A stretch of DNA of 64,000 bases. Source: Planosporangium flavigriseum (GTDB taxonomy: Bacteria > Actinomycetota > Actinomycetes > Mycobacteriales > Micromonosporaceae). The stretch lies in assembly GCF_011947225.1 (NCBI RefSeq), contig NZ_JAATVW010000017.1, forward strand, positions 62,001 through 126,000, read 5' to 3'. Positions 1 to 64,000 of the stretch are shown here, one piece after another. Each line of letters begins with the position of its first letter. Position 1 is the first letter of the stretch. The notes under the pieces were generated by a model. It was not told the origin of the DNA. It saw only the letters and a program-made list of their open reading frames with translations, and did no database searches. The position numbers were made by a program, and so were the translations under genes.

Positions 1-534
1 GGCGAGCCCGTGGTCGACATCGACTTCGTCCGCACCCGTGACCCGGAGACCGTTCTCACCGCCTTCACCGCCTCGTGTGACGTGCTGCACGTCATGGCGC
101 ACGGTGACTACGTCGCCGCCTCCCCGACGTTCAGCAGCAGCGACGAGAAGACCAACATCTCGCTCGAACAGTTAGGCGAGGCCGCCGCCGAGCGCGGCCG
201 GGGCATCTCGACCGGCGCGATCCTCGCCGACGGCTGCAAGACCGGCACCGGCGCGTGGCAGAAGGCGGTCAGCGACTGCCTGCACGGGGACGTCACCTAC
301 ATCGGCACCTCAGCCCAGGTCGGCTGGTACGAGAGCACGGTGTTCTGCTCGGCGTTCTACAGTGCGCTCCTGCGCAACAAGGGCAAGGGAATCACCCCTG
401 CCGAGCAGGCCCAGGACGCGGCCAAGCGGGCGCAGGAGGCGTACACGATGCTGACCGACCGCAGCTGCCCGTACAAGGTCATGACCTTGAGCCCGAGCCG
501 CTGGGCGAAGCGGGCGTTCGGCCTGGCTGTCTGA
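1..534 (+). CDS. CHAT-like (caspase-fold) protein, 5' end outside the window
   Basis: The C-terminal 174 or more residues of a protein whose frame is open to the first base of the window, so the true start lies upstream; a GTG at position 10 is available but has no clear ribosome binding site. Two motifs resemble the catalytic pair of CHAT/caspase-fold peptidases: a hydrophobic strand ending in LHVMAHGD (His) and, about 55 residues later, ILADGCKTG (Cys). These are followed by IGTSAQVGW and an AFYSALL helix, as in many CHAT domains. CHAT proteins cleave partner proteins and often act in defence or regulated cell death, but the N-terminal part that would name a partner is missing. It converges directly with the nuclease gene to its right. 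The fold call is moderate; the substrate is unknown. Confidence 0.55.
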   Translation, partial: GEPVVDIDFVRTRDPETVLTAFTASCDVLHVMAHGDYVAASPTFSSSDEKTNISLEQLGEAAAERGRGISTGAILADGCKTGTGAWQKAVSDCLHGDVTYIGTSAQVGWYESTVFCSAFYSALLRNKGKGITPAEQAQDAAKRAQEAYTMLTDRSCPYKVMTLSPSRWAKRAFGLAV

Positions 535-2202
535 CTACGGTTGGTCGGGATTCCCGGAGCCCTGACCGATTCCGCGCAGCCAGCGGCGCACCGCGAGGCT
601 CGCGCGTACGTCGTCTTCGTTGTACGCCAACAGTCGCGCCGCCGCCGCGGCGTCGCCGTGGACCGCCTGCTCGTACCAGATCTGGGACTGCCGGCCGCCC
701 GGGTCCTCGTCGCGCCAGGAGAAGCCGGCGCCGTGGTAGGCGACGACCTTCAGCCCGTGGCCGTAGCGGCTGTCGATCGAATCGCGCACGTACGGCAGGA
801 GGTCGACCCAGGAGTCCAGGATCCAGTCCTCCTCGCTGAGAATGCGGCGGGCGTGGGTACGTTCGGCGTGGGAGTAATGGAAGACGAGCAGGCTGCGCCC
901 CTGCTCCCGGGCGCTTGTGACGATGTCGCGCAGCCACGCCAGGCAGCGCCGGGCCAGGTCCGCTTCGACGGCCGCCGGGTCGAAGAAGCTGACGTACCGG
1001 GAATCATCTTCGCTGGTGAGAAGGGCGCCCCACAGGTACACCTGGTTGTCGGCGCTCCACTCGATGTCCAGGTCGATCTCGATGTCGGCTTTCGGTAGGT
1101 CGATCGTCGTTTCTGGCTTGACGCGCAGAACGGCGTCGTCGCGGGCGAGCTGGGCGGAGATGATCGCCTGGCGGAGCCGGGAGGCCCTTCTGGTCAGGTG
1201 TGCGGTGTCCTGGAGGTAGCCGTCCGTAAGCAGGTCTTCAGCGCTTTTCGCGGCCAACTGCTCGATGGTGCCGATCCCGGCGTCGCGGAGCGCGGCGTAC
1301 TCGCGGACGCTCAGCGCGCCACGCAGCCCACCGCTCAGGTCGCTAGCGGGCAACATGTCCACGCAAACACTGGCCCAGACGCACTCGTCGCACTCCTGCT
1401 GGCCGATGGGAACGACGAGAGGCTCGGGGTCGTCCACACTCCCCTTTCTTTGGACCGCTGCTTTCGCCACGTCCAGCCGGAAGCCGTGCTCGTGGTCGTA
1501 CCGTTCCAGGGCGCTCCGTTTCACCGCCCCCTGGCTGCGGGAGAAGGTGCGGAACAGCGGCTCGGTGAGGTCGTACCAGGCCAGCAGCGGATCCTCGGAC
1601 TGGTCGTTGCCGCAGATCGCGCCGTACGGGCTCTCCGCCTGGTATCCGCACACCTCGAGCATCCGCCAGAAGTGGGCAAGCTGGAGCAGATCGGGCTCGC
1701 GGTAGCGCAGCCCATGGTCTGACAGCGCCGTCGCGTTCGCAAGGGCCGGGGCGTGCAGGCAGGTGACGAGCCCGCCGGTCTCACGCTTGTCGAGTACGAA
1801 GTGAGCCTTCACGTCCGCCGGGTGGTACCCGGGGCCGTCGGTTTCCCGGAGCAGGATGTCGGGCTTGCCGGTCCGGCCGCCATCGGGGTCGTCGGGCAGC
1901 CGGCCACCGAGAATGACCGGTACCCCGTACTCCATCGCGCGCAGCGTCGCGTCAATGTGCTCATACTTGTCGTGGTCGTAGTCGCGGAGGTCTACCAGGC
2001 CGTCGTTATCGAGGCCGATCCACTGGGCGAAGACGTCGTTTTCGAAATCTCTCCCCAGGTCGAACAACCGCTGCAGCTCCGGTGACACCTCGACCTCGGG
2101 CCGGGGCACGGTGATGTCGTACTCGTTGTGGGTCGCCCGTGGGCAGGTCTTCGCCGCGTACCCGCCCAGCAGCACCAACCGCGTCTCACCCCTCACACGC
2201 AT
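535..2202 (-). CDS. TM0106-type RecB-like nuclease with RNase H-like exonuclease domain
   Basis: A 555-residue protein with the layout of the TM0106-type RecB-like putative nucleases. The N-terminal half holds a PD-(D/E)XK-like region (residues about 1-290) with an early Cys in GGYAAKTCPRATH and a later QQECDECVWASVC cluster, reminiscent of Fe-S-bearing RecB/Cas4 nucleases. A helix-hairpin-like stretch follows (YAALRDAGIGTIEQL). The C-terminal part (about 365-545) is a DEDD/RNase H-like exonuclease domain with acidic strands in IEIDLDIEW, a FHYSHAE motif and a terminal YNEDDVRA. Such proteins are predicted to process nucleic acid ends. No strong ribosome binding site precedes the ATG, so a leaderless start is possible. 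It is divergent from the SprT-like gene at 2286. Confidence 0.75.
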   Translation of the reverse strand: MRVRGETRLVLLGGYAAKTCPRATHNEYDITVPRPEVEVSPELQRLFDLGRDFENDVFAQWIGLDNDGLVDLRDYDHDKYEHIDATLRAMEYGVPVILGGRLPDDPDGGRTGKPDILLRETDGPGYHPADVKAHFVLDKRETGGLVTCLHAPALANATALSDHGLRYREPDLLQLAHFWRMLEVCGYQAESPYGAICGNDQSEDPLLAWYDLTEPLFRTFSRSQGAVKRSALERYDHEHGFRLDVAKAAVQRKGSVDDPEPLVVPIGQQECDECVWASVCVDMLPASDLSGGLRGALSVREYAALRDAGIGTIEQLAAKSAEDLLTDGYLQDTAHLTRRASRLRQAIISAQLARDDAVLRVKPETTIDLPKADIEIDLDIEWSADNQVYLWGALLTSEDDSRYVSFFDPAAVEADLARRCLAWLRDIVTSAREQGRSLLVFHYSHAERTHARRILSEEDWILDSWVDLLPYVRDSIDSRYGHGLKVVAYHGAGFSWRDEDPGGRQSQIWYEQAVHGDAAAAARLLAYNEDDVRASLAVRRWLRGIGQGSGNPDQP

Positions 2203-2285
2203 CTTTTCGGCGCGTCAGGCGTCCGCTTTAGGCCGTTTTCGTGTCAGGCTGCATCGTCATGCTTTCGGGTTAGGAGCAGCGCAGG

Positions 2286-2981
2286 GTGAACCTGGACGAG
2301 GTACGGGTGCTTGCGACCGAATTGATGGCTCAGCACGGGCTCAAGGGTTGGCGCCTGGTGTTCGACAACGCGAAGAGCCGGGCCGGGGTGTGCAGGTCAG
2401 ACTGCAGAGAAATCGGCTTATCGCGGGTTTTGATGAGCCTCTACTCCGAGGCTGAGGTACGCGACACCGTGCTGCATGAGATCGCGCACGCTCTGGTCGG
2501 CGCGGGGCATGGGCACGACAAGGTCTGGCGGGCGACGGCGTTACGTATCGGCTGCTCCGGTGCCCGTTGTGTGTCTTCGGAATCGCCGACGGCCGAGGGC
2601 GCCTGGGTCGGGGTCTGCCCGGCCGGTCATCGCAGCACGCTCCACCGCCGGCCCATCCGGGTCAAGTCGTGCCACCGCTGCTCTCCGGTGTTCGACGCGG
2701 CTGCGATTTTTGAATGGAGGTATCGCGGCCAGGCGGTTGCGATGCACCCCAAATACGTCGCCGAGTTGGCGCGGATCCAGGGGCGTTCTCCGTCCCTTGT
2801 CCTGCTGCCGGCGGTGACGCTGCGGGTGGGCGATCCGGTGCGGTTGACGGGTGGCGGGAAGTACGGCGGGTTGGTCGGGACGATCGCGAAGCGCGGGCGG
2901 AGCAGGTATCAGGTGAAGACCCGGGTCGGGATGCTGAGCGCGCCCTTCGGGATCGTGGAGCCGATCTCGCAGCTACCGTGA
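2286..2981 (+). CDS. SprT-like zinc metalloprotease domain protein
   Basis: 231 residues starting at GTG 2286, chosen because an AGGAG box lies about nine bases upstream. The central motif LHEIAHALVG followed by GHGHDKVW matches the HExxH plus downstream His arrangement of SprT/Spartan-family zinc proteases. A later set of cysteines (around GCSGARC, GVCPAGH and CHRC) resembles the zinc ribbon that follows SprT domains. The C-terminal part (LRVGDPVRLTGGGKYGGLVGTI) looks like a small SH3/KOW-like beta domain that may bind nucleic acid. In eukaryotes the family removes DNA-protein crosslinks; the bacterial substrate is unknown. It ends 12 bases before the convergent dehydrogenase gene. Confidence 0.75.
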   Translation: MNLDEVRVLATELMAQHGLKGWRLVFDNAKSRAGVCRSDCREIGLSRVLMSLYSEAEVRDTVLHEIAHALVGAGHGHDKVWRATALRIGCSGARCVSSESPTAEGAWVGVCPAGHRSTLHRRPIRVKSCHRCSPVFDAAAIFEWRYRGQAVAMHPKYVAELARIQGRSPSLVLLPAVTLRVGDPVRLTGGGKYGGLVGTIAKRGRSRYQVKTRVGMLSAPFGIVEPISQLP

Positions 2982-2993
2982 CACCGATCGCGG

Positions 2994-4043
2994 TCACTTC
3001 GCCGCCAATTCCAGGACGACCTTCACGTCGTCGGGGCGTTTGTCGAACGCGTCGAGGAAGTCGGCCAGCGGCATCCGACGGGTGATCAGACGCGACAGCC
3101 ATCTCTTATCGGCGGCTGCCAGCGCAACCGTCGCCGCCTGGTAGTGGCGCCGGTTGGCGTTGACCGAGCCGAAGATGACATCGTTCTCCAGCACCGAGGT
3201 GCGCGAGATCTCGCCGATGTCGAGCGGGATCCGGGTACCGCCCGAGGACACCCCGGTCAGGCAGACGACGCTGTTGTGCGCGCTGCACGTCATCGCGTCC
3301 ACAATCACCGACGGTACGCCCGAACATTCGACGATGATGTCCGCTTCGACGCCGCTGTCCGGGAGGGTTTCGGAGTGGTAGGCCGCACCGAGTTGTTCCA
3401 CCAGTTCGGGTTTCAGTCCGGTCTTGACGATGTCGAAGACGTGGGTGTTCAGTCCCCGCTGCACGCTGAGCAGGGCGGCTAGGAGTCCGACCGGGCCGGC
3501 GCCGGTGATGGCCGCCGTCTCGGGTTGCCAGAAGGCTCGGCGGCCGATGCGGTCGATCTGTTCCCACGCCTTGGCGACGATCGTGGTCGGCTCCAGCAGC
3601 GCGCCCACGTCGGCCAGGTCGGGATCCAGCCGGACCATCGCGTCCGGCTCGGCACGCCAGCGCTCCCGGGCGAAGCCGTGCAGTGCCTTGATGCCGTGCT
3701 CGGTGTACCGGCCGTTGCGGCACATGTCCCACTCCCCCACCGCGCAGGCGGGGCAGGGTACGGGGTCGGGCCGGCGGACGATCCCGACAACGAGGTCCCC
3801 TGGTTTGAGGTTGCTGTCTTTGGGCGCCTCGATGATGCGGCCGAGGTTCTCGTGGCCAAGGACGAGCAGGTCTTCGCCTGGAGGGGCTTCGCCGTACTCG
3901 CCGGCCACGATCTCCTCGTCGGTGCCGCAGAGGCCGACCTGGAGGCTTTCGACCAGGACCCGGCCGTCGGTCGGGGGCGGGTCGTCGAGGTCGGTGAGGG
4001 CGAGTGACTTGGGCGTTCCGGGTCGGACGGTGAGCGCACGCAT
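2994..4043 (-). CDS. zinc-dependent glucose 1-dehydrogenase-like enzyme (MDR superfamily)
   Basis: A medium-chain dehydrogenase of 349 residues. The start at 4043 is preferred to a longer frame because GAGGGGA lies just upstream and the protein then begins MRALTVRPG, typical of the family. Visible features are the catalytic zinc ligands (GLCGTDEE and GHEN), the structural-zinc cysteines (CPACAVGEWDMC), the nucleotide-binding AITGAGPVGLL, and a C-terminal FGSVNANRRHY segment characteristic of archaeal-type glucose dehydrogenases. The likely reaction is NAD(P)-dependent oxidation of an aldose to the lactone. It looks like an ordinary metabolic gene beside the toxin locus, with no operon partner. 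Confidence 0.8.
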   Translation of the reverse strand: MRALTVRPGTPKSLALTDLDDPPPTDGRVLVESLQVGLCGTDEEIVAGEYGEAPPGEDLLVLGHENLGRIIEAPKDSNLKPGDLVVGIVRRPDPVPCPACAVGEWDMCRNGRYTEHGIKALHGFARERWRAEPDAMVRLDPDLADVGALLEPTTIVAKAWEQIDRIGRRAFWQPETAAITGAGPVGLLAALLSVQRGLNTHVFDIVKTGLKPELVEQLGAAYHSETLPDSGVEADIIVECSGVPSVIVDAMTCSAHNSVVCLTGVSSGGTRIPLDIGEISRTSVLENDVIFGSVNANRRHYQAATVALAAADKRWLSRLITRRMPLADFLDAFDKRPDDVKVVLELAAK

Positions 4044-4083
4044 CTGTCCCCCTCGGGCTGGCGGCCTCTGCCACTCCATACCC

Positions 4084-4314
4084 CTACGGAACCGCTGCGT
4101 ACCGGCCAGTCGCAGACAGCCGCCCGATGAGCGCAGCCCAGGCCAAGGACCCGAGGTGGAGGCGGTCGTTACGGAGCACAGGCAGCATCGTCAGCTCGCC
4201 GAGGACGGTTGCCGCCTTGTCGTCGGCCGCGGCCCTGTCGCCGAGCTCGAAGACGGCCTTGCCGCGGTTCGGGCCACCCGCACGGACGACCTCCGCCAAC
4301 TCGGTGTTGCTCAT
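4084..4314 (-). CDS. small hypothetical protein, possible truncated immunity protein
   Basis: A 76-residue frame with plausible protein composition: several helices including DKAATVLGELTMLPVLRN and HLGSLAWAALIGRL. It is the last gene of the leftward toxin locus. The ATG at 4314 has AGGAG directly abutting it, which is not ideal spacing, and the frame stays open upstream into the end of the preceding gene. It may therefore be a remnant of a longer HEAT-like or immunity protein rather than an intact gene. I do not recognise a family. Position in the locus suggests an orphan immunity role, which is inference only. Confidence 0.45.
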   Translation of the reverse strand: MSNTELAEVVRAGGPNRGKAVFELGDRAAADDKAATVLGELTMLPVLRNDRLHLGSLAWAALIGRLSATGRYAAVP

Positions 4315-4349
4315 CTCCTGGACCGGCGGTTCAGGACGTCGCTTCTCGC

Positions 4350-4658
4350 CTAGCCGAAGTACACGTGTGCCGTCTGCGGTACTTGCCTGGTCTTCAGAAA
4401 TGCCTTGAGGGTGGCGGCAGTAACCCTGGTAAAGGCACCTCGGTCAATTCCAGCCGCGTCGCCGGTCGCGTTGCCGCTGTCCGCGTGCAGCACGAGGTCA
4501 CCGATAGCATCACCGTTGCCATCACATGGCCAGACCGTCGGTTTCAGGGTCTCCAAGAGGACGAAGCCGGTGCCGCCTTCGCCTCCATCGGCTTCCCAGC
4601 GATACATGACACCACGCGGCAGCTGCGCCTGCGCCCAAATACCGATTGACCAGTTCAC
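4350..4658 (-). CDS. hypothetical protein in the immunity cluster
   Basis: 102 residues from GTG 4658, selected because a GAGGGA box sits about ten bases upstream; a longer frame to 4823 exists but runs over the frameshifted gene next door and lacks a ribosome binding site. The protein is acidic and glycine-rich at its centre (EADGGEGGTGFVLLE, GDLVLHADSGNATGD) with a C-terminal helix and TAHVYFG end. No family recognised. It follows the toxin, SitI3-type immunity gene and frameshifted gene in the same orientation, so an immunity or orphan-immunity role is a reasonable guess from context. Confidence 0.55.
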   Translation of the reverse strand: MNWSIGIWAQAQLPRGVMYRWEADGGEGGTGFVLLETLKPTVWPCDGNGDAIGDLVLHADSGNATGDAAGIDRGAFTRVTAATLKAFLKTRQVPQTAHVYFG

Positions 4659-4774
4659 CGCGTTCCCTCGTTCAGCATTGTCATGGGGCCGCCCGATAGC
4701 CCCCAGCCGCCGCCTCTCAACGTGAATGGGTTGAGCAGCCTCAACAGGTCGGGTGGAGCGAACCGCAGTAGATA

Positions 4775-5004
4775 TCAACTTGCGAACATCGCGCCCTGCG
4801 GGAACTCGCCCCGCTCTCGCCATGCCTTCCTAATCTTGGCTGCGATCATTCCGGCCGCTGGGTCGAAGTTGCCATCCTCGGATCTCGCCCCCAGCTTGCC
4901 TTGTCAATCACCAGAACTCGGTCGCATTGCCGATCAAGACCGAACTCGTATCGGATCTCGTTCGCGCTCTCGGTCACCTTGCGAGCCGTCACCACCATCC
5001 CCAC
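4775..5004 (-). pseudogene. frameshifted small gene (putative immunity gene)
   Basis: Two overlapping reading frames join into one plausible protein. The upstream half starts at GTG 5004, six bases after GGAGG (complement of 5011-5015), and reads MVVTARKVTESANEI, YEFGLDRQCDRV and LVIDKASWGRDP. It then runs out of frame and stops at 4846. The other frame continues EDGNFDPAAGMIAAK, IRKAWRERGEF, PQGAMFAS and stops at 4775. A one-base deletion near 4876, beside a run of five G, would restore a protein of about 75 residues. The strong ribosome binding site and the protein-like sequence on both sides argue for a recently broken gene or a sequencing error. Its place between two immunity-like genes suggests the same role. 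Confidence 0.6.
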
Positions 5005-5033
5005 GGCTTACCTCCACATAGCCAGTACGGCGG

Positions 5034-5495
5034 TCACAGCAGGGGCTGCGGCAACAGGCGCTGCTCGCGCCCCGCGATCACCTCACTCATACCTGGTACG
5101 TCGGTCCAGTCCTCCCAGTCGCGATCAAGCGCGAGGTCTCCAGCGAGCCGTTGCAGCACAACCTCCTCGCCGTTGAACAGCAGAACTCCATCACCGGGGT
5201 ATCGGTCAAAGAATCGGAGGACAGCTTCTATCATCAGCGCCGTGTTGCGCTCCCTTACCTGAGAGGGCGCGGTATTGGAGAACCGAAAGGTCGCTGTGAC
5301 GTGGTGAGGGAAGCCAAACAATCCGGCCGCGGATGCCTCCTCGCCCGAATCCACTCGATACGCGGTCACTGTCATGCCCTCGCGCTGTGCAAAACCTTCC
5401 GGCGAGACAGATCCGTCAATGGCGTCGGCCATGAACGAGAAGATCTCCTCGGTCGTCATGTCGGCCGCGCCGTAGAGGCGGTACTCCATTGCCAT
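5034..5495 (-). CDS. SitI3-type immunity protein
   Basis: 153 residues starting MAMEYRLYGA, with a pattern I associate with SitI3-family immunity proteins of contact-dependent toxin systems: the N-terminal strand, the early helix TTEEIFSFMADAI, the GMTVTAYRV strand, HVTATFRFSN, and ALMIEAVLRFFDRYPGDGVLLFNGEEVVLQR. It begins ten bases after the stop of the CdiA-CT-like toxin gene and on the same strand, the usual position for the cognate immunity gene. The expected role is cytoplasmic binding and neutralisation of the toxin domain. The ribosome binding site is weak (AGGG), consistent with coupling to translation of the toxin gene. Pairing with this toxin is inferred from adjacency. Confidence 0.7.
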   Translation of the reverse strand: MAMEYRLYGAADMTTEEIFSFMADAIDGSVSPEGFAQREGMTVTAYRVDSGEEASAAGLFGFPHHVTATFRFSNTAPSQVRERNTALMIEAVLRFFDRYPGDGVLLFNGEEVVLQRLAGDLALDRDWEDWTDVPGMSEVIAGREQRLLPQPLL

Positions 5496-5505
5496 GTCGC
5501 TAACC

Positions 5506-6720
5506 CTAACTAGTGGGTGGATAGAGCCGGCTAACCTGACCGTCCTCGACCACGAGAATCTCCTTCAAACCAGTCACTGGTTTGCGCTCCAGTATCCCGG
5601 CGATCTCTTCGGCCGATCTCGGACAGTCGTCGAGGTTTAGCACGATTCGGTCGGCCTGGCCTTCTTTTACCTTCCCGCTGACCTCGTCACGAATGTTGTC
5701 GAGGTTCTTCGTCTGCGGCGCGTAACAGTCGAAGTACTCGCCTTCAATCTTATAGTCGGGATCCTTGCCATTCGGATTGCGCGGTGGATTTTGCTCAACG
5801 TCGTACCCATGCTCGGCCAGCGTGTCGGCCGCTTCGTTCTCACGCCTCTTTGGGCGGTCAAGTTTCCTCGTCGGATGCGCGTCGGTCCGGGGCCCTCGGG
5901 GCTTAGCGTTCGGGCCGGGCTTACGTGACGGCGTCGTGCCCCCACTTCCCTGCTTCCCTCCTGGCAGCAACTTGCGGAGGAGTCGCTTAAGCGCATCGAT
6001 GAGCTCGCTGAGCCGGTGGGCGTCCGGTATCAGCCGCCGGAGGCTGGCGAGCAGTCCTTTGAGCCAACGGGCGATCTTGGCTGCCCAGGAGGCAACAAGC
6101 GTCGAAACCTGTTCGACGACCAGCGGGGTGGCCAGCCCTAGGGAGAAGGCCTCCTCGGCGGCGTACGTGATGAGCCGGGACACGCAGGTGGCTATCGCAT
6201 CGCGGACCAGGATGCGTACGGCCGCGATCAGTGCCCCGGCACCCTCGGTGATGGCAGCCATCGTCTCGGCGCCCTTGGCCAGCCCAACGACAGCATCGTG
6301 TTGCTGTTTCGACCAGGTCCGGTAGGCCTGCCCGGCTGTGCCGCCCCAGTCGGTGACGTCCCAGCGCACCGCCCGGTCGAGGTCGGCAGCCTGCTCGTGG
6401 AGGGAGGCGGCGACGTTGCGCCAGGTCTGCGCGTGCCCGGCGATCTGCCCGGGATCGCCGGCCAACCAGTCCAACGCCTCGCTAAGCGGTTTGACGTGTT
6501 CGATGATCCAGGCGACGCCGTACTGCAGCAGCACCCCGACCGGATCGGACACCATGGCGAGCGCATCGAGGCCGGCACCGACGACGCCGAGGCTGCTATC
6601 AATCCAGTTGCCATTGCGCACGCCCTGGGCGATCAGCTCGATGTCCTCGGCGATCCACACCCCCGACCACGCGTCGGGCGGGCTATCCAGCCGGCCGGCG
6701 ACCAGCGGGTTGACCGTCAC
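5506..6720 (-). CDS. WXG100-like polymorphic toxin with CdiA-type C-terminal nuclease domain
   Basis: 404 residues from GTG 6720. Residues about 75-235 form a long helical WXG100/LXG-type secretion region (WRNVAASLHEQAADL, DWGGTAGQAYRTW). A basic Pro/Arg/Lys linker follows at about 255-285 (TPSRKPGPNAKPRGPR). The C-terminal 120 residues carry a domain resembling the CdiA C-terminal tRNase family, with ENEAADTLAEHGYDVEQNP, DPDYKIEGEYFDCYAP and RIVLNLDD. Such domains cut tRNA in the target cell. The gene overlaps the EspC-like gene upstream by four bases (GTGA), and the immunity gene follows after ten bases. This is a standard type VII-linked toxin arrangement: delivery domain, variable toxin tip, immunity protein. 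Exact nuclease specificity cannot be read from sequence alone. Confidence 0.8.
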   Translation of the reverse strand: MTVNPLVAGRLDSPPDAWSGVWIAEDIELIAQGVRNGNWIDSSLGVVGAGLDALAMVSDPVGVLLQYGVAWIIEHVKPLSEALDWLAGDPGQIAGHAQTWRNVAASLHEQAADLDRAVRWDVTDWGGTAGQAYRTWSKQQHDAVVGLAKGAETMAAITEGAGALIAAVRILVRDAIATCVSRLITYAAEEAFSLGLATPLVVEQVSTLVASWAAKIARWLKGLLASLRRLIPDAHRLSELIDALKRLLRKLLPGGKQGSGGTTPSRKPGPNAKPRGPRTDAHPTRKLDRPKRRENEAADTLAEHGYDVEQNPPRNPNGKDPDYKIEGEYFDCYAPQTKNLDNIRDEVSGKVKEGQADRIVLNLDDCPRSAEEIAGILERKPVTGLKEILVVEDGQVSRLYPPTS

Positions 6721-7037
6721 AGTGCGTCCCGGATCCGGTCGTGGCGCGCCCGGCTGTTCTCGTCAGCCGACCGGTAGCCGTCCGCGGCGATGCGCAGCCG
6801 CTGACCGGTATCGCGCAGCGAATGCGCTGCCGTGTCGATCCCATCGACCAGTACACCCTGCAGACCATTAATCAGGACCGGCACGATCGTGCACAGCTTG
6901 CCGTACGCGCCAGCACCCATCCGTACCGCGTCGCCGGCCTGCTTGGCGGTCGCGATCTGATCGGCGATGCCCTCGACATGACCCGCGTGTGCCACCAGAT
7001 CCGACGGCGACACGTCGATACCGTCGCCAGCCGGCAT
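6717..7037 (-). CDS. EspC/WXG100-like secretion partner
   Basis: 106 residues from ATG 7037, preceded by AAGGGGAA at good spacing. The sequence is short and helical (VSPSDLVAHAGHVEGIADQIATAKQAGDAV, then GQRLRIAADGYRSADENSRARHDRIRDAL), the pattern of EspC/DUF2580-type or WXG100-type proteins that pair with type VII substrates. The stop overlaps the GTG of the toxin gene by four bases, so the two are probably co-translated and may form a heterodimer for export. No ESX ATPase genes are in the window, so secretion would depend on machinery elsewhere. Confidence 0.75.
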   Translation of the reverse strand: MPAGDGIDVSPSDLVAHAGHVEGIADQIATAKQAGDAVRMGAGAYGKLCTIVPVLINGLQGVLVDGIDTAAHSLRDTGQRLRIAADGYRSADENSRARHDRIRDAL

Positions 7038-7269
7038 CAGCGTTCCCCTTCGACAGTGTCGACCCGCACGCTGCGCGCACCTCCCCGTGTCACCGCACTC
7101 GCAGTCCCACGCCGCGCTCAGTGACCCGCGCATTCTGGGAGCCTGCTGCCGACTGAGCGCGTTGCGCGGCCCACTTTACCGAGATCGGTCTATGTAGGAG
7201 ACCCCGCCAGCGGGAAACAAACCCGGGATGGCAGGCAAAGCCGCCGCTAACGGCTGACCGCTTTCCCGA

Positions 7270-10200
7270 TCACCCCGCGGACTCGCCGACGATCTGTTGG
7301 AAGAGTTCGAGCCGCTTGCCCTCCAGCGGGAACTCGACGACGCCGTGCTCACTGGCGCGCTCCAGCCTCCACACGCCTTTCACCCGCTCGACCGTTACGA
7401 CCGTCTGCGTGTCTCCGCCCTGCCAGACGGTCGCCCCCCACGGCACTTTGAGTCGCCGACGCTCCATCATCCCGAGCTTGCGGAAGGTGGAACAGGCGGC
7501 ACAGCGGCCGTCGGCCGTCGCGATGCAGCGTCCGCACACCGTCCGGGCGCACAGCGCGCATCGCCGTACTTTGTCTGGACAGGCCGCGCACGTGGGCTCG
7601 TCACACGACGCGCACTTGTCGAGGCGTGTGGCGACATGGTGGGACCGGCAGAGCTGGGCGACGGACAGCGGCTCTCCGGTCGCGGCGTCTGTCAGGTAGC
7701 CCGCGGATTCCCCCGGGGGTACCCGGTACTCGACGGTGGCGATGTCACCTGCCGGCAGTTGCCACTGCTCTCGAATGTGCAGGCCGATGTCGCGCGTCAG
7801 CCGCTCGGTCGGGCGACCGCTGATCCGCTCCCGCAGGGCGGCGACGAGGGACGGCGGCAGATCCGATCGGCCTTCCGGAGCCTGCGGTCGCATGCCGGGC
7901 CAGTAGTCCGCCAACGTGGCACGCTCCATGGCGGCCGCCGTATCCGTCTTCGCACCATCTTCCTCGACCAGGTACGGAGAGGCGCGCCGGTCCCGCAGTG
8001 CCGCGCCGGCGATCTGGGGCCCACGGACGTCGCCGGGCCTGGTACCGCGACCGATCGACAGTAGAGCGGGCCGGCCCAGCAGTGCGTGCCCCAGTGCCGC
8101 TCGGACCAGATCCGGATCGGTACCTTCGGTGACTGACGACCAGCGTGGCTGCTGACCTTCCTGACAAACGCCTAGGAGACCATGGCCACCGACCGCGGCG
8201 AGTACCGCTGTCCACGCGCCCGATGAGGCCGTGGCGAGGACATCAGGACCGGGGAGCCAGCCGGCGATCGCCCACTCCGGCGTGTGTTCCGGCGTCTCCC
8301 AGCTCGCCACCTCTTCCCGCGTCTCGTGGCCGACGACGGTTCGCCGGACGATGCCGCGACCGTCGATGACCAGTGAGTCCACGATGTGTTGAAAACACGC
8401 GGTGACAGCGGCCGTGCCCGTAGCGGATCCCATCTCCCGCGCACGCCGCGAAATCACCCTCGCCCGTTCACCTGAGACAGGACGGGGCACGCGCTCGACC
8501 GGAGCATCCTCGGTGAGGGTACGGACTAGCTGGCCGACGACGTCGCGAGCAACCGGCTTCCGTCGATCAAGCGAGCCGACGGGCGGACGGGTGCTGCCTG
8601 CGCGCCGCTCGCCTCCCGACTCGACTGCCCACAGCAGCTCCTGGCTGGTGTGGCGTTCGAGAACCAGACCGTCCGCGTCTCCCAGCGGGGGCGGGACGTC
8701 CAGGATCTTCAGATCGACGTCGCCGGAGCCGCCCAGCCGTGCGGCGGCGAGCCGGACCCGGAAGACTTCCGGGGGCTCGTCCCGGACGGTCACCCAGCGA
8801 TCCAGCTGGGATCCGGAGAAGACCGCCAACTCTGTCCGGTGCGCGCCGACGAGCAACGCGACGGTCCCACCGTCGTCGTGGCCCACGGCAACTGCCAGCC
8901 CGTCGGCACGCAGGTCCGCCGGCAGCCCGGCCAGATCCTCGGCGGTGGCGGGAGCGAGAGCTGAGCAGGTGCGGCACACAGTGCCGTCGGCACAGCCGGG
9001 GCACACCTTGCGCGCGCACAACGCACACGCCACGACCGACACGTACCGGCGGCAGTCGTGGCAGGACGTGTCGCCGCACCGCTCGCAGGTCTCGAGGCTT
9101 CGCATCGGCTTGGTGTCGGACCGGCATTCGCCGCAGGCCGGCCGCCCACAGGTCCGGCAGCCTTCGATCTTCCCGACATCGCCACAGGCCACGCAGTATG
9201 TTTCCGTACACACCGGACAGTCGACCGTCCGCTCCGGCGCGTAGAGATGCCCACGGCGGTCCACGCCGACCAGGCTCTCAATCGGGCCACCGTCGTCGAG
9301 CCGGCCGATGACCGGTTCGTCGGGTGAAACCAGGGAACGCCCTGCGAGCAGGTCGGCGACGACCGGCTCGGCGGGGGCCACCAGATACGTCCGCTGCGCC
9401 CTGCCGTGCCGGGAGCGCCACGACTCGTCGACGCGCAGGCACGGGGAGACCGACACGGGAACGGTTGGGCCGGCGAGGTCGCGCAGCGCACCGAGCAGGC
9501 TGTCGTCCTCCCACACCGGCAGGTTGACGAACTCCTTGCTCCGCACCGGTCCATCGACGGGAGCGGTCATCGGATCGCCGACGTCGGCCTTGAGCGGCGC
9601 CCAGACGGTAGTGGCCGTGCGGCTCACCTGGGTTCCGGGAGCGGCCGCGCCGTACTCGGTCGTCGCGCCCGCCCTCGGATGGCGTACCGCTACCCGGTCG
9701 GCGGGCAGCCCAGCGTCGGCGATCATCCGCGCCAGCTGCTCCTCGGCGTCGACGGTGGCGGCCGGCGCACCGGGGATGAACGACGTCGCGGTACGGGACC
9801 CGTCCGTCAGCAGCGCGATGTAGGAGCGGTGGAGGCGGTCGACCTCCACGGTGACCGGCCCGACCTTCGCCTGGGCCACCGGCCGGCAGAACGGCAGGGT
9901 CTCATGGGTACTCGGAGCCAGCGGCCGGCTGTCGCGGGTGGCCTCCTCCGGCTCACTGTCGCCGCTGCGCCACAGCTCCCGGTAGACGAACTGCCCGTCG
10001 GTCCAGTCCACCCGGTGCGCGACGGTGAACGGCATCGCCGCCACGGCCGGGGCCGGCGGTACCTCGCCTCCACTTCGGAGGAGCGCCAGCAGTGAGGCGA
10101 TGCCCATGCCGCTCTCCCCCGCCATCTCGGGGCCGGAAACGTCGGGCAGCAGCGCGGCCACCCCGGCATCGATGGTGCCGTCGGAGTCCGGCTGCCAGGT

Positions 10201-13200
10201 CCACCAGACGGACTCGTCGACGTCCGCCCAGGCCGCCCCCTCCGTGAGGCCGGCGGTGGACGGGCGTGCGGCGGTGGTCAGGCCGACGCCAACCGGCAAC
10301 CGCAGCCGGGCGGCCAGCCCGCGTAGCTTCCCCCGTACCGGATCATCGAGGTCGGCGTCGGGGACGACGTCGACCCGGGAGCCGTCCTCCTTCAGCAGTA
10401 CGGCGTGCCGAGCGCCGACGAGGAGCCGACTTCTGCCACCGAGGCGCCAGCCGCGCTCCCAGGTGGTGTCCAGCTCCGGTGCCCGCTCGGGCGCCAGGCA
10501 CTCCACGCACAGGCCGCCGTGCGGTCGGCAGCCCCGGCACGCGCTGCGCCCGCAGCCGGGACAGGTCGCCACGGCCCGGTCCGGCCCGCACGCGTCGCAC
10601 CAGTCCTGATCGCAGATCCCGCACCGGTCGAGCGCCGACACGTCGACGGCGTGCCCGTCGGCGCAGAGCGCGAAGGTGCCGATGGCAACGCCGGTCGCCT
10701 CACACTCGGGCTTGTGGTCGGCGAGGTCTCCGGTCCACGGGTACCGGATCTCGCGCACCGCACCGTTGACGTGTTCCCAGCGCTCGACGACCCGCAGCTC
10801 GTCCGAGCCCTGGAACTCGACGGCCAGGAGTTCGGCCCGGATCTCGATGTTGCCGCCGACTGCCACCGACTGCCGCGCCTGTTCGATCGCGCGCGTGAGC
10901 TGCTCACGGCGCTTCCGCAGGACCGGATGCGCGGCACTCTCCGAGTACTCGAGCAGGTGATCGACCTCCGCGACCTGGCGGCGGTAGTCCTCGACCAACC
11001 GCTCCCGGGCCTCGTCCTCCCGCTGCTGCTCGACCTTCCGCGATGCTTCGAGCTGGACCTCGAGGTCGGCGACCGTCCGCCGGTCCACCTCCTGCAGGAC
11101 GTCCACGGCGGTCAGGCCGGCCGGCAGCCCCGCCCCGTCGGCGAGCGACTCGCGCTCCCGGCCCTCGGACACCCACGGGCCGACCTGGATCGTGACGATC
11201 TCCTGGGTACCGCTCGAGGAGCTGTCCTGCACCCGGTACGTCGCCCGCGCCGACCAGTCCTCGGTCGGTTCGATCCGCCGGCCCGCTAGGCGCACCATGG
11301 CCGCGTGCGGTGTGACCGGATCGGAGTGGACGGCCGGCAGCGTGCGTACCGAGCCGGTGAGGTCGCCGCGCTCGCGCAGCACCCGCAGCAGCTCGTCGAA
11401 GACCTCCGAGCCGACCACGCACAGCTCCGCCTCGGGGTGGTGTTCGAGCGCCGCGTTGGTGAACGCGAGGTACAGCTCATCCCGCCCGTCCAGCGCCTCG
11501 GTGAGGTCGGCGGGGAGCCGGACGATGACGAAGCCATCGGCGGAGTAGGTCTCCTCGGCTCCGGCGAGCTTCAGGAAACGCCGTACGAACTGCTCCACGT
11601 CCTGCTGCCGCCGGCGGGCGCGCTTGGCCGGGTCCGGCAGCAGCTCGCGGGCCTCCTCCTGCTGGGCGCGTTCCTGGCGTTCCTGGTTGCGCTGGGCGAT
11701 CCAGTCGTTGAGGCCGTTGTCGACCTGCATCATGTCCAGCGCCCGGCTGCGCGCCTGCACGAGCTGGCTGCCGAGCTCGTTGAGCCGTTGCTGCATGGTG
11801 GCGTCACTCTTGGCGTACAGCGCTTCGAGGACCCGGTTCTCCATGCTGGCGTCCTGCGTGCCGTCGAGCTCCCCCAGTACCGTGACCACCTGACCGAAGA
11901 GCAGCTCGAACATGGCGAGCTTGTCGTGTAGCAGGCGGTAGACGGCTTCGTCGACGGTGTCGCGGGCGAACAGGTTGGCGATGTACACGTCGCGGGTCTG
12001 GGTCAACCGGTGCACCCGGCCGATGCGCTGTTCGATCCGCATCGGGTTCCAGGGCAGGTCGTAGTTGAGCACACAGTTGGCGACCTGCAGGTTAATGCCT
12101 TCGGCACCGGCGTCGGTGGAGACCAGTACCTTCGCCGTACCGGCCCGGAAATCGGCGACCGACCTGCCCTTGGCGGCGTGTGCCATGGCCCCGTGGAACG
12201 GCGCGGCCGGTATGCCTTCGGCGGCCAGCAGCCGGAGCAGCCCGTCGAGGGTGTCGGTGTGCTGGGTGAACATCAGCACCCGGCCGTGCTCGTCCAGCCA
12301 CTTGTGCAGCACCTGCAGCGCGGCCTGTTCGCGGGCGGTGTGGTGGATGTCGCCGGCGAGGTGGCCGATCTCGCTCATCACCCGCTTGACCTCGGAGTCG
12401 GGGTGCGTGCCGGCGATCCGCAGCGCGCTCTTCATGACGGCCCGTGGGGAGGCGGTCAGGCGCAGGGCGAGCTGGCGGCGGCGCATCGCGTCGCCCGGCT
12501 GCGTCATCTTGTGCCTGAGCGCGTCGACAAGCAGGTCGTACAGCTGCCGCTCGGGCGCGCTCAACTTGACGGCCATGTCCAGCGGCGGCATCCGCCGGAC
12601 CTTGTCCAGCCCCGCCTGCTGCCGCGTAGTACGGATGACGACGCTGCTGACCAGCTTGCGCAGCTCGGGCGCGTTGACCGGCCGGCGCGGATCGGACCGG
12701 TTCACGAACTGCTTGATGAAGTCGCGCTCGGACCGGAACGTGCGGGGGCGCAGTAACTCCACGAGCCGGTACAGCTCGAGCAGGTTGTTCTGCACCGGCG
12801 TGGCGGTCAGGAACAGCGCCCTTGGCGCTTCGGCCACCAGCCGGCCGAGCTTTTCGCGGGTGACGCGGGCGCCGGCTCCGGCCAGCCGGTGCGCCTCGTC
12901 GATGATCACCAGGTCGAACGGCTTGTCCATCCGGTCCGCGTTACGCATCGCCAGCTGGTGGGTCATGATCAGGCGGTCCTGCGTGAAGGCGGCGCGGTCC
13001 TGGCCACTGCCGAGGACCACGAAGTCCTCGCCGAATTTGTCGCGCAGCTCCTCGCGCCACTGATCGCGCAGCGGCGCCGGGCAGATGATGAGTACGCGCT
13101 CGGCGAGGCCGCGCAGCAGGAGTTCCTTGATAACCAGGCCGCCCTCGACGGTCTTACCGAGACCGACCTCGTCGGCGAGGATCCCGCGCCCGTTCATCCG

Positions 13201-13842
13201 CGCCAGTACCGTCCGCGCCGCGGCCTCCTGGTGCGGCATGTGCTCGATCTTCGCCACGTCGACGGCGAGCAGCTCTTCGAACTGGTCGAGGGTGGCCAGC
13301 CGCTCGCCCTCGAGGCGGACCTCGACCGCCTCGGCCGGATCCCAACCACCGGTCTTCAGCGCGTTGACAAGGTGCGCCCGCGCCTCCTTGAGGAAGCCGA
13401 TCCCGCCTTCCCACGCGTACTCGTCGCGCTGACGCAGCCGGTACCGGCCGCTCCGGTTGGCGCGCCGGGTGCGTTTGGCCGGGGCCTGTGTCCGTTGTGG
13501 AGGGACGGCCGGCGAGGCGCCCAACAACGACCGGGTCGAGAAGGCGGCGCCACGGTCGGCCAGGACGACGAGCTCCAGCTGTCCACCGTCGCGCGCTTCG
13601 AGCCGGACGAGGCCGCCGATCCGGCCGGTGTCCTGGAGGTACTCCAGCAGCGGCTCCCCGGTCAGCCGGCGACGCCCGCCCGACCAGGCCACGGGCAGCT
13701 CGTCCCCGTCGGCGATCAGCGTGAGCGCGGTGGAGCGGTCGGGAATCCCCAGCCGCTGCTGCTCGACCGGTCCGAGCGGGATCTCGCCGCTGTCGAGCAT
13801 GTCCTCGGTGATGGTCTTCTCGACACTGATCCGCTCAGCCAT
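7270..13842 (-). CDS. giant SNF2-family helicase with three Cys-rich modules
   Basis: A 2190-residue protein. The N-terminal third is an SNF2/Swi2-type helicase: GILADEVGLGKTVEGG (Walker A, about residue 220), IIDEAHRL (about 312), LTATPVQN, and STDAGAEGINLQ to EQRIGRVHRL (about 570-615). This is followed by a coiled coil (about 720-750 and 960-1000). The remaining 1100 residues contain three Cys-rich clusters of zinc-ribbon or RING-like type at roughly 1050-1120, 1545-1630 and 2065-2120 (for example CGICDQDWCDACG, CRTCGRPACGECR, CASCDEPTCAACP). They are separated by beta-rich stretches of about 400-500 residues. This is far larger than usual bacterial SNF2 proteins. It starts inside the end of the DinG-RecQ gene (8-base overlap), so the two probably act together on DNA. 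A defence role is inferred. Confidence 0.8.
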   Translation of the reverse strand: MAERISVEKTITEDMLDSGEIPLGPVEQQRLGIPDRSTALTLIADGDELPVAWSGGRRRLTGEPLLEYLQDTGRIGGLVRLEARDGGQLELVVLADRGAAFSTRSLLGASPAVPPQRTQAPAKRTRRANRSGRYRLRQRDEYAWEGGIGFLKEARAHLVNALKTGGWDPAEAVEVRLEGERLATLDQFEELLAVDVAKIEHMPHQEAAARTVLARMNGRGILADEVGLGKTVEGGLVIKELLLRGLAERVLIICPAPLRDQWREELRDKFGEDFVVLGSGQDRAAFTQDRLIMTHQLAMRNADRMDKPFDLVIIDEAHRLAGAGARVTREKLGRLVAEAPRALFLTATPVQNNLLELYRLVELLRPRTFRSERDFIKQFVNRSDPRRPVNAPELRKLVSSVVIRTTRQQAGLDKVRRMPPLDMAVKLSAPERQLYDLLVDALRHKMTQPGDAMRRRQLALRLTASPRAVMKSALRIAGTHPDSEVKRVMSEIGHLAGDIHHTAREQAALQVLHKWLDEHGRVLMFTQHTDTLDGLLRLLAAEGIPAAPFHGAMAHAAKGRSVADFRAGTAKVLVSTDAGAEGINLQVANCVLNYDLPWNPMRIEQRIGRVHRLTQTRDVYIANLFARDTVDEAVYRLLHDKLAMFELLFGQVVTVLGELDGTQDASMENRVLEALYAKSDATMQQRLNELGSQLVQARSRALDMMQVDNGLNDWIAQRNQERQERAQQEEARELLPDPAKRARRRQQDVEQFVRRFLKLAGAEETYSADGFVIVRLPADLTEALDGRDELYLAFTNAALEHHPEAELCVVGSEVFDELLRVLRERGDLTGSVRTLPAVHSDPVTPHAAMVRLAGRRIEPTEDWSARATYRVQDSSSSGTQEIVTIQVGPWVSEGRERESLADGAGLPAGLTAVDVLQEVDRRTVADLEVQLEASRKVEQQREDEARERLVEDYRRQVAEVDHLLEYSESAAHPVLRKRREQLTRAIEQARQSVAVGGNIEIRAELLAVEFQGSDELRVVERWEHVNGAVREIRYPWTGDLADHKPECEATGVAIGTFALCADGHAVDVSALDRCGICDQDWCDACGPDRAVATCPGCGRSACRGCRPHGGLCVECLAPERAPELDTTWERGWRLGGRSRLLVGARHAVLLKEDGSRVDVVPDADLDDPVRGKLRGLAARLRLPVGVGLTTAARPSTAGLTEGAAWADVDESVWWTWQPDSDGTIDAGVAALLPDVSGPEMAGESGMGIASLLALLRSGGEVPPAPAVAAMPFTVAHRVDWTDGQFVYRELWRSGDSEPEEATRDSRPLAPSTHETLPFCRPVAQAKVGPVTVEVDRLHRSYIALLTDGSRTATSFIPGAPAATVDAEEQLARMIADAGLPADRVAVRHPRAGATTEYGAAAPGTQVSRTATTVWAPLKADVGDPMTAPVDGPVRSKEFVNLPVWEDDSLLGALRDLAGPTVPVSVSPCLRVDESWRSRHGRAQRTYLVAPAEPVVADLLAGRSLVSPDEPVIGRLDDGGPIESLVGVDRRGHLYAPERTVDCPVCTETYCVACGDVGKIEGCRTCGRPACGECRSDTKPMRSLETCERCGDTSCHDCRRYVSVVACALCARKVCPGCADGTVCRTCSALAPATAEDLAGLPADLRADGLAVAVGHDDGGTVALLVGAHRTELAVFSGSQLDRWVTVRDEPPEVFRVRLAAARLGGSGDVDLKILDVPPPLGDADGLVLERHTSQELLWAVESGGERRAGSTRPPVGSLDRRKPVARDVVGQLVRTLTEDAPVERVPRPVSGERARVISRRAREMGSATGTAAVTACFQHIVDSLVIDGRGIVRRTVVGHETREEVASWETPEHTPEWAIAGWLPGPDVLATASSGAWTAVLAAVGGHGLLGVCQEGQQPRWSSVTEGTDPDLVRAALGHALLGRPALLSIGRGTRPGDVRGPQIAGAALRDRRASPYLVEEDGAKTDTAAAMERATLADYWPGMRPQAPEGRSDLPPSLVAALRERISGRPTERLTRDIGLHIREQWQLPAGDIATVEYRVPPGESAGYLTDAATGEPLSVAQLCRSHHVATRLDKCASCDEPTCAACPDKVRRCALCARTVCGRCIATADGRCAACSTFRKLGMMERRRLKVPWGATVWQGGDTQTVVTVERVKGVWRLERASEHGVVEFPLEGKRLELFQQIVGESAG

Positions 13843-16800
13843 GTGGGCCTCCGAGTATCTGCCTGCCGGCCGGGGTGAGGGTCAGCGTGGAGTACGGCTT
13901 TCCCTCCCGCTGGACCTCCTCGCGGGCGAGCTGACCGCCCTTGATGAGGCCACGGACCGCCTCGTCCCAGCGGCGGTCGTTGGCGCGTACGTAGCGCAGC
14001 GCCCCGAACTGGGGGCAGCGCTGCAGACCGGCGCCGAGCGGACGGCCCCCGGGCATGGTCTCGGCCCCGAGTACGGCCTGCTTGAGGCCGAACTCCCCGT
14101 ACCGGCCCTTGGGCAGCGACCCGGCCCACGACACCGCCTGGAGTACCACCAGATCGACGTTCACCAGCAGCTCGGGGTCGGGTACCGCTGATGCCGGAAG
14201 GTCGAGCCACGGCGACCGGCCGCCGCAGCCGTCACACGCCTCGTCCTCGGGGCCGCAGGTGCGCGCAGGGAATCCGAAGTAGCTGACGATCACCGCGCGC
14301 CGGCAGCCCGAGCCGCGCACGTAGGAGACCATGGCGTCCAGCTGCCGCCGCTGCCACGCGCTCCACCGGGTCACCTCCCGGTTGAGCGCCAGCTCGTCGA
14401 CCCGGTTGGACAGCAGCCGGACGCGGCGGTACCGCTGGGACGACGAGAAGGTGACCAGCCGGTCCAGCGACCATGCGACCAGGTCGTGTTCGAGCTCGTC
14501 GGGGTCGAGTCCGTGCTCGGCGCGCAGCCGCTCGAAGTCGATGCGGCTGCCGACCTGTGGCCGGAACTTCAGCAGCACCGACAGGTCGCGGAACCGGCGC
14601 CGCTCGACCGGGTCCTCCGGTTCGCGCAGGCCCACGTGTACGGTGCCCCGGGCCGAACAGTCGGGCTGCTGCTCCAGCGCACCGGTGCGCTCCAGCCAGG
14701 CCAGCAGGACGTTCAGCTCGTCGACCTCGACGCCGACGGCGTCGGCCAGCTCCTCCGGGTCGAACACCACGTCGTCGCCGCGCCGGCGCTGCCTGCCAAG
14801 CTCAGCGAGCAGCGCGGTGACCTGGGAGAACCGCCTTCCCTTCGCGTCGTCGTTCAGATGGGCGCGCCGGCGGCGCACGTCCGCCTCGCTGTACAGCAGC
14901 ACGCACTCGCCCTGCAGGTCGGCGGCGCGCGCCGCCCGCCCGGCCTCCTGCACGTACGCGTCGAGTGACTCCGGCAGGTCGTAGTGCACGACCCAGCCGA
15001 TATCGGGCTTGTTCACGCCCATCCCGAACGCCTTCGTGGCGACGACGATCTGCGTGGTACCGGCGAAGAAGTCGTCCTGGACCGCTTCGCGCTGCTCGGG
15101 CACCATCCCGGCGTGGTAGTGCCGGGCCCGCAGGCCGGCCCGCCGGAGCAGGGCCGCGACCTCCTCGGTGACCGCGCGGCGGGACGCGTACACGATCCCC
15201 GGCGCCGCGCCCATCGCGGTGGCGATGCGCAGGAGTTCCCGAGCCCGTTCCCGTTCCCCGCTGACGTTGACGATGCGGAATCTCAGATTCGGACGGTCCG
15301 ACGGCTGGGCGACGGTCACCGGGTCGTCGAGCTCAAGGGTCCGGCTGATGTCGTCGGCCACCGGCCGGGTGGCGGTGGCGGTCAACGCCATCCGCGGCGC
15401 CCGGCCCAGATGCGCGACCGCGGCGGATACCTGCCGGAACTCGGGCCGGAAGTCGTGGCCCCAGTCGCTGATGCAGTGCGCCTCGTCGACCACCAGCGCG
15501 GCCAGTTCCTGCCGCTCCAGTGCCCGGCGCAGGACCGGGTCGCGGACCAGTCGCTCCGGGGACACGTACAGCAGGCGCACCTTGCCGGCGGCGACGTCGC
15601 GCAGGATCTCCGTACGGACCGTCGAGGACGTGTTCCCGGTGATGCCCTGTACGCAGGAGATGCCCCGGCGGCCCCGCAGGTCGTCGAGCTGGTCCTTGAT
15701 GAGCGCGACGAGCGGGCTGACCACGACCGTGGCCCGGTTCTCGGGCCGGATCAGCGCCGGCAGTTGGAAGCACAGCGACTTCCCGGTGCCGGTGGGCAGC
15801 AGGCCGAGGGTGTCCTCACCGCGCAGGTGCGCGACCATGAGCTGGAGCTGGGCGTCGCGGAGGTGCTCGATGCCGAACAGCAGCCGGGCCGCCTCGCGCA
15901 GCTTCTCCTCCGGGTCCTCCCCCTCGACCAGGCGCAGCCGCTCGAGGATCGCGTTGACCTCATTGCCGGCGAGCGCCAGGGCCTCCGCCAGGTCCGGCTC
16001 CTCGCCCGTGACGAACCGCAACGCGTACCGCCAGGCGTCGTCGCGGTCGAGCGCGTAGTGGATCTCGGGGCCGGGCAGCGTGGACAGCAACAGGCGGTTG
16101 GCCGTACTGGGTGACTGCATCCGCCGGTCGCAGACCAGGGCCACCCCGCGGTCGTTCTCGGTACGGATGAGCCGCCCGAAGCCCTGGGCGAACAGGATCG
16201 CCGTCTTGGGCACCATGTACTCGAGGAACGGGTCGCCGCCCCGGTCGGCGATCGTACGCACCCGCGCCGCGACCACCGGGTCGTCCGGGTGCGGGTAGGG
16301 CGGCTTCTCCATCACCAGGTAGCTCAGCGTCTCGCCCGGAGCGTCAAAACCCTGCCAGTACGAGCGGAGCCCGTAGACCACGGTCCCCGGTTCGGTACGG
16401 AACCGCTCGGAGATCTCGGCGCGGCCCGCCTCGCCCTGCAGCAGTAGTTGCACGCCGCGCTGTTCGAGGTCGGCGGCCCGGTCGCGGACGAGCGCGGCCA
16501 CCGCCTCCATGCGGCGCCTCGCGGCGAAGAGGGTCAGTGCCTTCCCGCCGGTCAGCGACAGGAACCCCACCTGGTCGCGGGCGAACTCCTCGACGAACTC
16601 GCGCTCCTGGCTCGGTACGGGTACCGGAAGATGGTTGGTGAGGACCAGGGCGGACTGCCGCTCGTGGTCGAATGGGCTCGGCAGGAGCCGACCGTGGAAC
16701 ACCCCGGGTTCGTTGCTGCCGGGTTCGACCGTGATGCCGAGGCGCGACTGGAGGAAGTCGAACGTCCCACCGGTCGTCAGCGTCGCGCTGGTCAGGGTCA

Positions 16801-19006
16801 CGCTGCGGGCCGGGGCGACGATGCCGTCGGCGAACGCCGTGCTGACGTCGATCGGGATGCACTCGAACTGCCAGTCGGGGCTCTCCCCCGTTTCTTCGGC
16901 TTCGGTGGACAGCCGGTAGACCCACAGGTGCTCGTCGCCCAGGTGGCGGAGGCGGCTCAGCACCTCCCGGGCCTTCTCGGCGGCCCGCGACGCACCGGTC
17001 GCGCGCACGACGACCGTCCGCAGCCGCCGGCGGTCCCGTGCCGATGCTTTCGTGGACGCTCCGTGCGCCTCGTTCGCCACGTCTGCCAGCTCCGCCGCAA
17101 GCTGCTGGAGGGTACGGTCCAACCCAATCCCGGCCTCGCGGACCTGCCGGTACTCCAGCCGCCCACGGACGAGCCCGAACCGCAGCACGGTGGACCGGGC
17201 GGAGCCCCCGTACTCGTGCAGGTACTCGACGACCGCGCCGGTAAGCGTCTCGGTGTCGTTGCGCAGCTGGCGGCTGAGCCCCCGCAGGTTCCGGTCACCG
17301 CGGAGGTCGACCTCGGTCTTCGCGATCCGGCGAAGCTGCCGGTCGATCCCCGCCCGCCCGTCCACCCGCGCGGCGAGCGCCACCAGGTCGAGCCGGCCCA
17401 CCGACTCGGTCCAGGCGGTGGTCAGCGTGTCCTCGAGCTCGTGTGCCTCGTCGAAGATGAGGTCCGTGACACCATCGGCCATGACGTCACCGGGGCTGCG
17501 CGCCCCCTCGTGAGCCAGCTTCGCCCAGGCTGCGATGAGCGCGTGGTTGACGGCGACGACCCCCGGGCGGTCCCCCATCCCGGCGAGGCGGGTGAACAGC
17601 GGGCACTTCGCCGCCCACTCGCAGTCGCTGCGCTCGCAGGAGTCGGAGTCGGTGCGAAGAATCTCCCGGGTGGCGCGGTAGTCCGGCCGGCCGTGGGACA
17701 CGTCGGCGTCGGCCACCTCGTCCCATACCCCGGTGGCACCGGTGGCCAGCGCTCGAACGGCCACGGCCAGCGCCAGCCAGTGCTCGGCCCCGGCCTCGGG
17801 GTCCGACGCGTGCAGGGCGTTCGCCAGCTCGCGGGGGCAGATGTAGTTGCCCACCCCGAACAGCTGCCGGAACGGTACCGAGAACAGCTCCTGGTCCTGC
17901 AGCCGCGCGACGTCGCGCCGGAGCTGCTGCTGCAAAACCTTGGTCGCGGTCGCGACGATCACCGGTTGGCGGCGGCGCGACGCCCGGCCCGCCGCCGGCA
18001 CCAGGTAGGCCAGCGACTTACCGGTCCCGGTGGGCGCCTCGACGGCGAGCAGGCCACCGGAGTCCAGGACTCCGGCGACCGTGTCGGCCATCTCACGCTG
18101 GGAGCGGCGCGGCGCGTACCCGAAATCAGCGAGCCGGGAGAAGACCTGGCGCACGGCCTCGTACGCCGTGCTCGGCGCCTCCCCTATGTTGGTGAGCAGT
18201 GGGTCGGCGGCGCACTCGATCCCGTCGGTCGCCTCGCGCGGTAGCGGCTCGTCGGGCAGTACCCGGATGAGGTCGGAGCCGCCGGCGACCAGACACGCGG
18301 TGGCCAGCCGCCACGACGCGTCCGACAGGTCGGCCTTCTCGACCAGGATCCGCAGGCACTCGGCAATGGCGTGTGCCTGGTCGATGAGGCCGTCGCCCAT
18401 TTCGACCCCGAGCGCGCCGCACAGGTCGGACAGTCGCTGGCTCGGCCGGCTCGGCTCGTCGAGCAGGGCGAGCAGGCGCAGGTCGATCAGCGGGCCGGGC
18501 GGGGCCTCTCCTGTCTTTCCAAGGTGGACGTACCCGTGCGCCCCGGCGGTGAAATGCTGTAGCGCCGCGGCCTGGCCGGGGCCGGCGGGTATCAGGACGG
18601 TATTGCTGTCACGCAGCCGGAATGCCGCGATGTCGACCCCGGGCTGGTCCGCGGTCGGCGGCTCCGTCACGACAACGACCAGGTCGGCGAGCGCGATCGC
18701 CGGTGGCCGCTGGACGCGCTGCCAGGCCGGGGTGTCGTCGTCCCGCTCGGTTATCTCATCCTGCTCGACGCCGTGGTCCTGTGCGGGGATCGTCAGCTGC
18801 CCGCGCTCGTCGAACGCGAAGGCGTCCGGGTACCGGTCCGGCAGCTTCGCCAGCCGCTGGGCGGCGAATACCACACCGTTCTCCCGGAGCGCGGCGGCGA
18901 GTTCCTCCGGGGGCATCGGGCCGCCGGCGACGATCAGCTCCCGGGCGAGCTCAAGGTTGGAGGGCAGCAGCCGGCTCGTCGGCGCCGCCATGCTCTCGTC
19001 CGGCAC
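13835..19006 (-). CDS. DinG/XPD-RecQ double helicase fusion
   Basis: About 1720 residues with two complete superfamily 2 helicases in one chain. After an N-terminal region of about 300 residues comes a DinG/XPD unit: APTGTGKSLAYLVP, an Fe-S type Cys cluster ending CERSDCEWAAKC, DEAHELED, and a C-terminal SYWQGFDAPG and QGFGRLIR. From about residue 1060 a RecQ unit follows: LLPTGTGKSLCFQLP, DEAHCISDWGHDFRPE, GMGVNKPDIGWVVHYDLP, and a RecQ zinc cluster ending in CGPEDEACDGCGG. Residue numbers are approximate. The start is uncertain: ATG at 19054 has no ribosome binding site, whereas GTG 19006 follows GGGGAAG. The overlap with the SNF2 gene downstream indicates one operon. Both helicase types unwind DNA at forks or lesions; the joint role is not known. 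Confidence 0.8.
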   Translation of the reverse strand: MPDESMAAPTSRLLPSNLELARELIVAGGPMPPEELAAALRENGVVFAAQRLAKLPDRYPDAFAFDERGQLTIPAQDHGVEQDEITERDDDTPAWQRVQRPPAIALADLVVVVTEPPTADQPGVDIAAFRLRDSNTVLIPAGPGQAAALQHFTAGAHGYVHLGKTGEAPPGPLIDLRLLALLDEPSRPSQRLSDLCGALGVEMGDGLIDQAHAIAECLRILVEKADLSDASWRLATACLVAGGSDLIRVLPDEPLPREATDGIECAADPLLTNIGEAPSTAYEAVRQVFSRLADFGYAPRRSQREMADTVAGVLDSGGLLAVEAPTGTGKSLAYLVPAAGRASRRRQPVIVATATKVLQQQLRRDVARLQDQELFSVPFRQLFGVGNYICPRELANALHASDPEAGAEHWLALAVAVRALATGATGVWDEVADADVSHGRPDYRATREILRTDSDSCERSDCEWAAKCPLFTRLAGMGDRPGVVAVNHALIAAWAKLAHEGARSPGDVMADGVTDLIFDEAHELEDTLTTAWTESVGRLDLVALAARVDGRAGIDRQLRRIAKTEVDLRGDRNLRGLSRQLRNDTETLTGAVVEYLHEYGGSARSTVLRFGLVRGRLEYRQVREAGIGLDRTLQQLAAELADVANEAHGASTKASARDRRRLRTVVVRATGASRAAEKAREVLSRLRHLGDEHLWVYRLSTEAEETGESPDWQFECIPIDVSTAFADGIVAPARSVTLTSATLTTGGTFDFLQSRLGITVEPGSNEPGVFHGRLLPSPFDHERQSALVLTNHLPVPVPSQEREFVEEFARDQVGFLSLTGGKALTLFAARRRMEAVAALVRDRAADLEQRGVQLLLQGEAGRAEISERFRTEPGTVVYGLRSYWQGFDAPGETLSYLVMEKPPYPHPDDPVVAARVRTIADRGGDPFLEYMVPKTAILFAQGFGRLIRTENDRGVALVCDRRMQSPSTANRLLLSTLPGPEIHYALDRDDAWRYALRFVTGEEPDLAEALALAGNEVNAILERLRLVEGEDPEEKLREAARLLFGIEHLRDAQLQLMVAHLRGEDTLGLLPTGTGKSLCFQLPALIRPENRATVVVSPLVALIKDQLDDLRGRRGISCVQGITGNTSSTVRTEILRDVAAGKVRLLYVSPERLVRDPVLRRALERQELAALVVDEAHCISDWGHDFRPEFRQVSAAVAHLGRAPRMALTATATRPVADDISRTLELDDPVTVAQPSDRPNLRFRIVNVSGERERARELLRIATAMGAAPGIVYASRRAVTEEVAALLRRAGLRARHYHAGMVPEQREAVQDDFFAGTTQIVVATKAFGMGVNKPDIGWVVHYDLPESLDAYVQEAGRAARAADLQGECVLLYSEADVRRRRAHLNDDAKGRRFSQVTALLAELGRQRRRGDDVVFDPEELADAVGVEVDELNVLLAWLERTGALEQQPDCSARGTVHVGLREPEDPVERRRFRDLSVLLKFRPQVGSRIDFERLRAEHGLDPDELEHDLVAWSLDRLVTFSSSQRYRRVRLLSNRVDELALNREVTRWSAWQRRQLDAMVSYVRGSGCRRAVIVSYFGFPARTCGPEDEACDGCGGRSPWLDLPASAVPDPELLVNVDLVVLQAVSWAGSLPKGRYGEFGLKQAVLGAETMPGGRPLGAGLQRCPQFGALRYVRANDRRWDEAVRGLIKGGQLAREEVQREGKPYSTLTLTPAGRQILGGPHG

Positions 19007-19292
19007 GGTCACTTCCCCACCGGTGCGTACCAGCTTGCAGCGTGCCAGGGGCATGAAATGACAGAACTGATCTTTCGAACAGTCACGTGCTGAATGACCT
19101 CCGACCGCGCTGCGCCGAGCCTGCCCGCCAGCGCTAGCCGCCTGCCGTGCGTGGAGTAGCTCAGCAGAGGCGCACTGTCACCCGCAAGCGCTGACTGACA
19201 GGAGAGACGATAGGGCGAGCGAAAATCGGCTGATTGGTTTAGCCGTGACGGATGAACGGGGTACAATCGACCGGCGCCGCTACCGCTCAGGG

Positions 19293-19994
19293 TTAGTTGG
19301 CGACGTGGCGGACGATGACGACAATCACCGTGAGGATGATGCCGATGCTTCCAAAGACACGGCCGGTGTTGGCTTCGGATCGGCCGCCACTCTTACGACT
19401 GGCCACGATGGCTCCGATGCCTGATATCCAGCCGAGGTAACAGAACGCCAGCGGAACCGACAGGATGCCGAGCACGAGCGTCAGGAGGGCGTACCTCTCG
19501 ATTTCCTTGGCGGTCGGAGGTTCGTTGCGCTCGCGTTTACGGGGCTTCTTGCGGTCCGGGTACGGGTCCCACTGGAACTGAACCGGCAGGTCAGCCACCT
19601 GAGCCAGCAGAACCGACACCGTCTTCGCCGTACTCGCAGCGGCCGACCGCTCCTCGTACTCCTCGGGCATCACGTAGCCCTGCCCCGCGGCTGCGCTGAG
19701 CCGCTCAAGAACCTGGCCGCGCTGCTGGTGCCCCACCCGCTCGTCTTCCTCGCCGGTAGAGGGCTCAATCGCCTCACTTCCGCGAGGCTGCTTGCCGGGC
19801 GGGTACGGATCCCAGCGGAACTGAGCCGGCAGGTCAGCGATCTGACGTCGCAGAACCGACACGGTCTTCGCCGTACTACCGGCGGTCCACCGCTGCTCGT
19901 ACTCCTCGGGCATCAGGTAGCCCTGTTCCGCGGCGGCGCTGAGCAGCTCAAGAACCTGAGAGCGCTGCTGGTTCCCTACCCGCTCGTCTTCCAT
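19293..19994 (-). CDS. membrane protein with two DUF1707 domains and DUF4190 region
   Basis: 233 residues. Two tandem copies of a SHOCT-like DUF1707 domain are visible at about residues 1-60 and 84-142 (VGNQQRSQVLELLSAAAEQGYLMPEEYEQR and VGHQQRGQVLERLSAAAGQGYVMPEEYEER), each ending with a WDPYP motif. They are followed by two hydrophobic segments of a DUF4190 type (about 165-195 and 212-230). The second copy reads like a recent internal duplication of the first. The protein is probably anchored in the membrane with the DUF1707 domains in the cytoplasm. Function unknown. Its paralogue lies immediately upstream at 20096-20584. Confidence 0.75.
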   Translation of the reverse strand: MEDERVGNQQRSQVLELLSAAAEQGYLMPEEYEQRWTAGSTAKTVSVLRRQIADLPAQFRWDPYPPGKQPRGSEAIEPSTGEEDERVGHQQRGQVLERLSAAAGQGYVMPEEYEERSAAASTAKTVSVLLAQVADLPVQFQWDPYPDRKKPRKRERNEPPTAKEIERYALLTLVLGILSVPLAFCYLGWISGIGAIVASRKSGGRSEANTGRVFGSIGIILTVIVVIVRHVAN

Positions 19995-20095
19995 GGTTGG
20001 TGGTGCCCCTTGTGCCGTTGATTGAGCTGAACGGCGCGACCGTTAGCCGATCTTCGCTCCGCGCCGGTGACGGAGCATACCGAGACGTTCCCGGG

Positions 20096-20584
20096 CTACG
20101 GCGCGGGCTTGGCCATCTGACTGACGATGACCAGTGCGACAAAGCCCAGCTCAAATATGATCCCCAGAATCCCGAGGACACGGCCCGCGAAGGCCTTGCC
20201 CCAACTACCGGTCCCCTTGACACCGGGGATGCTGAAGCCGATAGCGGCGATGCCGAACAGCCAACCGACAAAGCACACCGTCAGAGGTATGGACGCGATC
20301 CCGAACACCAGCGCCGTGATCGCGAAGGTCCGCGCCTTCTCCTCGGTGAGAGGCTGACGCACCGGCCCCGTAGCGGGCCGTTGGGCGCCCGGGCGCGGAT
20401 CCCATCTGAACTGGGGCGGCAGGTCCGCGACCTGGCTGTGTAGAGCGGACACGGTCATTGCCGCGCTCACCGCGGCCATCCGCTGCTCGTACTCATCGAG
20501 CGTGAGGTAGCCCTGTTCCAAGGCGGCGCCGAGCAGCTCGAGAACCTGGTTACGCTGCTGGTTCCCTACCCGCTCGTCTTCCAT
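20096..20584 (-). CDS. membrane protein with one DUF1707 domain and DUF4190 region
   Basis: 162 residues, beginning with the same MEDERVGNQQR start as the neighbouring 233-residue protein. It has one DUF1707 domain (residues 1-60, ending in QFRWDP) and a C-terminal pair of hydrophobic segments (ITALVFGIASIPLTVCFVGWLFGIAAIGF and ILGIIFELGFVALVIV) of DUF4190 type. The two genes are clearly paralogues; this copy has a single domain and the other a doubled one. They sit between the DinG-RecQ gene and the PLD-helicase gene without overlap to either, so a link with the helicases is not supported. Confidence 0.75.
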   Translation of the reverse strand: MEDERVGNQQRNQVLELLGAALEQGYLTLDEYEQRMAAVSAAMTVSALHSQVADLPPQFRWDPRPGAQRPATGPVRQPLTEEKARTFAITALVFGIASIPLTVCFVGWLFGIAAIGFSIPGVKGTGSWGKAFAGRVLGILGIIFELGFVALVIVSQMAKPAP

Positions 20585-20731
20585 CGCTCCCGATACCTCT
20601 CATGCGATCCGCGGGTGGCCACGAAGCGCCACCGCGGCTGAGTCTCCATGTCACGCCGCCGACGCAGCATACTCACCTGATCACGCTTAGCAAGCAGTGT
20701 TAACGCGGATCGGTGATCGACGTGGCCATCG

Positions 20732-23700
20732 ATGCTGACGTACGTTGCCCAGGTGACGGATCTTGCCCGTGGCGCCTACGAGCACCTCATCACGCGTGGA
20801 CTCGACGAGCAGCTGCTACCCGTCGCCCGCGACCTGGTGGACCGTCAGCGACTCGACCCGGCCGACGCCGAGGTCGTGCTGTCCCGTCACATCGCCGGGT
20901 TAGCTCACCGGGCGATGAAAGCCGTATCCGGCGAGGACAAGGAGCGGCTGGCCCGCCAGGTGGAGATCGCCAACCGGATCGCCGAGGCGATAGCCGACCT
21001 CTCCCCCGCAGCCGTCGAGCCGGCCGACTTCGTCACCGCGCCACCCGACCTGCTGCTGCGGGCGATCGTGGACCGTCCGGCAGCGCCGACCGATGTTGTG
21101 TTCCCCCCTCGCCCCGAGACCCCGCTGTCGAGCGGAGCGCTACTGGTCAACGGGCGCCGGCAGCCGCGCATCGGCCACGAGGTAGCAACGGAGATGGCCT
21201 CGGCCGACGAGGTCGATCTGCTGGTTGCATTCATCAAGTGGCACGGCCTTCGGCTGCTGGAACAGCCCATCCGGGACCTCATCGGGCGCGGCGGCAGACT
21301 CAGGGTCATCACGACGACGTACATGGGTGCCACCGACCAGCGGGCGCTGGACCGGCTCGCCGAACTGGGCGCCGAGATCCGGGTGTCGTACGAGACGAAA
21401 ACGACCCGGCTACACGCCAAGGCCTGGCTGTTTAGGCGAAAGACCGGCGCGAGTACCGCGTACGTCGGCTCATCGAACCTGTCGAAGTCTGCGCTCGTCG
21501 ACGGCCTCGAATGGAACGTACGGATCGCCGCGCTCGAACAGCCGCACATCCTCGATACGTTCGAGGCCACCTTCGACGAGTACTGGGACGATCCGGCGTT
21601 CGAGGAGTACATCCCGCAACGTGACGCCGGCCGGCTCCGTCAGGCGCTGCGCATCGAATCCGGCAGCGGCTCCCCTGAGCTGGCCATCGACATCACCAGC
21701 CTCGACGTGCGCCCGTACGGCTACCAGCGGGAGATCCTCGACGAGCTGGCCGCCGAGCGGGAAGTCCACGGCCACTGGCGCAACCTGGTGGTGATGGCGA
21801 CCGGCACCGGAAAGACCGTCGTCGCCGCGCTGGACTACAAGCGGCTGCGTGAGGCCGATGCCGTCGACTCGCTTTTGTTTGTGGCCCACCAGGAGCGCAT
21901 CCTGCAGCAGAGCCGCTCGGTGTTCCGCCACGTGCTGCGCGACGGGAGCTTCGGCGAGACGCTCGTGGGCGGCGAACGGCCGAGCCAGTGGCGGCACGTG
22001 TTCGCCTCCGTACAGTCCCTGCACCGGCTCGACCTCGATGAGCTCGACCCGGCCAGGTTCGACATGGTCATCGTCGACGAGTTCCACCACGCCCAGGCCC
22101 CGACGTACACCCGGCTGCTCAACCACCTGAAGCCACGCGTCCTGCTCGGGCTGACCGCAACCCCGGAGCGGGCCGACGGTCAGGACATCCGGGTCTGGTT
22201 CGACGGGCACACCTCGATCGAGCTGCGGCTGTGGGAGGCGCTTGAGCGGCAACTGCTGGCGCCGTTCCAGTACTTCGGCATCCACGACGACGTCGACCTG
22301 TCCGCGATCCGGTGGAAGCGCGGGCAAGGGTACGACCAGGGCGAGCTGAGCAATCTGTACACCGGCCACCACGCCCGAGCGAAGCTCATCCTGCAGGCGG
22401 TACACGACAAGGTCGACGTCAACCGGATGCGCGCCCTCGGGTTCTGCGTCAGCATCCAGCACGCCGAGTTCATGGCCGACTGGTTCCAGCGGGCCGGCGT
22501 ACCGGCGCTCGCGGTCACGTCCCGGCTCGACCTCGCCGGCCAGCGCGAGGCCGTGCAGAAGCTGATGAAGGGCGAAGTGCAGGCGCTCTTCACCGTCGAC
22601 CTGTTCAACGAGGGTGTCGACCTGCCGACGGTCGACACGATCCTGATGCTGCGGCCGACCGAGAGCGCGACCATCTTCCTGCAGCAGCTCGGCCGTGGGC
22701 TGCGGCTCGCCGACGACAAGCCGTGCCTGACCGTCCTGGACTTCATCGGCGGCCAGCACGCCGACTTCCGCTTCGACCTCCGGTACCGCGCGATCACCGG
22801 AATCAGCCGGCGTGAACTGGCTCGCGACGTCGAACGTGACTTCCCCACGCTGCCGGCCGGCTGCCACATCCAGCTGGACCCGGTCGCTAAGCAGGTCGTG
22901 CTGAAGAACGTGCAGGCGGCGCTGCGGCTACGGTGGCACGACGTTACCGCGGAGCTGCGCCGGCTCGGGGACGTCAGTCTCGGGGCGTTCCTCGCGGAGA
23001 CCGGGCTTGAGCTGGAGGATCTGTACCGCTCGAAGAGCCGCGGCGGATGGACCGGCCTGCGGCGCCTCGCAGGGCTCGATACCTCCTCGCCTGGGCCGGA
23101 CGACGCCGTGCTGAGTTCGGCGATCGGTCGGATGCTGCACCTCGACGACCTCCCGCGACTATCGCTTCTGTCTTCCTTGGCTGACGGCTCGCGGCCTTCG
23201 GCTGGGCGCTTGGCTGCCATGCTGCACGCGCTGCTGTGGGGCTCGGCGTGTTCGTTTGAGGAAGGCTTGGAGCGGCTGTGGGCCGTTCCTTCGCGCTGCG
23301 ATGAGTTGCGACAGGTGGCTTCGGTACTGCGGTCGCGGATCCACCGGGTCGGCCGGCCCGTCGACCTATCCGGCCGGATTCCGTTGACGCTGCACGCGCG
23401 CTACAGCCGTGACGAGGTACGCGCGGCCTTCGGGGTCGCCGAGCCGGTTCGTGAGGGCGTGAAGTGGGTCGAGGCCGAGCAGGCCGACCTCTTCTTCGTC
23501 ACGCTGAACAAGACCCTGGAGCACTACTCCCCCACCACCATGTACGAGGACCGGGCCATCACCCCGGAACTGTTCCAGTGGGAGTCACAGAGCACGACGT
23601 CCGCGGCGTCGCCGACCGGGCAGCGGTACGTGAAGCACGCGGCGCGGGGGTCGTCGGTGCACCTGTTCCTACGGGAGAGCAAGGACAGTGACGGCGCGCT

Positions 23701-23839
23701 CGGGGTGCCGCCGTATCTGTACGCAGGGCGGATGCGGTACGTGCAGCACAGCGGAGACCGGCCGATGCGGATCCTGTGGCGACTGGAGAAACCGTTGCCC
23801 GCGGATGTGTTTCATGCGGCGCGGGTCGCGGCGGGTTGA
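20732..23839 (+). CDS. PLD-nuclease / SF2 helicase / DUF3427 protein
   Basis: 1035 residues with three parts. A phospholipase D-type domain (about 130-290) contains one HxK motif in LHAKAWLF and the following GSSNLSKSAL. A superfamily 2 helicase core (about 325-690) has VMATGTGKTVVAA, VDEFHHAQ, GLTATPER, and the C-terminal VDLFNEGVDLP and QQLGRGLR. The rest matches the DUF3427-type tail (about 820-1035; LNKTLEHYSPTTMYEDRAI, HLFLRESK). This family is widespread in bacterial accessory regions and is suspected of acting on nucleic acids in defence, but its function is not established. The ATG at 20732 has no obvious ribosome binding site; GTG 20753 is the alternative. The gene is transcribed away from the helicase pair at 7-19 kb. 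Confidence 0.8.
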   Translation: MLTYVAQVTDLARGAYEHLITRGLDEQLLPVARDLVDRQRLDPADAEVVLSRHIAGLAHRAMKAVSGEDKERLARQVEIANRIAEAIADLSPAAVEPADFVTAPPDLLLRAIVDRPAAPTDVVFPPRPETPLSSGALLVNGRRQPRIGHEVATEMASADEVDLLVAFIKWHGLRLLEQPIRDLIGRGGRLRVITTTYMGATDQRALDRLAELGAEIRVSYETKTTRLHAKAWLFRRKTGASTAYVGSSNLSKSALVDGLEWNVRIAALEQPHILDTFEATFDEYWDDPAFEEYIPQRDAGRLRQALRIESGSGSPELAIDITSLDVRPYGYQREILDELAAEREVHGHWRNLVVMATGTGKTVVAALDYKRLREADAVDSLLFVAHQERILQQSRSVFRHVLRDGSFGETLVGGERPSQWRHVFASVQSLHRLDLDELDPARFDMVIVDEFHHAQAPTYTRLLNHLKPRVLLGLTATPERADGQDIRVWFDGHTSIELRLWEALERQLLAPFQYFGIHDDVDLSAIRWKRGQGYDQGELSNLYTGHHARAKLILQAVHDKVDVNRMRALGFCVSIQHAEFMADWFQRAGVPALAVTSRLDLAGQREAVQKLMKGEVQALFTVDLFNEGVDLPTVDTILMLRPTESATIFLQQLGRGLRLADDKPCLTVLDFIGGQHADFRFDLRYRAITGISRRELARDVERDFPTLPAGCHIQLDPVAKQVVLKNVQAALRLRWHDVTAELRRLGDVSLGAFLAETGLELEDLYRSKSRGGWTGLRRLAGLDTSSPGPDDAVLSSAIGRMLHLDDLPRLSLLSSLADGSRPSAGRLAAMLHALLWGSACSFEEGLERLWAVPSRCDELRQVASVLRSRIHRVGRPVDLSGRIPLTLHARYSRDEVRAAFGVAEPVREGVKWVEAEQADLFFVTLNKTLEHYSPTTMYEDRAITPELFQWESQSTTSAASPTGQRYVKHAARGSSVHLFLRESKDSDGALGVPPYLYAGRMRYVQHSGDRPMRILWRLEKPLPADVFHAARVAAG

Positions 23840-24223
23840 TCAGGAAGGCCTTCCAACGACTGGCGAGGCCTAAGCCGCAGAACTAGTAACGCCACTGATC
23901 ACCTGCTGAGGTTCCAACTCGCTTCTTCGTCTCCTGCTAGCGACCGAACACCAACGCCGTGACAAGTCTCGTACCAGATCGGATCTTCACCCGGGTAACA
24001 TCCGGCCCGGCCAAACGGTCACGTACCGGAACAGCAGATTCATGTGCCAGCAACCTGGTTAAGACGAGAGAGCACACGAATTCTCTCAATGGGTTGTCAA
24101 GGCTTGCACCTTGCACTATCGAGCAAAGTCAGAAAACTGACTCCCCGCACTCCCCGGAGTCGGCCATCGATAGCGTCTCTCGCAGAGCCCGAATCCACCT
24201 CCCGCCACTTCAGGGGGCGCCTT
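23840..24223 (+). other. non-coding spacer before the ParA operon
   Basis: No gene recognised. It contains a 12-base perfect palindrome GGAAGGCCTTCC (23843-23854) just after the helicase stop. It is somewhat less GC-rich than its surroundings and probably carries the promoter of the ParA operon. The end holds the AGGGGG ribosome binding site (about 24212-24217) that decides the GTG start at 24224. Confidence 0.5.
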
Positions 24224-25168
24224 GTGCATGTCGTTTCAGTAATGAATTATAAGGGCGGGGTCGGCAAGACAACCCTCACCGCGAATCTGGGCGCAGAGAT
24301 CGCCAACCGAGGCCACAAGGTGCTCCTGCTCGACTTGGACCCTCAGGCCAATCTCACCTTTTCGTTCTATAGCGTCGATGAGTGGCAGTCGGAGCTTCGC
24401 AAAGAGCGCACGATTAAACGGTGGTACGACGGCGAGATGCCAGGCCGAAACGTACCACTAGCCAAGTTGGTCGTCACTCCACCGCGAGTCAATGAGTTCG
24501 TTCAAGGCAGCGGAGGCCAGCTCGACCTTATTTCGTCGCACCTGGGCCTGATTGATATCGACCTTCTACTTGCAGCGAGGCTCGGTGGCGGAACAACCCT
24601 CGCCGAGTCCAAGCGGAAATACATCCAGTTGCACAGCTGTCTCGCCGACGGCCTGTCCGACCCCGCATTCCGCGAGTATGACCTCGTCCTCATCGACTGC
24701 GCACCGAACTTCGGGCTGGTCACCAAGACCGCTATCGTAGCCAGCAATCACGTTCTCATGCCGGCGAAAGCTGATTATCTCTCCACTCTGGGCATCGATT
24801 ATCTGGCAGGTAGCTGCGACAAGCTGGTCGCCGAGTACAACGACTACATCGACTACAACGGAGCCGACAACGGTGGTCGACAGAAGATTAGCCCACGCTT
24901 TCTGGGTGTGGTCTTCACTATGATCCAAACGTATGCCGGCCGGCCGATCGTGACACAGCAGAACCACATCGAACAGGTTCGCCTCAACTCCGAGGTACCA
25001 ATACTGAACGGGGTCCTTCGAAACAGTCCGCGCCACTTCGGCGACGCCGGCGCGTCCGGCATTCCCGCAATGGTGCGGGCGCCAATGGATGATGACGTGG
25101 CCGTGGACTTCCGTCGGCTCACCAATGAGTTCGTGAAAGCATTTACCGGACACAAGGACACCGCATGA
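24224..25168 (+). CDS. ParA/Soj-family ATPase
   Basis: 314 residues from GTG 24224, chosen for the AGGGGG box seven bases upstream and because the protein then begins VHVVSVMNYKGGVGKTT, the usual ParA N terminus. Visible motifs are the deviant Walker A (KGGVGKTT), LLLDLDPQANLTF (Walker A' aspartate), and LIDCAPNFGLVTKTA (Walker B). ParA proteins form DNA- or surface-bound ATP-dependent gradients that move plasmids or protein cargo. There is no ParB partner. The gene instead overlaps a small basic protein (ATGA) that leads into a RAMA-CBS protein. Codon use here is a little less GC-rich than in the flanking helicase genes, suggesting separate acquisition. Confidence 0.85.
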   Translation: MHVVSVMNYKGGVGKTTLTANLGAEIANRGHKVLLLDLDPQANLTFSFYSVDEWQSELRKERTIKRWYDGEMPGRNVPLAKLVVTPPRVNEFVQGSGGQLDLISSHLGLIDIDLLLAARLGGGTTLAESKRKYIQLHSCLADGLSDPAFREYDLVLIDCAPNFGLVTKTAIVASNHVLMPAKADYLSTLGIDYLAGSCDKLVAEYNDYIDYNGADNGGRQKISPRFLGVVFTMIQTYAGRPIVTQQNHIEQVRLNSEVPILNGVLRNSPRHFGDAGASGIPAMVRAPMDDDVAVDFRRLTNEFVKAFTGHKDTA

Positions 25169-25716
25169 CTGCGGTGACCACGCTGCTGATCCAAGTAAAC
25201 CAGCGGATCATTGACTTTCTGCGTCAGCAGCCCGAGGACCAACTGGTCGCCTTCGCGGAGGGCCGACTCTCCCTTTCGTTCATGGACCACGCATCCGAGG
25301 GCGTGACGGTGTCGACGGTGCCTCGCATGCCCCAACCCCAGGAGCTAGAAGCGGCCTCGTCCGAAAGCCAAGCATCACCCGCCCCGGCTCCTCCCACCAG
25401 CCGACGGCGAGCTGCCAAGAAGGCCGCAACCGTGAAGAAAGTCGCGACTGCACCGTCCCCGCGCAACACCTCTGCCACCAGGTCGTCACCGGGGCCGGAG
25501 CCGGTACAGATCGCCGAGACGCTTCGCGGTCTCGAGACCGTCGAGGACGGCGCAGCCTACCTGGCCAAGCTGAAACCAACGGTCGCATTGTTGCAGGAGA
25601 TCGGCGCCGAACTTGGACTGAAGCTCAGCAAGCTACGCAAGGACGAGTTGGTGCGGAAGGTACTCGAGCAGGCCATCGGTGCTCGACGCAAGTTCGCGGG
25701 GCTTCGGCAGTGGTAG
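25165..25716 (+). CDS. basic linker protein with SAP-like C terminus
   Basis: 183 residues, start ATG overlapping the ParA stop by four bases. It has an N-terminal helical part (TTLLIQVNQRIIDFLRQQPEDQLVAF), then a Pro/Ala/Lys-rich low-complexity linker (about residues 50-115, with RRRAAKKAATVKKVAT). The C-terminal helical domain has the sequence LSKLRKDELVRKVLEQAIGA, resembling SAP-like or Rho N-type DNA-binding helices. In this position it could be the DNA-binding or cargo adaptor for the ParA ATPase, in place of ParB. No family recognised; the SAP comparison is by eye. Confidence 0.7.
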   Translation: MTAVTTLLIQVNQRIIDFLRQQPEDQLVAFAEGRLSLSFMDHASEGVTVSTVPRMPQPQELEAASSESQASPAPAPPTSRRRAAKKAATVKKVATAPSPRNTSATRSSPGPEPVQIAETLRGLETVEDGAAYLAKLKPTVALLQEIGAELGLKLSKLRKDELVRKVLEQAIGARRKFAGLRQW

Positions 25717-27128
25717 TCCACGGAGCGGAATCACCGGTTTCCGGTACGCCGTCGGTCCCGCGTGTACCGAGGTCAATGTACCTGCTCGGCGGTCGGAGAG
25801 TGATGGTTCGCGATCTGATCGAGGCAGGGCTTCTCTCGGCGGAAGCATCGTTACGATTCGACCGGCCCCGCGTTGGCGTCACCCACCGGGCGTTGGTCAC
25901 CGAGACTGGGCGGGTCCGGCTGGAGGACGGCCAGGAGTTCAGATCTCCTTCGCGCGCTGCCGCGGTGGCCGCCGGCATGCGTGCCGTGGACGGATGGCAT
26001 GCCTGGGTGGTCCAGTCCACCGGACGACCTCTCGATGCACTTCGGCAAGAACTTCTCGACCAGGCCGTCAAGCGAGCGGTCGACGACGCTCTCCGCATCG
26101 ATGACGAGGCCGCTCTCCCCCAACGAGTACACGAGCGCTTACGGGAGGCCCGCATGCGGGCGGATGCCAACGACCCGGAGGAGGTCTCCGTCCGCGAACT
26201 CCTGTCGCTGTGGGGGGCGAAGGGTCGGGGCGACCAGATCAGCGGAATCGAGGCGGACCTTGCCAATCACGGGCTCGTAACCCGGCCGAGCTTCCGCAAG
26301 GTAACGCTCGACTCGACGGTTCACCTGATCACGGCCTCACAGGAGGTACCCGAAGAGAACAACCAGGTCGCTGAGGTGGTGTCGGTGGACAGCGATGAGC
26401 CGGAGGAACTGAACGTAGGGCTCACGGTCGGCAACCTTCCATCGGCACTGGGTGGGGTTTTCTCGTTGTCACCAACCGCCACGTTCGAACAGGCGGTGAC
26501 GATGATGCTGCTCAACGACTACTCCCAGCTCGCGGTCCTGTCCGGAAGTCACACCCTGCGCGGCGCTGTGACCTGGAAGTCGATCGCGCAGGCCCGGCAC
26601 GCGAAGCCATCGGCGAGTTTCGGGGACGCCATCACCTTCGCACATGAGGTCCGGTACGACCGGGACCTGATTGACGTACTTCCGATCCTGGAAGCGTCGA
26701 ATTTCGTGTTCGTCCGCGACGAGAACAACGCGATCGCCGGCATCGTCACCACAGCCGACGTGGTGCACGCCTACGGGGAGATGGCAACGCCCTTTTTCCT
26801 GATCGGCGAACTCGACCAGTCACTCCGTTGGATCATCTCCCGGACGTTCGAGATCGACGACGTCATCCGCCTCTGTGACCCGAAGGGCTCGCGGAGAATT
26901 GAGTCCTTCGACCAGCTGACGATGGGCGACTACAAACGAGCCCTTGAAAACCCCGAGGCCTGGGCGAAGCTTGACTGGCCACTGGACCGCGCCACATTCA
27001 TCAACCGACTGGACGAAGTACGCGAGATCCGTAACGACGTTATGCATTTCAATCCGGACTCCTTGCCGAAGGACGCGGTCGACAAGCTCCGAAACATCAA
27101 TAAGTTACTCCGCGAGTACTGTGAATGA
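25710..27128 (+). CDS. RAMA-CBS-HEPN-like multidomain protein
   Basis: 472 residues from GTG 25710, overlapping the preceding gene by seven bases. Residues about 30-110 resemble a RAMA domain (VRDLIEAGLLSAEASLRF, LEDGQEFRSPSRAAAVAAG, GWHAW), a module thought to recognise modified DNA and found fused to restriction and methylase proteins. A helical region follows. Two CBS motifs occupy about 225-355 (FSLSPTATFEQAVTMMLLNDYSQLAV and VFVRDENNAIAGIVTTADVV), expected to bind an adenine nucleotide. The C-terminal 110 residues are helical and contain REIRNDVMHF (about residue 435), an R-x4-H motif as in HEPN ribonucleases. The combination suggests a sensor (RAMA), nucleotide switch (CBS) and RNase-like effector (HEPN). 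Catalytic activity is not proven. Confidence 0.7.
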   Translation: MVVHGAESPVSGTPSVPRVPRSMYLLGGRRVMVRDLIEAGLLSAEASLRFDRPRVGVTHRALVTETGRVRLEDGQEFRSPSRAAAVAAGMRAVDGWHAWVVQSTGRPLDALRQELLDQAVKRAVDDALRIDDEAALPQRVHERLREARMRADANDPEEVSVRELLSLWGAKGRGDQISGIEADLANHGLVTRPSFRKVTLDSTVHLITASQEVPEENNQVAEVVSVDSDEPEELNVGLTVGNLPSALGGVFSLSPTATFEQAVTMMLLNDYSQLAVLSGSHTLRGAVTWKSIAQARHAKPSASFGDAITFAHEVRYDRDLIDVLPILEASNFVFVRDENNAIAGIVTTADVVHAYGEMATPFFLIGELDQSLRWIISRTFEIDDVIRLCDPKGSRRIESFDQLTMGDYKRALENPEAWAKLDWPLDRATFINRLDEVREIRNDVMHFNPDSLPKDAVDKLRNINKLLREYCE

Positions 27129-27212
27129 CCGGTTGACGGTTGGTACTTCGTACTCGACGGACTGGATGGCATCGGCTCTACGGGTCGCAGGTGTACACGT
27201 TGCACCAGGTCC

Positions 27213-27743
27213 CTACTTACTGGAAAACACATCAACCACAGCAGACCACAGAAATGGTTCGCCCTCTTTAGCCGGACGGATTGCTTCGGTCGGCGTGACG
27301 ATAGCACCGCAGTCACGAAGAAGCCCGAGGCTACGGGCGAACGCCGGATGAGCGGCGAGCGCGGCCTTCACGTACGGAGCGACGACGATGGGAAGCCCGA
27401 GGCCGAGGGCCTCGTTGAGAACGCCCAACGCGAAGGTGTCGCTGATACCCGCCGCCCATTTGTTGATGGTGTTGAAGGTGGCCGGTACGACGGCAACCGC
27501 ATCAGCCCGCGGGAGCACGTCAGGGTCGTCGGGGTGCTTGTAATCCGATCGGACCGGGTAACCGGTTCGCTCGATGAGATCCGGAGTATCGATCCAGGAC
27601 GCGGCCCGCGGCGTGGCGATGACGCACACCGTCCAGCCCCCCTGCTGCGCGAGAATGATCAGCTCGCCGATGCTTCGCGCCGGCGGGGCTGCGCACACCA
27701 CGAGATAGAGGACCCGTCCGGCCGCACGTGTGTGGTCGTCCAT
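27213..27743 (-). CDS. flavoprotein (phosphopantothenoylcysteine decarboxylase-like fold)
   Basis: 176 residues of the flavoprotein superfamily that includes CoaC/Dfp and lantibiotic decarboxylases. It has an N-terminal strand (RVLYLVVCAAPPARSIGELI), a central ADAVAVVPATFNTINKWAAGISDTFAL resembling the conserved PAT(xx)N region, and GLPIVVAPYVKAALAAHPAF. It would bind FMN; the substrate is unknown. One base separates it from the stop of the upstream XRE regulator gene, so both are in one operon. Regulator-flavoprotein pairs of this kind recur in actinomycetes, but their role is not known to me. Confidence 0.75.
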   Translation of the reverse strand: MDDHTRAAGRVLYLVVCAAPPARSIGELIILAQQGGWTVCVIATPRAASWIDTPDLIERTGYPVRSDYKHPDDPDVLPRADAVAVVPATFNTINKWAAGISDTFALGVLNEALGLGLPIVVAPYVKAALAAHPAFARSLGLLRDCGAIVTPTEAIRPAKEGEPFLWSAVVDVFSSK

Positions 27744-27744
27744 G

Positions 27745-29088
27745 TCAGGCGGCTACCCCTGCCCGCTCGGCGAGTGGTCGCAAGCCGGGCGTAGCCGCGC
27801 TTCGTTCACGTCGCAGCAGCTTGGCGAGGAGCGTCCGCGCCGCAACGTTGACGCGTACCGACTGCTGCGCGATGCGTTCCGCCTCCAACAAATGCAGTAC
27901 GGCGAGAGCGTCCCCGCTCCGTCGTTGCGCATACGCGGCGGCAAGGTCCAGGTGCACCTGAGCACGCCGGCCGATCAGAGGACGCGGTAGCCGCGAAGTG
28001 TCGAGCCGCTCGCCTATTTGGGTCGCTCTATCCACGTCGCCGAGCGCGGCGGCCACGGAAACCTCATGGATAGCAACGTTGGTCGGTCCGAACGCCGTCC
28101 ACACACGGTTGTCATCGCGGCCCAGCCGCTCGGCCAGCGCAGCGGCTTGGGCAAGATACTGTCGCGCTGTTTGACGGTCGTTACGTTGAGCAGCAATCAG
28201 AGCCGCGAGTAGCAGCAACGATCCCCGCGTTGAAAGGCGGTCGGCGTCCGGCGCGCAGCCGGGTCGGGCGAGATCTTCCGCCGTTGTCGTTGTCAGTTCC
28301 TCGGCATAGGAGCACTTGTCTGGGAATCTGAGCAGCGCACACGCCACCTGGTAGGCGGCGGCAGCCGACAGCGCCGTCGACTCGGCCAACTGAGCCGCCG
28401 TCGCAGCGCGGTCCGCAGTGACCCAGGCGAGTTGACCATCCCCAGCCTTGCTCGCCAGTTTGGATGCAGCGATGTAGGTAGCCGCTTGTACACGAAGAGC
28501 CCGCTGCCGCTGGCCTCCCGAGGACCTGACCGCCAGTTCGTGCGCGTCACGAATCAAATCCGGAAGCATGCGACCCGCCGCGTCGTAGTCAGCGCGTTGG
28601 TACACATCATGTATCTGCGCAGCGGCGACCTCGATGGCGCCCACCGGTTGGCCGCATTCACCGGAATCGGTGAGTGGTCGATAGACGTTCAGGGCAGAGC
28701 GCAGCCCTTCAAGCACAGCGGCAGAGGAGTCGTCCAAACATCCTCGGTTGCCGAGATCATGATCGCCTGCCGCGACCGGATCACCGCACTCACCTGCGAA
28801 CGTCCGGATGATGTAGAAGCCGAGGTCGGCATCACTGGCTGCTTTCAGGACCGTTCGGAATGCTTCCCGGTACAGTTCGCCTGGCCAGCGATGTTGTCCG
28901 CGTTCCAGCTTGCCGACGTAGTTGCTGTCGAGAGTGACCTTCCGGCGATGCTCTTTCCACAGGTAGGCATTCACCGCCTCGGCCAACTCCTGGCGCGACA
29001 TTGGCCGCCCAGAACCTGAGGGAGAGAGCAGACGACGCCGAGCGTCGCTCAACTGGTTGTTCGGCGGTAGCTGCCGATAGTCGCGCAC
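27745..29088 (-). CDS. XRE-family regulator with TPR-like C-terminal region
   Basis: 447 residues from GTG 29088, with GGGGAGG upstream. The N-terminal helix-turn-helix (about residues 28-75, MSRQELAEAVNAYLWKEHRRKVTLDSNYVGKLERGQHRWP) is of the actinomycete XRE type. The long helical C-terminal part (about 115-440) has repeated Ala-rich helix pairs that look like TPR or similar repeats. It leads the operon with the flavoprotein. The divergent region holds a 17-base perfect palindrome and a 15-base direct repeat that could be its operators. Likely a ligand- or peptide-responsive regulator; the ligand is unknown. Confidence 0.75.
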   Translation of the reverse strand: MRDYRQLPPNNQLSDARRRLLSPSGSGRPMSRQELAEAVNAYLWKEHRRKVTLDSNYVGKLERGQHRWPGELYREAFRTVLKAASDADLGFYIIRTFAGECGDPVAAGDHDLGNRGCLDDSSAAVLEGLRSALNVYRPLTDSGECGQPVGAIEVAAAQIHDVYQRADYDAAGRMLPDLIRDAHELAVRSSGGQRQRALRVQAATYIAASKLASKAGDGQLAWVTADRAATAAQLAESTALSAAAAYQVACALLRFPDKCSYAEELTTTTAEDLARPGCAPDADRLSTRGSLLLLAALIAAQRNDRQTARQYLAQAAALAERLGRDDNRVWTAFGPTNVAIHEVSVAAALGDVDRATQIGERLDTSRLPRPLIGRRAQVHLDLAAAYAQRRSGDALAVLHLLEAERIAQQSVRVNVAARTLLAKLLRRERSAATPGLRPLAERAGVAA

Positions 29089-29390
29089 CGTGCCGAGCCT
29101 CCCCCACCGAACAAGTTGTCGCGACGCCTAGGTGACAGCGCCAGCATGACAGCGAGAACGCACGCTCACAAGGCGTTACATCTCGCAGGTGCGCGCTGCT
29201 CGACGGGCATGTTCGGCGCTCAGCGAGGGCTGTCACTCGGCATAGTCAAGGCAGTTTCTATTGCCAGTCGGCGCGCATGTAATCGTCGATTCGCGAAGCA
29301 CCTCCTGAGCCCCGACCCGGTGTCCCTGACCGATGACAGACGCTCCTGTGAGGTCATTGCGAGGCGGCAGAAACGGCAAATCTAGGACCC

Positions 29391-29428
29391 GTCTCCCGGT
29401 AACTCTCCCCTCTGTCTCCCGGTAACTC
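29391..29428. repeat. 15-base tandem direct repeat in divergent promoter region
   Basis: The sequence GTCTCCCGGTAACTC occurs exactly twice (29391-29405 and 29414-29428), 23 bases apart. It lies in the region between the XRE regulator and the divergent small Cys-protein genes. This spacing is near two helical turns and fits a pair of protein binding sites. Confidence 0.7.
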
Positions 29429-29440
29429 GGGGTTCCCGTG

Positions 29441-29457
29441 TCACGGACTGTCCGTGA
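29441..29457. promoter_or_regulatory. 17-base perfect palindrome, putative operator
   Basis: TCACGGAC-T-GTCCGTGA is an exact inverted repeat with 8-base arms and a single central base. It lies 12 bases after the 15-base direct repeat, between two divergent transcription units, one of which encodes an XRE-family regulator. A regulator binding site is likely; which protein binds it is inferred. Confidence 0.6.
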
Positions 29458-29600
29458 TCGTGAACGTACGGCGCGCGATGCCGTGGTAATCGCCGTACCC
29501 CGATGGACAGCCGCGGCTGGCACCAGTACCGGGAAGCCTGGCCGATCTCGAGTCGACATGCGAGGCGATGCAACGCCAGGGCCGGATTCACGACGACCGA

Positions 29601-29861
29601 ATGGAGCCGACGGTGGACGATGACGACGACCACAGCGCCGAACGCTCACGGCGACGGCGACTCACCGTTTCCCTCGCTTCAATGGCGTCCGAGGCGGACA
29701 TCATGGAAGCGGGCCGCCTGCTCAACGTTCACCGGCCGCGCACCGTCGTCCGGCGCGCCTGCACCGGTTGCGGTCTGGCATGGCCGTGCCTGGACACCGT
29801 CTACGCCTGGGCCGTCACCGGCACGAAGCCTGAGCCGCCCCCCACGAGCGGCGGGCACTGA
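29601..29861 (+). CDS. small protein with Cys motif
   Basis: 86 residues from ATG 29601 (a longer frame to 29568 exists). It is acidic at the start (MEPTVDDDDDHSAERSRRRR), with a conserved-looking helix and the motif CTGCGLAWPC near residue 60, which could bind zinc or an Fe-S group. The next gene has a related CRFCGRVWPC motif, so the two are probably distant paralogues. The pair is divergent from the XRE regulator. No function known. Confidence 0.6.
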   Translation: MEPTVDDDDDHSAERSRRRRLTVSLASMASEADIMEAGRLLNVHRPRTVVRRACTGCGLAWPCLDTVYAWAVTGTKPEPPPTSGGH

Positions 29862-29866
29862 GCGGC

Positions 29867-30115
29867 GTGGGCGAGTACGAGTCACAGGTCGTCGCGTTCG
29901 CCCGATACGCGACCGCACAAGTCGCGCACTGGGACCGGGTCGTCGCACTGCACCAGGCCGACTGCACGGGTTGCTGCCGATTCTGCGGCCGAGTGTGGCC
30001 GTGCGACGAAGCGCGGCACAGCCGGCGGATGGTCGACCATTTCAGCCAGTGGGCGCTGACCGACGAGCAGCCGGCGCCAGATCCCAACCTCGTCCGCCCG
30101 TACGTCAACGGCTAA
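29867..30115 (+). CDS. small protein with Cys motif
   Basis: 82 residues from GTG 29867, five bases after the preceding gene and in the same operon. It has an N-terminal helix (YESQVVAFARYATAQVAHWDRVVALHQADC), then CTGCCRFCGRVWPC, and a short His/Arg-containing helix. The C-x2-C spacing suggests a metal site. It shares the GCGxxWPC-like core with its upstream neighbour. Function unknown. Confidence 0.65.
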   Translation: MGEYESQVVAFARYATAQVAHWDRVVALHQADCTGCCRFCGRVWPCDEARHSRRMVDHFSQWALTDEQPAPDPNLVRPYVNG

Positions 30116-30190
30116 TGCCCATAACGGCCACCGGCGCATCCGCCCTCCGCGTTTTCCCACCTGGGAGGACGGCTCGATAACCTCCTGCAT

Positions 30191-30559
30191 ATGGCATCAG
30201 TCGAGGAACTCACCCAGCGGCTACGCACCTTCGCCGACGAGCGGGACTGGGGTCAGTTCCACACGCCGAAGAATCTCGTCATGGCGGCCGCCGGCGAGAT
30301 GGGCGAGCTGGTCGCGGAGTTCCAGTGGCTCACCCCGGAGCAGTCCGCCGCCGTGATGGAGGATCCGGAGGCCGGTGGCCGGGTACGCGCCGAACTCGGC
30401 GACGTCGTCATCTACCTGACCCGGCTCGCCGACGTTCTGGGCGTCGACCTCGTCCAGGCCGCGCTCGACAAGCTCGAGCACTCGGCCAAGCGGTACCCGG
30501 TCGAGTCGTCCCGGGGATCCGCCGCGAAGGCACCTCACGATCAGCCGCCCGCGCCATAG
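30191..30559 (+). CDS. MazG-like nucleotide pyrophosphohydrolase
   Basis: 122 residues resembling the small dimeric MazG/RS21-C6-type (dCTP pyrophosphatase-like) family. The helix AAAGEMGELVAEFQWLT gives the EExxE-type metal ligands, and ELGDVVIYLTRLADVLGVDL supplies the second acidic set. Such enzymes cut nucleoside triphosphates to monophosphate and pyrophosphate and clean non-canonical nucleotides. A Ser/Ala/Pro-rich tail ends the protein. No ribosome binding site is evident at the ATG, so the transcript may be leaderless. Context gives no specific partner. Confidence 0.8.
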   Translation: MASVEELTQRLRTFADERDWGQFHTPKNLVMAAAGEMGELVAEFQWLTPEQSAAVMEDPEAGGRVRAELGDVVIYLTRLADVLGVDLVQAALDKLEHSAKRYPVESSRGSAAKAPHDQPPAP

Positions 30560-30660
30560 CCCTGCGCTGATCAGCTCGCTACAGTCGTGGCAACCAATGC
30601 GGTCCGACGGGCTTCCGGCAGCACCGGATATGCCCCCCATCCGCACGATCACTTCGTGGT

Positions 30661-30960
30661 GCCCGGGGGCACTTCTCAACGTCGGAGCTCCGCACTTCTG
30701 CGGCCGGTCTTCTTCAGTACGCCAATGACGGCAGCCTGGCCGACCGGATCGCGGAGCAGCTGAGGATGAGCGGCCACGGCGTCGGTCAGGCCGAGCGCCG
30801 GTCGTGGGAACGCAGCCTGCCGATCCTCGCGCAGGGCGTCGTCGACGCGGGTCTGGCCAGTTCGAGCGATCAGGGATGCCGCCCACTGCTGTCGTCGTTG
30901 GCCGCACCGCCTGCCTACGAAGGGATCGACGCAGTAGGCTCGCCGGGATTCTGCCCGACC
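30661..30960 (+). pseudogene. fragment of a DUF2075-type N terminus
   Basis: An open frame through this spacer reads LRTSAAGLLQYANDGSLADR, then GVGQAERRSWERSLPILAQGVVDAGLA. The SEVRSWERSLP-type motif is typical of the N-terminal region of DUF2075-like nuclease-helicase proteins. After about residue 75 the similarity ends and no helicase domain follows. No start codon with ribosome binding site precedes it. I read it as a decayed fragment of a larger defence-type gene; the assignment is by memory of the motif. Confidence 0.45.
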
Positions 30961-31064
30961 GCCACCCAAGCTGCTGGTGAGTCTGACCAACTGACAGCAG
31001 CGGAGGGCCTTTGCTTCCGGAGTGGGAGCCCTAGAGTGTCGGTCGTCTCGCGTAGGCTCGCCGC

Positions 31065-32762
31065 GTGAACACGAAAGCAGGAGGAATGCGGCAGTTCATG
31101 CTTGATGGGACGATGGCGACATTAAGTGCCATCCCGGTGGAGGCCGTCGAGCACGGCGAGATCTTCACGCGTCGATGGGTTGTCGATCTGATCCTCGACC
31201 TCGCCGGCTACGACGAGGAGCGCGATCTCGCGTCGCTGGTCGCAGTTGAGCCAGCCTGTGGCACGGGAGCATTCCTGGAGCCGATGGTCGTCCGGCTCAG
31301 CGAATCGTTACGACGACACAACCGCACCCTTGATCAAGCCTCCGGCGCCATCCGCGCTTTCGATCTCTTGCCCCGGAACGTCGAGTCCAGCCGGCGCCTG
31401 GTGGAGAAGGTACTCATCCGCGACGGTTGGCCAGCCGAAGACGCAATAGCGCGCGCGGAGGACTGGGTGCAGGAGGGCGACTACCTCCTTGCTGACCACC
31501 AGGATGAAGGCGTCGACTTCGTGCTGGGTAACCCGCCTTACATCCGCCTAGAGGATGTCCCGACCGATCGCATGCTGGCGTACCGGGCGGCATGCTCCAC
31601 GATGACAGGGCGATCGGATGTGTACGTCGGGTTCTACGAAATCGGGCTCCGGTCACTTAAGCGTGACGGAGTGCTTGGCTTCATCTGCGCCGACCGTTGG
31701 ATGCGCAACCAGTACGGCCGGGAACTACGCAAATTCATCGCCGATAGCTTCAGCGTTGAGGCGACGATCATCATGCACGATGTGGACGCTTTTGAAGAGC
31801 AGGTGTCGGCGTACCCTGCGATCTCGATCCTGCGTCGTAGTCAACAAGGTGCCGCCGTCGTCGCTGATACGAGTGAATCATTCGGCCCGGATGATGCGGC
31901 GACCGTCTTGGCGTGGACCCGGGATGGCCAGTCCCATGCAATCAGGACCGACCGGTTCGAGATCGCGCGACTGCCCCACTGGTTCGATGGCTCCGATTCG
32001 TGGCCGGCCGGCTCACCGGCTCGTCTCGCTTTGATCGAGGAACTGAACGATCGATTCCCTCTTTTGGAGGACCAGACGACAGGCACGCGGGTCGGCATTG
32101 GCGTCGCTACAGGCGCCGACGGCGTCTTTGTGACCAAAGACGCCGACGTCGAGTCGGACCGCCTACTGCGACTATCGATGGTCCGCGACACGATTTCTGG
32201 CACGCTGACCTGGTCCGGGCGCTACTTGGTTAATCCCTGGGACGACCAGGGCAAGCTTGTTGACCTGGAGGCCTACCCGCTCCTGCGCGCTTATTACGAG
32301 CGGCATGCCGATGCGCTGAAGCGACGGCATGTTGCGGGCAGGCGACCGGCCCACTGGTATCGGACAATCGACAAGGTCGATAGTGCGCTGACTGCTCGTC
32401 CCAAGCTGCTGCTCCCCGACATGAAGCTCACCATTCATCCAGTCCTGGATGAAGATGGATTGTATCCGCACCACAACCTGTACTACATCGTCTCGGACGA
32501 CTGGGACCTGCGTGTGCTCGGCGGCCTTCTGATCTCCCGCGTGGCCCAGGCCTTCATCGAGGCTTATGCCGTCAAGATGCGCGGCGGCACCCTCCGCTTC
32601 CAAGCGCAGTATCTACGTCGTATCCGCGTACCCCGGCCCGAGACGATCTCGGATGCGGACCGTGCCATGCTCGCCGATGCTTTCGAGAAGAGAGACACTG
32701 TGGCCGCAACCGAGGTCGCCATGCGGGTTTACGGTATTGATTATGACTGGAACGAAAGCTGA
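31065..32762 (+). CDS. type II DNA adenine-N6 methyltransferase (PaeR7I/XhoI-type)
   Basis: A gamma-class adenine methyltransferase of up to 565 residues. The SAM-binding motif VEPACGTGAFLEP and the catalytic NPPYIR are both present, followed by a C-terminal target-recognition region (about 330-545, with YPHHNLYYIV and RGGTLRFQAQYLRRIRVP). The convergent neighbour is a PaeR7I-type endonuclease, so the predicted target is CTCGAG, with methylation of the adenine. The start is uncertain: GTG 31065 gives the longest form, while an AGGAGG at about 31080-31085 lies upstream of ATG 31098. The enzyme protects the chromosome from the paired nuclease. Confidence 0.85.
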   Translation: MNTKAGGMRQFMLDGTMATLSAIPVEAVEHGEIFTRRWVVDLILDLAGYDEERDLASLVAVEPACGTGAFLEPMVVRLSESLRRHNRTLDQASGAIRAFDLLPRNVESSRRLVEKVLIRDGWPAEDAIARAEDWVQEGDYLLADHQDEGVDFVLGNPPYIRLEDVPTDRMLAYRAACSTMTGRSDVYVGFYEIGLRSLKRDGVLGFICADRWMRNQYGRELRKFIADSFSVEATIIMHDVDAFEEQVSAYPAISILRRSQQGAAVVADTSESFGPDDAATVLAWTRDGQSHAIRTDRFEIARLPHWFDGSDSWPAGSPARLALIEELNDRFPLLEDQTTGTRVGIGVATGADGVFVTKDADVESDRLLRLSMVRDTISGTLTWSGRYLVNPWDDQGKLVDLEAYPLLRAYYERHADALKRRHVAGRRPAHWYRTIDKVDSALTARPKLLLPDMKLTIHPVLDEDGLYPHHNLYYIVSDDWDLRVLGGLLISRVAQAFIEAYAVKMRGGTLRFQAQYLRRIRVPRPETISDADRAMLADAFEKRDTVAATEVAMRVYGIDYDWNES

Positions 32763-32774
32763 CAGGGCGAAGAT

Positions 32775-33494
32775 CTAGCCGAGTACAGACCGCACATAGT
32801 TAACGCGGCCCTGAACGGCAACTCGGAAGCTCTTGCCCGTTGCAGTGGCAAGCGGTTCGTCATATGTGACGCGCCCGTCATCGTGGGACTTCGTCGTGAT
32901 AAACCAGCCAGCCTGGTAGACGTTGTCACTCACGAAGCGGGAAATCATTTCCTGGTATCGCTGGTTGTATGACAAGCCCTTGAAGGTCTGATCGGCCATA
33001 AAGAGTGCATCAATGGACCTGTTCGACTGTTCGGTTTCCTGAGTTTCTTGCAGAACGAACACGTAGCCAAGCCATGGCGGAACCTCACCGAAAGCATCGA
33101 ACTTCTTCTGGGCGGCCCATGTGTCCGTTGCCGTGCCGAGGGCTTCTTCAAACCGGTTATTGATGTTCTTTCCGACGCTACCAACCTGGGATTTGAACTC
33201 AAGGGCGGCGACGAGAGCGCCCTTGTAGCGAATCGCCATATCCCAGCGCTTGCGGGCCCGGTAGTAGCCAGGAAGGAAGGGTTCGTAGGTGATGGAGTCT
33301 TCGGGGAGTCCCGCGTCCACAAAGATTTTTGCCACGAGGTCTCTGATGCCATTCATGTGGCCTGCGGCGCGCGCCCCGCCTCCAGCAAGCCCGCCGTCTG
33401 GCAGCGCGGCAAGTTGATCGGCCCTCGCTGTCCAGAAGAGCGAGACAGCAGCCTGGGTCGGATCGCTCGGCACAGATGCATGGTTAACGGCCAA
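32775..33494 (-). CDS. PaeR7I/XhoI-type restriction endonuclease
   Basis: 239 residues from a TTG start at 33494, chosen because AGGAG lies seven bases upstream and because the length then matches PaeR7I (about 246 residues). The N terminus has the family's TQAAVSLFWTARADQ segment. The core includes YRARKRWDMAIRYKGALVAALEFKSQVG (Asp and Glu-x-Lys of a PD-(D/E)XK site), then NNRFEEALGTATDTWAA. PaeR7I and XhoI cut CTCGAG. The gene converges on its methyltransferase with a 12-base gap, giving a complete type II system. CTCGAG is present in the window (for example 9091, 15941 and 34069), as expected for a methylated host. Confidence 0.85.
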   Translation of the reverse strand: MAVNHASVPSDPTQAAVSLFWTARADQLAALPDGGLAGGGARAAGHMNGIRDLVAKIFVDAGLPEDSITYEPFLPGYYRARKRWDMAIRYKGALVAALEFKSQVGSVGKNINNRFEEALGTATDTWAAQKKFDAFGEVPPWLGYVFVLQETQETEQSNRSIDALFMADQTFKGLSYNQRYQEMISRFVSDNVYQAGWFITTKSHDDGRVTYDEPLATATGKSFRVAVQGRVNYVRSVLG

Positions 33495-34174
33495 GGTTGA
33501 CTCCTGGTGATCGACACATGACACAGATGGAGGTCTTGATCTTAAGGGTGCGTCAGCGGATCGGTACACATCTGCGTCAAGTGACTCTTGACGGCAACCG
33601 CCTATCGCCGGTGTGTCTGCCGTCGGCACATCCCTCAGGAAGCAGATGCCGCGCGGGGCACCGCCCCGACACGACCGTGACCCACCTACTGGAGCTCTGG
33701 CGGGCTCGGGTGCCCGTCTGCACCGGCGAAGCGTCTGGAGATGCGGGGCAGCGGCAGCGTCGAGCCGTAGCGATGACCTGGAGGCTGCGGACCTGCCCAT
33801 CCTTCGAGGCGCAGGCCTTTCGCCACAGTGCGGACCACGAAGAGTTCGACCAGGAATCCTTTGTCGCTGCCCTCGTCGCACAGATCCGCTTAGTGGCCGG
33901 TTTCCTCGTGCCCTCCGCGAAAGCATTACCTGGTCATTACTTCTACATGTCTTGATCAAGCTGGGTGACGGCCAGATCGAATGACATTAAGACCATCTGA
34001 CCTGCATTGACGCATACCGCCCCTTGATTTGTCCCGGATTGGCTTGCTTGCCACCGAAAAACTGCGCTCTCGAGATTTGACGCGCAGTGCATCCAGGGGT
34101 AGTTGTATCGACGGCGCTCACGCCAGGTCCGCAAGTCGCGGGCGAACTGAGCTGAGCCGGAAAGGCGATGCTTC
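33495..34174. other. spacer without recognised gene
   Basis: About 680 bases between the restriction endonuclease start and the 251-residue hypothetical gene. Reading frames on both strands are present but none has a family motif, a ribosome binding site and consistent codon use together. It includes the promoter of the endonuclease gene. Nothing else recognised. Confidence 0.4.
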
Positions 34175-34930
34175 ATGTCTGCACCGATCTTCCCGGAATC
34201 AGGCGGGGACGGCCCCAACGAGGTCGGACCCTCCGTCGAACCGTTTGTGGTCGATCACCACCTGGTGAACAAGATCAAAGCCCAGGCCATCATCGACGCG
34301 GGCTATTGCCGCGAGCAGGACGGCCAGGTGTACTCGGACGAGATGCAGCTAAAGGTCGCCATGCTTGAGGCGATGATTAACCAGCATGTCGCCAAGGGCC
34401 AGCGCGACCTTGCAAAACGGGCGATCACAAAGTTCGAGTTGTACGCCGAGATGCTCCCGAACGCGCCGGGCGTTGAGTCATTGCCACGCACTCCCGAGGA
34501 AGCGGCGGCTCAAGATCAGCTGAAGAAAACGCTTTGGAGCTGGTTGAACGCCGGCACTACCGGATACGTGCAGGTGCGGGTCGCAGAATTAGGATACGTA
34601 CTATGCGAAGCTCCGGTCTCTCGCACGAAGGTCAACGAAGAGACCGGGAGGCGAGAACCAACGACGGAGACCGGCCGATTTCTTACCACCAATCGTCAGC
34701 TCATTCTCAACCACTACACGACCCCGGCGGGAACCCGCTTCCTCGCTGCCGCCCGCAAGCTCGACGCACAGCTCGGACTTGTAACCGCGCGCCGCCCCGA
34801 GCTCGCGGAACCCATTGAGAAGCAACTGAGCGTGGTGCTAAGGCAGGCGCTGGAATCCATTCGGCACGCTGATGTCCGGCAGGCGGCGGCGCTGACGCGT
34901 GATCACACTGATGACGCCGAGCAGGCGTGA
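34175..34930 (+). CDS. hypothetical protein of plasmid or phage type
   Basis: 251 residues from ATG 34175. The sequence is soluble and helical, with LVNKIKAQAIIDAGYCREQDGQVYSDEMQLKVAMLEAMI, a central KKTLWSWLNAGTTGYVQVRVAELGYVL and a C-terminal helix (EPIEKQLSVVLRQALESIRHADVRQAAAL). No family recognised. It is followed after four bases by a gene with a ParB/DUF6192-like pattern. Codon use is less GC-biased than in the flanking metabolic genes. The pair looks like remains of an integrated plasmid or conjugative element. Confidence 0.6.
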   Translation: MSAPIFPESGGDGPNEVGPSVEPFVVDHHLVNKIKAQAIIDAGYCREQDGQVYSDEMQLKVAMLEAMINQHVAKGQRDLAKRAITKFELYAEMLPNAPGVESLPRTPEEAAAQDQLKKTLWSWLNAGTTGYVQVRVAELGYVLCEAPVSRTKVNEETGRREPTTETGRFLTTNRQLILNHYTTPAGTRFLAAARKLDAQLGLVTARRPELAEPIEKQLSVVLRQALESIRHADVRQAAALTRDHTDDAEQA

Positions 34931-34934
34931 GCCC

Positions 34935-35804
34935 ATGGAGACCTTGCTCCCAGACGAGTGGGACGACTGGCTAGCGGAGGGGGAGCGACTACTCAGCGCG
35001 CCGCCACTCCGCCGTAGCGATCAGTCTGCCCGCGGTTTCGAAGACCCCAAGTTCGCGCTCGGTGATTTCTTAACCAACATCCCTCTTGACTTGGTTGAAC
35101 GACTTGCCGAGGATCTTGACAGTGATCCTGCGCAGTTCCGTATATACCGCGAGGTTGCACTGAAGGTGCCGGCTGACCGGCGAGTTAAGGCGTCCTGGAC
35201 CGTCCATCGTGATCTGCGTGACCGCCTCGACCTACTGCGCGACGGCTTGACCGTGAGACAGGCCGTAGCTCGCGCTGGAAAGCGACAAATCGACTCGAAG
35301 GCGGACCAAAACCTGTCAGTTGAGGAGCGCGCGGCGAAGGTTCGGGCTTTCCTCGCCGATCCGGAGGTCTACGCCCTCATTGAACAGGAAATGACGCGCT
35401 CGCGGGCCGACCGAAAAGTGCGTCATGGGGCGCGACTAGTACACGAAGAACTAACGAAAAAAGAGAAGGCGGCACAAGCTGAACTACGCGAGCGGAGGGA
35501 AGCAAAATCACCGCTCGAAGCCACGCTCAAAGCCCAAATAGACGTACTTAGAGCTGCCCAGTTGGTGCACGCGATTAGAGAGTCACTGTCCGACTTGCCG
35601 GAACCCGAACGGCTCATCGACGCCCTGACTGAGTTAGACGCCCAGGTGGCCGCCACTCTCCTTCGAGGACAAACAACACATGAAAACGTGGTGGTCATTG
35701 ACGCTGAGTCGTGGCACGACCGGACTGCACGAGCGGCACTCGTCCACTCAGACCAGCGGTCGTCGTCGCCGACGGGGCGGGCCGTTATCGACTCGATCGA
35801 CTGA
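34935..35804 (+). CDS. DUF6192-like / ParB-like hypothetical protein
   Basis: 289 residues from ATG 34935. The segment LVERLAEDLDSDPAQFRIYREVALKVPADRRVKASWTVHRDL, followed by VRQAVARAGKRQ, resembles the helix-turn-helix region seen in DUF6192 and other plasmid-borne ParB-like regulators of Streptomyces relatives. A coiled coil follows (about 170-225, EELTKKEKAAQAELRERREAK). It forms an operon with the preceding gene. Likely DNA-binding, role unknown. The family name is given from memory of the motif and is uncertain. Confidence 0.55.
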   Translation: METLLPDEWDDWLAEGERLLSAPPLRRSDQSARGFEDPKFALGDFLTNIPLDLVERLAEDLDSDPAQFRIYREVALKVPADRRVKASWTVHRDLRDRLDLLRDGLTVRQAVARAGKRQIDSKADQNLSVEERAAKVRAFLADPEVYALIEQEMTRSRADRKVRHGARLVHEELTKKEKAAQAELRERREAKSPLEATLKAQIDVLRAAQLVHAIRESLSDLPEPERLIDALTELDAQVAATLLRGQTTHENVVVIDAESWHDRTARAALVHSDQRSSSPTGRAVIDSID

Positions 35805-36433
35805 CGGCCCGCCCGCGTTCGGCCACTAGGGCCGCCTTGTTTGGGTCTACGCCTTCTACTCCTGTCCCGAAGCCATCCCGTTCGCCATCGACCCACCCTT
35901 CGGGGAGCGGGCACGGCCCGGGCCGCCACGTCGAACAGACCGTGAGGTAGGTACGGATGCTGGCGGTCCGGGCGGCGGTCTGCTCGGCTTGCCCGGGTCG
36001 ACGGCGGGCGAGATGGCCTAGAGCAACCATCCACCCGCTGCAACCCGCCTACGGATCTTGGCCATCCTGGAGCCGGAGCGCCCCCGCGGGAGACAAAGAG
36101 CCCAACCATCGCGGCGCGCAACTTGCGCTACGGCGCGGCGTGGCTGCCACGCCGCGCCCCCAACTCGCCGCCGGCCGGCTGTCGGTCCACTCACATCAGC
36201 TGCCCTCGGCGCTGTCCGTTCTTCGACGGCCCGAAGGCTTTGCGCTGTTCGCGCCAGCCGATGGGCGTGAGCCTGGTCGCCGCCGAGCACGAGCGGGAGC
36301 GGCGGCCAGGCGCCCTGTCGGCGGTGCGGGCGGCCCGTCTCGGGCCGCCTCGAAGACGTTCAGAAGCCGCTCCCAGTTCGGAAGTAACTGCCGACGCTGG
36401 CCGGTTTCCAGCCGGGTGCAGGCCGGCAGGCGC
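35805..36433. other. convergent intergenic region, no gene recognised
   Basis: 629 bases between a rightward and a leftward gene. Frames exist on both strands but look like chance openings of GC-rich sequence. The only clear structure is a strong hairpin at 36132-36158, annotated separately. Confidence 0.5.
36132..36158. terminator. 12-bp stem hairpin, likely bidirectional terminator
   Basis: GGCGCGGCGTGG, then a CTG loop, then CCACGCCGCGCC is a perfect inverted repeat. It lies between convergent genes and lacks a U-run, which is common for actinobacterial terminators. Confidence 0.6.
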
Positions 36434-37735
36434 TTAGCCAGAATCCCGAACACGGTGGCCATGTAAATGAGCCATGATCGCCTGGTTGGCCTCCCACCCG
36501 TCTGGGAACTTCACCGGCACGTTCAGGTGCACCGGCTCCGTCGATGGATGAGCGTCCAGCAGCTCCGGTATCCCGGCCCGCGCCACCACGATGCACGCGT
36601 GCCGATGCCGTGACGCCAGCACGCACAGCCGCCCCGACTCCAGGTGGAACGCCGTCGCATCGCGCCGCCCCGAGAGCGGGTGCAGCACGATCGTCACGTC
36701 GTACTCGCGGCCCTGGAGCCGGTTCGCCGTGTCGACGGTGATCTCCGACGACTCGGGCAGGTACGACCGGATCGCCGCCACCTGGTCGCGGTGCGCCGCC
36801 CCGATCGCGACCCGAGCCTCCGTCACCGGCGCACCATCAGGCGCGACCTCCGAATACGCCACAGCCCCGCGCTCCACCACCCGCTGAGCCAGCGCAGCAC
36901 ACGCCGCAGCCGCCTCGGCATCGGTACGCAGCGTGTGCTGGGACGGCAGCTCATACAGCGCCCACCCGGTGGCAGCCGCCATCTCCACGGCGGCGTCGAC
37001 CGCCCCGCCACCAACACCAGAGGTGGACAACGACAACCGACGGTCCCCCTCACCCGTCCCCGACGTGAACTCCGCGAACGGATAGAACGCCTGCGACACC
37101 ACCGGCGCCGCCGAGTACGGCAGCCGCCACGACACCGGCAGCCGGTGCACCGGCAGATCGGGGTTGTGCCGCAACAACACCGCCACCGCGCTCTGCATCG
37201 GGTCCCACGTCAGCCCGGTCCACCGCTCGCTCTCCACGACGGAGAACGGGTCGAGCTGCCCCGGATCCCCCACGAACAAAGCCTTATCGAACCGGTTCGC
37301 GATGCGCAGCAGCATGTCCGAGCGCATCTGGTATGCCTCGTCCACGATCGCCCACGGCCACTGCCCCTCCGACAGCGTGGCCCACTTCGCGGCCGTACCA
37401 ATCACAATCAGCGCCGGTCCGAGGTCGGCCACCTTCGACCCGACCGTCACGGAGGCATGCTGAGCGACCCGCGGTGGCGCCACGTACCCCTGCGCCGACA
37501 GCCGCCCGATCCCCACCCCCGGCGGCAGTGCCGGCACCAGCCGGGCGATCAGGTCGTCCACCTGCTCATTCGTCTGCGCCACAATCATCAGCGGCAGCTG
37601 ACCCGACGACACCATCGAAGAAGTAGCCCGCACAACGAGCGTCGACTTCCCCGCCCCCGGCGGCGAGTCGACGACAACCCCCCGATGCAATCCCGACGTC
37701 AAGTCTGCAAGCACCGCAGGCAGTACATCGCTCAC
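36434..37735 (-). CDS. superfamily 1 (Upf1-like) helicase/ATPase
   Basis: 433 residues from GTG 37735, which overlaps the stop of the preceding gene by four bases. Motifs in order are VVVDSPPGAGKSTLVV (Walker A, about 21-35), AIVDEAYQM (motif II), FVGDPGQLDPFSVVE (motif III), VDTANRLQGREYDVTIVLHP (motif V) and VLASRHRHACIVV (motif VI). This is the order of Upf1/Dna2-type SF1B helicases. It is the last gene of a four-gene leftward operon that also encodes a Cas4/Dna2-like Fe-S nuclease. Nuclease and helicase are thus separate genes here, whereas Dna2 carries both in one chain. Confidence 0.75.
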   Translation of the reverse strand: MSDVLPAVLADLTSGLHRGVVVDSPPGAGKSTLVVRATSSMVSSGQLPLMIVAQTNEQVDDLIARLVPALPPGVGIGRLSAQGYVAPPRVAQHASVTVGSKVADLGPALIVIGTAAKWATLSEGQWPWAIVDEAYQMRSDMLLRIANRFDKALFVGDPGQLDPFSVVESERWTGLTWDPMQSAVAVLLRHNPDLPVHRLPVSWRLPYSAAPVVSQAFYPFAEFTSGTGEGDRRLSLSTSGVGGGAVDAAVEMAAATGWALYELPSQHTLRTDAEAAAACAALAQRVVERGAVAYSEVAPDGAPVTEARVAIGAAHRDQVAAIRSYLPESSEITVDTANRLQGREYDVTIVLHPLSGRRDATAFHLESGRLCVLASRHRHACIVVARAGIPELLDAHPSTEPVHLNVPVKFPDGWEANQAIMAHLHGHRVRDSG

Positions 37736-39192
37736 GACCAGTCCTCCGCCGCGTCCTCGTCGTCCGGCACGTACTCCACCGGCGGCCCGCCGTGCGTCCA
37801 CGGCGTCTCCTCCCGCGACGGGAAGGCCGCCGGCGCCTGGTACGACTCCGTCAGCGTCGTGTACGTCAACCGCTCCCCCACCTCGGGCACGCTCCCCGGC
37901 GGCGTGGTCAGCCCTCGCCCCATCCCGCCCGACAGCTCAAGCACCACGTCAGGCCCGGACACCGAAACAAACGAACCCGTCTGGGACGGCCGAGCCGGCG
38001 ACACCACCGACGCTCCCGGCCCCAACAGCACAGGATCCTCAGACCGCACAGTCACATGCGGCCGCAGCACCCTCCGCTTACCGCTGTCGTCGATCCGGTC
38101 AGGCGAGGAAGCAATCACAGTGCCAGCAAAGGCTTCCCCGGACAGCCGGTACTCCGCCAACAGCAACGGGTCGTCGTACGCCCGCTGCGCGTCATACAGC
38201 GCCTGCGCCCGCTCTAGCCGCGCCAGGCGTTGCGCCGCCGCGACCGCCACATCCCGCTTGGCCTGCGGATACCCGCCCTCGGCGACGTACGACGCGAACC
38301 CGGTGAACGCGTCCCGGTCCGCGGTCCAGCGCTGTTCCACCCGAGCCCCCGGCGGCAGCCCCCGCAGCAGCGAGACCCCGCGCCACATCAGCTCCCACGT
38401 CGGCATCAACTGCGACCGCAGCGCAGACTCCAACATGGATAGTGAGCCGGCCTCGATCGCCGGCGCCAGCACCTCGTTGTCGAACGTCGGGTCCGTCGCC
38501 GGCCCGGCCGGCGGCCACGTCAGCGGATCTTCCGCCTCCAGTGCCGCCTCAGCGCCAGACATACCGGAAGGCGGGTCGATCCAGCCGACCAGCGCCGCCA
38601 GGTTGGCGTCCTCGACGGCACTCTGCCCCGTCGCCCAGTGCATGCTGAGCGCGCCGGTCATGCTCACAAGCAAGGACGAGCCAGGGTACTCGGAACGCTC
38701 CGCGAAGAAGGTCAGCCACCGCCCGAGCAACGGCACCGAGGCGTCGACCGCGTACTCCCCCTCGGTACGCCGGAAGCGCGTCGACCGCCCGAACAGCCGC
38801 ACGAACCCGACGCCACCACCGTTCGGTACCAGAATCTGCGGCGCGTCGACGTACCGTTCCCGTGGCTCGGTGTTCCGACCGGCCGGCACGGTCTCCGTCT
38901 CTCCGCAGAAACTGTCCACATACGACAGCAGGATGGCAGCCAGCTTTGCGGCGAACTCGAACCGTTGATCCCGGTTACGCGGCTGCGGCACGAAAAGCAA
39001 CTGCGGCGCGTCAGGCGACGATCCGACCAGCGCCGCCAGCGGTGCGTTCGCCTCCCCCGCGAGCGCCAACGGCACAAACACCAACGGTCGTGAAGACAGA
39101 TGCACATGTCGAACGGTCGCGATCGGCTGGGCGACCCCGGACGATACCGCCGACACCCTTGCGAGGGCCGTCAGCGCGCTCACGACAGGCAC
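37732..39192 (-). CDS. hypothetical protein between Fe-S nuclease and SF1 helicase
   Basis: Up to 486 residues. GTG 39192 gives a 13-base overlap with the nuclease gene, and GTG 39183 a 4-base GTGA overlap; the latter pattern is used by its neighbours. The N-terminal part is rich in beta strands and Ala/Val (RPLVFVPLALAGEANAPLAALVG, QLLFVPQPRNRDQRFEF). There is a helical centre with LERAQALYDAQRAYDDPLLLAEY, and an acidic C terminus (YVPDDEDAAEDW). No recognised family or catalytic motif. Tight coupling on both sides suggests it belongs to a complex with the nuclease and helicase. Confidence 0.65.
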   Translation of the reverse strand: MPVVSALTALARVSAVSSGVAQPIATVRHVHLSSRPLVFVPLALAGEANAPLAALVGSSPDAPQLLFVPQPRNRDQRFEFAAKLAAILLSYVDSFCGETETVPAGRNTEPRERYVDAPQILVPNGGGVGFVRLFGRSTRFRRTEGEYAVDASVPLLGRWLTFFAERSEYPGSSLLVSMTGALSMHWATGQSAVEDANLAALVGWIDPPSGMSGAEAALEAEDPLTWPPAGPATDPTFDNEVLAPAIEAGSLSMLESALRSQLMPTWELMWRGVSLLRGLPPGARVEQRWTADRDAFTGFASYVAEGGYPQAKRDVAVAAAQRLARLERAQALYDAQRAYDDPLLLAEYRLSGEAFAGTVIASSPDRIDDSGKRRVLRPHVTVRSEDPVLLGPGASVVSPARPSQTGSFVSVSGPDVVLELSGGMGRGLTTPPGSVPEVGERLTYTTLTESYQAPAAFPSREETPWTHGGPPVEYVPDDEDAAEDWS

Positions 39193-40277
39193 TCCGAGCG
39201 CAGCTTGGCCGCGAACCGCAGCATCTCAGCCGCCTCTATCTCGTCTTCCGCCGGAGGAACAGCCCCCGAGGCCAGGGACAGCGCATGAGACACCGACGAA
39301 ACCCCGCCCAGCTCCTCGCGTACCGACTTCCCCAGAGCGGCCGTCGACCCGCGCGCCTCGTGCCGGCAGAAGAACGCCAGCTCGCAGTTGGCCAGGCACT
39401 CCGGCGAGTACCGGGCGTCGATCTGCCCCATGCCGTCGACCAGCTCGGCGACCGGTCGCTGCGGCACGCCGGCGTCATCGACCTGCAGGTCAAAGGTCAA
39501 CGATGGCGACAGCCCGTCGACGATGGCGTCGATCCGCCCCATCCGGGCCAGCTGCCGTTCCAGTACCGAAAGCTTCTTCCGCACGTCGACCAGCGTCGCG
39601 ACCGGGCGGTTGGAGAAGTTCTCCGGGCACACCAGCACCACGTCGTGCGAAACGAGACCGGGGTCGTAGCCGGCCTCGGCAAGGAGCCGGCGCATCGCGA
39701 GCACGTACACCGCGGACTGGGTCGCGGCCGCGGACACCTTCGTACCGTCAGCTTTTCCATCAATCACAGCGAACGACTTGATTTCGACGACGTAGAACTT
39801 CCCGCCGAACTGCAGCGCGATCAGGTCGGGCTCGAGGTAGACCCACCGGCCGCCGACCTCCAGCCGCAGCAGCGGGTGGTCGAACAGCGTCCCGGCGTCC
39901 TCGTCGCCGTCAGCGGCGCGGGTCAGCAACTCCCGCGACCGGTCAGCTCGGGCGTCCAGCTGGTTGACCGACTCCAGGTCGTCGTACGCCGCGGCCCCGA
40001 TCGGCAGCGCCAGCACCTCGCGCAGCAGGCGGAGCAGCTCGGCACACCCATTGGCCTTCAGCTGCGCCTCAAAGACGTTGCCCCGTGTGATGGCGAACTG
40101 CGACTGGCCGAACCGCGCCGGGAACCCCACGTGCGACGCGAGCCGCTCCTTGTCGATGCCGGCCGCGTCCATCACCGCCCGCCGCGAGCATCCCGGGTTC
40201 GTGGTGAGCGCGGCGATCGTACGCGCGTTGTGGCTTTTCGGCGCGGCAGCGCCGCGCAGGCACTCAAGGTTAGTCAT
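39180..40277 (-). CDS. PD-(D/E)XK nuclease with Cas4/AddB-like Cys cluster
   Basis: 365 residues. The catalytic core is clear: YLEPDLIALQFGGKFYVVEIKSF (about 146-169) gives the Asp and Glu-x-Lys of a PD-(D/E)XK fold. A Cys near residue 30 (NPGCSRRAV) and a C-terminal CLANCELAFFC (about 291-302, C-x3-C-x5-C) match the one-plus-three Cys layout of the Fe-S cluster in Cas4, AddB and Dna2 nucleases. It lies in one operon with an SF1 helicase, two genes downstream. A role in processing or degrading DNA ends is expected. The Fe-S cluster is inferred from the Cys pattern. Confidence 0.75.
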   Translation of the reverse strand: MTNLECLRGAAAPKSHNARTIAALTTNPGCSRRAVMDAAGIDKERLASHVGFPARFGQSQFAITRGNVFEAQLKANGCAELLRLLREVLALPIGAAAYDDLESVNQLDARADRSRELLTRAADGDEDAGTLFDHPLLRLEVGGRWVYLEPDLIALQFGGKFYVVEIKSFAVIDGKADGTKVSAAATQSAVYVLAMRRLLAEAGYDPGLVSHDVVLVCPENFSNRPVATLVDVRKKLSVLERQLARMGRIDAIVDGLSPSLTFDLQVDDAGVPQRPVAELVDGMGQIDARYSPECLANCELAFFCRHEARGSTAALGKSVREELGGVSSVSHALSLASGAVPPAEDEIEAAEMLRFAAKLRSECLS

Positions 40278-40280
40278 TAC

Positions 40281-41048
40281 TCACAAACCCCCGTTGACCT
40301 GGGAAACTGCCCGCATTCGGCTGCCGAACAACTGCGCCGCGTCGTCAAGTTTGGTACGGGCTCGCTCGGCGGCCGCTTCGCGGTGCGACCGGTCGGCGTC
40401 TTCGTGGACCGCGAGCTCGGCTCGGGCCGCCCGCGCCACCACCTCGGGCTGCACCTCGGCGAAGCCGGGAGCGGCGGCGCCGGGGATGTTCTCGGCGAAC
40501 CGCCAGAGCAGCTTTGTCGCCGCGGGAGCCCGCTCCACCTGCTCGGCGATGCGGATCGCCGCGGTGAGGAAGTCGACGCGGGCACTGAGCGGCCCGACGA
40601 TGCGGCGGCTCAGCGGCCAGGTCGAGACCGCTAGCAGCCCGCGCGCCGGCGCGAGCAGGTCGGCGGTCAGGGCGGAGCAGAGATAGTACGGGCGCTGCCG
40701 TGGCGCCGAGCGGAACGACCGCTCCTCGTCCCGGCGGAGGCTGGTGAGCCGCGCGCCGACGATCTCCCCGGCGAAGAACGCTTCGTGTACGGCGATGACG
40801 AGCTTCGGCGCGGCCGGGGCGCCGAGCAGGGTCAGCGCGTTGTGTACCTGGTCACGGAGCGGGACCAGTGGCGCGTCCGGCATCTTTTCAACGAGCCCGT
40901 CCAGCGCGGCGTCCCACTCCCGCTCGGCCCGCCGCAGCTCGGCGCGCAGGACCCTGGCCTGGGCCCGGTCGCCGGCCAGGACGGTCTGCCGCACGGCCGT
41001 ACGCAGCTCGTCGATGCGGCGCTCAAGCGTCTCTACCGGGGTGGGCAC
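40281..41048 (-). CDS. hypothetical coiled-coil protein
   Basis: 255 residues from GTG 41048. The N-terminal 50 residues form a likely coiled coil (VETLERRIDELRTAVRQTVLAGDRAQARVLRAELRRAE). The rest is helical and Ala-rich with an Arg-rich middle (LTSLRRDEERSFRSAPRQRPYY), ending in AERARTKLDDAAQLF. No family recognised. It is the first gene of the four-gene leftward operon, three bases before the Fe-S nuclease gene, and is divergent from the DruH-like gene. Confidence 0.65.
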   Translation of the reverse strand: MPTPVETLERRIDELRTAVRQTVLAGDRAQARVLRAELRRAEREWDAALDGLVEKMPDAPLVPLRDQVHNALTLLGAPAAPKLVIAVHEAFFAGEIVGARLTSLRRDEERSFRSAPRQRPYYLCSALTADLLAPARGLLAVSTWPLSRRIVGPLSARVDFLTAAIRIAEQVERAPAATKLLWRFAENIPGAAAPGFAEVQPEVVARAARAELAVHEDADRSHREAAAERARTKLDDAAQLFGSRMRAVSQVNGGL

Positions 41049-41224
41049 CGGCAGACACTACGAGTTCCAGTGTTTTCCAGCAATCACCAGTTCAGATGAT
41101 GGCCACCACCCGCAGGGCTACATACAGTGACACTGCCGCTCAATTAGGGTGCCTCAATTAGCTTCCGCAAGGGATATTCAGCGCAATCGCAAGATCCCGA
41201 CATGGCTTCGCAGGAGGAGGGGTC
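41049..41224. promoter_or_regulatory. divergent promoter region with repeated CTCAATTAG
   Basis: The 176 bases separate two divergent operons. The 9-mer CTCAATTAG occurs twice (41139-41147 and 41153-41161), 14 bases apart, and stands out as AT-rich in GC-rich surroundings. It may be a regulator site or part of the promoters. An AGGAGGAGG box just before 41225 sets the start of the rightward operon. Confidence 0.5.
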
Positions 41225-44200
41225 TTGTCACGGGCGACAGAGACACTCGCGGAGCGGGAAGTGCTCTGGCAACCGCGCCTTCGAGCGGTGTCGCTCGTCT
41301 GCGAGCTCGACATCCCCGAAAACGAGGTACGGACAACCCTGTGGCACCTGGGCGAGCTGTACGCCAAGGTGTACGAGCGGGAACGGCACCTCCGGTTACT
41401 CAACCGGCTCTCCGCCTGCGTCGTGGTCGGGTTGGCGGGGATCGGCGCCGTCGAGTATCAACAGGGGGCGTTCTGGCCCGCTGTCAGCGACCAGATGGAC
41501 ATGCAGCTCAACAACGACGACAAGAAGCTGCTTGGGGAGGCGTTCCGACACGGGCTGGACCGGTTTGGGCTGGCGCGCTTCACGAACTTCAGCAGGATCA
41601 ATGTCGACGAGATCCTCATGCACTCCGGGATCCCCCTGTTCTGCCTCGGCGACTTCCTGAACGCCCTCCTGCGTCAGCAGGCATTGGACCCGGACGTACT
41701 GACCCCCGAAGAGTTCATGGAATGGGCGACCGGCCCCGGCCGGGAGTCTCGGCTCCACGCCCTCGACAAGCCGGTTCAGCGCCTACTCTGGCACGGCGGC
41801 GTCTATGTCGAAGACCTGGTCGACCGCTGTCTGGAGCTGGTCGACCGGCTGCGGGAGCCGGCGTTCGTCAACGACGGTCTGCAGCTGCCGGACAGCCTGG
41901 TGGCAAAGGCGCTCGACCTCGCCAAGTCGGGGTTGCTCAACCTCTCGTCGGCCCGGGAGACGGGTGCGGGGCTGGGGACCCGCCCCCGTCTTCTCCTGGA
42001 GCCGTACGGGCGGGGCCTGATGGCCTGGCTGCCCCCGATCCCGGACGCGCCCCTCGGCCAGGTGGAGTGGGACCTCGTCATCGGAGGGCAACCGCAGACG
42101 GTTCGGAGCCGCTCGGTTCTCCCGGCGGCGAGGGACACCGCACCGGCCGTCAGCGTGCCGCTCCCCCGGCCGGTCCGGGAAGTCGAGGTGGACCTGCGCG
42201 AATTCGACCTCAGCCTCGCGCTTCCGGTGGTCGACGCCGAGGACCCGCTCATGGTCTTCACGGACGAGGGCCGGCGGATCCCGGCGTCGGCCAGTTTGCC
42301 GCCGACCTCGGTGTGGCTGATGCACCCGCGAGGCGAGGATAGCGACGGCCCGGACCCGGTCGAGTTCAGTGGCTCACCCGTCCACGAGGACGAGCCCGCA
42401 GCTCCGTACGGATGGGCCGGCTGGCGGTTGCGACGGGTCAATCTCGCCGACGTGGCCCGGATCCGGCTCCGGGACAAGCCATGGCGAAACGTCGAAGGCG
42501 GTCGCCGCCCGCAGCTGGACTTGACGTCCCCGGTTCGGCACGTACGCAGCCGCCTAGACTCGCCGGTGTGGACCGAGGCGCCGAATCTGATTCTCCCGGC
42601 TGACCCGGGCACCACGACGGGCTGGACGATCCGCATCCGCCGGCCGGGCTCACCGCAGGCGCTGTCCGTCCAGGACATCGAGGTGTCCGAGGATACCCGG
42701 ATCGATCCGTGGCAGGGCGTGAAGCGCCCGCTTGTCGGCGCGTACGAAATCGCCGTCCGAGGACCGCTCGGCCGGGGTATCTCGCAGCGGTTCGAGTTCG
42801 CGGAGGGCTTCGCCGCGTCGTGGACGCCGGAGTGGCGCGAGCTGGGTTACGGCGGGCTTCAGGCGTGCAGCGTCGGCGCCACCGCCGCAGACCCGGAGCT
42901 GCACCTCAACCCGGCGGTCGTGCGACTGGCGCCCGAGCAGGCCAGCGCCGACTTCATCGTCGCCGCCCACGGCGAGGAGTACGCGCTCCGGGTGACCCCG
43001 CCCCATCTTGCGGTGCAGCACGGCGGCACGGGCGCCAGAGCTGAGTGGGCGCTACGCCCGCTCCGCCTCGACACCGAGGCCGTCGGCGAGGGCCACCTGA
43101 TGGTGTTGCTGCCGGGCAACGTCCGGGCCGACTTGGTCGTCTTCAACGGCGCGGAGCAGGCGCAGCGGATTCCCGCGAGCGGCGCGTCGAGGCCCGGAAC
43201 GGCCAGATTCGAACTGGCCCGCGTTGCTGAGACGGTACAGGCGCTCGGCACCGCGGAACTCAAGGTCGACCTACACGGCCTGCTGTTTCCTGTGGCGAAG
43301 TGCGTTCCGCGCAGCCTCGCCAAGGGGGTGCGGATCGACGACAGCGGCTGCCTCGTGGTGGCGGGCGCAACCGCGGCCGAAGGCTTGACGGCCGGGATCT
43401 ACCGGGGCCTCGCGCCATGGCAGGAGCCGTACGTGACGGCCGTACATGGCGACCTGCGCAGCTCGCCGTTGCCGGACTCCGTCACGGCGGCGGGAGACCT
43501 CGTCGTACACCTGCGGATCGATGATCCGTGGGTGCCACAGGACTGGCCGCGGTGGCCCGAGCCCACCAACACCTTCCTGATCCGAGACCGGCCGTGGCGA
43601 GCCACCGACGGCGGTGACAGCGATGAGGTGGCGCTGTCGCGGTACCTCGCCGGTGCCGGTCCCCTGCCGATGTCGTCCGGCGCCACCAGGCTGGCGTTCA
43701 ACCTGTACGACCGCGCCGACGACCTCAAGGCTCTCGGTGCGCACGGAGACCTGCGTGCCGTTGCCGCGAAGCTCATCACGGCGGAGCCCACCACCGCTTT
43801 GCAATCCATATTGGAGGGACGGCCGGCGCCGGCCACCACTGTGGCACCCCTCATCCACGCAGGGTTTGCGGCGCTCCCGCCGCGGCGCTACCTGACCGAC
43901 GATGACGAGGTCTCGCTGTGGGTTATCAATCCCCTGGCCGCGGTTCTTGCCTCCGCGCATCAGCTCGATGACATCATCGTCCGGTCGCCGCTGCACGAGC
44001 GGCTCCTCACGGTCTGCGGTGCGGAGCTCTTCGATCTGCTGCTGATCGGCGACCCGGATCCCCACGCCCGCATAGGTAGCTTCGACGCCAGCGCCGAGCT
44101 GCTCGCCCAGATGGACTCCGACAGCCTGGACGCGTTATGGGCCGCGACTCCGGTCGTACCCGGTGCTCTTCTCGACTGCGACGAGCGGATATCCGCCGCC

Positions 44201-44542
44201 CGTGAACTCTTCGACGCCCGTCTCCGGCCCGGAATTGTCAGTCTCGCGGCGGCGACCGAGCGGCACCTGCGGTTACTCGTACCGGTTATTGAGAACGCCG
44301 GAGGCGCCGAGCTCGCCCAGGCGGTCCGGGCCAGAGACCAGGGTCCCGGCTGGCGCTCGCTGCCCGCGCTGTCGATCGCGCTGTGCCTGGCATCGCGGCT
44401 CGCGGCCCGCGGATACGAGCACCTGGCGACCCTCATGCCACAGCTGACCGAAGCCCACGCGCGACTCGCGCGCCACTCGCCGCAGCTCACCACCATCGAC
44501 GTCGTACTCGCCGAACTCCTCGTGACGGGATCTCAACTATGA
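41225..44542 (+). CDS. DruH-like large protein of a Druantia III-type system
   Basis: 1105 residues from a TTG start, which is supported by AGGAGGAGGGG directly upstream. The N-terminal 240 residues are helical (LWQPRLRAVSLVCELDIPENEV, GLAGIGAVEYQQGAFWPAV, FLNALLRQQALDPDVL, LLWHGGVYVEDLVDRCLELVDRL). The middle is beta-rich with many short domains (about 250-850), and the end is helical again. I recognise no catalytic motif. Length, position directly before a DUF1998 helicase of DruE size and the four-base overlap with it match the Druantia type III pair DruH-DruE. The name is based on size and gene order, not on a sequence search. Confidence 0.55.
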   Translation: MSRATETLAEREVLWQPRLRAVSLVCELDIPENEVRTTLWHLGELYAKVYERERHLRLLNRLSACVVVGLAGIGAVEYQQGAFWPAVSDQMDMQLNNDDKKLLGEAFRHGLDRFGLARFTNFSRINVDEILMHSGIPLFCLGDFLNALLRQQALDPDVLTPEEFMEWATGPGRESRLHALDKPVQRLLWHGGVYVEDLVDRCLELVDRLREPAFVNDGLQLPDSLVAKALDLAKSGLLNLSSARETGAGLGTRPRLLLEPYGRGLMAWLPPIPDAPLGQVEWDLVIGGQPQTVRSRSVLPAARDTAPAVSVPLPRPVREVEVDLREFDLSLALPVVDAEDPLMVFTDEGRRIPASASLPPTSVWLMHPRGEDSDGPDPVEFSGSPVHEDEPAAPYGWAGWRLRRVNLADVARIRLRDKPWRNVEGGRRPQLDLTSPVRHVRSRLDSPVWTEAPNLILPADPGTTTGWTIRIRRPGSPQALSVQDIEVSEDTRIDPWQGVKRPLVGAYEIAVRGPLGRGISQRFEFAEGFAASWTPEWRELGYGGLQACSVGATAADPELHLNPAVVRLAPEQASADFIVAAHGEEYALRVTPPHLAVQHGGTGARAEWALRPLRLDTEAVGEGHLMVLLPGNVRADLVVFNGAEQAQRIPASGASRPGTARFELARVAETVQALGTAELKVDLHGLLFPVAKCVPRSLAKGVRIDDSGCLVVAGATAAEGLTAGIYRGLAPWQEPYVTAVHGDLRSSPLPDSVTAAGDLVVHLRIDDPWVPQDWPRWPEPTNTFLIRDRPWRATDGGDSDEVALSRYLAGAGPLPMSSGATRLAFNLYDRADDLKALGAHGDLRAVAAKLITAEPTTALQSILEGRPAPATTVAPLIHAGFAALPPRRYLTDDDEVSLWVINPLAAVLASAHQLDDIIVRSPLHERLLTVCGAELFDLLLIGDPDPHARIGSFDASAELLAQMDSDSLDALWAATPVVPGALLDCDERISAARELFDARLRPGIVSLAAATERHLRLLVPVIENAGGAELAQAVRARDQGPGWRSLPALSIALCLASRLAARGYEHLATLMPQLTEAHARLARHSPQLTTIDVVLAELLVTGSQL

Positions 44543-47500
44543 CCAAGCTGGATCCGATCGCGACGACGGAAGCCGTCGTCGACGCGTACCAGCGTTACCT
44601 GCACACCCTGCTCGAGCCGCGCGACCCCGCCCTAGCTGGGGCCTTGGAGGCCGCCATCGCCGGGGCGATCCGCGAAGGCATCACCAAGGGTCCGATCCTG
44701 GAGGCGACCCCGCCGTACGCGCAGGGCAGGTCGGCCCGGGAGCTGATCAACGAGGAGGTGCTCCACCCGGAGTTCGCGAGCCTGGTCGGAGGAATCCCGC
44801 TCGACCGGACGCTGTACGTCCACCAGGAGAAGGCCCTCCGTAAGGCGACCCAGGGGCGCAACCTTGTGGTGGCGACCGGCACCGGATCCGGCAAGACCGA
44901 GAGCTTCCTGCTCCCGATCCTCAACCACCTCGTGGCCGAACGAGCGGCGGGCACCCTCAAGCCAGGGGTGCGCGCGCTGCTGCTGTACCCGATGAACGCC
45001 CTGGCGAACGACCAGATGAAGCGGCTGAGGGTACTGCTGCGGGATTCGCCTGACATCACGTTCGGCCGCTACACCGGCGACACGAAGCAGACAGCGCGCG
45101 AGGCCGCCAGCGTCTTCGAGCTCCAGAACCCTGGAGAACCCCGGGTCAGCAACGAGCTGCTCAGCCGGGACGAAATGCGCGCGAACCCGCCGCATATCCT
45201 GCTAACCAACTACGCGATGCTGGAGTACCTACTCCTACGCCCGCTGGACATGCACCTGTTCGAAGGCGACCACGCCGGCAACTGGCGGTTCATCGTCGTG
45301 GATGAGGCGCACGTGTACGACGGCGCCCGCGGCGCGGAGCTCGCGATGCTGCTGCGCCGCCTGCGCGATCGCGTGGCTCGCGGCAGCACCATCCAGTGCA
45401 TCGCGACGAGCGCCACCGTCGGCGGCGACCCTGCCTCTGCCGCACAGTTCGCGTCGTCGTTGTTCAACGTCCCTTTCGAGTACGACGTAGCCGACGACTC
45501 CCACCAGGACGTGGTCAGTGCCACCAGAGTGGACCACCCGCGGGGCCGGGAATGGGGCCCGTTGCCGGCCAGCGCCTACCCACGGCTGCTCGACGCCGAC
45601 GATCCCGGATCCGAGATTCTAGCCCAGGCAGCCGCCCAGGGTTTCACAAGCACCGACCCCGGCGAAGCGCTCGCCCATGAGCAGCGGGTCATGCGGCTAC
45701 GCAGCCTCCTCGCCGGTGGGCCGGTACCGCTGCCCGAGGTCGCGCAGGCGCTGATGCTCGGCGACGAGCACGCCGTACCGCACACGGCCGCCCTCGTCGC
45801 ACTCGCCAACGCCACCGGCGACCGGACCGGGACGCCGGTGCTGTCCGCCCGCTACCACCTTTTCGCCCGGGCGACCGAAGGCGCGTTCAGTTGCCTGGGC
45901 GGCAACGGCCCCCACGTCAGCCTGACCCGACGCGAACGCTGCGAGCACTGCGGCGACGCCAGTTTCGAGTTCGGTAGCTGCCGTCGCTGCGGCACGGTCT
46001 ACCTGTCCGGTGCCCTCGAACGGGTCGGCGCGCAGGCCGTCTTCCGCTCCCGGCGTACCTTCGACGAGCGCCGCGTCTGGTTGGCCCTCGCCGACGTTCT
46101 CAGCCCCGGTGCCGACGAGGACGACATCACGCTCGACTCGCTGCGGGCGACCGCCGGCGAAGAGGGCGGGCTATGTGCGCGGTGCGGAACCTTCATCGTC
46201 GGACCGGCGGGCATCTGCCCGACGGAGGGCTGCGACGGCGGCGCGATGCGGCCCGTACGTTTCATCAAGGATGGCGCCGACGAGCTCACCTCGTGCCTTA
46301 CCTGCGGCGGCCAATCCTCGTCACTGGTCCGGCTGTTCCAGACCGGCAACGAGGCAGCCGTCTCTGTACTCGCTACCGCGCTCTACCAGCTGCTGCCGCC
46401 GGCGCCCGAGCCCGAGCAGGCCGAACGCCCGGGTGGCGGCCGAAAGCTGCTGCTGTTCAGCGACAGCCGCCAGGCCGCCGCCTACTTCGCGCCATACTTC
46501 GACCAGTCCTACGGTCGGCTGCAACGGCGCCGGCTGCTGTACCAGGGCATCCTCAACGGTCTCCGGGTCGACGAGGACGTCCGGCTTCCCGACGTGGTCA
46601 GCCATGCCGCCAGAGAGGCCCATCAGTTCGGTGTCTTCGAAGCACGCGACTCCAAGCAGGCACGGGAAAGGAAGGTGGCGCTCTGGGCGCAGCAGGAGAT
46701 CGTCGGCCTCGACGAGCGGCTCACCCTTGAAGGCTCGGGGCTCGTCCGGTGGAGCATGTGGCGCGATCCGGCCTGGCAGGCTCCGCCGCCCCTGGTTCAG
46801 CTCGGCTTCTCTCAGGACGAGGCGTGGAACCTGCTCAACGAACTTGTCCGGACCGTCCGAACCCAGGGCGCGGTCGCCCCGCTTGAGGGTGTGGACCCCC
46901 GCGACGAGGCGTTCGACCCACGACGCGGGCCCATCTACATCCGCGGCACTGGCGCGGAGGCCAAGCGGAAGGTACTCAGCTGGAGCCCCACGCGCGGCAT
47001 CAACCGGCGTCTCAACTACCTGACCCGGCTGCTGCAGCGGCTCGGGTCCACGGCCGATCCGTCCCAGCTCCTCGACGGCACTTGGCGGTTCCTGACTCAG
47101 GGACCGGCGAAGATATGGTTCCGCCCGACGACAGAAGCCAATCTCGGCGTGGTCTTCCAGCTGGAGTCGGAGCTGCTCACCTGCGAGTCGGCCGACGAGG
47201 TCCCGGTGTGGCAGTGCACGGTCTGCCGGAAGCTGGTTCCATTCAGCGTGCGCGACGTCTGCCCCACGATGAACTGCACCGGTGCCCTTGTGCCGTGGTC
47301 GCTGCCGGACAGGACATCCGATACCGACCACTACCGGGCGATCTACCGCTCGATGAAACCGATTCCCCTCGCCGTGCGGGAACACACCGCGCAGTGGACC
47401 GGTGAGAAGGCGGCCGAGATCCAGCAGCAGTTCGTCCGGGGTGAGGTCAACGCGCTGTCATGTTCGACGACGTTCGAACTCGGCGTCGACGTTGGCGAGC

Positions 47501-49488
47501 TCCAGGCCGTCGTACTCAGGAACGTCCCGCCGACCACGGCCAACTACGTGCAGCGCGCTGGCCGCGCCGGCCGTCGCACCGACTCCGCCGCCCTCGTGGC
47601 CACTTACGCGCAGCGCAGATCGCACGACCTGTCGCGGTTCGCCGAGCCTCGCCAGATGATCGCGGGCCAGGTCCGCGCGCCGTACATTCCAGCCGGCAAC
47701 GTCCGGATCGACCGCCGGCACGCGCACTCGGTGGCCCTCGCCGCGTTCTTCCGCCACCAGTACCGCACCTTCGGAACGGAGTGGCGCCAGGTCGGTGCAT
47801 TCTTCCTGCCGTCGGACGGCGACCCCGCGCCGGTCACCGCGATCGCCGAATACCTGCGGCCGGTACCCGACGCCGTGACCGAGTCCCTCGTCAACGTTCT
47901 CCCGCCGGCCGTCCAGCAGGAGATCGGCCTCGACTCCGGTGCCTGGGTGGATCATCTCGTGGAGCTGCTCGACACCGTCCGCCTCGAGGTGGAGCACGAC
48001 TACAAGATCTACGCCGACAAACTCGACGAGGCCGCGGCTGCGCGGAAGTTCAACCAGGCGTCGATGTTCGAACGGCTGATCAACACCATCACCCGTCGTG
48101 ACCTGCTGGGTTTCCTCGGCAATCGCAACGTCCTACCCAAGTACGGATTTCCGGTTGACACGGTCGAGCTGAAGCTTTCGTATGCGGACCCCGAGGAAGC
48201 CAGCAAGCTCGAGCTCTCCCGCAACCTGACCACCGCGATCTACGAGTACGCTCCCGGCGCCGAAATCGTCGCCGGAGGCCGCCTGTGGCGGTCAGGCGGC
48301 ATCTACCGCCTGCCGGAACGCGAACCCGAGCGCCGGTACTACGCGCCGTGCACCAGCTGCAACTACTACCGTGAGAGCTTTGACCGACTCGACGACCCGT
48401 GCCCGTCATGCGGTACGGCGCCCACCGGGAGCGCGCGCCGCTACACGGTTCCGCTGTTCGGCTTTGTCGCCAGCAGAGAGCAGTCGCGTCAACCCGGCGG
48501 CCGGCCGCCGAAGCGCTCGTGGCACGGCGATACCTACGTCGTATCGCGCGGCGCGGAGGTCAAGGAGATCGTCCAGGGGCTGCCGGGTGGAAGGGTCAGC
48601 GCGCGCAGCGGCACCCGAGGCGAACTCGTCGCGGTCAGCGACGGCCCGGGCGGCAAGGGCTTTCTGATCTGCAACTGGTGCGGCTACGGCCAGCCGCAGA
48701 TCGAACGCCCGCCGCGCAGCCATGACAACCCCGTCAACGGCAAGGCGTGCGGCGGCAGGCTTGAGAACCTGTCACTTGCCCACAAGTACCAGACGGACGT
48801 GCTTGAGCTCGCGATCGAAGGTACCGCTGTTCTCGGCCTCGATACCCAGGTCTGGCTGTCGGTGCTGTACGCGCTCGTCCAAGGCGCCAGCGAAGAGCTC
48901 GAGATCTCCCGCGACGACATCGACGGCACCGTCTTCATTACGGACGCCGGCCGGACGGCACTGATGCTCTTCGACACCGTCCCAGGCGGAGCGGGACACG
49001 TTCGTAAGATCGCCGAGAATCTGCCAGAGGTCCTCGCACGCGCGTTCAACACGGTCGCGGACTGCGAATGCGGTCCCGAGACCAGCTGCTACCGGTGCCT
49101 GCGGGTATTCCGTAACGAGAAGTACCACGAGCGGCTCCGCCGAGGCGCCGCCGCCGACGTTCTGGGACGGCTGATCGGGAAGCAGACAACAGCCACTAGC
49201 GGCATACGCCGGCTGAGCATGGACCAGCTGGTCCATGCCGATCAGCTGACGACGCGATTCCTGGTCAACGAGGCGCCCGGCGAGGTGTTCGAGCCCGTTG
49301 CCAACAGCCACCTCGACCTTTACGAGGGCCGGATAGTCGCCGCGTCCTGCGATGGCTCCATCGGGGTAGGACGGCTCTGGCTGCGATACGACGAGGCCGG
49401 CATCGCCGAAGCGGGCATCCATCCGATGTGCGGAAGCTCCCTCCAGGGCCCGCCCGATACCATCCGAGTCACGGCGGTTGCCATATGA
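44539..49488 (+). CDS. DruE-like DEAD/DEAH helicase with DUF1998 (MZB) domain
   Basis: 1649 residues from ATG 44539, which overlaps the upstream stop by four bases. A superfamily 2 helicase core begins at VATGTGSGKTESFLLP (about 112-127), with VVDEAHVYDG (about 253) and the C-terminal motif QRAGRAGRR (about 1003). Between them lies an insertion with zinc-type cysteines (CEHCGDASFEFGSCRRCG, CARCG). The C terminus carries a DUF1998/MZB domain (about 1415-1530) with its four-Cys cluster CECGPETSCYRC, as in MrfA, DrmA, DpdJ and DruE. Size and partner favour DruE. MrfA-type proteins translocate on single-stranded DNA, so a DNA-scanning role in defence is likely. Confidence 0.75.
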   Translation: MTKLDPIATTEAVVDAYQRYLHTLLEPRDPALAGALEAAIAGAIREGITKGPILEATPPYAQGRSARELINEEVLHPEFASLVGGIPLDRTLYVHQEKALRKATQGRNLVVATGTGSGKTESFLLPILNHLVAERAAGTLKPGVRALLLYPMNALANDQMKRLRVLLRDSPDITFGRYTGDTKQTAREAASVFELQNPGEPRVSNELLSRDEMRANPPHILLTNYAMLEYLLLRPLDMHLFEGDHAGNWRFIVVDEAHVYDGARGAELAMLLRRLRDRVARGSTIQCIATSATVGGDPASAAQFASSLFNVPFEYDVADDSHQDVVSATRVDHPRGREWGPLPASAYPRLLDADDPGSEILAQAAAQGFTSTDPGEALAHEQRVMRLRSLLAGGPVPLPEVAQALMLGDEHAVPHTAALVALANATGDRTGTPVLSARYHLFARATEGAFSCLGGNGPHVSLTRRERCEHCGDASFEFGSCRRCGTVYLSGALERVGAQAVFRSRRTFDERRVWLALADVLSPGADEDDITLDSLRATAGEEGGLCARCGTFIVGPAGICPTEGCDGGAMRPVRFIKDGADELTSCLTCGGQSSSLVRLFQTGNEAAVSVLATALYQLLPPAPEPEQAERPGGGRKLLLFSDSRQAAAYFAPYFDQSYGRLQRRRLLYQGILNGLRVDEDVRLPDVVSHAAREAHQFGVFEARDSKQARERKVALWAQQEIVGLDERLTLEGSGLVRWSMWRDPAWQAPPPLVQLGFSQDEAWNLLNELVRTVRTQGAVAPLEGVDPRDEAFDPRRGPIYIRGTGAEAKRKVLSWSPTRGINRRLNYLTRLLQRLGSTADPSQLLDGTWRFLTQGPAKIWFRPTTEANLGVVFQLESELLTCESADEVPVWQCTVCRKLVPFSVRDVCPTMNCTGALVPWSLPDRTSDTDHYRAIYRSMKPIPLAVREHTAQWTGEKAAEIQQQFVRGEVNALSCSTTFELGVDVGELQAVVLRNVPPTTANYVQRAGRAGRRTDSAALVATYAQRRSHDLSRFAEPRQMIAGQVRAPYIPAGNVRIDRRHAHSVALAAFFRHQYRTFGTEWRQVGAFFLPSDGDPAPVTAIAEYLRPVPDAVTESLVNVLPPAVQQEIGLDSGAWVDHLVELLDTVRLEVEHDYKIYADKLDEAAAARKFNQASMFERLINTITRRDLLGFLGNRNVLPKYGFPVDTVELKLSYADPEEASKLELSRNLTTAIYEYAPGAEIVAGGRLWRSGGIYRLPEREPERRYYAPCTSCNYYRESFDRLDDPCPSCGTAPTGSARRYTVPLFGFVASREQSRQPGGRPPKRSWHGDTYVVSRGAEVKEIVQGLPGGRVSARSGTRGELVAVSDGPGGKGFLICNWCGYGQPQIERPPRSHDNPVNGKACGGRLENLSLAHKYQTDVLELAIEGTAVLGLDTQVWLSVLYALVQGASEELEISRDDIDGTVFITDAGRTALMLFDTVPGGAGHVRKIAENLPEVLARAFNTVADCECGPETSCYRCLRVFRNEKYHERLRRGAAADVLGRLIGKQTTATSGIRRLSMDQLVHADQLTTRFLVNEAPGEVFEPVANSHLDLYEGRIVAASCDGSIGVGRLWLRYDEAGIAEAGIHPMCGSSLQGPPDTIRVTAVAI

Positions 49489-50378
49489 ATGAGCGTGCGG
49501 TACTGGACCGGCTGGCGTCACTGCGCCAGAACCAGTACCAGGGCCGGCGCGCGCCACACAAACCGCCGCTCGTCCTGCTGGCGCTTGGTCGCCTCGCCAA
49601 CAAGGGGTCGAGCGAGCTGTCCTGGTCGGAGGCTGAATCACAGCTTGCCAAGTTGATTGCCGAGTTCGGTCCGGAGTCGAAGACGGGAGGGGCGCAGAGC
49701 GCCGCGTACCCGTTCACCCGCCGGCGAAGCGACGGTGTCTGGACCCTGAGCCGGGACGTACCGATGGACCTGGTGCGCCCGCTAGCCGCCGATGACGTCG
49801 TGGGCCGGCTCGAAGTATCGCTGGAGACGGCGCTACACCGGGATCCGCAACTACTCCGGTCGGCCGCCCGCGCCCTGGTGGACAGCCATTTCCCGGCTAC
49901 GGTCGCACCGGACGTACTCGTCGCGGTCGGCCTGGATCCCGACGACGTCCTGCAGGTCGAGGTCCAGCCCACCACCGCCCCGCGGCGCCGTGACCCGGCC
50001 TGGCGGGCCGCCGTCCTTCAGGCCTGGGACCGCCAGTGCGCCTTCTGCGGCTACGACGGGCAGCTGGGGTTCGCGTCGGTCGGCGTGGAAGCCGCCCACA
50101 TCCGCTGGTTCGCCTTCGACGGTCCCGACAGCCTGGACAACGGGCTGGCGCTGTGCGTGCTGCACCACAAGCTGTTCGACCTGGGCGCGCTGGGACTCGA
50201 CTCCTCGCTACGCATCAACGTGTCCACCGTGTTCACGGCACGGACGAGAGCCGGGCGGGCACTTTACGACCTGCACGGCCAGGAGCTGAAGCCGCGGCCA
50301 GGTAAGGCTGTGCCTGCTGACGGACATGTCTCCTGGCATCGGCGCGAGGTTTTCAAGGGCAAGCCGCTGGCCGCTTGA
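49485..50378 (+). CDS. SBD-HNH endonuclease (phosphorothioate-DNA McrA type)
   Basis: 297 residues, ATG overlapping the helicase stop by four bases. The N-terminal domain (1-130) resembles the sulfur-binding domain of SprMcrA/ScoMcrA-type enzymes: LASLRQNQYQGRRAPHKPPLVLLALGRL, LIAEFGPES and AAYPFTRRRSDGVW, where a Tyr-Pro pair lines the sulfur pocket in characterised members. The C-terminal HNH domain has CAFCGYDGQ, VEAAHIRWF and NGLALCVLHHKLFDLG. Related enzymes bind phosphorothioate-modified DNA and cut it nearby, acting as type IV restriction. No dnd or ssp genes are present here, so the sulfur-modified target would be foreign. Coupling to a DruE-like helicase is unusual. Confidence 0.8.
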   Translation: MNERAVLDRLASLRQNQYQGRRAPHKPPLVLLALGRLANKGSSELSWSEAESQLAKLIAEFGPESKTGGAQSAAYPFTRRRSDGVWTLSRDVPMDLVRPLAADDVVGRLEVSLETALHRDPQLLRSAARALVDSHFPATVAPDVLVAVGLDPDDVLQVEVQPTTAPRRRDPAWRAAVLQAWDRQCAFCGYDGQLGFASVGVEAAHIRWFAFDGPDSLDNGLALCVLHHKLFDLGALGLDSSLRINVSTVFTARTRAGRALYDLHGQELKPRPGKAVPADGHVSWHRREVFKGKPLAA

Positions 50379-50387
50379 AGGGAGAGG

Positions 50388-51995
50388 CTATCCCCGGTGG
50401 CCCTGTTCTGGGATTGAGCTCTTGGTAGGACCGGTGCTCGCGTTCCTGGGCCGTTTGATACCGATCAGGACGTCCTTGCCAAGGTGTTCCTTGATGAGGT
50501 GCACCAGGCGATTGCCGTCAACAAGTTCGATCCGACCGTGGTCCCGTGCCTTCTGCCACCCGCCTGAGGTGAACCACGATGTCGTGACGAGGATGCCGTG
50601 GCCGGCCTTCTTCTCCTCCATCGCGCCGGCGAGCTCACGGATGTGGCTGACTCCCACAACGTCCTTGTAGCGCTTGGCCTGCACGATCGTCAGCCCACCG
50701 ACGAAGGGCGTCGGGTTGAACACCACCCCGTCCACTCCGTCGTCCTTGCTCGGCACGGTGGTCCAGCCTTGCATGCCCATTGCCTCGAAGATCTGGCGCA
50801 CGAGATGTTCGAATTCGGTTGCGCTCATCGCCATCAGGTCGGGCCGGGAGTCGAGCGTCGCGACCGCATCCATCCCTTCCACGAACGAGTACTTGGTGCG
50901 GTCGAAGTCCAGGATCGGGGTAATCGCTTCCAACGCGTACGGATGCTGGGATACCAGGGCATTGAGGTGGCGCAGGCACACCTCCGGCCGCACCTGATCG
51001 AGTACCAGCCGTTCGAACGCCTCACGATCGACGCTCAAGCTAATCAAGCATGGGTATACGCGCTGGCCGGTAGCCGGGTCAGTGGTGTCTACATGCCCGT
51101 TGAACGCGACCTCCTGCAGCGCCGGGTCTGCGTCGAAGAGATCCCGTACAACGAGAAGAGCTACCTGGGCGACGAGCGAGCGATAGAGGTCACCAGCCTC
51201 CTTTGACGGGCGAGGCACGGCCTTGATCTCATCGCGGGACTGGACGTAGGTGTAGCCGCGAACGGTAGGAACGACATCCCGGCCGGGCAGTTGTAGCCGC
51301 ACCACGGCCTGCTCGGCCTGTGGACTGAAGACGACTTCTGATTGATGTGGAAAATCCGGCGGCATCGGCACCCGCCGCAACACGTGCTGTAGGTAGCCCT
51401 CGACTGCCGCCTTATCCCGAGACTGAAGTCCCTTCGCCATGCGATCGACGCGCTCGTTGTGCTCGTCTGTCTCGCGCTGCTTCTTGGCCAGGATCGCCTC
51501 GTTGTGACGCCTGTGTTCGGCCAATTGTTCAAGGCGACACTGTTCGGCCTGCTCCCAGTCACGCCGGGCATGCTCGAACTGGTCCCGCGCCTGGCCCAGC
51601 CGCTGCTCGTACCGCGCTTGCCCACCGAGCAGGGCCCCGAGGGCGCCAGGTCGGGCCGGCTCGAACTCTTCCCAGTTCGGTGCCGGTATTGGCGAACCTA
51701 ACGGGCCTGGAGAGAATGGCGGCTGCTTCGGAGCTCGCTTGAGCGAACCGAAATCGATCCGTGCCGGTCGTCGCAGACCCGCCTGAAGGACGCTCTCAAG
51801 TTCTCGCACCCGATTATGGAGCTGCCTGGTGCGCTCCTCTGTTTCAGCCTCGCGGCTGGCCAGGTACTCCGCGCGCTGCTGCCGCTGCGCCGCTTTGAGT
51901 GCTGCCGCCTCGGCTCGCTGCTGTCGTAACGCCTCGCGCGCCTGCGCTTGCTGCCAGCGCTGCCAATCGCCAGCGCTTGGCGACCGTCGCGCCAT
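50388..51995 (-). CDS. Mrr-type restriction endonuclease with long coiled-coil N terminus
   Basis: 535 residues from ATG 51995 (GGGGGAG just upstream). The first 200 residues are Gln/Arg/Glu-rich and mostly coiled coil (RWQQAQAREALRQQRAEAAALK and later EQAEQCRLEQLAEHRRHNEAILAKKQRETDEHN). The C-terminal 110 residues are an Mrr-like PD-(D/E)XK domain: FEHLVRQIFEAMGMQGW, SKDDGVDGVVF (Asp), TIVQAKRY (Gln-x-Lys variant of the site) and ILVTTSWFT. Mrr enzymes cut modified DNA. It converges on the SBD-HNH gene with nine bases between them. The long coiled coil suggests multimerisation or a sensor arm. Confidence 0.8.
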   Translation of the reverse strand: MARRSPSAGDWQRWQQAQAREALRQQRAEAAALKAAQRQQRAEYLASREAETEERTRQLHNRVRELESVLQAGLRRPARIDFGSLKRAPKQPPFSPGPLGSPIPAPNWEEFEPARPGALGALLGGQARYEQRLGQARDQFEHARRDWEQAEQCRLEQLAEHRRHNEAILAKKQRETDEHNERVDRMAKGLQSRDKAAVEGYLQHVLRRVPMPPDFPHQSEVVFSPQAEQAVVRLQLPGRDVVPTVRGYTYVQSRDEIKAVPRPSKEAGDLYRSLVAQVALLVVRDLFDADPALQEVAFNGHVDTTDPATGQRVYPCLISLSVDREAFERLVLDQVRPEVCLRHLNALVSQHPYALEAITPILDFDRTKYSFVEGMDAVATLDSRPDLMAMSATEFEHLVRQIFEAMGMQGWTTVPSKDDGVDGVVFNPTPFVGGLTIVQAKRYKDVVGVSHIRELAGAMEEKKAGHGILVTTSWFTSGGWQKARDHGRIELVDGNRLVHLIKEHLGKDVLIGIKRPRNASTGPTKSSIPEQGHRG

Positions 51996-52245
51996 ATCGC
52001 TCCCCCCATTCGTCCGCGGTTGCGCTCTGCATGGTCACCCCGGCCGGAGTGGTCTCAGGCTACCGACGACCACGGTGGCAGTCGAAACCGAAAGTGACGA
52101 GGACACGACGAAGCGCAACCGATCCAGGAGTCTCGACCAATAGCGATCGCCCACTGAAGCAGCCGTGCCGGTCGGCTACTGGCGGGTACGGTGAAGTGCT
52201 ATCCGCCCCCAGAGATCGGCATGTGGGTGACTCATGGTGTTCTGC

Positions 52246-52674
52246 TCACGCGCCACTGTCAGCGCTAGCGCCAGCCTCAGGCCGAGGCTGGGACGTAGGC
52301 CCCGACGTCCTCGGCCTGAGCCGCTCGGCGAACTCGTCCGGCGTGGTCACGAACCACAGCTGCCGACCACGGTTCGTCTCGAAGACGAAATCCCGCAGCG
52401 CGGTACTGCTGGCCACATGGTGGGAGATGTCGCCGACGATCGTGAGGCACAGTCGGTAGTTCACGAACTTTTGGGCGATCTCCCCCGCGAGGCCGGTGCG
52501 GAGCAGGAAGAAGTCCTCCGCGACCCGCTCCACCGGTACCGACACCCACTGCGCACCGGCGTACATCGCCTCACCGATCAGGTCGAGGGCAGCGGCCTCA
52601 TCGGCGAGCTTCGGCCCCTCGGCAGCGCAGACCAGGACAGGCATGCCGTGCAGTTCCATGACGATGTCGGGCAT
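52246..52674 (-). CDS. DUF4180 family protein
   Basis: 142 residues from ATG 52674, where the protein begins MPDIVMELHGMPVLV like other DUF4180 members. The FFLLRTGLAGEIAQKFVNYRLCLTIVGDIS core and LRDFVFETNRG are the recognisable family motifs. Members often lie beside small regulators or toxin-type genes, and their role is unknown. The gene is divergent from the type IV toxin-antitoxin operon and shares the spacer with its operator. No strong ribosome binding site is seen, and the last 20 residues are low in complexity. Confidence 0.7.
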   Translation of the reverse strand: MPDIVMELHGMPVLVCAAEGPKLADEAAALDLIGEAMYAGAQWVSVPVERVAEDFFLLRTGLAGEIAQKFVNYRLCLTIVGDISHHVASSTALRDFVFETNRGRQLWFVTTPDEFAERLRPRTSGPTSQPRPEAGASADSGA

Positions 52675-52756
52675 GACCAGCGAGCGTATCGGCGGCCGCA
52701 GGAATCGTCCGCCCGTTTTCTCGCCCCAGCCGGACTGAATCGTCGGCGGATTACCT

Positions 52757-52811
52757 AAACTATTCCGTTGGCGGAACCATTTACGTAATGATTCCGCCAA
52801 CGGTATAGTTT
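52757..52811. promoter_or_regulatory. long inverted repeat, operator of the type IV toxin-antitoxin operon
   Basis: Left arm AAACTATTCCGTTGGCGGAA (52757-52776) and right arm 52792-52811 are inverted copies with one mismatch over 20 bases. A 15-base spacer between them holds a palindromic TTACGTAA core (52781-52788). The right arm contains TATAGT, which could be the -10 box. The site lies 20 bases before the start of an antitoxin-type DNA-binding gene. Binding by that protein with autorepression is the natural reading. It stands out as AT-rich in GC-rich surroundings. Confidence 0.75.
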
Positions 52812-52831
52812 TGGCAAAGAGGGGGTGGGCC

Positions 52832-53530
52832 ATGAGCGAACTGTCCGTCGCGGACGCGGCGCAACGTCTACAGGTATCGCCCCGCCGTGTCCGCGCGCTC
52901 CTCGAAGGGGGCCACCTAAACGGCCGGCAGATCGCGGGGCGCTGGTTGGTGTCACTGAACGATGTCGAGCGCCGACAGAACGCCGCCCCCGCCGCCGGCC
53001 GGCCGCTCTCGCCCGCGTCCGCCTGGCATGTGCTTGCAGTGCTCGCTGGCATCGATGACGCACTCGCGACCCTGCCCCCTCCGACAAGGTCTCGGGCCCG
53101 AGCACGCGCCCGAGAGCTGCGGCATCTTGAGCACGCCGAAGCGGTGAGGCAGTGGCGGTCGGCGCTCCGCAACCGTGCTCGGCAATACCTGTTCTATGCA
53201 CACCCGAGCGTCCTACACGAATTCCTCAACCAGTCGAAGGTCATCCCCAGCGGAATCAGCGCCGCCCACGAACACGGTGCCGACCTGATGGTGCTGGGCG
53301 GCGCGGAGGGCTACGTGCGCGCTCAGGATTTGCCGCATCTCCAAGAGCGATACGCCCTCAACCCAGACGCCGGAGCAGACTCGAACGTGCGCCTCCACGT
53401 CGTGGATGGCGTCGGTGACTGGCTATTCAAGCACCGCCCTGCTCCCGCCGCCGTTGTCGCCGCGGACCTCATCGAACACGATGAGCCTCGCGACCAATCC
53501 GCGGGAGCACAGCTGGCGGCTCAGCTATGA
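52832..53530 (+). CDS. helix-turn-helix antitoxin-like protein
   Basis: 232 residues from ATG 52832, with a G-rich box in GAGGGGGTGG upstream. The N terminus is an excisionase/MerR-like helix-turn-helix (LSVADAAQRLQVSPRRVRALLEGGHLNGRQIAGRWLVS, about 4-41). The C-terminal part (about 110-215) is a separate globular domain with YLFYAHPSVLHEFLNQSKV and LMVLGGAEGYVRAQDL, probably the part that meets the toxin. The next gene is an AbiEii-type nucleotidyltransferase with an ATGA overlap, giving a type IV toxin-antitoxin layout. The long palindrome just upstream is its likely operator. Confidence 0.75.
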   Translation: MSELSVADAAQRLQVSPRRVRALLEGGHLNGRQIAGRWLVSLNDVERRQNAAPAAGRPLSPASAWHVLAVLAGIDDALATLPPPTRSRARARARELRHLEHAEAVRQWRSALRNRARQYLFYAHPSVLHEFLNQSKVIPSGISAAHEHGADLMVLGGAEGYVRAQDLPHLQERYALNPDAGADSNVRLHVVDGVGDWLFKHRPAPAAVVAADLIEHDEPRDQSAGAQLAAQL

Positions 53531-54279
53531 CCGCCGGCTCTCCCGCCATCGTGATGCCACCTCTGAGCAAGCCGCTCACCTTCCTGTGGCATCTGCTCTT
53601 CGACCTCTCTGAGGCGATGCCGGACAGTTGGTGTCTCATCGGTGGGCAGATGGTGGCGCTGCACGGTCTCGAACACGGTCGCACTGATGCCCGGCCCAGC
53701 GCCGACGGCGATGTTCTGGTCGACATCCGCGCTCAACCGACTGCGCTGCGCCGGGTGACGGACTTCCTCACCAATCGGTCGTTCCGTCCCGACCCGAGCC
53801 CGCAGGGACTCGTGCATCGATTCATGCTCGGCCTTGACTCGAGCAGGATCGTCGTCGACGTCCTGGCTCCCGACAACGTCGGGGCTCGCGCGGATCTCAC
53901 GACCAGCCCTCCGGGGAGGACCCTGCAGGTTCCCGGTGGCTCACAGGCGCTCCGCCGAACCGAATACGTGACGGTACAGGTCGAGGACCGGACCGGGCGG
54001 ATCCCCCGACCGAGCTTGCTCGCCGCGATACTGGGCAAGGCAGCCGCCCTGACGTTGCCGGGAGACGCGCGACGTCACCTGCACGATCTGGCATTCCTGC
54101 TTGCCCTGATGCCGGACCCGATGGCCGCTCGCGGTGAGTTGACCCGCACCGAACGGAACAAGTTACGGTCGTGCCCCCTGGCAGATCGCAGCCACCACGG
54201 TTGGGCAGCGCTGCCCGCGAAGGACGCCAACGCGGGCCACGCGGCCCTGCTCCTGTTAGGCGCTCACCCGGCCAACTGA
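53527..54279 (+). CDS. AbiEii-type nucleotidyltransferase toxin
   Basis: 250 residues, ATG overlapping the antitoxin stop. The nucleotidyltransferase core shows WCLIGGQMVALHGLEHGR followed by SADGDVLVDIR, that is the GG plus D-x-D pattern with an intervening helix, as in AbiEii/MenT enzymes. A later LAAILGKAAALTLPGDARRHLHDLAFLLALM contains the helical Lys/His region typical of the family. MenT-type toxins transfer pyrimidines to tRNA acceptor ends and block translation. The cognate antitoxin is encoded directly upstream. Exact substrate unknown. Confidence 0.75.
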   Translation: MTAGSPAIVMPPLSKPLTFLWHLLFDLSEAMPDSWCLIGGQMVALHGLEHGRTDARPSADGDVLVDIRAQPTALRRVTDFLTNRSFRPDPSPQGLVHRFMLGLDSSRIVVDVLAPDNVGARADLTTSPPGRTLQVPGGSQALRRTEYVTVQVEDRTGRIPRPSLLAAILGKAAALTLPGDARRHLHDLAFLLALMPDPMAARGELTRTERNKLRSCPLADRSHHGWAALPAKDANAGHAALLLLGAHPAN

Positions 54280-54371
54280 TAGCGCGCAAGATTATGCGCC
54301 GCCCGCCCGGATCAGCCAGCGAGAGCAGGAGCGCGTAGCCTGCCCAGGTACATGATCCGAAAGGACTCACC

Positions 54372-54683
54372 GTGTTCCTGCTGATCGTCACCTACACCGC
54401 ACCGCAGGCCGAGGTCGAGGCGGTCCTCGCCACCCACCTCGCGTGGGTCGCCGACCACTACGACGACGGCACGTTCCTGGTCTCCGGCCGCCAGAACCCG
54501 CGCACCGGTGGCTTCATCATCGCCAAGGGCGACGACCGCGCTGCGATCGAGCGCATGGTCGCCACCGACCCGTTCGTCACCGAGGGCGTGGCCACCTACA
54601 CGGTGCTTCAGGTAGAGCCGACCAGGGCCGCCGCCGAGTGGCGGACCGCCCTGGCCGACGCGGGAGTTCAGCTACCGAACTGA
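54372..54683 (+). CDS. YciI-like protein
   Basis: 103 residues from GTG 54372, with AAAGGA upstream. The family is small, with a ferredoxin-like fold; the visible pattern is MFLLIVTYTAPQAEVEAVLATHLAWV, GTFLVSGRQNPRTGGFIIA and DPFVTEGVATYTVLQ. The His in THLAWV and the Asp near the end of the domain correspond to the putative active site. Function is not established for most members. It overlaps the convergent LLM gene by 12 bases at its 3' end. Confidence 0.85.
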   Translation: MFLLIVTYTAPQAEVEAVLATHLAWVADHYDDGTFLVSGRQNPRTGGFIIAKGDDRAAIERMVATDPFVTEGVATYTVLQVEPTRAAAEWRTALADAGVQLPN

Positions 54684-55571
54684 CGGCGCCAGCGCCTCCA
54701 ACTGCGGCAGCGCCGCGTCGATGTCCGGCCCGAGCGGCTGCAGCAGCACGTGGTCGGCCCCGGCGTCGAGGTGCTCGCGTACGCGGGCCGCGATCGTGTC
54801 CACGTCTCCCCACGCCACGATCGCGTCGACGAGCCGGTCGCTGCCCGCGCCCTCCAGGTCGGCGTCGGTGAAGCCGAGCTGCTTGAGGTTGTTCACGTAG
54901 TTGGGCAGGCGAAGGTAGAACTGCGTGTGTTCACGCGCGACAGCGCGCGCCTGCGAAGCGTCGGTACCGACGAACACGGCCTGTTCGGGGATGAGCAGCC
55001 GGTCGGGGCCGAGCGCTTCGCGGGCCTGCTTGGTGTGCTGCGGCGGCACGAAGTAGGTGTGGGCGCCGTCGGCGCGGTCGCGGGCCAGCTCCAGCATCCG
55101 GGGGCGCAGCGCGGCCAGTACCCGTGGCGGTGCGATCCGGTTCGGCGCGAGCGGCTGGTCCATGCCGTCGAGGTAATGGCGCATCCGCGCCAGCGGCTTC
55201 TCATAGACCTGGCCGGTCCGTTCGATGGCGGGTCCGTGGCTGACGCCGATGCCGAGCACGGTCCGCCCCGGCCAGGCCGCTTCCAGCGACGCCGCGGCGA
55301 TCTGCATGGCCGCGGGGTGCCGCCCCCAGAGGTTGGCGATGCCGGATCCGGTGGCGAGCCGCGACGTGGCGGACAGCCATACGGCCTGGTCGACGAAGAT
55401 GTCGTTGGCGCCGACGCCCTCCCCCGACCAGAGCGATCCGTACCCCAGCTCCTCGACGCGGCGCGCATAGGCGCGCTGGGCGTCCGGGGTCGCCATCCGC
55501 AGCACCGCCTGCCAGACTCCGACGGATCCGAGTCTGTCCCTGGTCACGGTCACGATGTCAGATGCGGGCAT
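54672..55571 (-). CDS. F420-dependent LLM-class oxidoreductase, copy 1
   Basis: 299 residues from ATG 55571, which is decided by a GGAGGT box. It is a luciferase-like TIM-barrel oxidoreductase of the type that uses F420H2: MATPDAQRAYARRVEELGYGSLWSGEG near the start, GIANLWGRHPAAMQIAAASLEAAWPGRTVLGIGVSHGP, and DTIAARVREHLDAGADHVLLQPLGPD at the end. The substrate is unknown. It is a close relative of the neighbouring copy 2, so the pair arose by tandem duplication; both have their own strong ribosome binding sites. Confidence 0.85.
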   Translation of the reverse strand: MPASDIVTVTRDRLGSVGVWQAVLRMATPDAQRAYARRVEELGYGSLWSGEGVGANDIFVDQAVWLSATSRLATGSGIANLWGRHPAAMQIAAASLEAAWPGRTVLGIGVSHGPAIERTGQVYEKPLARMRHYLDGMDQPLAPNRIAPPRVLAALRPRMLELARDRADGAHTYFVPPQHTKQAREALGPDRLLIPEQAVFVGTDASQARAVAREHTQFYLRLPNYVNNLKQLGFTDADLEGAGSDRLVDAIVAWGDVDTIAARVREHLDAGADHVLLQPLGPDIDAALPQLEALAPSVR

Positions 55572-55663
55572 CACACACCTCCGGCGATCGACTGAAGGTC
55601 CTTGATGGACATCAACCACGGGTCGCCAGCGAACGTTCCATGATCAAGTGTGATCTGCGTCCA

Positions 55664-56566
55664 TTACGCGGGCAGTACGGCCAACGCCAACGCCTCCAAC
55701 TGCCACATCACCACGTCGACCCCCTCCCCCAGCGGCTGGATCAACACGTGGTCGGCGCCTTCGTCCAGGTGCGCCCGTACCCTCGCCTCGATCTCTTCCA
55801 CGTCGCCCCACGCCACGATCGCGTCGACCAGCTCATCACTGCCGCCGTCGACAAAATCCGAGTCACCGAACCCGAGCTGGCGAAGGTTGTTCACATAGTT
55901 GGGCAGGCCCAGATAGAACGACGTGTGCTCCCGGGCGACGGCCCGTGCCTGCGCAGCGTCCGTAGCCAGGTAGACAGCCTGCTCGGGGATGACCAGCTTG
56001 TCGGGGCCGAGGATCTGCCGGGCCCGCCGGGTGTGCCCGGGCGGTACGAAGTACGTGTGCGCGCCGTCGGCCCGGTCCCGCGCCAATTCCAGCATCCGCG
56101 GCCGCAGCGCCGCCAACACCCGCGGCGGCCTGGGCCGATCAACAGACGCCAGGTCCATGCCGTCGAGGTAGGCCCGCATCCGCTCCAGCGGCCGCTCGTA
56201 CACCTGCCCGGTCCGCGCGACCGCCGGGGCGTGGCTGACGCCGATGCCCAACACGGTCCGCCCCGGCCAGGCTGCCTCCAGCGAGGCCGCGGCGACCTGC
56301 ATCGCCGCCGGATGCCGCGCCCAGATGTTGGCGATGCCGGCCCCGGTCAGGAGCCGCTCGGTCGTACACAGCCACACGGCCTGGTCGACGAAGACGTCGT
56401 TGGCGCCGACCCGCTCACCTTCCCAGAGCGACCCGTACCCGAGTTTTTCGACGCGGTGCGCGACGGCGCGCTGGGTGGCGGCGGGCTCGCCGCGGAGCAC
56501 GCCGAGCCAGGTACCCACGGGCCCCAGCCGCTCTCGGGTCGCCGACACGATCTCGGATGCCGCCAT
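55664..56566 (-). CDS. F420-dependent LLM-class oxidoreductase, copy 2
   Basis: 300 residues from ATG 56566 with GGAGGCGAG upstream. It is very similar to copy 1 throughout, for example AHRVEKLGYGSLWEGERVGANDVFVDQAVWL and GIANIWARHPAAMQVAAASLEAAWPGRTVLGIGVSHAP. Differences are spread along the chain, so the duplication is not recent. The likely reaction is F420-dependent reduction or oxidation of a small carbonyl or unsaturated compound. The spacer between copies (55572-55663) is short, so both may share one transcript. Confidence 0.85.
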   Translation of the reverse strand: MAASEIVSATRERLGPVGTWLGVLRGEPAATQRAVAHRVEKLGYGSLWEGERVGANDVFVDQAVWLCTTERLLTGAGIANIWARHPAAMQVAAASLEAAWPGRTVLGIGVSHAPAVARTGQVYERPLERMRAYLDGMDLASVDRPRPPRVLAALRPRMLELARDRADGAHTYFVPPGHTRRARQILGPDKLVIPEQAVYLATDAAQARAVAREHTSFYLGLPNYVNNLRQLGFGDSDFVDGGSDELVDAIVAWGDVEEIEARVRAHLDEGADHVLIQPLGEGVDVVMWQLEALALAVLPA

Positions 56567-56630
56567 CACTCGCCTCCGGAGACGGAGCGAAGCCTTCCCC
56601 ACAAACGTAGCGAGACCGGCCGCCACCCGC

Positions 56631-57041
56631 TCACGTCAGCGCGTCGAGCGCATTCTCGAACGGCGCATCCGTGAAATCACCTTCGTCGATGAAGAGTCGG
56701 GCACCGGTCGCCCTGGCCAGCTCCCGCATGCGGCGCAGCACCATGACCGCCTCGTCAAGGTATTCGTCGGCCGGCCCGTCGGGGCGGTTGCGCTCCTCCC
56801 ACATGTCCACCGAGACGCGGGTGATGCCGGAACCTCCGCTGTACACCGACCACTGGGTGCCGACGCACCGGCCGTCCCAGTTCAACTCGTCGACCGAACC
56901 CGGTGCCGCCGCCCGCCGCAACCCGGCCGCTTCCTCGAGCAACGGCTCCAGGGTCGATACCACGGTCTCCCGGTCCATCTCGGCCGGGCGCCACGGCGCC
57001 CACCAGGGACGAGCCAGTTCCACAGCGATCATCCAGCTCAC
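56631..57041 (-). CDS. hypothetical protein following the toxin operon
   Basis: 136 residues from GTG 57041, overlapping the preceding stop by four bases (ATG 57032 is the alternative). The sequence has MDRETVVSTLEPLLEEAAGLRRAA, a beta-rich core (NWDGRCVGTQWSVYSGGSGITRVSVDMWEE) and a helix (LDEAVMVLRRMRELARATGARLFIDEG). No family recognised. It is third in the order toxin, 57038-57613 gene, this gene. An immunity or orphan immunity role is possible from position only. Confidence 0.6.
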   Translation of the reverse strand: MSWMIAVELARPWWAPWRPAEMDRETVVSTLEPLLEEAAGLRRAAAPGSVDELNWDGRCVGTQWSVYSGGSGITRVSVDMWEERNRPDGPADEYLDEAVMVLRRMRELARATGARLFIDEGDFTDAPFENALDALT

Positions 57042-57613
57042 GGCGAGGCGACCTTGCGCATCTCGTTGTCGAACTGGTCCCGCAGGTCGTGAGCGGTCGC
57101 CGGCGGGATCTCGATTCCGTTCGGGCGCGGCTCGTCGGGCCGCAACAGGTAGTAGACCCGCCCCACGATGTTCGGTATGGGCAGGAAGGGATTGAACGGC
57201 GAGGTGAAGCCGGTCAGCACCGGCTGGTTCTCGTTGACCCAGTTCCGATAGGGGGCATGCCCCACCTCCCAGCGGGCCCCGGGCACAGCGCGGCGCAGGC
57301 ACTCACCGAAGTAGTAGATGACGGCGTCGATGAGGTCGAGCGTCTCGTCCGACCACCAGTACGCCGCGGGAGCCGGCGACCGGCCGTACCACATCGGGAC
57401 GCGGGTCGGGTCGACGACCTTGTCCTCGTCGCGGAGCCGGAACTGCTTCATGGCCCACTCCCACAACGGGACCAGGCTCTGCCGGCTGAAGTCGAGTTGC
57501 TCCGGCGCGGGCCCACCGGTCCCGGCGGCCAGGTCGGCGAGCCACCGCAGCCGGGGCTCCCGTGCGGCCAGGTATCGCTGGAGGTACTCCGCTGCCTCGG
57601 TCACGCCCGCCAT
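57038..57613 (-). CDS. hypothetical protein, candidate immunity protein for the secreted nuclease
   Basis: 191 residues from ATG 57613; GTG 57628 is the alternative, with GAGG close before it. The sequence includes YLQRYLAAREPRLRWLADL, LDLIDAVIYYFGECLRRAVPGARWEVGHAPYRNWVNENQPVL and IPNIVGRVYYLLRP. The YFGECLRR and NxNQPVL pattern is seen in uncharacterised proteins near polymorphic toxins. It lies directly after the secreted nuclease gene on the same strand. Two strong hairpins separate them (57653-57686 and 57690-57730). The immunity role is inferred from position. Confidence 0.6.
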   Translation of the reverse strand: MAGVTEAAEYLQRYLAAREPRLRWLADLAAGTGGPAPEQLDFSRQSLVPLWEWAMKQFRLRDEDKVVDPTRVPMWYGRSPAPAAYWWSDETLDLIDAVIYYFGECLRRAVPGARWEVGHAPYRNWVNENQPVLTGFTSPFNPFLPIPNIVGRVYYLLRPDEPRPNGIEIPPATAHDLRDQFDNEMRKVASP

Positions 57614-57652
57614 CGTCGCACCATTCACGTTCCTCGGTTGTCCCCGTCGACG

Positions 57653-57686
57653 GCTCGGGGCCGGACCCCTCGTCCGGCCCCGAGCC
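57653..57686. terminator. strong hairpin between toxin and candidate immunity gene (second)
   Basis: The segment 57653-57666 pairs with 57672-57686 (GGCTCGGGCCGGAC against GTCCGGCCCCGAGCC) with a single-base bulge and a five-base loop. Together with the adjacent 19-bp stem it forms a tandem hairpin pair in the 94-base spacer between the toxin stop and the next start. Confidence 0.6.
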
Positions 57687-57689
57687 ACC

Positions 57690-57730
57690 CCATCCACCCG
57701 CCGGTGGCTATGCCACCGGCGGGTGGATGG
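57690..57730. terminator. 19-bp perfect hairpin at the toxin stop codon
   Basis: CCATCCACCCGCCGGTGGC (57690-57708), a TAT loop, then its exact reverse complement (57712-57730). The right-hand arm codes for the last toxin residues and the stop codon lies in the loop. A stem this long directly at the toxin end should stop or slow transcription, or protect the transcript end. Confidence 0.7.
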
Positions 57731-59846
57731 TGAACGGGATGCGCTTGCTGCGCAAGCAGTCCAGCAGTTCCTCAATGGGGCCGAGGCTGTTGTACTTGCC
57801 GTTCGGCAGGAAGTGCCAGTGCAGCCCCACGAGCTGCCCGTCACCGCGGAGGAACGCGTCCTTCTCGCACTGGCGAATCTGCGCGACGTCCTTGCGCGTG
57901 CCCACCTTGACCTCGTGGCCGACCTTGCCGCCCGGGGTGTCCTCGGCGAAGTCGAGCACCCGATACGAGCGGGGGCTCGGCATGCCGGGGGTTTCGAAGC
58001 GTAGCTGCGGCGTGCCGGCCCGCCCGGCGAGCAGGGTCTCCTCCAGGTACTTCTCGCCCGCTGCCCCGTTACGCAGGAACGGTACCGCCGGCCCCGCCAC
58101 GTGGTTGGCGTCCTGCATCGCCTGCGCCAGGAGCTTGAGGTTGGTCCGTTCCCCCTTGGCCAGCCGGATCAGCACAGCCTCGCTGAACCCGCTGGTGATG
58201 AGCTTGTCGTAGTCGCCGAGCAGGATCGCCTTCAACGCAAGCGTCTTGACGCTGTCGGGAATCTTGTCGTAGCGCGCGACGAATCGCGCCGTGGCGGCGA
58301 GCCGGTGGGTGAAGCGTTGGACGAACTTGGCCGCCTTGCCGGGGATGGCCACCGCGTCGCCCACGTATGGGACGACACCGAGAATGCTCAGCCCGGCGCT
58401 GACCCAGTCGCCGTGGATGAGCCCGGCGATGGTGTCGCGGATGTCGGCGAGGCCGCCGAGGATCCAGCCGACCACCGGAATGACGCTCAGGCCACCGGAG
58501 CAGAGGTTGCCGGCCAGCCACGCCATGGAGTCGCGGGGCGAGAAGTCACCGGCGACCAGGCCGCGCAGGAAGTCGGTGATGTACGACCACTTGCTGACCT
58601 TCTCGTCCGCCCGGGTCGGATCCAGCCCCTGGTCCTCGGCGTGGGCGACCTCGTAGTCGTCGCGGAAGCCGTCGCCGTCACTGTCAGGGTTAAGTGGGTC
58701 GGTCCCTTCCTCGTCGACCTCCCGGCCGTCGGTGAGCCCGTCGCCGTCGCTGTCGGGGTTGTGCGGGTCGGTCTCGATCTCGCCCTCGGCGACGTCGGTG
58801 AGCCCGTCACCGTCGCTGTCGGTCGGGGTGGGGGTCGGCGGCGGCCCGTCCATGACCCGCACGCCATCGAAGATCAGCCCGCCGGCGGGCACGTCGGGGT
58901 TGAGGGGGTCGGTGCCCCGGTTCTGCTCGTCGAGGTTGCTGACCCCGTCGCCGTCGATGTCCTCGGCGCCGTCCGGGATCCCGTCGCCGTCGGAGTCGCT
59001 CTTGGCCGGCCAGGTCCAGCCAATGAGGCCGTAGATCTCGGTACGGTCACTGAGGCCGTCACCGTCGCTGTCGGCGACGAGGGGGCTGGCGCCGAGGCGC
59101 AGTTCGTGAACGTCGGTCACGCCGTCGGCGTCGTGGTCGCCGGCGTAGGTGACGCCGACCGCGGTCAGCACGGCGAACCCGTGCTCCCAGGCCTCCTCGG
59201 CGCGCTTGAGCGCCTGTTCGGGCTTGGCCTTCGCCAGCTCCTTGTCGACCTTGGCGAACTCGTGACGGGCCTTGTCCAGCTCGTGGCGGGCCTTGTCCAA
59301 ACCGGGTGGTGCGGTGCCCGACAGCGGGCCGTTCGGGAACGGCGCGAGCGTCGCGGCGCCGTCCTGGATCGCCGCGTCGGCAAGCTGCCGGGCGGCGATG
59401 AGGGTGCCCACCAGCGCCGCGAGGTGCGCGGTCCGGGCCGGTCCTGCCGGCAGGTCACGCCCGGCGAGCCGCTCCTTGAGGTACTCGATCAGCTCGTCGA
59501 GGTTGTCGAACGCGCAGTCGCCGTCGCGCTCGCCGCGCAGCCGCGACCCGTCGAAGTACCGGCTGTCGAGGTCGGCGAGGACGGGCTGGAGGTGCTTGGT
59601 GACCACCTTCTCGGTCAGGTGCGGCTTGAGCGCGTCGCCCGACTCGCCGACATAGGTACGGGCGTCCCGCGTGTACGCCGCGCCCGGGATCTTGGCGACG
59701 GCCGCCTGCCAGTCGGCGGTCGGCTTGCCCCCGGCGTACGCGGCGGTTGGGTGTGCCATCTGGATGAACAGCGCCGCGACCACGGCGAACGCGACGACGA
59801 AGCGTCGGTCCAACCGTCGTATCGCGGATCCGACAGATTGCGCCAT
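57708..59846 (-). CDS. secreted multidomain toxin with calcium-type repeats and C-terminal nuclease domain
   Basis: 712 residues from ATG 59846, fixed by a GGGGAGGA box. A signal peptide (FVVAFAVVAALFIQMAHPTAAYAGG) begins the protein. A helical region with HELDKARHEFAKVDKELAKAK follows. Then, at about 240-405, come several thrombospondin type 3-like repeats with the DxDxDG pattern (DSDGDGLSDRTE, DIDGDGVSNLDE, DSDGDGLTDVAE, DSDGDGFRDDYE). A hydrophobic pretoxin-like segment follows (about 430-520, SVIPVVGWILGGLADI). The last 100 residues have YRVLDF, VGHEVKVGT and LHWHFLPN, the pattern of Tox-REase nuclease toxins. The protein is probably exported and delivers the nuclease to rivals. Two genes follow on the same strand that may encode immunity. 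Confidence 0.7.
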   Translation of the reverse strand: MAQSVGSAIRRLDRRFVVAFAVVAALFIQMAHPTAAYAGGKPTADWQAAVAKIPGAAYTRDARTYVGESGDALKPHLTEKVVTKHLQPVLADLDSRYFDGSRLRGERDGDCAFDNLDELIEYLKERLAGRDLPAGPARTAHLAALVGTLIAARQLADAAIQDGAATLAPFPNGPLSGTAPPGLDKARHELDKARHEFAKVDKELAKAKPEQALKRAEEAWEHGFAVLTAVGVTYAGDHDADGVTDVHELRLGASPLVADSDGDGLSDRTEIYGLIGWTWPAKSDSDGDGIPDGAEDIDGDGVSNLDEQNRGTDPLNPDVPAGGLIFDGVRVMDGPPPTPTPTDSDGDGLTDVAEGEIETDPHNPDSDGDGLTDGREVDEEGTDPLNPDSDGDGFRDDYEVAHAEDQGLDPTRADEKVSKWSYITDFLRGLVAGDFSPRDSMAWLAGNLCSGGLSVIPVVGWILGGLADIRDTIAGLIHGDWVSAGLSILGVVPYVGDAVAIPGKAAKFVQRFTHRLAATARFVARYDKIPDSVKTLALKAILLGDYDKLITSGFSEAVLIRLAKGERTNLKLLAQAMQDANHVAGPAVPFLRNGAAGEKYLEETLLAGRAGTPQLRFETPGMPSPRSYRVLDFAEDTPGGKVGHEVKVGTRKDVAQIRQCEKDAFLRGDGQLVGLHWHFLPNGKYNSLGPIEELLDCLRSKRIPFTIHPPVA

Positions 59847-60063
59847 GCCGATCCTCCCCGTAACCGTGACTTGCTCCGTGACTTTCTCCGTCACTGGCCG
59901 GGGTGGACGCTAACATTGATCAATTGAAATGTATGACGACAAATGGACACCTGGTTTCGCGAATACCGGCGAAATCCACCACGCCAGCGACTGAACAGGA
60001 AAAACGGTGCCGGGTTACCACTGCACAAGCGCGCGACCAGCGGTGGCATACCATCCAGGCAGC

Positions 60064-60759
60064 ATGGACACGGAGACTCGACCCGAAACGGAACCCGAAA
60101 CCGACCGCCGTGCGATCATCCGGGACGCCATCGGCATCGGCGTCGCGACCGGGGCGTACGGCCTCTCCTTCGGCGCCATCTCTGTCGCCTCCGGCCTCTC
60201 GATGGTGCAGACGTGCGCCCTGTCGCTCCTGCTGTTCAGCGGCGGCTCACAGTTTGCCCTGGTAGGCGTGCTGGGCGCGGGCGGCACGGCCGTCGCGGCC
60301 GCCGGCACGGCGGTGCTGCTCGGATCGCGTAACGCGCTCTACGGCCTGCGGCTGGCGCCGCTGCTGAAGGTACGAGGAATCAAAAAAGCCGGCGCCGCCC
60401 AACTGGTGATCGACGAGAGCACGGCGATGGCGGTGGGCCGGGACTCCGGTCGCGCCGCGCGGCTCGGCTTCTGGGCGACCGGCTTATCCGTGTTCGTCCT
60501 GTGGAATCTTGGCACCCTGCTCGGTGGGATCGGGGCGCAGGCGCTGAGCAGCCCCGAGGCGCTCGGCCTGGACGCCGCCGTGCCCGCGGCGTTCCTGGCG
60601 CTGCTCGCGCCGCGTATGCGCGCCCGCCAGCCGTGGGTGATCGCGCTGACCGCCGCGCTGGTCGCGCTGGCGGCGGTGCCGTTCGTGCCGGCCGGCGTAC
60701 CCGTGCTGCTAGCCGCCGCCGCGGCCACGGTGCTGGTGTTGAAGGGACGCGCGAAATGA
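60064..60759 (+). CDS. azlC: AzlC-type branched-chain amino acid exporter, large subunit
   Basis: 231 residues from ATG 60064. The AzlC family pattern is clear: AIGIGVATGAYGLSFGAISVASGLSMVQTCALSLLLFSGGSQFALVG, followed by SRNALYGLRLAPLLKV and ESTAMAVG. About six or seven hydrophobic segments are seen. AzlC and AzlD together export branched-chain amino acids. The gene overlaps the azlD-like gene by four bases (ATGA). Confidence 0.85.
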   Translation: MDTETRPETEPETDRRAIIRDAIGIGVATGAYGLSFGAISVASGLSMVQTCALSLLLFSGGSQFALVGVLGAGGTAVAAAGTAVLLGSRNALYGLRLAPLLKVRGIKKAGAAQLVIDESTAMAVGRDSGRAARLGFWATGLSVFVLWNLGTLLGGIGAQALSSPEALGLDAAVPAAFLALLAPRMRARQPWVIALTAALVALAAVPFVPAGVPVLLAAAAATVLVLKGRAK

Positions 60760-61058
60760 TCTGGGCTGCGGTTCTCGCCGGCTCGATCGGCTGTTATCTG
60801 CTCAAGCTCGCCGGCCTGTCGGTGCCGCCGAAGGTACTGGAGAACAAGGCGGTCCAGCGGATCGCGGCGGCGCTGCCGGTCGCGCTGCTGAGCGCGCTGA
60901 TCGTGATCCAGACGTTCACCACGAAGCACGCGCTGGTCGTGGACGCCCGGGCCGCCGGCCTGGCCGCGGCGCTCATCGCCGTACTGCTCCGGGCGCCCTT
61001 CCTGGTGATCGTCGGCGTCGCAGCGGCCACCGCCGCGGTGATCCGCTTACTGACGTGA
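60756..61058 (+). CDS. azlD: AzlD-type branched-chain amino acid exporter, small subunit
   Basis: 100 residues, ATG overlapping the AzlC stop. It is a small membrane protein with four hydrophobic segments (MIWAAVLAGSIGCYLLKLAGL, AALPVALLSALIVIQTF, AAGLAAALIAVLLRAPFLVIVGVAAATAAVI), matching AzlD. It pairs with the upstream AzlC. A strong hairpin terminator follows directly. Confidence 0.85.
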   Translation: MIWAAVLAGSIGCYLLKLAGLSVPPKVLENKAVQRIAAALPVALLSALIVIQTFTTKHALVVDARAAGLAAALIAVLLRAPFLVIVGVAAATAAVIRLLT

Positions 61059-61069
61059 GCGCCTCGGCT

Positions 61070-61119
61070 GAGGAGGGCGCCCCGCTACGGCTATAGACCG
61101 TAAGAGGGGCGCCCTCCTC
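61070..61119 (+). terminator. hairpin terminator after the azlCD operon
   Basis: GAGGAGGGCGCCCC (61070-61083) and GGGGCGCCCTCCTC (61106-61119) form a perfect 14-base stem. The 22-base loop holds a second inner stem (TACGG with CCGTA). It follows the AzlD stop by 11 bases. No U-run. Confidence 0.8.
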
Positions 61120-61203
61120 ACAAACAGGGGAAGAACGCAGGCCACAACTCGCCTGCTCGGGGAGTGCCCGGCCACCCACGATGCTGCGGCCTCCCCGAAG
61201 GGG

Positions 61204-61236
61204 AAGGTCAAGCATGACCCTAAAGGTCAAGGTCAA
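61204..61236. promoter_or_regulatory. three AAGGTCAA octamers upstream of the lipase gene
   Basis: AAGGTCAA occurs at 61204-61211, 61223-61230 and 61229-61236, the last two overlapping, with a TGACC in between. This lies about 70 bases before the lipase start and may be a MerR-type or other regulator site, or part of the promoter. Only the repetition is directly visible. Confidence 0.4.
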
Positions 61237-61305
61237 CTTCAGGTTTAGCCCAGCGCCGATAGGAAAGTGCCCACTGCCAGTCGCCGTCGAAAGGGTGCGT
61301 AGACG

Positions 61306-62355
61306 ATGAAGACGCAGGACAGCGTCGCTCCGGAGTTCCGGTACCTGCGGCCCATGAAGAGGCCGGAGTCGGTGACCTTCCCGGTGTACAAGAAGCTGGA
61401 GGACATCCTCGCGCAGGCGACGGAGCACCCGGACAGCGTCGTCGCGCACGCCCTCGCGACCTGCGCCGGCTACTCGTACTCGGATGCGCCGACCCTCGCG
61501 ATGATCATGGCGCGCCTGGGTCTGGAGACCAACCACTGTCGCCAGATCAGCCAGGTCGTCGATGCGATGTTCATCAGCTCACACGCGTTTCTGGTACAGA
61601 GCAAGGACGGCCGGGTGGTGATCCTGTGCTACCGCGGCACGCAGCCGCTGAACTTCATCAACTGGCTCACCGACGCCGACGTGAACCCGGAGAAGGTACC
61701 GATCCCGTTCGCCGATCCCCCGGTCGCGTTCGGAATCCACGGTGGGTTCTACCGCAACGTCCGCGCCACCAGGCACGAGGTGATCCACGCTCTGGAACGG
61801 GCACTCGACGGCCGGTCGGTGCGCGCCAAGGGCAAGGCCATGCCGTACCCCCTCGAAGCGCTCTACCTCACCGGCCACAGCCTGGGCGCGGCTATGGCGG
61901 CGACGATGGCGGTCATGCTGCGCACCGAGCCCGCGTACACGCCGATCGCCCGGATGCTGCGTGCCGTGTACACGTACGGCCAGCCGATGATCGGCGATCC
62001 GGCCCTCGCCAAGGCGTGCGACGGCGACGACTTCCTGCGCCACAACCTCATCCGCTACGTCTACGGCAGCGACGTCGTGCCGCAGCTGCCGCCGACCGTG
62101 TCCGGCGCGTTCGCCCACTTCGGTCAGGAGCGCCACTGCGGCCCGGGCGCGACGGTGGGCGAGGTCGACCGTCCGACCCAGCAACTGGGCAACCTCACCG
62201 GCCTGGTCGTCGCACCGCTCGCGTTCGTCACCCACCAGTTGCGGCTCTTCCGCAACCTGCCGTTCCAGCAGTCGCTGTACGACCACAGCCCCCAGCACTA
62301 TGTCACCGCGCTGACCCCGGCCGGAGTGAGCAGCGAGTACGGCGACCCGGGATGA
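61306..62355 (+). CDS. class 3 lipase family protein
   Basis: 349 residues from ATG 61306. It shows the lipase nucleophile elbow LTGHSLGAAMA, with RVVILCYRGTQPLNFINWLTDADV as the oxyanion region and a YGSDVVPQLPP Asp. The last His is probably in DHSPQHYV. These form a Ser-Asp-His triad like that of fungal-type class 3 triacylglycerol lipases. No signal peptide is visible, so it may act in the cytoplasm or on the membrane face. The substrate is probably an ester or lipid. Its stop overlaps the ATG of a DUF429 remnant. Confidence 0.85.
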   Translation: MKTQDSVAPEFRYLRPMKRPESVTFPVYKKLEDILAQATEHPDSVVAHALATCAGYSYSDAPTLAMIMARLGLETNHCRQISQVVDAMFISSHAFLVQSKDGRVVILCYRGTQPLNFINWLTDADVNPEKVPIPFADPPVAFGIHGGFYRNVRATRHEVIHALERALDGRSVRAKGKAMPYPLEALYLTGHSLGAAMAATMAVMLRTEPAYTPIARMLRAVYTYGQPMIGDPALAKACDGDDFLRHNLIRYVYGSDVVPQLPPTVSGAFAHFGQERHCGPGATVGEVDRPTQQLGNLTGLVVAPLAFVTHQLRLFRNLPFQQSLYDHSPQHYVTALTPAGVSSEYGDPG

Positions 62356-62567
62356 GAGTGCTCGGGATCGACACCGGCCGGTACCCGCTGTACGAGGTAC
62401 ACCCGGAGGTGTCGTTCCAGGCGATGGCCGGAAAGGCGCTTCCCCACCCGAAGCACACCTGGGCAGGCGGGAGCCTACGCCGCCGGCTACTGGCCGACGC
62501 CGGCATCGATCTTCCCGGCGACCTCGGTGACGCCGGGCGGGGTCAGGCGCTGGCTATTCGGTACTGA
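62352..62567 (+). pseudogene. remnant of a DUF429-type protein with internal deletion
   Basis: 71 residues starting with MRVLGIDTGR, the usual DUF429 N terminus. This passes at once into YEVHPEVSFQAMAGKALPHPKHTWAGGSLRRRLLADAGID, which in intact members lies about 90 residues further on. The RNase H-like strands expected between are missing, and the C terminus is also cut short (stop at 62565-62567). The ATG overlaps the lipase stop. It is probably not functional. Confidence 0.6.
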
Positions 62568-62570
62568 AGG

Positions 62571-62861
62571 TCAGGCGCGTTGCGGCCGCTCACCCACCGC
62601 GAACTGCACCCCGCCCTGGGCGTCGACGGCGGCGTCGAGCGCCTTGTCATCGAGGATCTGGGCCGCCTCCTGGTCGAGGAAGAGCCGGGCACCGGCCGCG
62701 TCGACCACCTGGTCACCCTCCTGAGGCTCCGGTGCCAGGCTCAACCGGAACGCGCCGGCGGACTCGTCGGTCGCAATGCGCAGGCCGGCCCCCTCCGGCA
62801 CGCCTTCCTGTTCGGTGAGATCGCGGATCACCGTTGCCGCATTGTCGGTGACAGCAAGCAT
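62571..62861 (-). CDS. HesB/IscA-like protein lacking cysteines
   Basis: 96 residues, MLAVTDNAATVIRDLTEQEGVPEGAGLRIATDESAGAF and ARLFLDQEAAQILDDKALDA, the fold pattern of HesB/IscA A-type iron-sulfur scaffold proteins. The three cysteines that hold the cluster in IscA are absent; there is no cysteine at all. It cannot act as a normal Fe-S carrier. Such Cys-less forms occur in actinomycetes, and their role is unknown. It converges on the DUF429 remnant. Confidence 0.75.
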   Translation of the reverse strand: MLAVTDNAATVIRDLTEQEGVPEGAGLRIATDESAGAFRLSLAPEPQEGDQVVDAAGARLFLDQEAAQILDDKALDAAVDAQGGVQFAVGERPQRA

Positions 62862-63107
62862 GGTGTGTACTCCTCACAGGCTTGCGGATCCGGGCGCCCC
62901 GCCGTGCGGGCCACGCCCGACGTTCCAGCTGTTCTCCCCCGCACCGAATCCGTCAAACCAGCACGAAAAGAACATCGCCGACCGTATGGCGATGTATCGG
63001 TCGCCTGATCCCGACTTGCACCCCGTGCAGAAGGCCGACCGCAACTCGGGCGCGGTGTGCTGGTCGAGACATGTGGCCGTGGCGCACGCCGACCCGAGGA
63101 GGACAAG

Positions 63108-64000
63108 CTGGACCGCTTGACCCTCGCGCCGACGAAGCCGCCGAAACCGCCGCGCCCGCTTCGCGACCCGGTGTTCGCCCCGCTCGCCTTCGCGTCCGTG
63201 CTGGTGCTCGGCTGGTACGCCCTCGACCTGGGCAGTCCGCGCGCACAGATGCTCTTCTGCTGGCCGATGATGTCGCTAGCCGACATCGTGCTGTTCGTGA
63301 CCGCTCGCCGCGTGGCCGCGCTTCCCACCCTGCCGCGCGCCCCGCGCCGGCTCTGGCGCACGCTCAGCATCTCCGGGCTGGTGTTCGCCGTCGGCGACGC
63401 CCAGCAGTGGATCATCACCATCCTCCACCCGGGCGCCGTGACGATGATGTCCAACTTGTTCGAGCGGATCTCCTCGGTCGGGGGCGCCGCCCTGGTGGTC
63501 GCCGTCATGCTGGGCTACCCGACCGGCGCCACGTCCAGCCGGGCCCGCCTGAAGTACTGGCTCGACGCGGCCACCGTGATGACCGGCGCCAGCGTCGTCG
63601 CCTGGTGCCTGGTGATGCGCCCGCACCTGCCCGACGCCGGGGCCGACGGCATGTTCACCGCGGTCGCCGGCTCTGGAGTGCTTCTGGTAGCCACGTTCGC
63701 GGGAACCAAACTGTTGCTCAGCGACGTCAGCCCGATCACCCTCGACGCCGCCGTCCCGATGCTCCTCGCGACCGCCGTCCAGGCCCTCTCGGACGCGGTC
63801 ATCCCCAGCGACCACAACCCGGGCCACCTGCACCTGCACGCGATCCTGCTGTTGGCACCGGCACTGCTGCTGGCGCTCGGCCCCCGCCTCCAGGAGTTAC
63901 GCGCTCGTCGCGACGAGGAAACGTTCAACCGCCAGAAGGAGCGCCCCTACAGCCCGCTGCCCTACGGCGCCCTCGTGATCACGTTCGGGGTGCTGCTCGT
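63108..64000 (+). CDS. multi-pass membrane protein, 3' end outside the window
   Basis: The frame is open from about 63009 to the window edge. AGGAGG at 63097-63102 points to CTG 63108 or TTG 63117 as the start; GTG 63057 is also in frame but has no ribosome binding site. After a Pro/Arg-rich head the sequence has about eight hydrophobic segments (PLAFASVLVLGWYAL, SLADIVLFVTARR, SGLVFAVGDAQQWIITIL, LVVAVMLGYPTGATSS, LLVATFAGTKLLL, AILLLAPALLLALGPRL). It resembles the membrane sensor half of some actinomycete GGDEF/EAL proteins, but the part that would show this is beyond the end. Confidence 0.6.
   Translation, partial: MDRLTLAPTKPPKPPRPLRDPVFAPLAFASVLVLGWYALDLGSPRAQMLFCWPMMSLADIVLFVTARRVAALPTLPRAPRRLWRTLSISGLVFAVGDAQQWIITILHPGAVTMMSNLFERISSVGGAALVVAVMLGYPTGATSSRARLKYWLDAATVMTGASVVAWCLVMRPHLPDAGADGMFTAVAGSGVLLVATFAGTKLLLSDVSPITLDAAVPMLLATAVQALSDAVIPSDHNPGHLHLHAILLLAPALLLALGPRLQELRARRDEETFNRQKERPYSPLPYGALVITFGVLL

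Follow-up and report, generated by a model that had tools for sequence, protein, structure and literature searches.

Four genes on the minus strand of the window (the whole 64,000-nt stretch of DNA that was analysed) lie back to back with a Druantia-like operon. They were originally predicted to encode a split form of the helicase-nuclease Dna2, raising the questions of what the gene products do and whether the two operons belong together. All four ORFs, and the coupling of their stops and starts in a single operon, were confirmed. The first gene, U255 (coordinates 40281 to 41048), encodes a 255-aa protein proposed here to be a dedicated DNA-binding regulator, and is followed after 3 nt by NUC (39180 to 40277), encoding a 365-aa PD-(D/E)XK nuclease whose cysteines follow the one-plus-three iron-staple arrangement. 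U486 (37732 to 39192) overlaps NUC by 13 nt with the start as called. However, the consensus N-terminus of the family, MSxLTALAR, places the probable start at the GTG at 39183, giving a 483-aa product and a 4-nt GTGA overlap. HEL (36434 to 37735), which overlaps U486 by 4 nt, encodes a 433-aa SF1 helicase core (1A and 2A) of the Upf1/Dna2 type. We consider it likely, with a probability of about 0.6, that the operon specifies a Dna2-type complex, split over several chains, that processes DNA ends during repair and has sometimes been drawn into defence islands, and that U255 is the regulator dedicated to it.

The 176-base intergenic region between the operons (41049 to 41224) is real, and the divergent operon encodes a DruE-type helicase (PADLOC E value 3.5e-180) and a 1105-aa first protein that matched no PADLOC family. 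The divergent layout, the short gap and the DNA-processing appearance of both operons could suggest that the seven flanking genes are one system with one promoter region, and joint regulation had been proposed. However, the 1105-aa partner was found at none of 50 related NUC loci. Relatives of it occurred in 7 of the order's 249 genomes, the window's own included, and in the three others that were fetched (L185, L187 and L188) it was beside DruE, and gene calling of the stretch revealed none of the four module genes. The four-gene operon also has its own leaderless-type promoter (41055 to 41090), which is self-contained and built like those at loci with other neighbours. The seven-gene unit, whose linkage was repeated at no related locus examined, was therefore rejected as having a negligible probability, and joint regulation was not supported. 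Of the expectation that the four genes move together and with the divergent operon, the first part held, as all four were found together at 65 of 130 NUC loci, and the second did not. The module seems independent of the neighbouring anti-phage genes.

Three enzyme-like subunits

In NUC, residues C30, C294, C298 and C304, and also D151, E165, K167, Q187 and Y191, were conserved in 130–131 of 131 homologues and E70 in 129, upholding the nuclease motifs and Cys pattern originally predicted; these residues are kept in close relatives rather than lost from them. E70 appears to occupy the position of the active-site His164 of Dna2. The match to Pfam PDDEXK_1 (E value 0.011) was below the cut-off, and a PDB sequence search returned de novo repeat proteins only, which were dismissed as spurious. 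From the Cys pattern, NUC is predicted to bind an Fe-S cluster and to be an iron-staple nuclease subunit.

The Upf1-like SF1 assignment of HEL was also borne out. Walker A and B and later SF1 motif residues were present in 78–82 of 82 homologues, Pfam families AAA_11 and AAA_12 were matched (E values 1.1e-8 and 4.7e-8), and the top match in a PDB profile search was Dna2 (E value 3.4e-14). Walker A begins at residue 27, and the stalk and beta-barrel are absent from HEL; the stalk is described in PMC11090510 as characteristic of the UPF1/DNA2-like family.

Structure prediction and searching of U486, suggested as a check on the original prediction, gave an AlphaFold model (mean pLDDT 84.6) with a predicted N-terminal DnaQ-like exonuclease fold (residues about 34–291) and a predicted C-terminal stalk and beta-barrel of the Upf1/Dna2 type (about 313–464). 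When compared using VIA-align, residues 313–464 gave Z 10.3 with Ighmbp2 residues 6–159 (3.9 Å over 130 residues) and Z 8.0–8.3 with Dna2 residues 442–568, against 7.3 or less for unrelated beta-barrels. The N-terminal domain gave Z 8–10 with DnaQ-type exonucleases and also resembled RNase T. Foldseek returned nothing for U486 at E≤0.001 and a PDB sequence search found no match; Pfam RNase_H_2 was not found in U486 or three relatives. The DnaQ-type active-site acids appear to be missing from the expected strand, and the domain is probably inactive as an exonuclease. The best reading of the model is that U486 supplies the Dna2-type stalk and beta-barrel that HEL is missing.

NUC would then be the nuclease subunit of a separate-chain Dna2-type helicase-nuclease and U486 a bridge, its C-terminal region completing the motor in trans and its probably dead exonuclease domain serving as a scaffold or DNA guide. 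HEL would be the motor, with two RecA domains and, as an SF1B enzyme, an expected 5' to 3' direction of movement. Such a complex may engage single strands at DNA ends or flaps and then unwind and cut, like Dna2 and Bad, thereby processing broken or stalled DNA so that it can be repaired. A role in remodelling RNA or RNA-DNA hybrids (R-loops) in the manner of Upf1, Sen1 and Ighmbp2, with NUC removing flaps or hybrids, would suit the resemblance of HEL and the U486 C-terminus to a family that includes RNA helicases and that of the U486 N-terminus to RNase T. However, it is highly improbable given that the iron-staple pattern is typical of DNA enzymes (AddB, Dna2), that HEL is closest to Dna2, that the DnaQ-type acids appear absent from the expected strand of U486, and that the module has links to SbcCD and to a candidate DNA-damage promoter (below).

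Distribution and genomic setting

Many actinomycetes carry the four-gene module, for the most part at chromosomal places conserved within the genus, as seen in several genera, and the tree largely tracks taxonomy. The same 35 of 249 genomes of the order were positive for NUC and strongly positive for HEL, with none discordant; genus g2 included 25 genomes with both and 8 with neither. In Micromonospora HEL has moved away from NUC, yet presence and absence still match. U255 adjoins NUC at 65 of the 130 NUC loci. The module is absent from 214 of the 249 genomes, and is therefore not an essential repair enzyme; some genomes have second copies. Two arrangements of SbcD and SbcC genes next to the operon were seen, at 9 of 130 loci in all, and in some lineages the complex may work with this Mre11-Rad50-type pair. 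The original proposal of a four-protein end-processing complex is thus upheld as regards a conserved unit, best read as a split Dna2-like machine; that the products assemble we infer.

A different purpose is suggested by the surroundings of some copies. The window copy is found among genes for a Druantia-type DruE, a type II methyltransferase and restriction enzyme, a phosphorothioate-sensing HNH protein and an Mrr enzyme, and two plasmid copies (L089 and L090) adjoin the JetABCD genes of Wadjet. These defence-like settings, the patchy distribution, the second copies and the discussion in PMC5704561 of unfused Cas4-like and helicase pairs near defence genes would fit an anti-phage or anti-plasmid system in which the helicase-nuclease degrades invading DNA recognised by U255 or U486. 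However, most copies occupy genus-conserved chromosomal places and follow taxonomy. PADLOC 2.0.0 gave no match for U255, NUC or U486 and weak generic helicase matches only for HEL (MkoA and MkoC; E values 1.2e-8 and 6.2e-8), a search of 50,697 phage records found nothing, viral contigs yielded no confirmed match, and one family carries a candidate DNA-damage promoter. A defence function is therefore considered unlikely as the primary role, and repair with occasional recruitment to defence islands is preferred.

Promoters and the role of U255

The candidate DNA-damage promoter was found in family f18, which is probably Streptomyces. The RecA-NDp (PafBC-type) motif TTGTCRGTG, sought together with a -10 promoter upstream of the operon, was present upstream of NUC at all seven f18 core loci (six exact, one with an extra mismatch) against a background fraction of 0 to 0.0006. 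Each f18 genome included 21 to 99 such sites, whereas the reversed pattern occurred 0 to 3 times, and uvrB, xseA and genes for a UvrD-type helicase, an NAD+ ligase and an O6-alkylguanine-type protein were among ten downstream genes checked. According to PMC9380542, the Mycobacterium smegmatis PafBC motif is seemingly not conserved in S. venezuelae. The signal was absent, at the 99% background level, from the window and all 123 operon heads outside f18, where the Actinomadura heads show a weakly similar sequence at an equal distance (best background fraction 0.0136). Upstream of the Micromonospora HEL genes, one of eight regions was strong, one intermediate and six had none; aligning the sequences upstream of 20 HEL genes (two off frame) revealed no claimable common block. 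Exact SOS boxes were found upstream of 0/130 operons, against 20/1868 in the background, and so gave no signal.

Upstream of U255 in the window, 10-bp direct repeats (CTGGTG-N4-CTGGAA-N4-CTGGAA; 41065 to 41090, minus strand) form a candidate operator or -35 element, with an exact CTGGAA-N4-CTGGAA at 41065 to 41080. A -10-like hexamer, TAGTGT (41055 to 41060, minus strand), ends 6 nt before the start codon. In 53 of 65 U255-headed operons a TANNNT ends 6–8 nt ahead of the start, and in the background 214 of 1753 genes have one ending 2–14 nt before it, suggesting that the U255 transcript is leaderless. The CTGGAA repeats were found at 61 of 65 U255-headed operons, 13 of 1753 other genes and 0 of 65 NUC-headed operons, though the last group includes some U255 loci because the home-made gene caller used for neighbourhoods overlooked U255 at L074 and L089 at least (tblastn found both), and the true U255 starts there do carry repeats. 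The site is nearly unique in each genome. No repeats were observed ahead of the divergent U255 at L179, and L079 has a degenerate form only. As the U255-bearing loci are mostly in one clade, the link between repeats and U255 is partly phylogenetic.

U255 would thus appear to act on these repeats, in the -35 region of the leaderless promoter of its own operon, and in f18 the RecA-NDp promoter may replace U255 control. U255 had no significant match in Pfam (best E value 0.7), PADLOC or NCBIfam. The structural check originally suggested gave a predicted all-helical AlphaFold model with an antiparallel helical hairpin at the N-terminus (mean pLDDT 76.3; poor at residues 120–141). It gave no Foldseek match at E≤0.001, and as a second structural look covered the N-terminal hairpin only, the fold does not in itself reveal a DNA-binding role. 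It is quite possible that U255 is instead a structural or recognition subunit and that another protein binds the repeats, as there is no helix-turn-helix family match, part of the model is poor and the gene shares an operon with the enzyme subunits. Against this stand the near-unique site and the association of the repeats with U255-headed operons, and a regulatory role for U255 is preferred.

A bolder version, which we regard as rather doubtful, is a widespread three-chain bacterial Dna2 with the stalk and barrel provided in trans by a dead-exonuclease subunit and a dedicated Mre11-Rad50 pair. This would be a counterpart of eukaryotic MRX-Dna2 resection, in which U255 takes the place of PafBC as a damage-sensing (perhaps ssDNA-sensing) activator of its own operon through the 10-bp repeats. 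If the main reading is right, many actinomycetes, including antibiotic producers, carry an unrecognised Dna2-like DNA-end-processing machine in separable parts. Omission of single subunits would then test what the nuclease, the stalk/barrel and the motor each contribute, which is impossible with a fused enzyme, and the module would illustrate how fusions of the Dna2 type could arise or break up. It would also offer a compact candidate regulator-operator pair, nearly unique in each genome.

Comparison with known systems

In eukaryotic Dna2, an Fe-S PD-(D/E)XK nuclease similar to AddB is described as followed by a stalk/beta-barrel and an SF1B core (PMC4716839), and the gene order NUC, U486, HEL reproduces this domain order over three chains. 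Dna2 is one polypeptide, whereas NUC and HEL are separate genes at all 130 NUC loci, and the module is therefore not filed as a Dna2 enzyme. It also differs in the extra DnaQ-like domain of U486, and no N-terminal OB domain was among the matches in the U255 and U486 fold searches. The unfused UvrD/Cas4-like operons of Clostridiales likewise pair a separate Cas4-like nuclease with an SF1 helicase and, as discussed in PMC5704561, are non-defence and proposed for repair, but consist of two genes with a UvrD-type (3'-5') helicase.

The original remark that a single Dna2 chain holds both activities omits fused bacterial relatives. Bad from Geobacillus also combines an iron-staple nuclease and an Upf1-like helicase, but is a single chain, rare and located next to a methyltransferase (PMC7430649), whereas the module is split, widespread in actinomycetes and includes U486 and U255. 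The TM0106 family (TIGR03491), which in actinomycetes is fused to a helicase, has the similar order nuclease, RNase_H_2, helicase, again in one chain. HEL matched the TM0106-family helicase (E value 1e-24) in a comparison that left out members outside 0.8–1.25 of the median length (64 of 65 U255 kept). NUC and U486 had no match to NCBIfam TIGR03491, and descent of their sequences from TM0106 was dropped, as the hhalign matches (NUC Cys region, E value 0.19; U486 barrel, 0.076) were equalled or exceeded by several of 49 decoy families. Their homology therefore rests on conserved residues and predicted folds. AddAB and AdnAB resect DNA ends using an iron-staple nuclease (AddB) with SF1 motors; the nuclease type is common to these enzymes and the module, but their motors are of the UvrD type and are fused to the nucleases.

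Composition and distribution of the four-gene operon

The operon was located by ORF calls on the minus strand, from position 41048 down to 36434, and encodes U255, NUC, U486 and HEL (255, 365, 486 and 433 aa). As originally noted, stops and starts are coupled: all four genes lie on one strand with gaps or overlaps of a few bases each, and U486 probably starts at 39183, where GTGA overlaps the NUC stop. Pfam identified HEL as an SF1 helicase (AAA_11, 1.1e-8; AAA_12, 4.7e-8) and gave a sub-threshold match of NUC to PDDEXK_1 (0.011), a best match of only 0.7 for U255, and no family for U486. PADLOC returned weak generic helicase matches only for HEL, and no match for U255, NUC or U486. The nuclease and helicase motifs originally read from the sequence were borne out in relatives, as the Cys and catalytic residues are conserved in 129–131 of 131 NUC proteins and the helicase motif residues in 78–82 of 82 HEL proteins.

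Within the order, 35 of 249 genomes contain relatives of NUC (P0003); relatives also occur in 11 of 246 genomes of the phylum (a set overlapping with the first) and in 3 of 72,556 plasmid records, whereas no match was found among 50,697 phage records. A profile search of genome contigs found at least 594 relatives of U486, and the best 80, which were kept, were all from actinomycetes to judge by their titles. According to home-made gene calls, the full set of four genes occurs at 65 of 130 NUC loci, with NUC, U486 and HEL present at 15 and NUC and U486 at 50. The loci with only NUC and U486 are mostly from Micromonospora, where HEL is not lost but kept elsewhere (about 73–77% identity), in most such genomes on the same contig and strand as NUC and about 10–105 kb away (about 10 kb in G063 of a neighbouring genus, 39 kb in G015 and 105 kb in G139).

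The 35 NUC-positive genomes are exactly the 35 of the 249 order genomes with a strong HEL match (E 1e-150 or better), and six further genomes have distant HEL-like matches only (E 1e-10 to 1e-26). In Micromonospora, 25 genomes carry both NUC and HEL and eight carry neither. As these separate genes are retained or lost jointly, a single function is argued for, though the genomes are not independent. U255 matches occur in 14 of the 249 genomes, 13 of them NUC-positive. In the phylum search, all seven listed genomes of family f18 (probably Streptomyces) were NUC-positive, and no f18 genome was among the listed negatives.

Some copies differ in gene content. In the seven f18 loci (L080–L086), HEL is followed by a short gene of about 122 aa that is conserved among them, and in six of the seven a Prim-Pol domain gene comes next. 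A 780-aa gene separates U486 from HEL in a Micromonospora copy (L041:15619-18030) and likewise in L091 and L094. A strongly diverged but whole operon (about 29–39% identity) was found in G236 (L179:7714-12937), with no CTGGAA repeats, the element described below, visible.

Genomic settings

Core-like synteny of NUC loci was seen in Actinomadura, Nonomuraea, Streptosporangium, Dactylosporangium, Micromonospora and family f18, and the neighbours in the last two include housekeeping types (PAP2, GGDEF-EAL, cyclopropane synthase). SbcD and SbcC genes adjoin the operon at 9 of 130 loci (six downstream on the same strand, three divergent upstream), spread over several places of the NUC tree, and Wadjet jet genes adjoin two Streptomyces plasmid copies, where the records label these proteins 'hypothetical protein' or 'AAA ... 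protein'. These SbcCD- and Wadjet-adjacent copies are in mobile-type settings. A defence role for the operon is possible but less likely, and we favour a role in repair, at a probability of roughly 60%.

The proposed link with the divergent Druantia-like operon was not upheld. The 1105-aa protein encoded beside DruE (region 41225-49488), for which no PADLOC or Pfam match was found, was not detected by tblastn at 50 related NUC loci. Its relatives occur in 7 of 249 genomes, and in the three loci fetched (L185, L187, L188) it adjoins DruE with no member of the four-gene operon called. The adjacency in the window therefore looks accidental and local to a defence island. Given the constant company of DruE in these loci, the protein is possibly an undescribed Druantia partner.

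Other genes in the window were also recorded. An HNH protein gene directly 3' of DruE (49485-50378) matches the NCBIfam phosphorothioated-DNA restriction endonuclease model above cut-off. Two overlapping giant genes (7270-19054) encode a 2190-aa SNF2/DrmD-like helicase and a 1739-aa protein that, from its sequence, reads like fused DinG and RecQ helicases. A Type II methyltransferase gene is convergent with that of a type II restriction enzyme (31065-33959), which we take to be PaeR7I-like.

Sequences upstream of the operon

The sequence TTGTCAG(T/C)G-N9-AGACT was found upstream of NUC in 7 of 7 f18 core loci, with background fractions of 0 to 0.0006 (n 1765; matrix from 33 genome sites), and resembles the RecA-NDp consensus, which reportedly stems from Gamulin et al. 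in 2004. None of 123 other heads (first genes of operon copies) reaches the 99% level. The pattern occurs 21–99 times per f18 genome versus 0–3 times reversed, and the DNA repair families among ten downstream genes scanned were a UvrD-type helicase, the exonuclease VII large subunit, UvrB, NAD+ ligase and an O6-alkylguanine-type protein. According to PMC8223512 and PMC5087735, RecA-NDp promoters of Actinobacteria sit upstream of DNA-damage genes, and PafBC binds a similar motif. However, PMC9380542 describes a Mycobacterium smegmatis PafBC motif apparently without conservation in Streptomyces venezuelae, which speaks against the RecA-NDp reading.

CTGGAA repeats with a 10-bp period (at least 10 of 12 letters) precede 61 of 65 U255-headed operons, none of 65 NUC-headed operons and 13 of 1753 others, with 0–11 of 65 at alternative spacings of 7 to 15; two to four units are present in 62 of 65 U255-headed operons. 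TANNNT ends 6–8 nt before the start at 53 of 65 U255 heads. In the window, the repeats lie at 41065-41090 and TAGTGT at 41055-41060, both on the minus strand before the U255 start (41048). The exact pattern occurs four times in the genome that holds the window, once at this locus, and in that genome the sites with at most one mismatch number 19, compared with 16 for the reversed control. In each of 14 other genomes the exact pattern occurs 0 to 3 times. So few exact sites, and a mismatch count near the control, point to a local site, with no sign of a regulon. U255, constantly beside the repeats, would be the natural candidate binder, though the association is partly confounded by ancestry.

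Predicted folds and comparison with Dna2

In the structure predicted for U486 (43 input sequences, mean pLDDT 84.6), residues 313-464 align by VIA-align with Ighmbp2 6-159 (Z 10.3, 3.9 A, 130 aligned) and residues 344-452 with Ighmbp2 37-142 (Z 9.6, 2.1 A, 88 aligned). The predicted fold scored Z 8.0–8.3 with Dna2 chains, 6.7–7.8 with Setx and Sen1, and 7.3 and below with unrelated barrels. Foldseek gave no match at E<=0.001, Dna2 being at rank 20 (E 0.10, prob 0.97). For residues 34-291 of the predicted fold, the similarity is to exonuclease domains of B-family polymerases (Z 9.9) and to RNase T (Z 8.4). The first strand, PLxxAGE, appears to lack the D-x-E acids expected for a DnaQ enzyme, thus this domain is likely inactive. 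The HEL match begins at Ighmbp2 208 and Dna2 649, and HEL therefore begins where the stalk and barrel stop.

NUC, U486 and HEL most probably assemble as a Dna2-like tunnel enzyme, in which HEL would act as the motor, with stalk and barrel supplied by U486, and draw ssDNA 5' to 3', and NUC would cleave the strand delivered; SbcCD, where linked, would trim or open ends. The operon looks like a widespread split Dna2-type helicase-nuclease of actinomycetes, apparently with its own regulator.

No paper naming the system was found in the open-access literature searched, and the operon is absent from the available portions of the Bad paper (PMC7430649) and of the Cas4 phylogenomics (PMC5704561). The latter does cover unfused UvrD/Cas4-like operons, and Cas4-like genes paired with helicases of the COG1205/DUF1998 class, of which DruE is apparently a member.

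In the window, a TM0106-type gene (535-2202), less than 40 kb from the split system, matches only the second part of its model (the RNase_H_2 half) and lacks a helicase.

According to PMC4716839, Dna2 is ordered as OB, nuclease, stalk-held beta-barrel and helicase 1A/2A, with active-site residues D278, E299, K301 and Q314, to which D151, E165, K167 and Q187 of NUC compare. The operon order of NUC, U486 stalk/barrel and HEL thus parallels the Dna2 domain order. The one fused TM0106-helicase protein examined likewise has PDDEXK, RNase_H_2 and helicase in this order; however, when compared with such fused proteins, HEL alone matches above decoys, whereas NUC and U486 do not.

Follow-up and report, generated by a model that had tools for sequence, protein, structure and literature searches.

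Results

A three-gene operon in a restriction island

Three genes of Planosporangium flavigriseum lie head to tail on the forward strand of the window, by which we mean the whole 64,000-nucleotide stretch of DNA that was analyzed. The contig that contains the window is 130 kb long and comes from a 5.7-Mb genome that is 99% complete, and relatives were recovered at the family level (Micromonosporaceae). The first gene, P0001 (41225..44542, +), encodes a putative divergent DruH-like protein of 1105 amino acids with predicted helical ends and a tandem Ig-like core. Its start codon is TTG, with gcaggaggagggg directly 5' as a good ribosome-binding sequence, and a Shine-Dalgarno-like stretch ahead of the start was read from the sequence as gcaggaggaggggtc (41208..41224, +). 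P0002 (44539..49488, +) encodes a predicted DruE-type YprA/DUF1998 SF2 helicase of 1649 amino acids, and P0003 (49485..50378, +) a 297-amino acid SBD-HNH protein, a predicted phosphorothioate-dependent restriction endonuclease (NF045808). An ATGA overlap joins the stop of P0001 to the start of P0002 (44539..44542, +), and a second joins the stop of P0002 to the start of P0003 (49485..49488, +). The original prediction for this DNA had described three genes with two 4-base ATGA overlaps, and the reading frames and both junctions were found as it described them. The GC3 of the three genes is 0.83-0.85, which is typical of the window, and we regard all three as real genes because each has homologues with open frames.

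The operon has restriction enzymes as neighbors. A gene for an Mrr-type Type IV restriction enzyme (50388..51995, -) is convergent to P0003, and a SauUSI-like PLD-SF2-DUF3427 Type IV enzyme is encoded at 20732..23839 (+). Both match the PADLOC mREase_IV class, the latter with 901 bits; modification-dependent restriction enzymes are thus clustered in this island. The ends of the three-gene segment show no direct or inverted repeats of nine bases or more. Elsewhere in the window, two overlapping giant helicase genes (7270-19054, -) encode a 1739-amino acid protein that combines DinG-like with DpdF/RecQ-like helicase modules and, after it, a 2190-amino acid SNF2 helicase; our scan found no named system there. 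A polymorphic-toxin-like gene (5506-6720, -) combines a WXG100-like N-terminus with a CdiA_C domain, a single protein with RAMA, CBS and DUF4357 domains is encoded 3' of a ParA-like ATPase gene (25710-27128, +), and an Eco57I/TaqI-like adenine methylase is encoded at 31065-32762 (+; PADLOC MTase_II, 637 bits).

A DruE-type helicase

P0002 carries DEAD (PF00270), Helicase_C (PF00271) and MZB/DUF1998 (PF09369, MrfA zinc-binding) domains and matches the PADLOC DruE1 and DruE3 models with E-values of 3e-180 and 9e-179, in agreement with its earlier designation as a DruE-like DUF1998 helicase. Its C-terminus extends about 130 amino acids past the MZB domain. A Pfam scan found no PLD or Vsr nuclease domain in the protein, and there is no HKD motif after the DUF1998 region. 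Its PDB relatives are 9tu7 and 9wae; the best, 9tu7, is a 2108-amino acid DEAD/DEAH helicase from the same entry series as the DruH structure 9tud. In a tree of DruE proteins, P0002 clusters with other nuclease-less actinobacterial members. Judged from its domains, P0002 is a DruE-type helicase predicted to lack the C-terminal nuclease of Druantia III-A.

The first gene and DruH

P0001 matched no family among the PADLOC, Pfam and NCBIfam models. None of 18 members of its family matched a PADLOC DruH model, while the control, E. coli DruH, matched 11 PADLOC models. The similarity to DruH emerges at the level of profiles. When a 38-sequence profile of the P0001 family was compared by hhalign with one of seven proteobacterial DruH proteins, the score was 55.1 (probability 66, E 5.7e-5), with a collinear, end-to-end alignment of positions 6-1138 with 1-1118; the maximum among 60 block-shuffled controls was 31.0. 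A profile of 18 P0001 relatives scored 49.3 against the DruH profile, with a maximum of 26.0 in 60 block shuffles. The link depends on a proper profile, since other alignment settings (-M first) gave scores of 24-29, close to the highest shuffle score (24.2). An eight-row P0001 alignment gave no signal against the single E. coli DruH sequence, and a signal was obtained only with two profiles.

The AlphaFold2 model of P0001 (mean pLDDT 83, pTM 0.53) consists of helices at 2-234, tandem beta-sandwiches at about 255-765 and helices at 799-1104. By cryo-EM, the N- and C-terminal regions of DruH are helical and flank three Ig-like domains at 257-748 (PMC13192584), so the predicted layout agrees. 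A Foldseek search of the PDB with the model returned generic macroglobulin-like tandem-Ig arrays (best Z 8.0), which give no family evidence; 9tud is absent from the fold matches listed and may postdate the library. Matching of P0001 by residue number to the mutated positions of the Mycolicibacterium smegmatis DruH gave at most 6 of 11, equal to shuffles. No relative of P0001 or of DruH was found on viral contigs, and none of P0001 on plasmids.

These profile and model comparisons suggest that P0001 is probably a remote, divergent homologue of DruH, the profile match not amounting to proof. P0001 might instead be an unrelated tandem-Ig protein that became a partner of DruE independently, a view that could be combined with any account of the third gene. 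The failure of the PADLOC DruH models across the family, the empty comparison with the single E. coli sequence and the generic character of the Foldseek matches all speak for it; we consider it unlikely, given collinear profile scores of 49-55 against shuffle maxima of 26-31 and a length, gene order and domain layout that are all as in DruH (PMC13192584). The DruH-like label of the original prediction, which counted a lack of similarity of the 1105-residue protein to DruH as half of its refutation, is borne out by the remote profile match and the layout, and not by curated models: of the profile searches it proposed, those for DruE and SBD-HNH gave matches and those with DruH models gave none for P0001. 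In Actinomycetota, the family would form a large clade of probable DruH proteins that escape the PADLOC 2.0.0 models, and many Druantia III-like systems in this phylum are probably unannotated.

An SBD-HNH restriction enzyme

P0003 scores 263 bits against the NCBIfam model NF045808 (PT-DNA_restrict; curated cutoff 180 bits), which confirms the SBD-HNH identity first assigned to it. It keeps H25 and K26 (HK) and Y75 and P76 (YP), motifs that serve sulfur recognition (PMC7461809), as well as the HNH residues H205, N219 and H228. In SprMcrA, the sulfur pocket is formed by Y31, Q32, Y78, P79 and A82 (PMC7470945). On these grounds, P0003 is a phosphorothioate-dependent SBD-HNH restriction enzyme for which cleavage is predicted. 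The only PAPS-reductase-family genes of the host are CysH and CysD, and no DndC/SspD, that is, no phosphorothioate-modification genes, were found in the host, so P0003 would spare its own DNA. An Ssp- or Dnd-linked role was considered and rejected because the host lacks these modification genes. SBD-HNH genes act alone and are seldom found with dnd (PMC7461809). Among SBD-HNH proteins that adjoin other helicases, two (L022, 9968-10816; L025, 8001-8855) have N or D in place of the sulfur-pocket Tyr (FNPW, SDPF) and may not read phosphorothioate; the Tyr is likewise missing from a stand-alone E. coli member.

Distribution of the gene pair

The P0001-P0002-type pair was found at about 27 other loci, in Actinomycetota (Micromonospora, other Micromonosporaceae, Streptosporangium, Thermobifida, Nocardiopsis, Mycolicibacterium, Rhodococcus, Propionibacteriaceae MAGs and one actinobacterial MAG) and in one Chloroflexota (Anaerolineae) MAG. 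A Nocardia contig holds a relative of the first gene, with the second cut by the contig end. At none of these roughly 27 loci is an SBD-HNH gene coupled to the pair, which gives no support to the proposal of a restriction enzyme absorbed into the helicase system. Only the Streptosporangium locus has an SBD-HNH gene in its fetched flank; it lies 6 kb upstream and shares 40% identity with P0003. In Mycobacterium, the first-gene family occurs in 18 of 297 genomes, with DruE starting at the stop of the first gene, mostly in a 4-base overlap; this count covers the first gene and the start of DruE. The genes 3' of DruE vary by locus, and near relatives alone have a neighbor in common. No counterpart of P0002 was found in three congeners, and one genome (G565) carries both a DruH-DruE pair and a P0003 orthologue, on different contigs. 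A survey of the three-gene order, as originally proposed, turned up no other genome with an HNH gene in the position of P0003 among the genomes searched, one per species, a sampling that may miss strains with this order.

Several pair loci have features of their own. An AAA ATPase gene and ZacA- and ZacB-matching genes directly follow the pair at one locus (L012, 12434-17456; genome G258). A conserved protein of about 390 amino acids, of no known family and with TADDVANVEKDLARHPK near its start, is encoded 3' of DruE at three loci of one genus (L015, 4098-5258, -; L016, 12543-13736, +; L017, 12472-13647, +). A Pro-Glu repeat region replaces the N-terminal helical part of one homologue of the first gene (L018, 4087-7002). 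In Streptosporangium carneum (L036, 13407-17942), three genes lie between the first gene and DruE, one with an Hsp70-like start (TTGIDFGTTNS). In another genome (G426; L019, L020), the first gene is broken into pieces about 0.4 Mb apart on one chromosome, and DruE adjoins the C-terminal piece.

Relatives and partners of P0003

The closest relatives of P0003 are 61-82% identical, and all lie at places other than behind DruE. The tree places P0003 in a clade of six (support 99/98), together with proteins whose genes are coupled with a SauUSI-like helicase gene or lie close to one. The P0003 relatives at L082, L083 and L084, from three Micromonosporaceae, follow a PLD-SF2-DUF3427 gene in ATGA coupling; its product has the same domain architecture as SauUSI, a Type IV enzyme (PMC3874153). 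The SauUSI-like gene at 20732-23839 of the window, 26 kb from the three-gene operon, is the orthologue of these partners; its product is 66% identical in amino acids to that of L083, and the gene is 89% identical in nucleotides to that of the congener G447. In G447, 2.3 kb separates the SauUSI-like helicase gene from the P0003 orthologue, both on the same strand. No P0003 remnant was found behind the SauUSI-like gene of the window. The idea of a Druantia variant with a built-in nuclease found no backing in these comparisons, as the nearest kin of P0003 are stand-alone or coupled to a PLD-helicase of an unrelated Type IV kind.

At the syntenic place, G447 has about 187 bp of unrelated DNA instead of 41100..50427 of the window, a segment that contains exactly P0001-P0003. 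We rejected this apparently empty site as proof of an insertion because the adjacent Mrr gene of G447 is cut down to its last 74 codons; as that genome has also lost most of Mrr, insertion here and deletion there are indistinguishable. The region as a whole is much rearranged relative to G447. Most simply, the sequences suggest that the DruE-P0003 junction arose when P0003 exchanged one helicase partner for another inside a single island. A move from the SauUSI-like operon to the DruE operon is uncertain, since its direction is inferred and the G447 site is damaged.

None of 20 other actinobacterial SBD-HNH loci fetched with flanks is coupled to a recognized helicase; at one (L127), the gene is in ATGA overlap with a 380-amino acid ORF. 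Most other SBD-HNH genes are coupled to nothing. SBD-HNH genes have joined helicase operons on at least three further occasions. On a Euzebya pacifica plasmid, genes for a PglX/IIG-like methylase (1363 amino acids), a PLD-SNF2 helicase (1130 amino acids) and an SBD-HNH protein are linked by two ATGA overlaps, and on an Azospirillum plasmid the SBD-HNH gene lies 28 bp 3' of a strawberry-notch helicase gene.

Discussion

We propose, with a probability of about 0.6, that the operon unites a DruH-DruE system of the III-B kind, its DruE without a nuclease domain, with a separately evolved SBD-HNH Type IV enzyme, recently joined to it by an ATGA junction. Pair and enzyme normally stand apart in relatives, so P0003 is better seen as a recent add-on than as an established third part. 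This reading draws on the roughly 27 pair loci that lack the SBD-HNH gene, on the clade mates of P0003 that couple to a SauUSI-like helicase whose orthologue sits in the window, on the genome in which pair and P0003 orthologue coexist on different contigs, and on the two further Type IV enzymes of the island. A complete two-gene system is also favored because a pair with proteins of almost equal size protects M. smegmatis on its own (PMC13316683). By analogy with characterized systems, DruH would detect a phage component and license DruE, which would load on 3'-tailed replication DNA. P0003 would share its mRNA with DruE and be produced in step with it, and alone would cut incoming phosphorothioated DNA, the enzyme and the pair acting side by side.

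Two observations count against such independence. ATGA coupling to a nuclease-less DruE would be equally expected of an effector subunit, and SBD-HNH genes have met helicase operons at least three more times, which a purely independent enzyme would not require. P0003 could accordingly be a true effector subunit: translated in step with DruE, it would provide the missing nuclease while DruE moves along phage DNA or unwinds it, and its SBD would serve as a general DNA reader or as a sensor of sulfur-modified phage DNA. P0002 lacks a nuclease domain, as most often does the III-like branch according to Bell et al. (PMC12458937), and SBD-HNH genes also lie 3' of SauUSI-like, Euzebya PLD-SNF2 and, at 28 bp, Azospirillum strawberry-notch helicase genes. 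Two of these helicase partners have PLD nucleases of their own, however, so the partners are not united by the lack of a nuclease; moreover, no other pair locus carries an SBD-HNH gene, the M. smegmatis pair is reported to be protective without a third gene (PMC13316683) and E. coli DruH itself nicks DNA (PMC13192584). We consider an effector role improbable for these reasons. In a broader version, which we hold to be doubtful, SBD-HNH proteins would be exchangeable nuclease modules, one of which has here switched helicase and now forms the cutting arm of a nuclease-less Druantia. Attachment by ATGA to the last gene of DruE, SauUSI-like and PLD-SNF2-plus-methylase operons, and at 28 bp to strawberry-notch, would fit such exchange. 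The junction may also be an accident: rearrangement within a busy island of Type IV restriction enzymes would have left P0003 behind DruE, and the coupling would provide a promoter and nothing else. The heavy rearrangement relative to G447 and the occurrence of the join in one genome only would suit an accident, and high-GC actinobacterial operons often have 4-base overlaps. The same ATGA style recurs with other helicases, however, and the frame and start of P0003 are intact, and an accident appears quite unlikely.

Within one bacterial family, the same restriction enzyme occurs by itself or coupled to either of two helicases, which offers a natural experiment in how defence operons gain nucleases.

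Comparison with known systems

P0003 shares domain order, size and the HK/YP and HNH residues with the NF045808 enzymes SprMcrA and EcoWI; these are stand-alone, whereas the P0003 gene is translationally coupled to a helicase gene. The SauUSI-type enzyme (PLDc-SF2-DUF3427) represents a helicase class other than DruE and lies outside the three-gene operon. Auxiliary nucleases of the wHTH(SBD)- or SRA-HNH type have been noted in BREX and Dnd systems (PMC12839542, PMC10853773), and our literature search found no report of one for Druantia.

Druantia III-A of E. coli likewise has DruH followed by DruE with overlapping ends, a YprA helicase and a first protein of about 1100 amino acids with helical ends and an Ig-like core, as in the P0001 model. 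The type III system has no third gene, and the likeness of P0001 to DruH is at profile level only. E. coli DruE (L021) is a 2104-amino acid protein with C-terminal PLD domains (PMC13192584), while P0002 has 1649 amino acids and none. The original prediction credits the two-gene type with no nuclease, which is not true of E. coli: there DruE has a C-terminal PLD nuclease and DruH nicks DNA (PMC12458937, PMC13192584). Bell et al. describe a distinct Druantia III-like (III-B) YprA branch that most often has no nuclease domain, and the nuclease-less P0002 fits this branch by description; the text searched mentions neither an SBD-HNH partner nor a divergent DruH clade (PMC12458937).

A close counterpart in layout is the DruH-DruE pair of M. 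smegmatis (MSMEG_1253/1254), whose overlapping genes encode 1132 and 1667 amino acids, similar to P0001 and P0002, and whose DruE ends at DUF1998 with no canonical nuclease, like P0002. That system consists of two genes only, with no third, and protects on its own, a minor tail protein being the activator (PMC13316683). Likened by its published description, the M. smegmatis DruH likely belongs to the same DruH clade as P0001.
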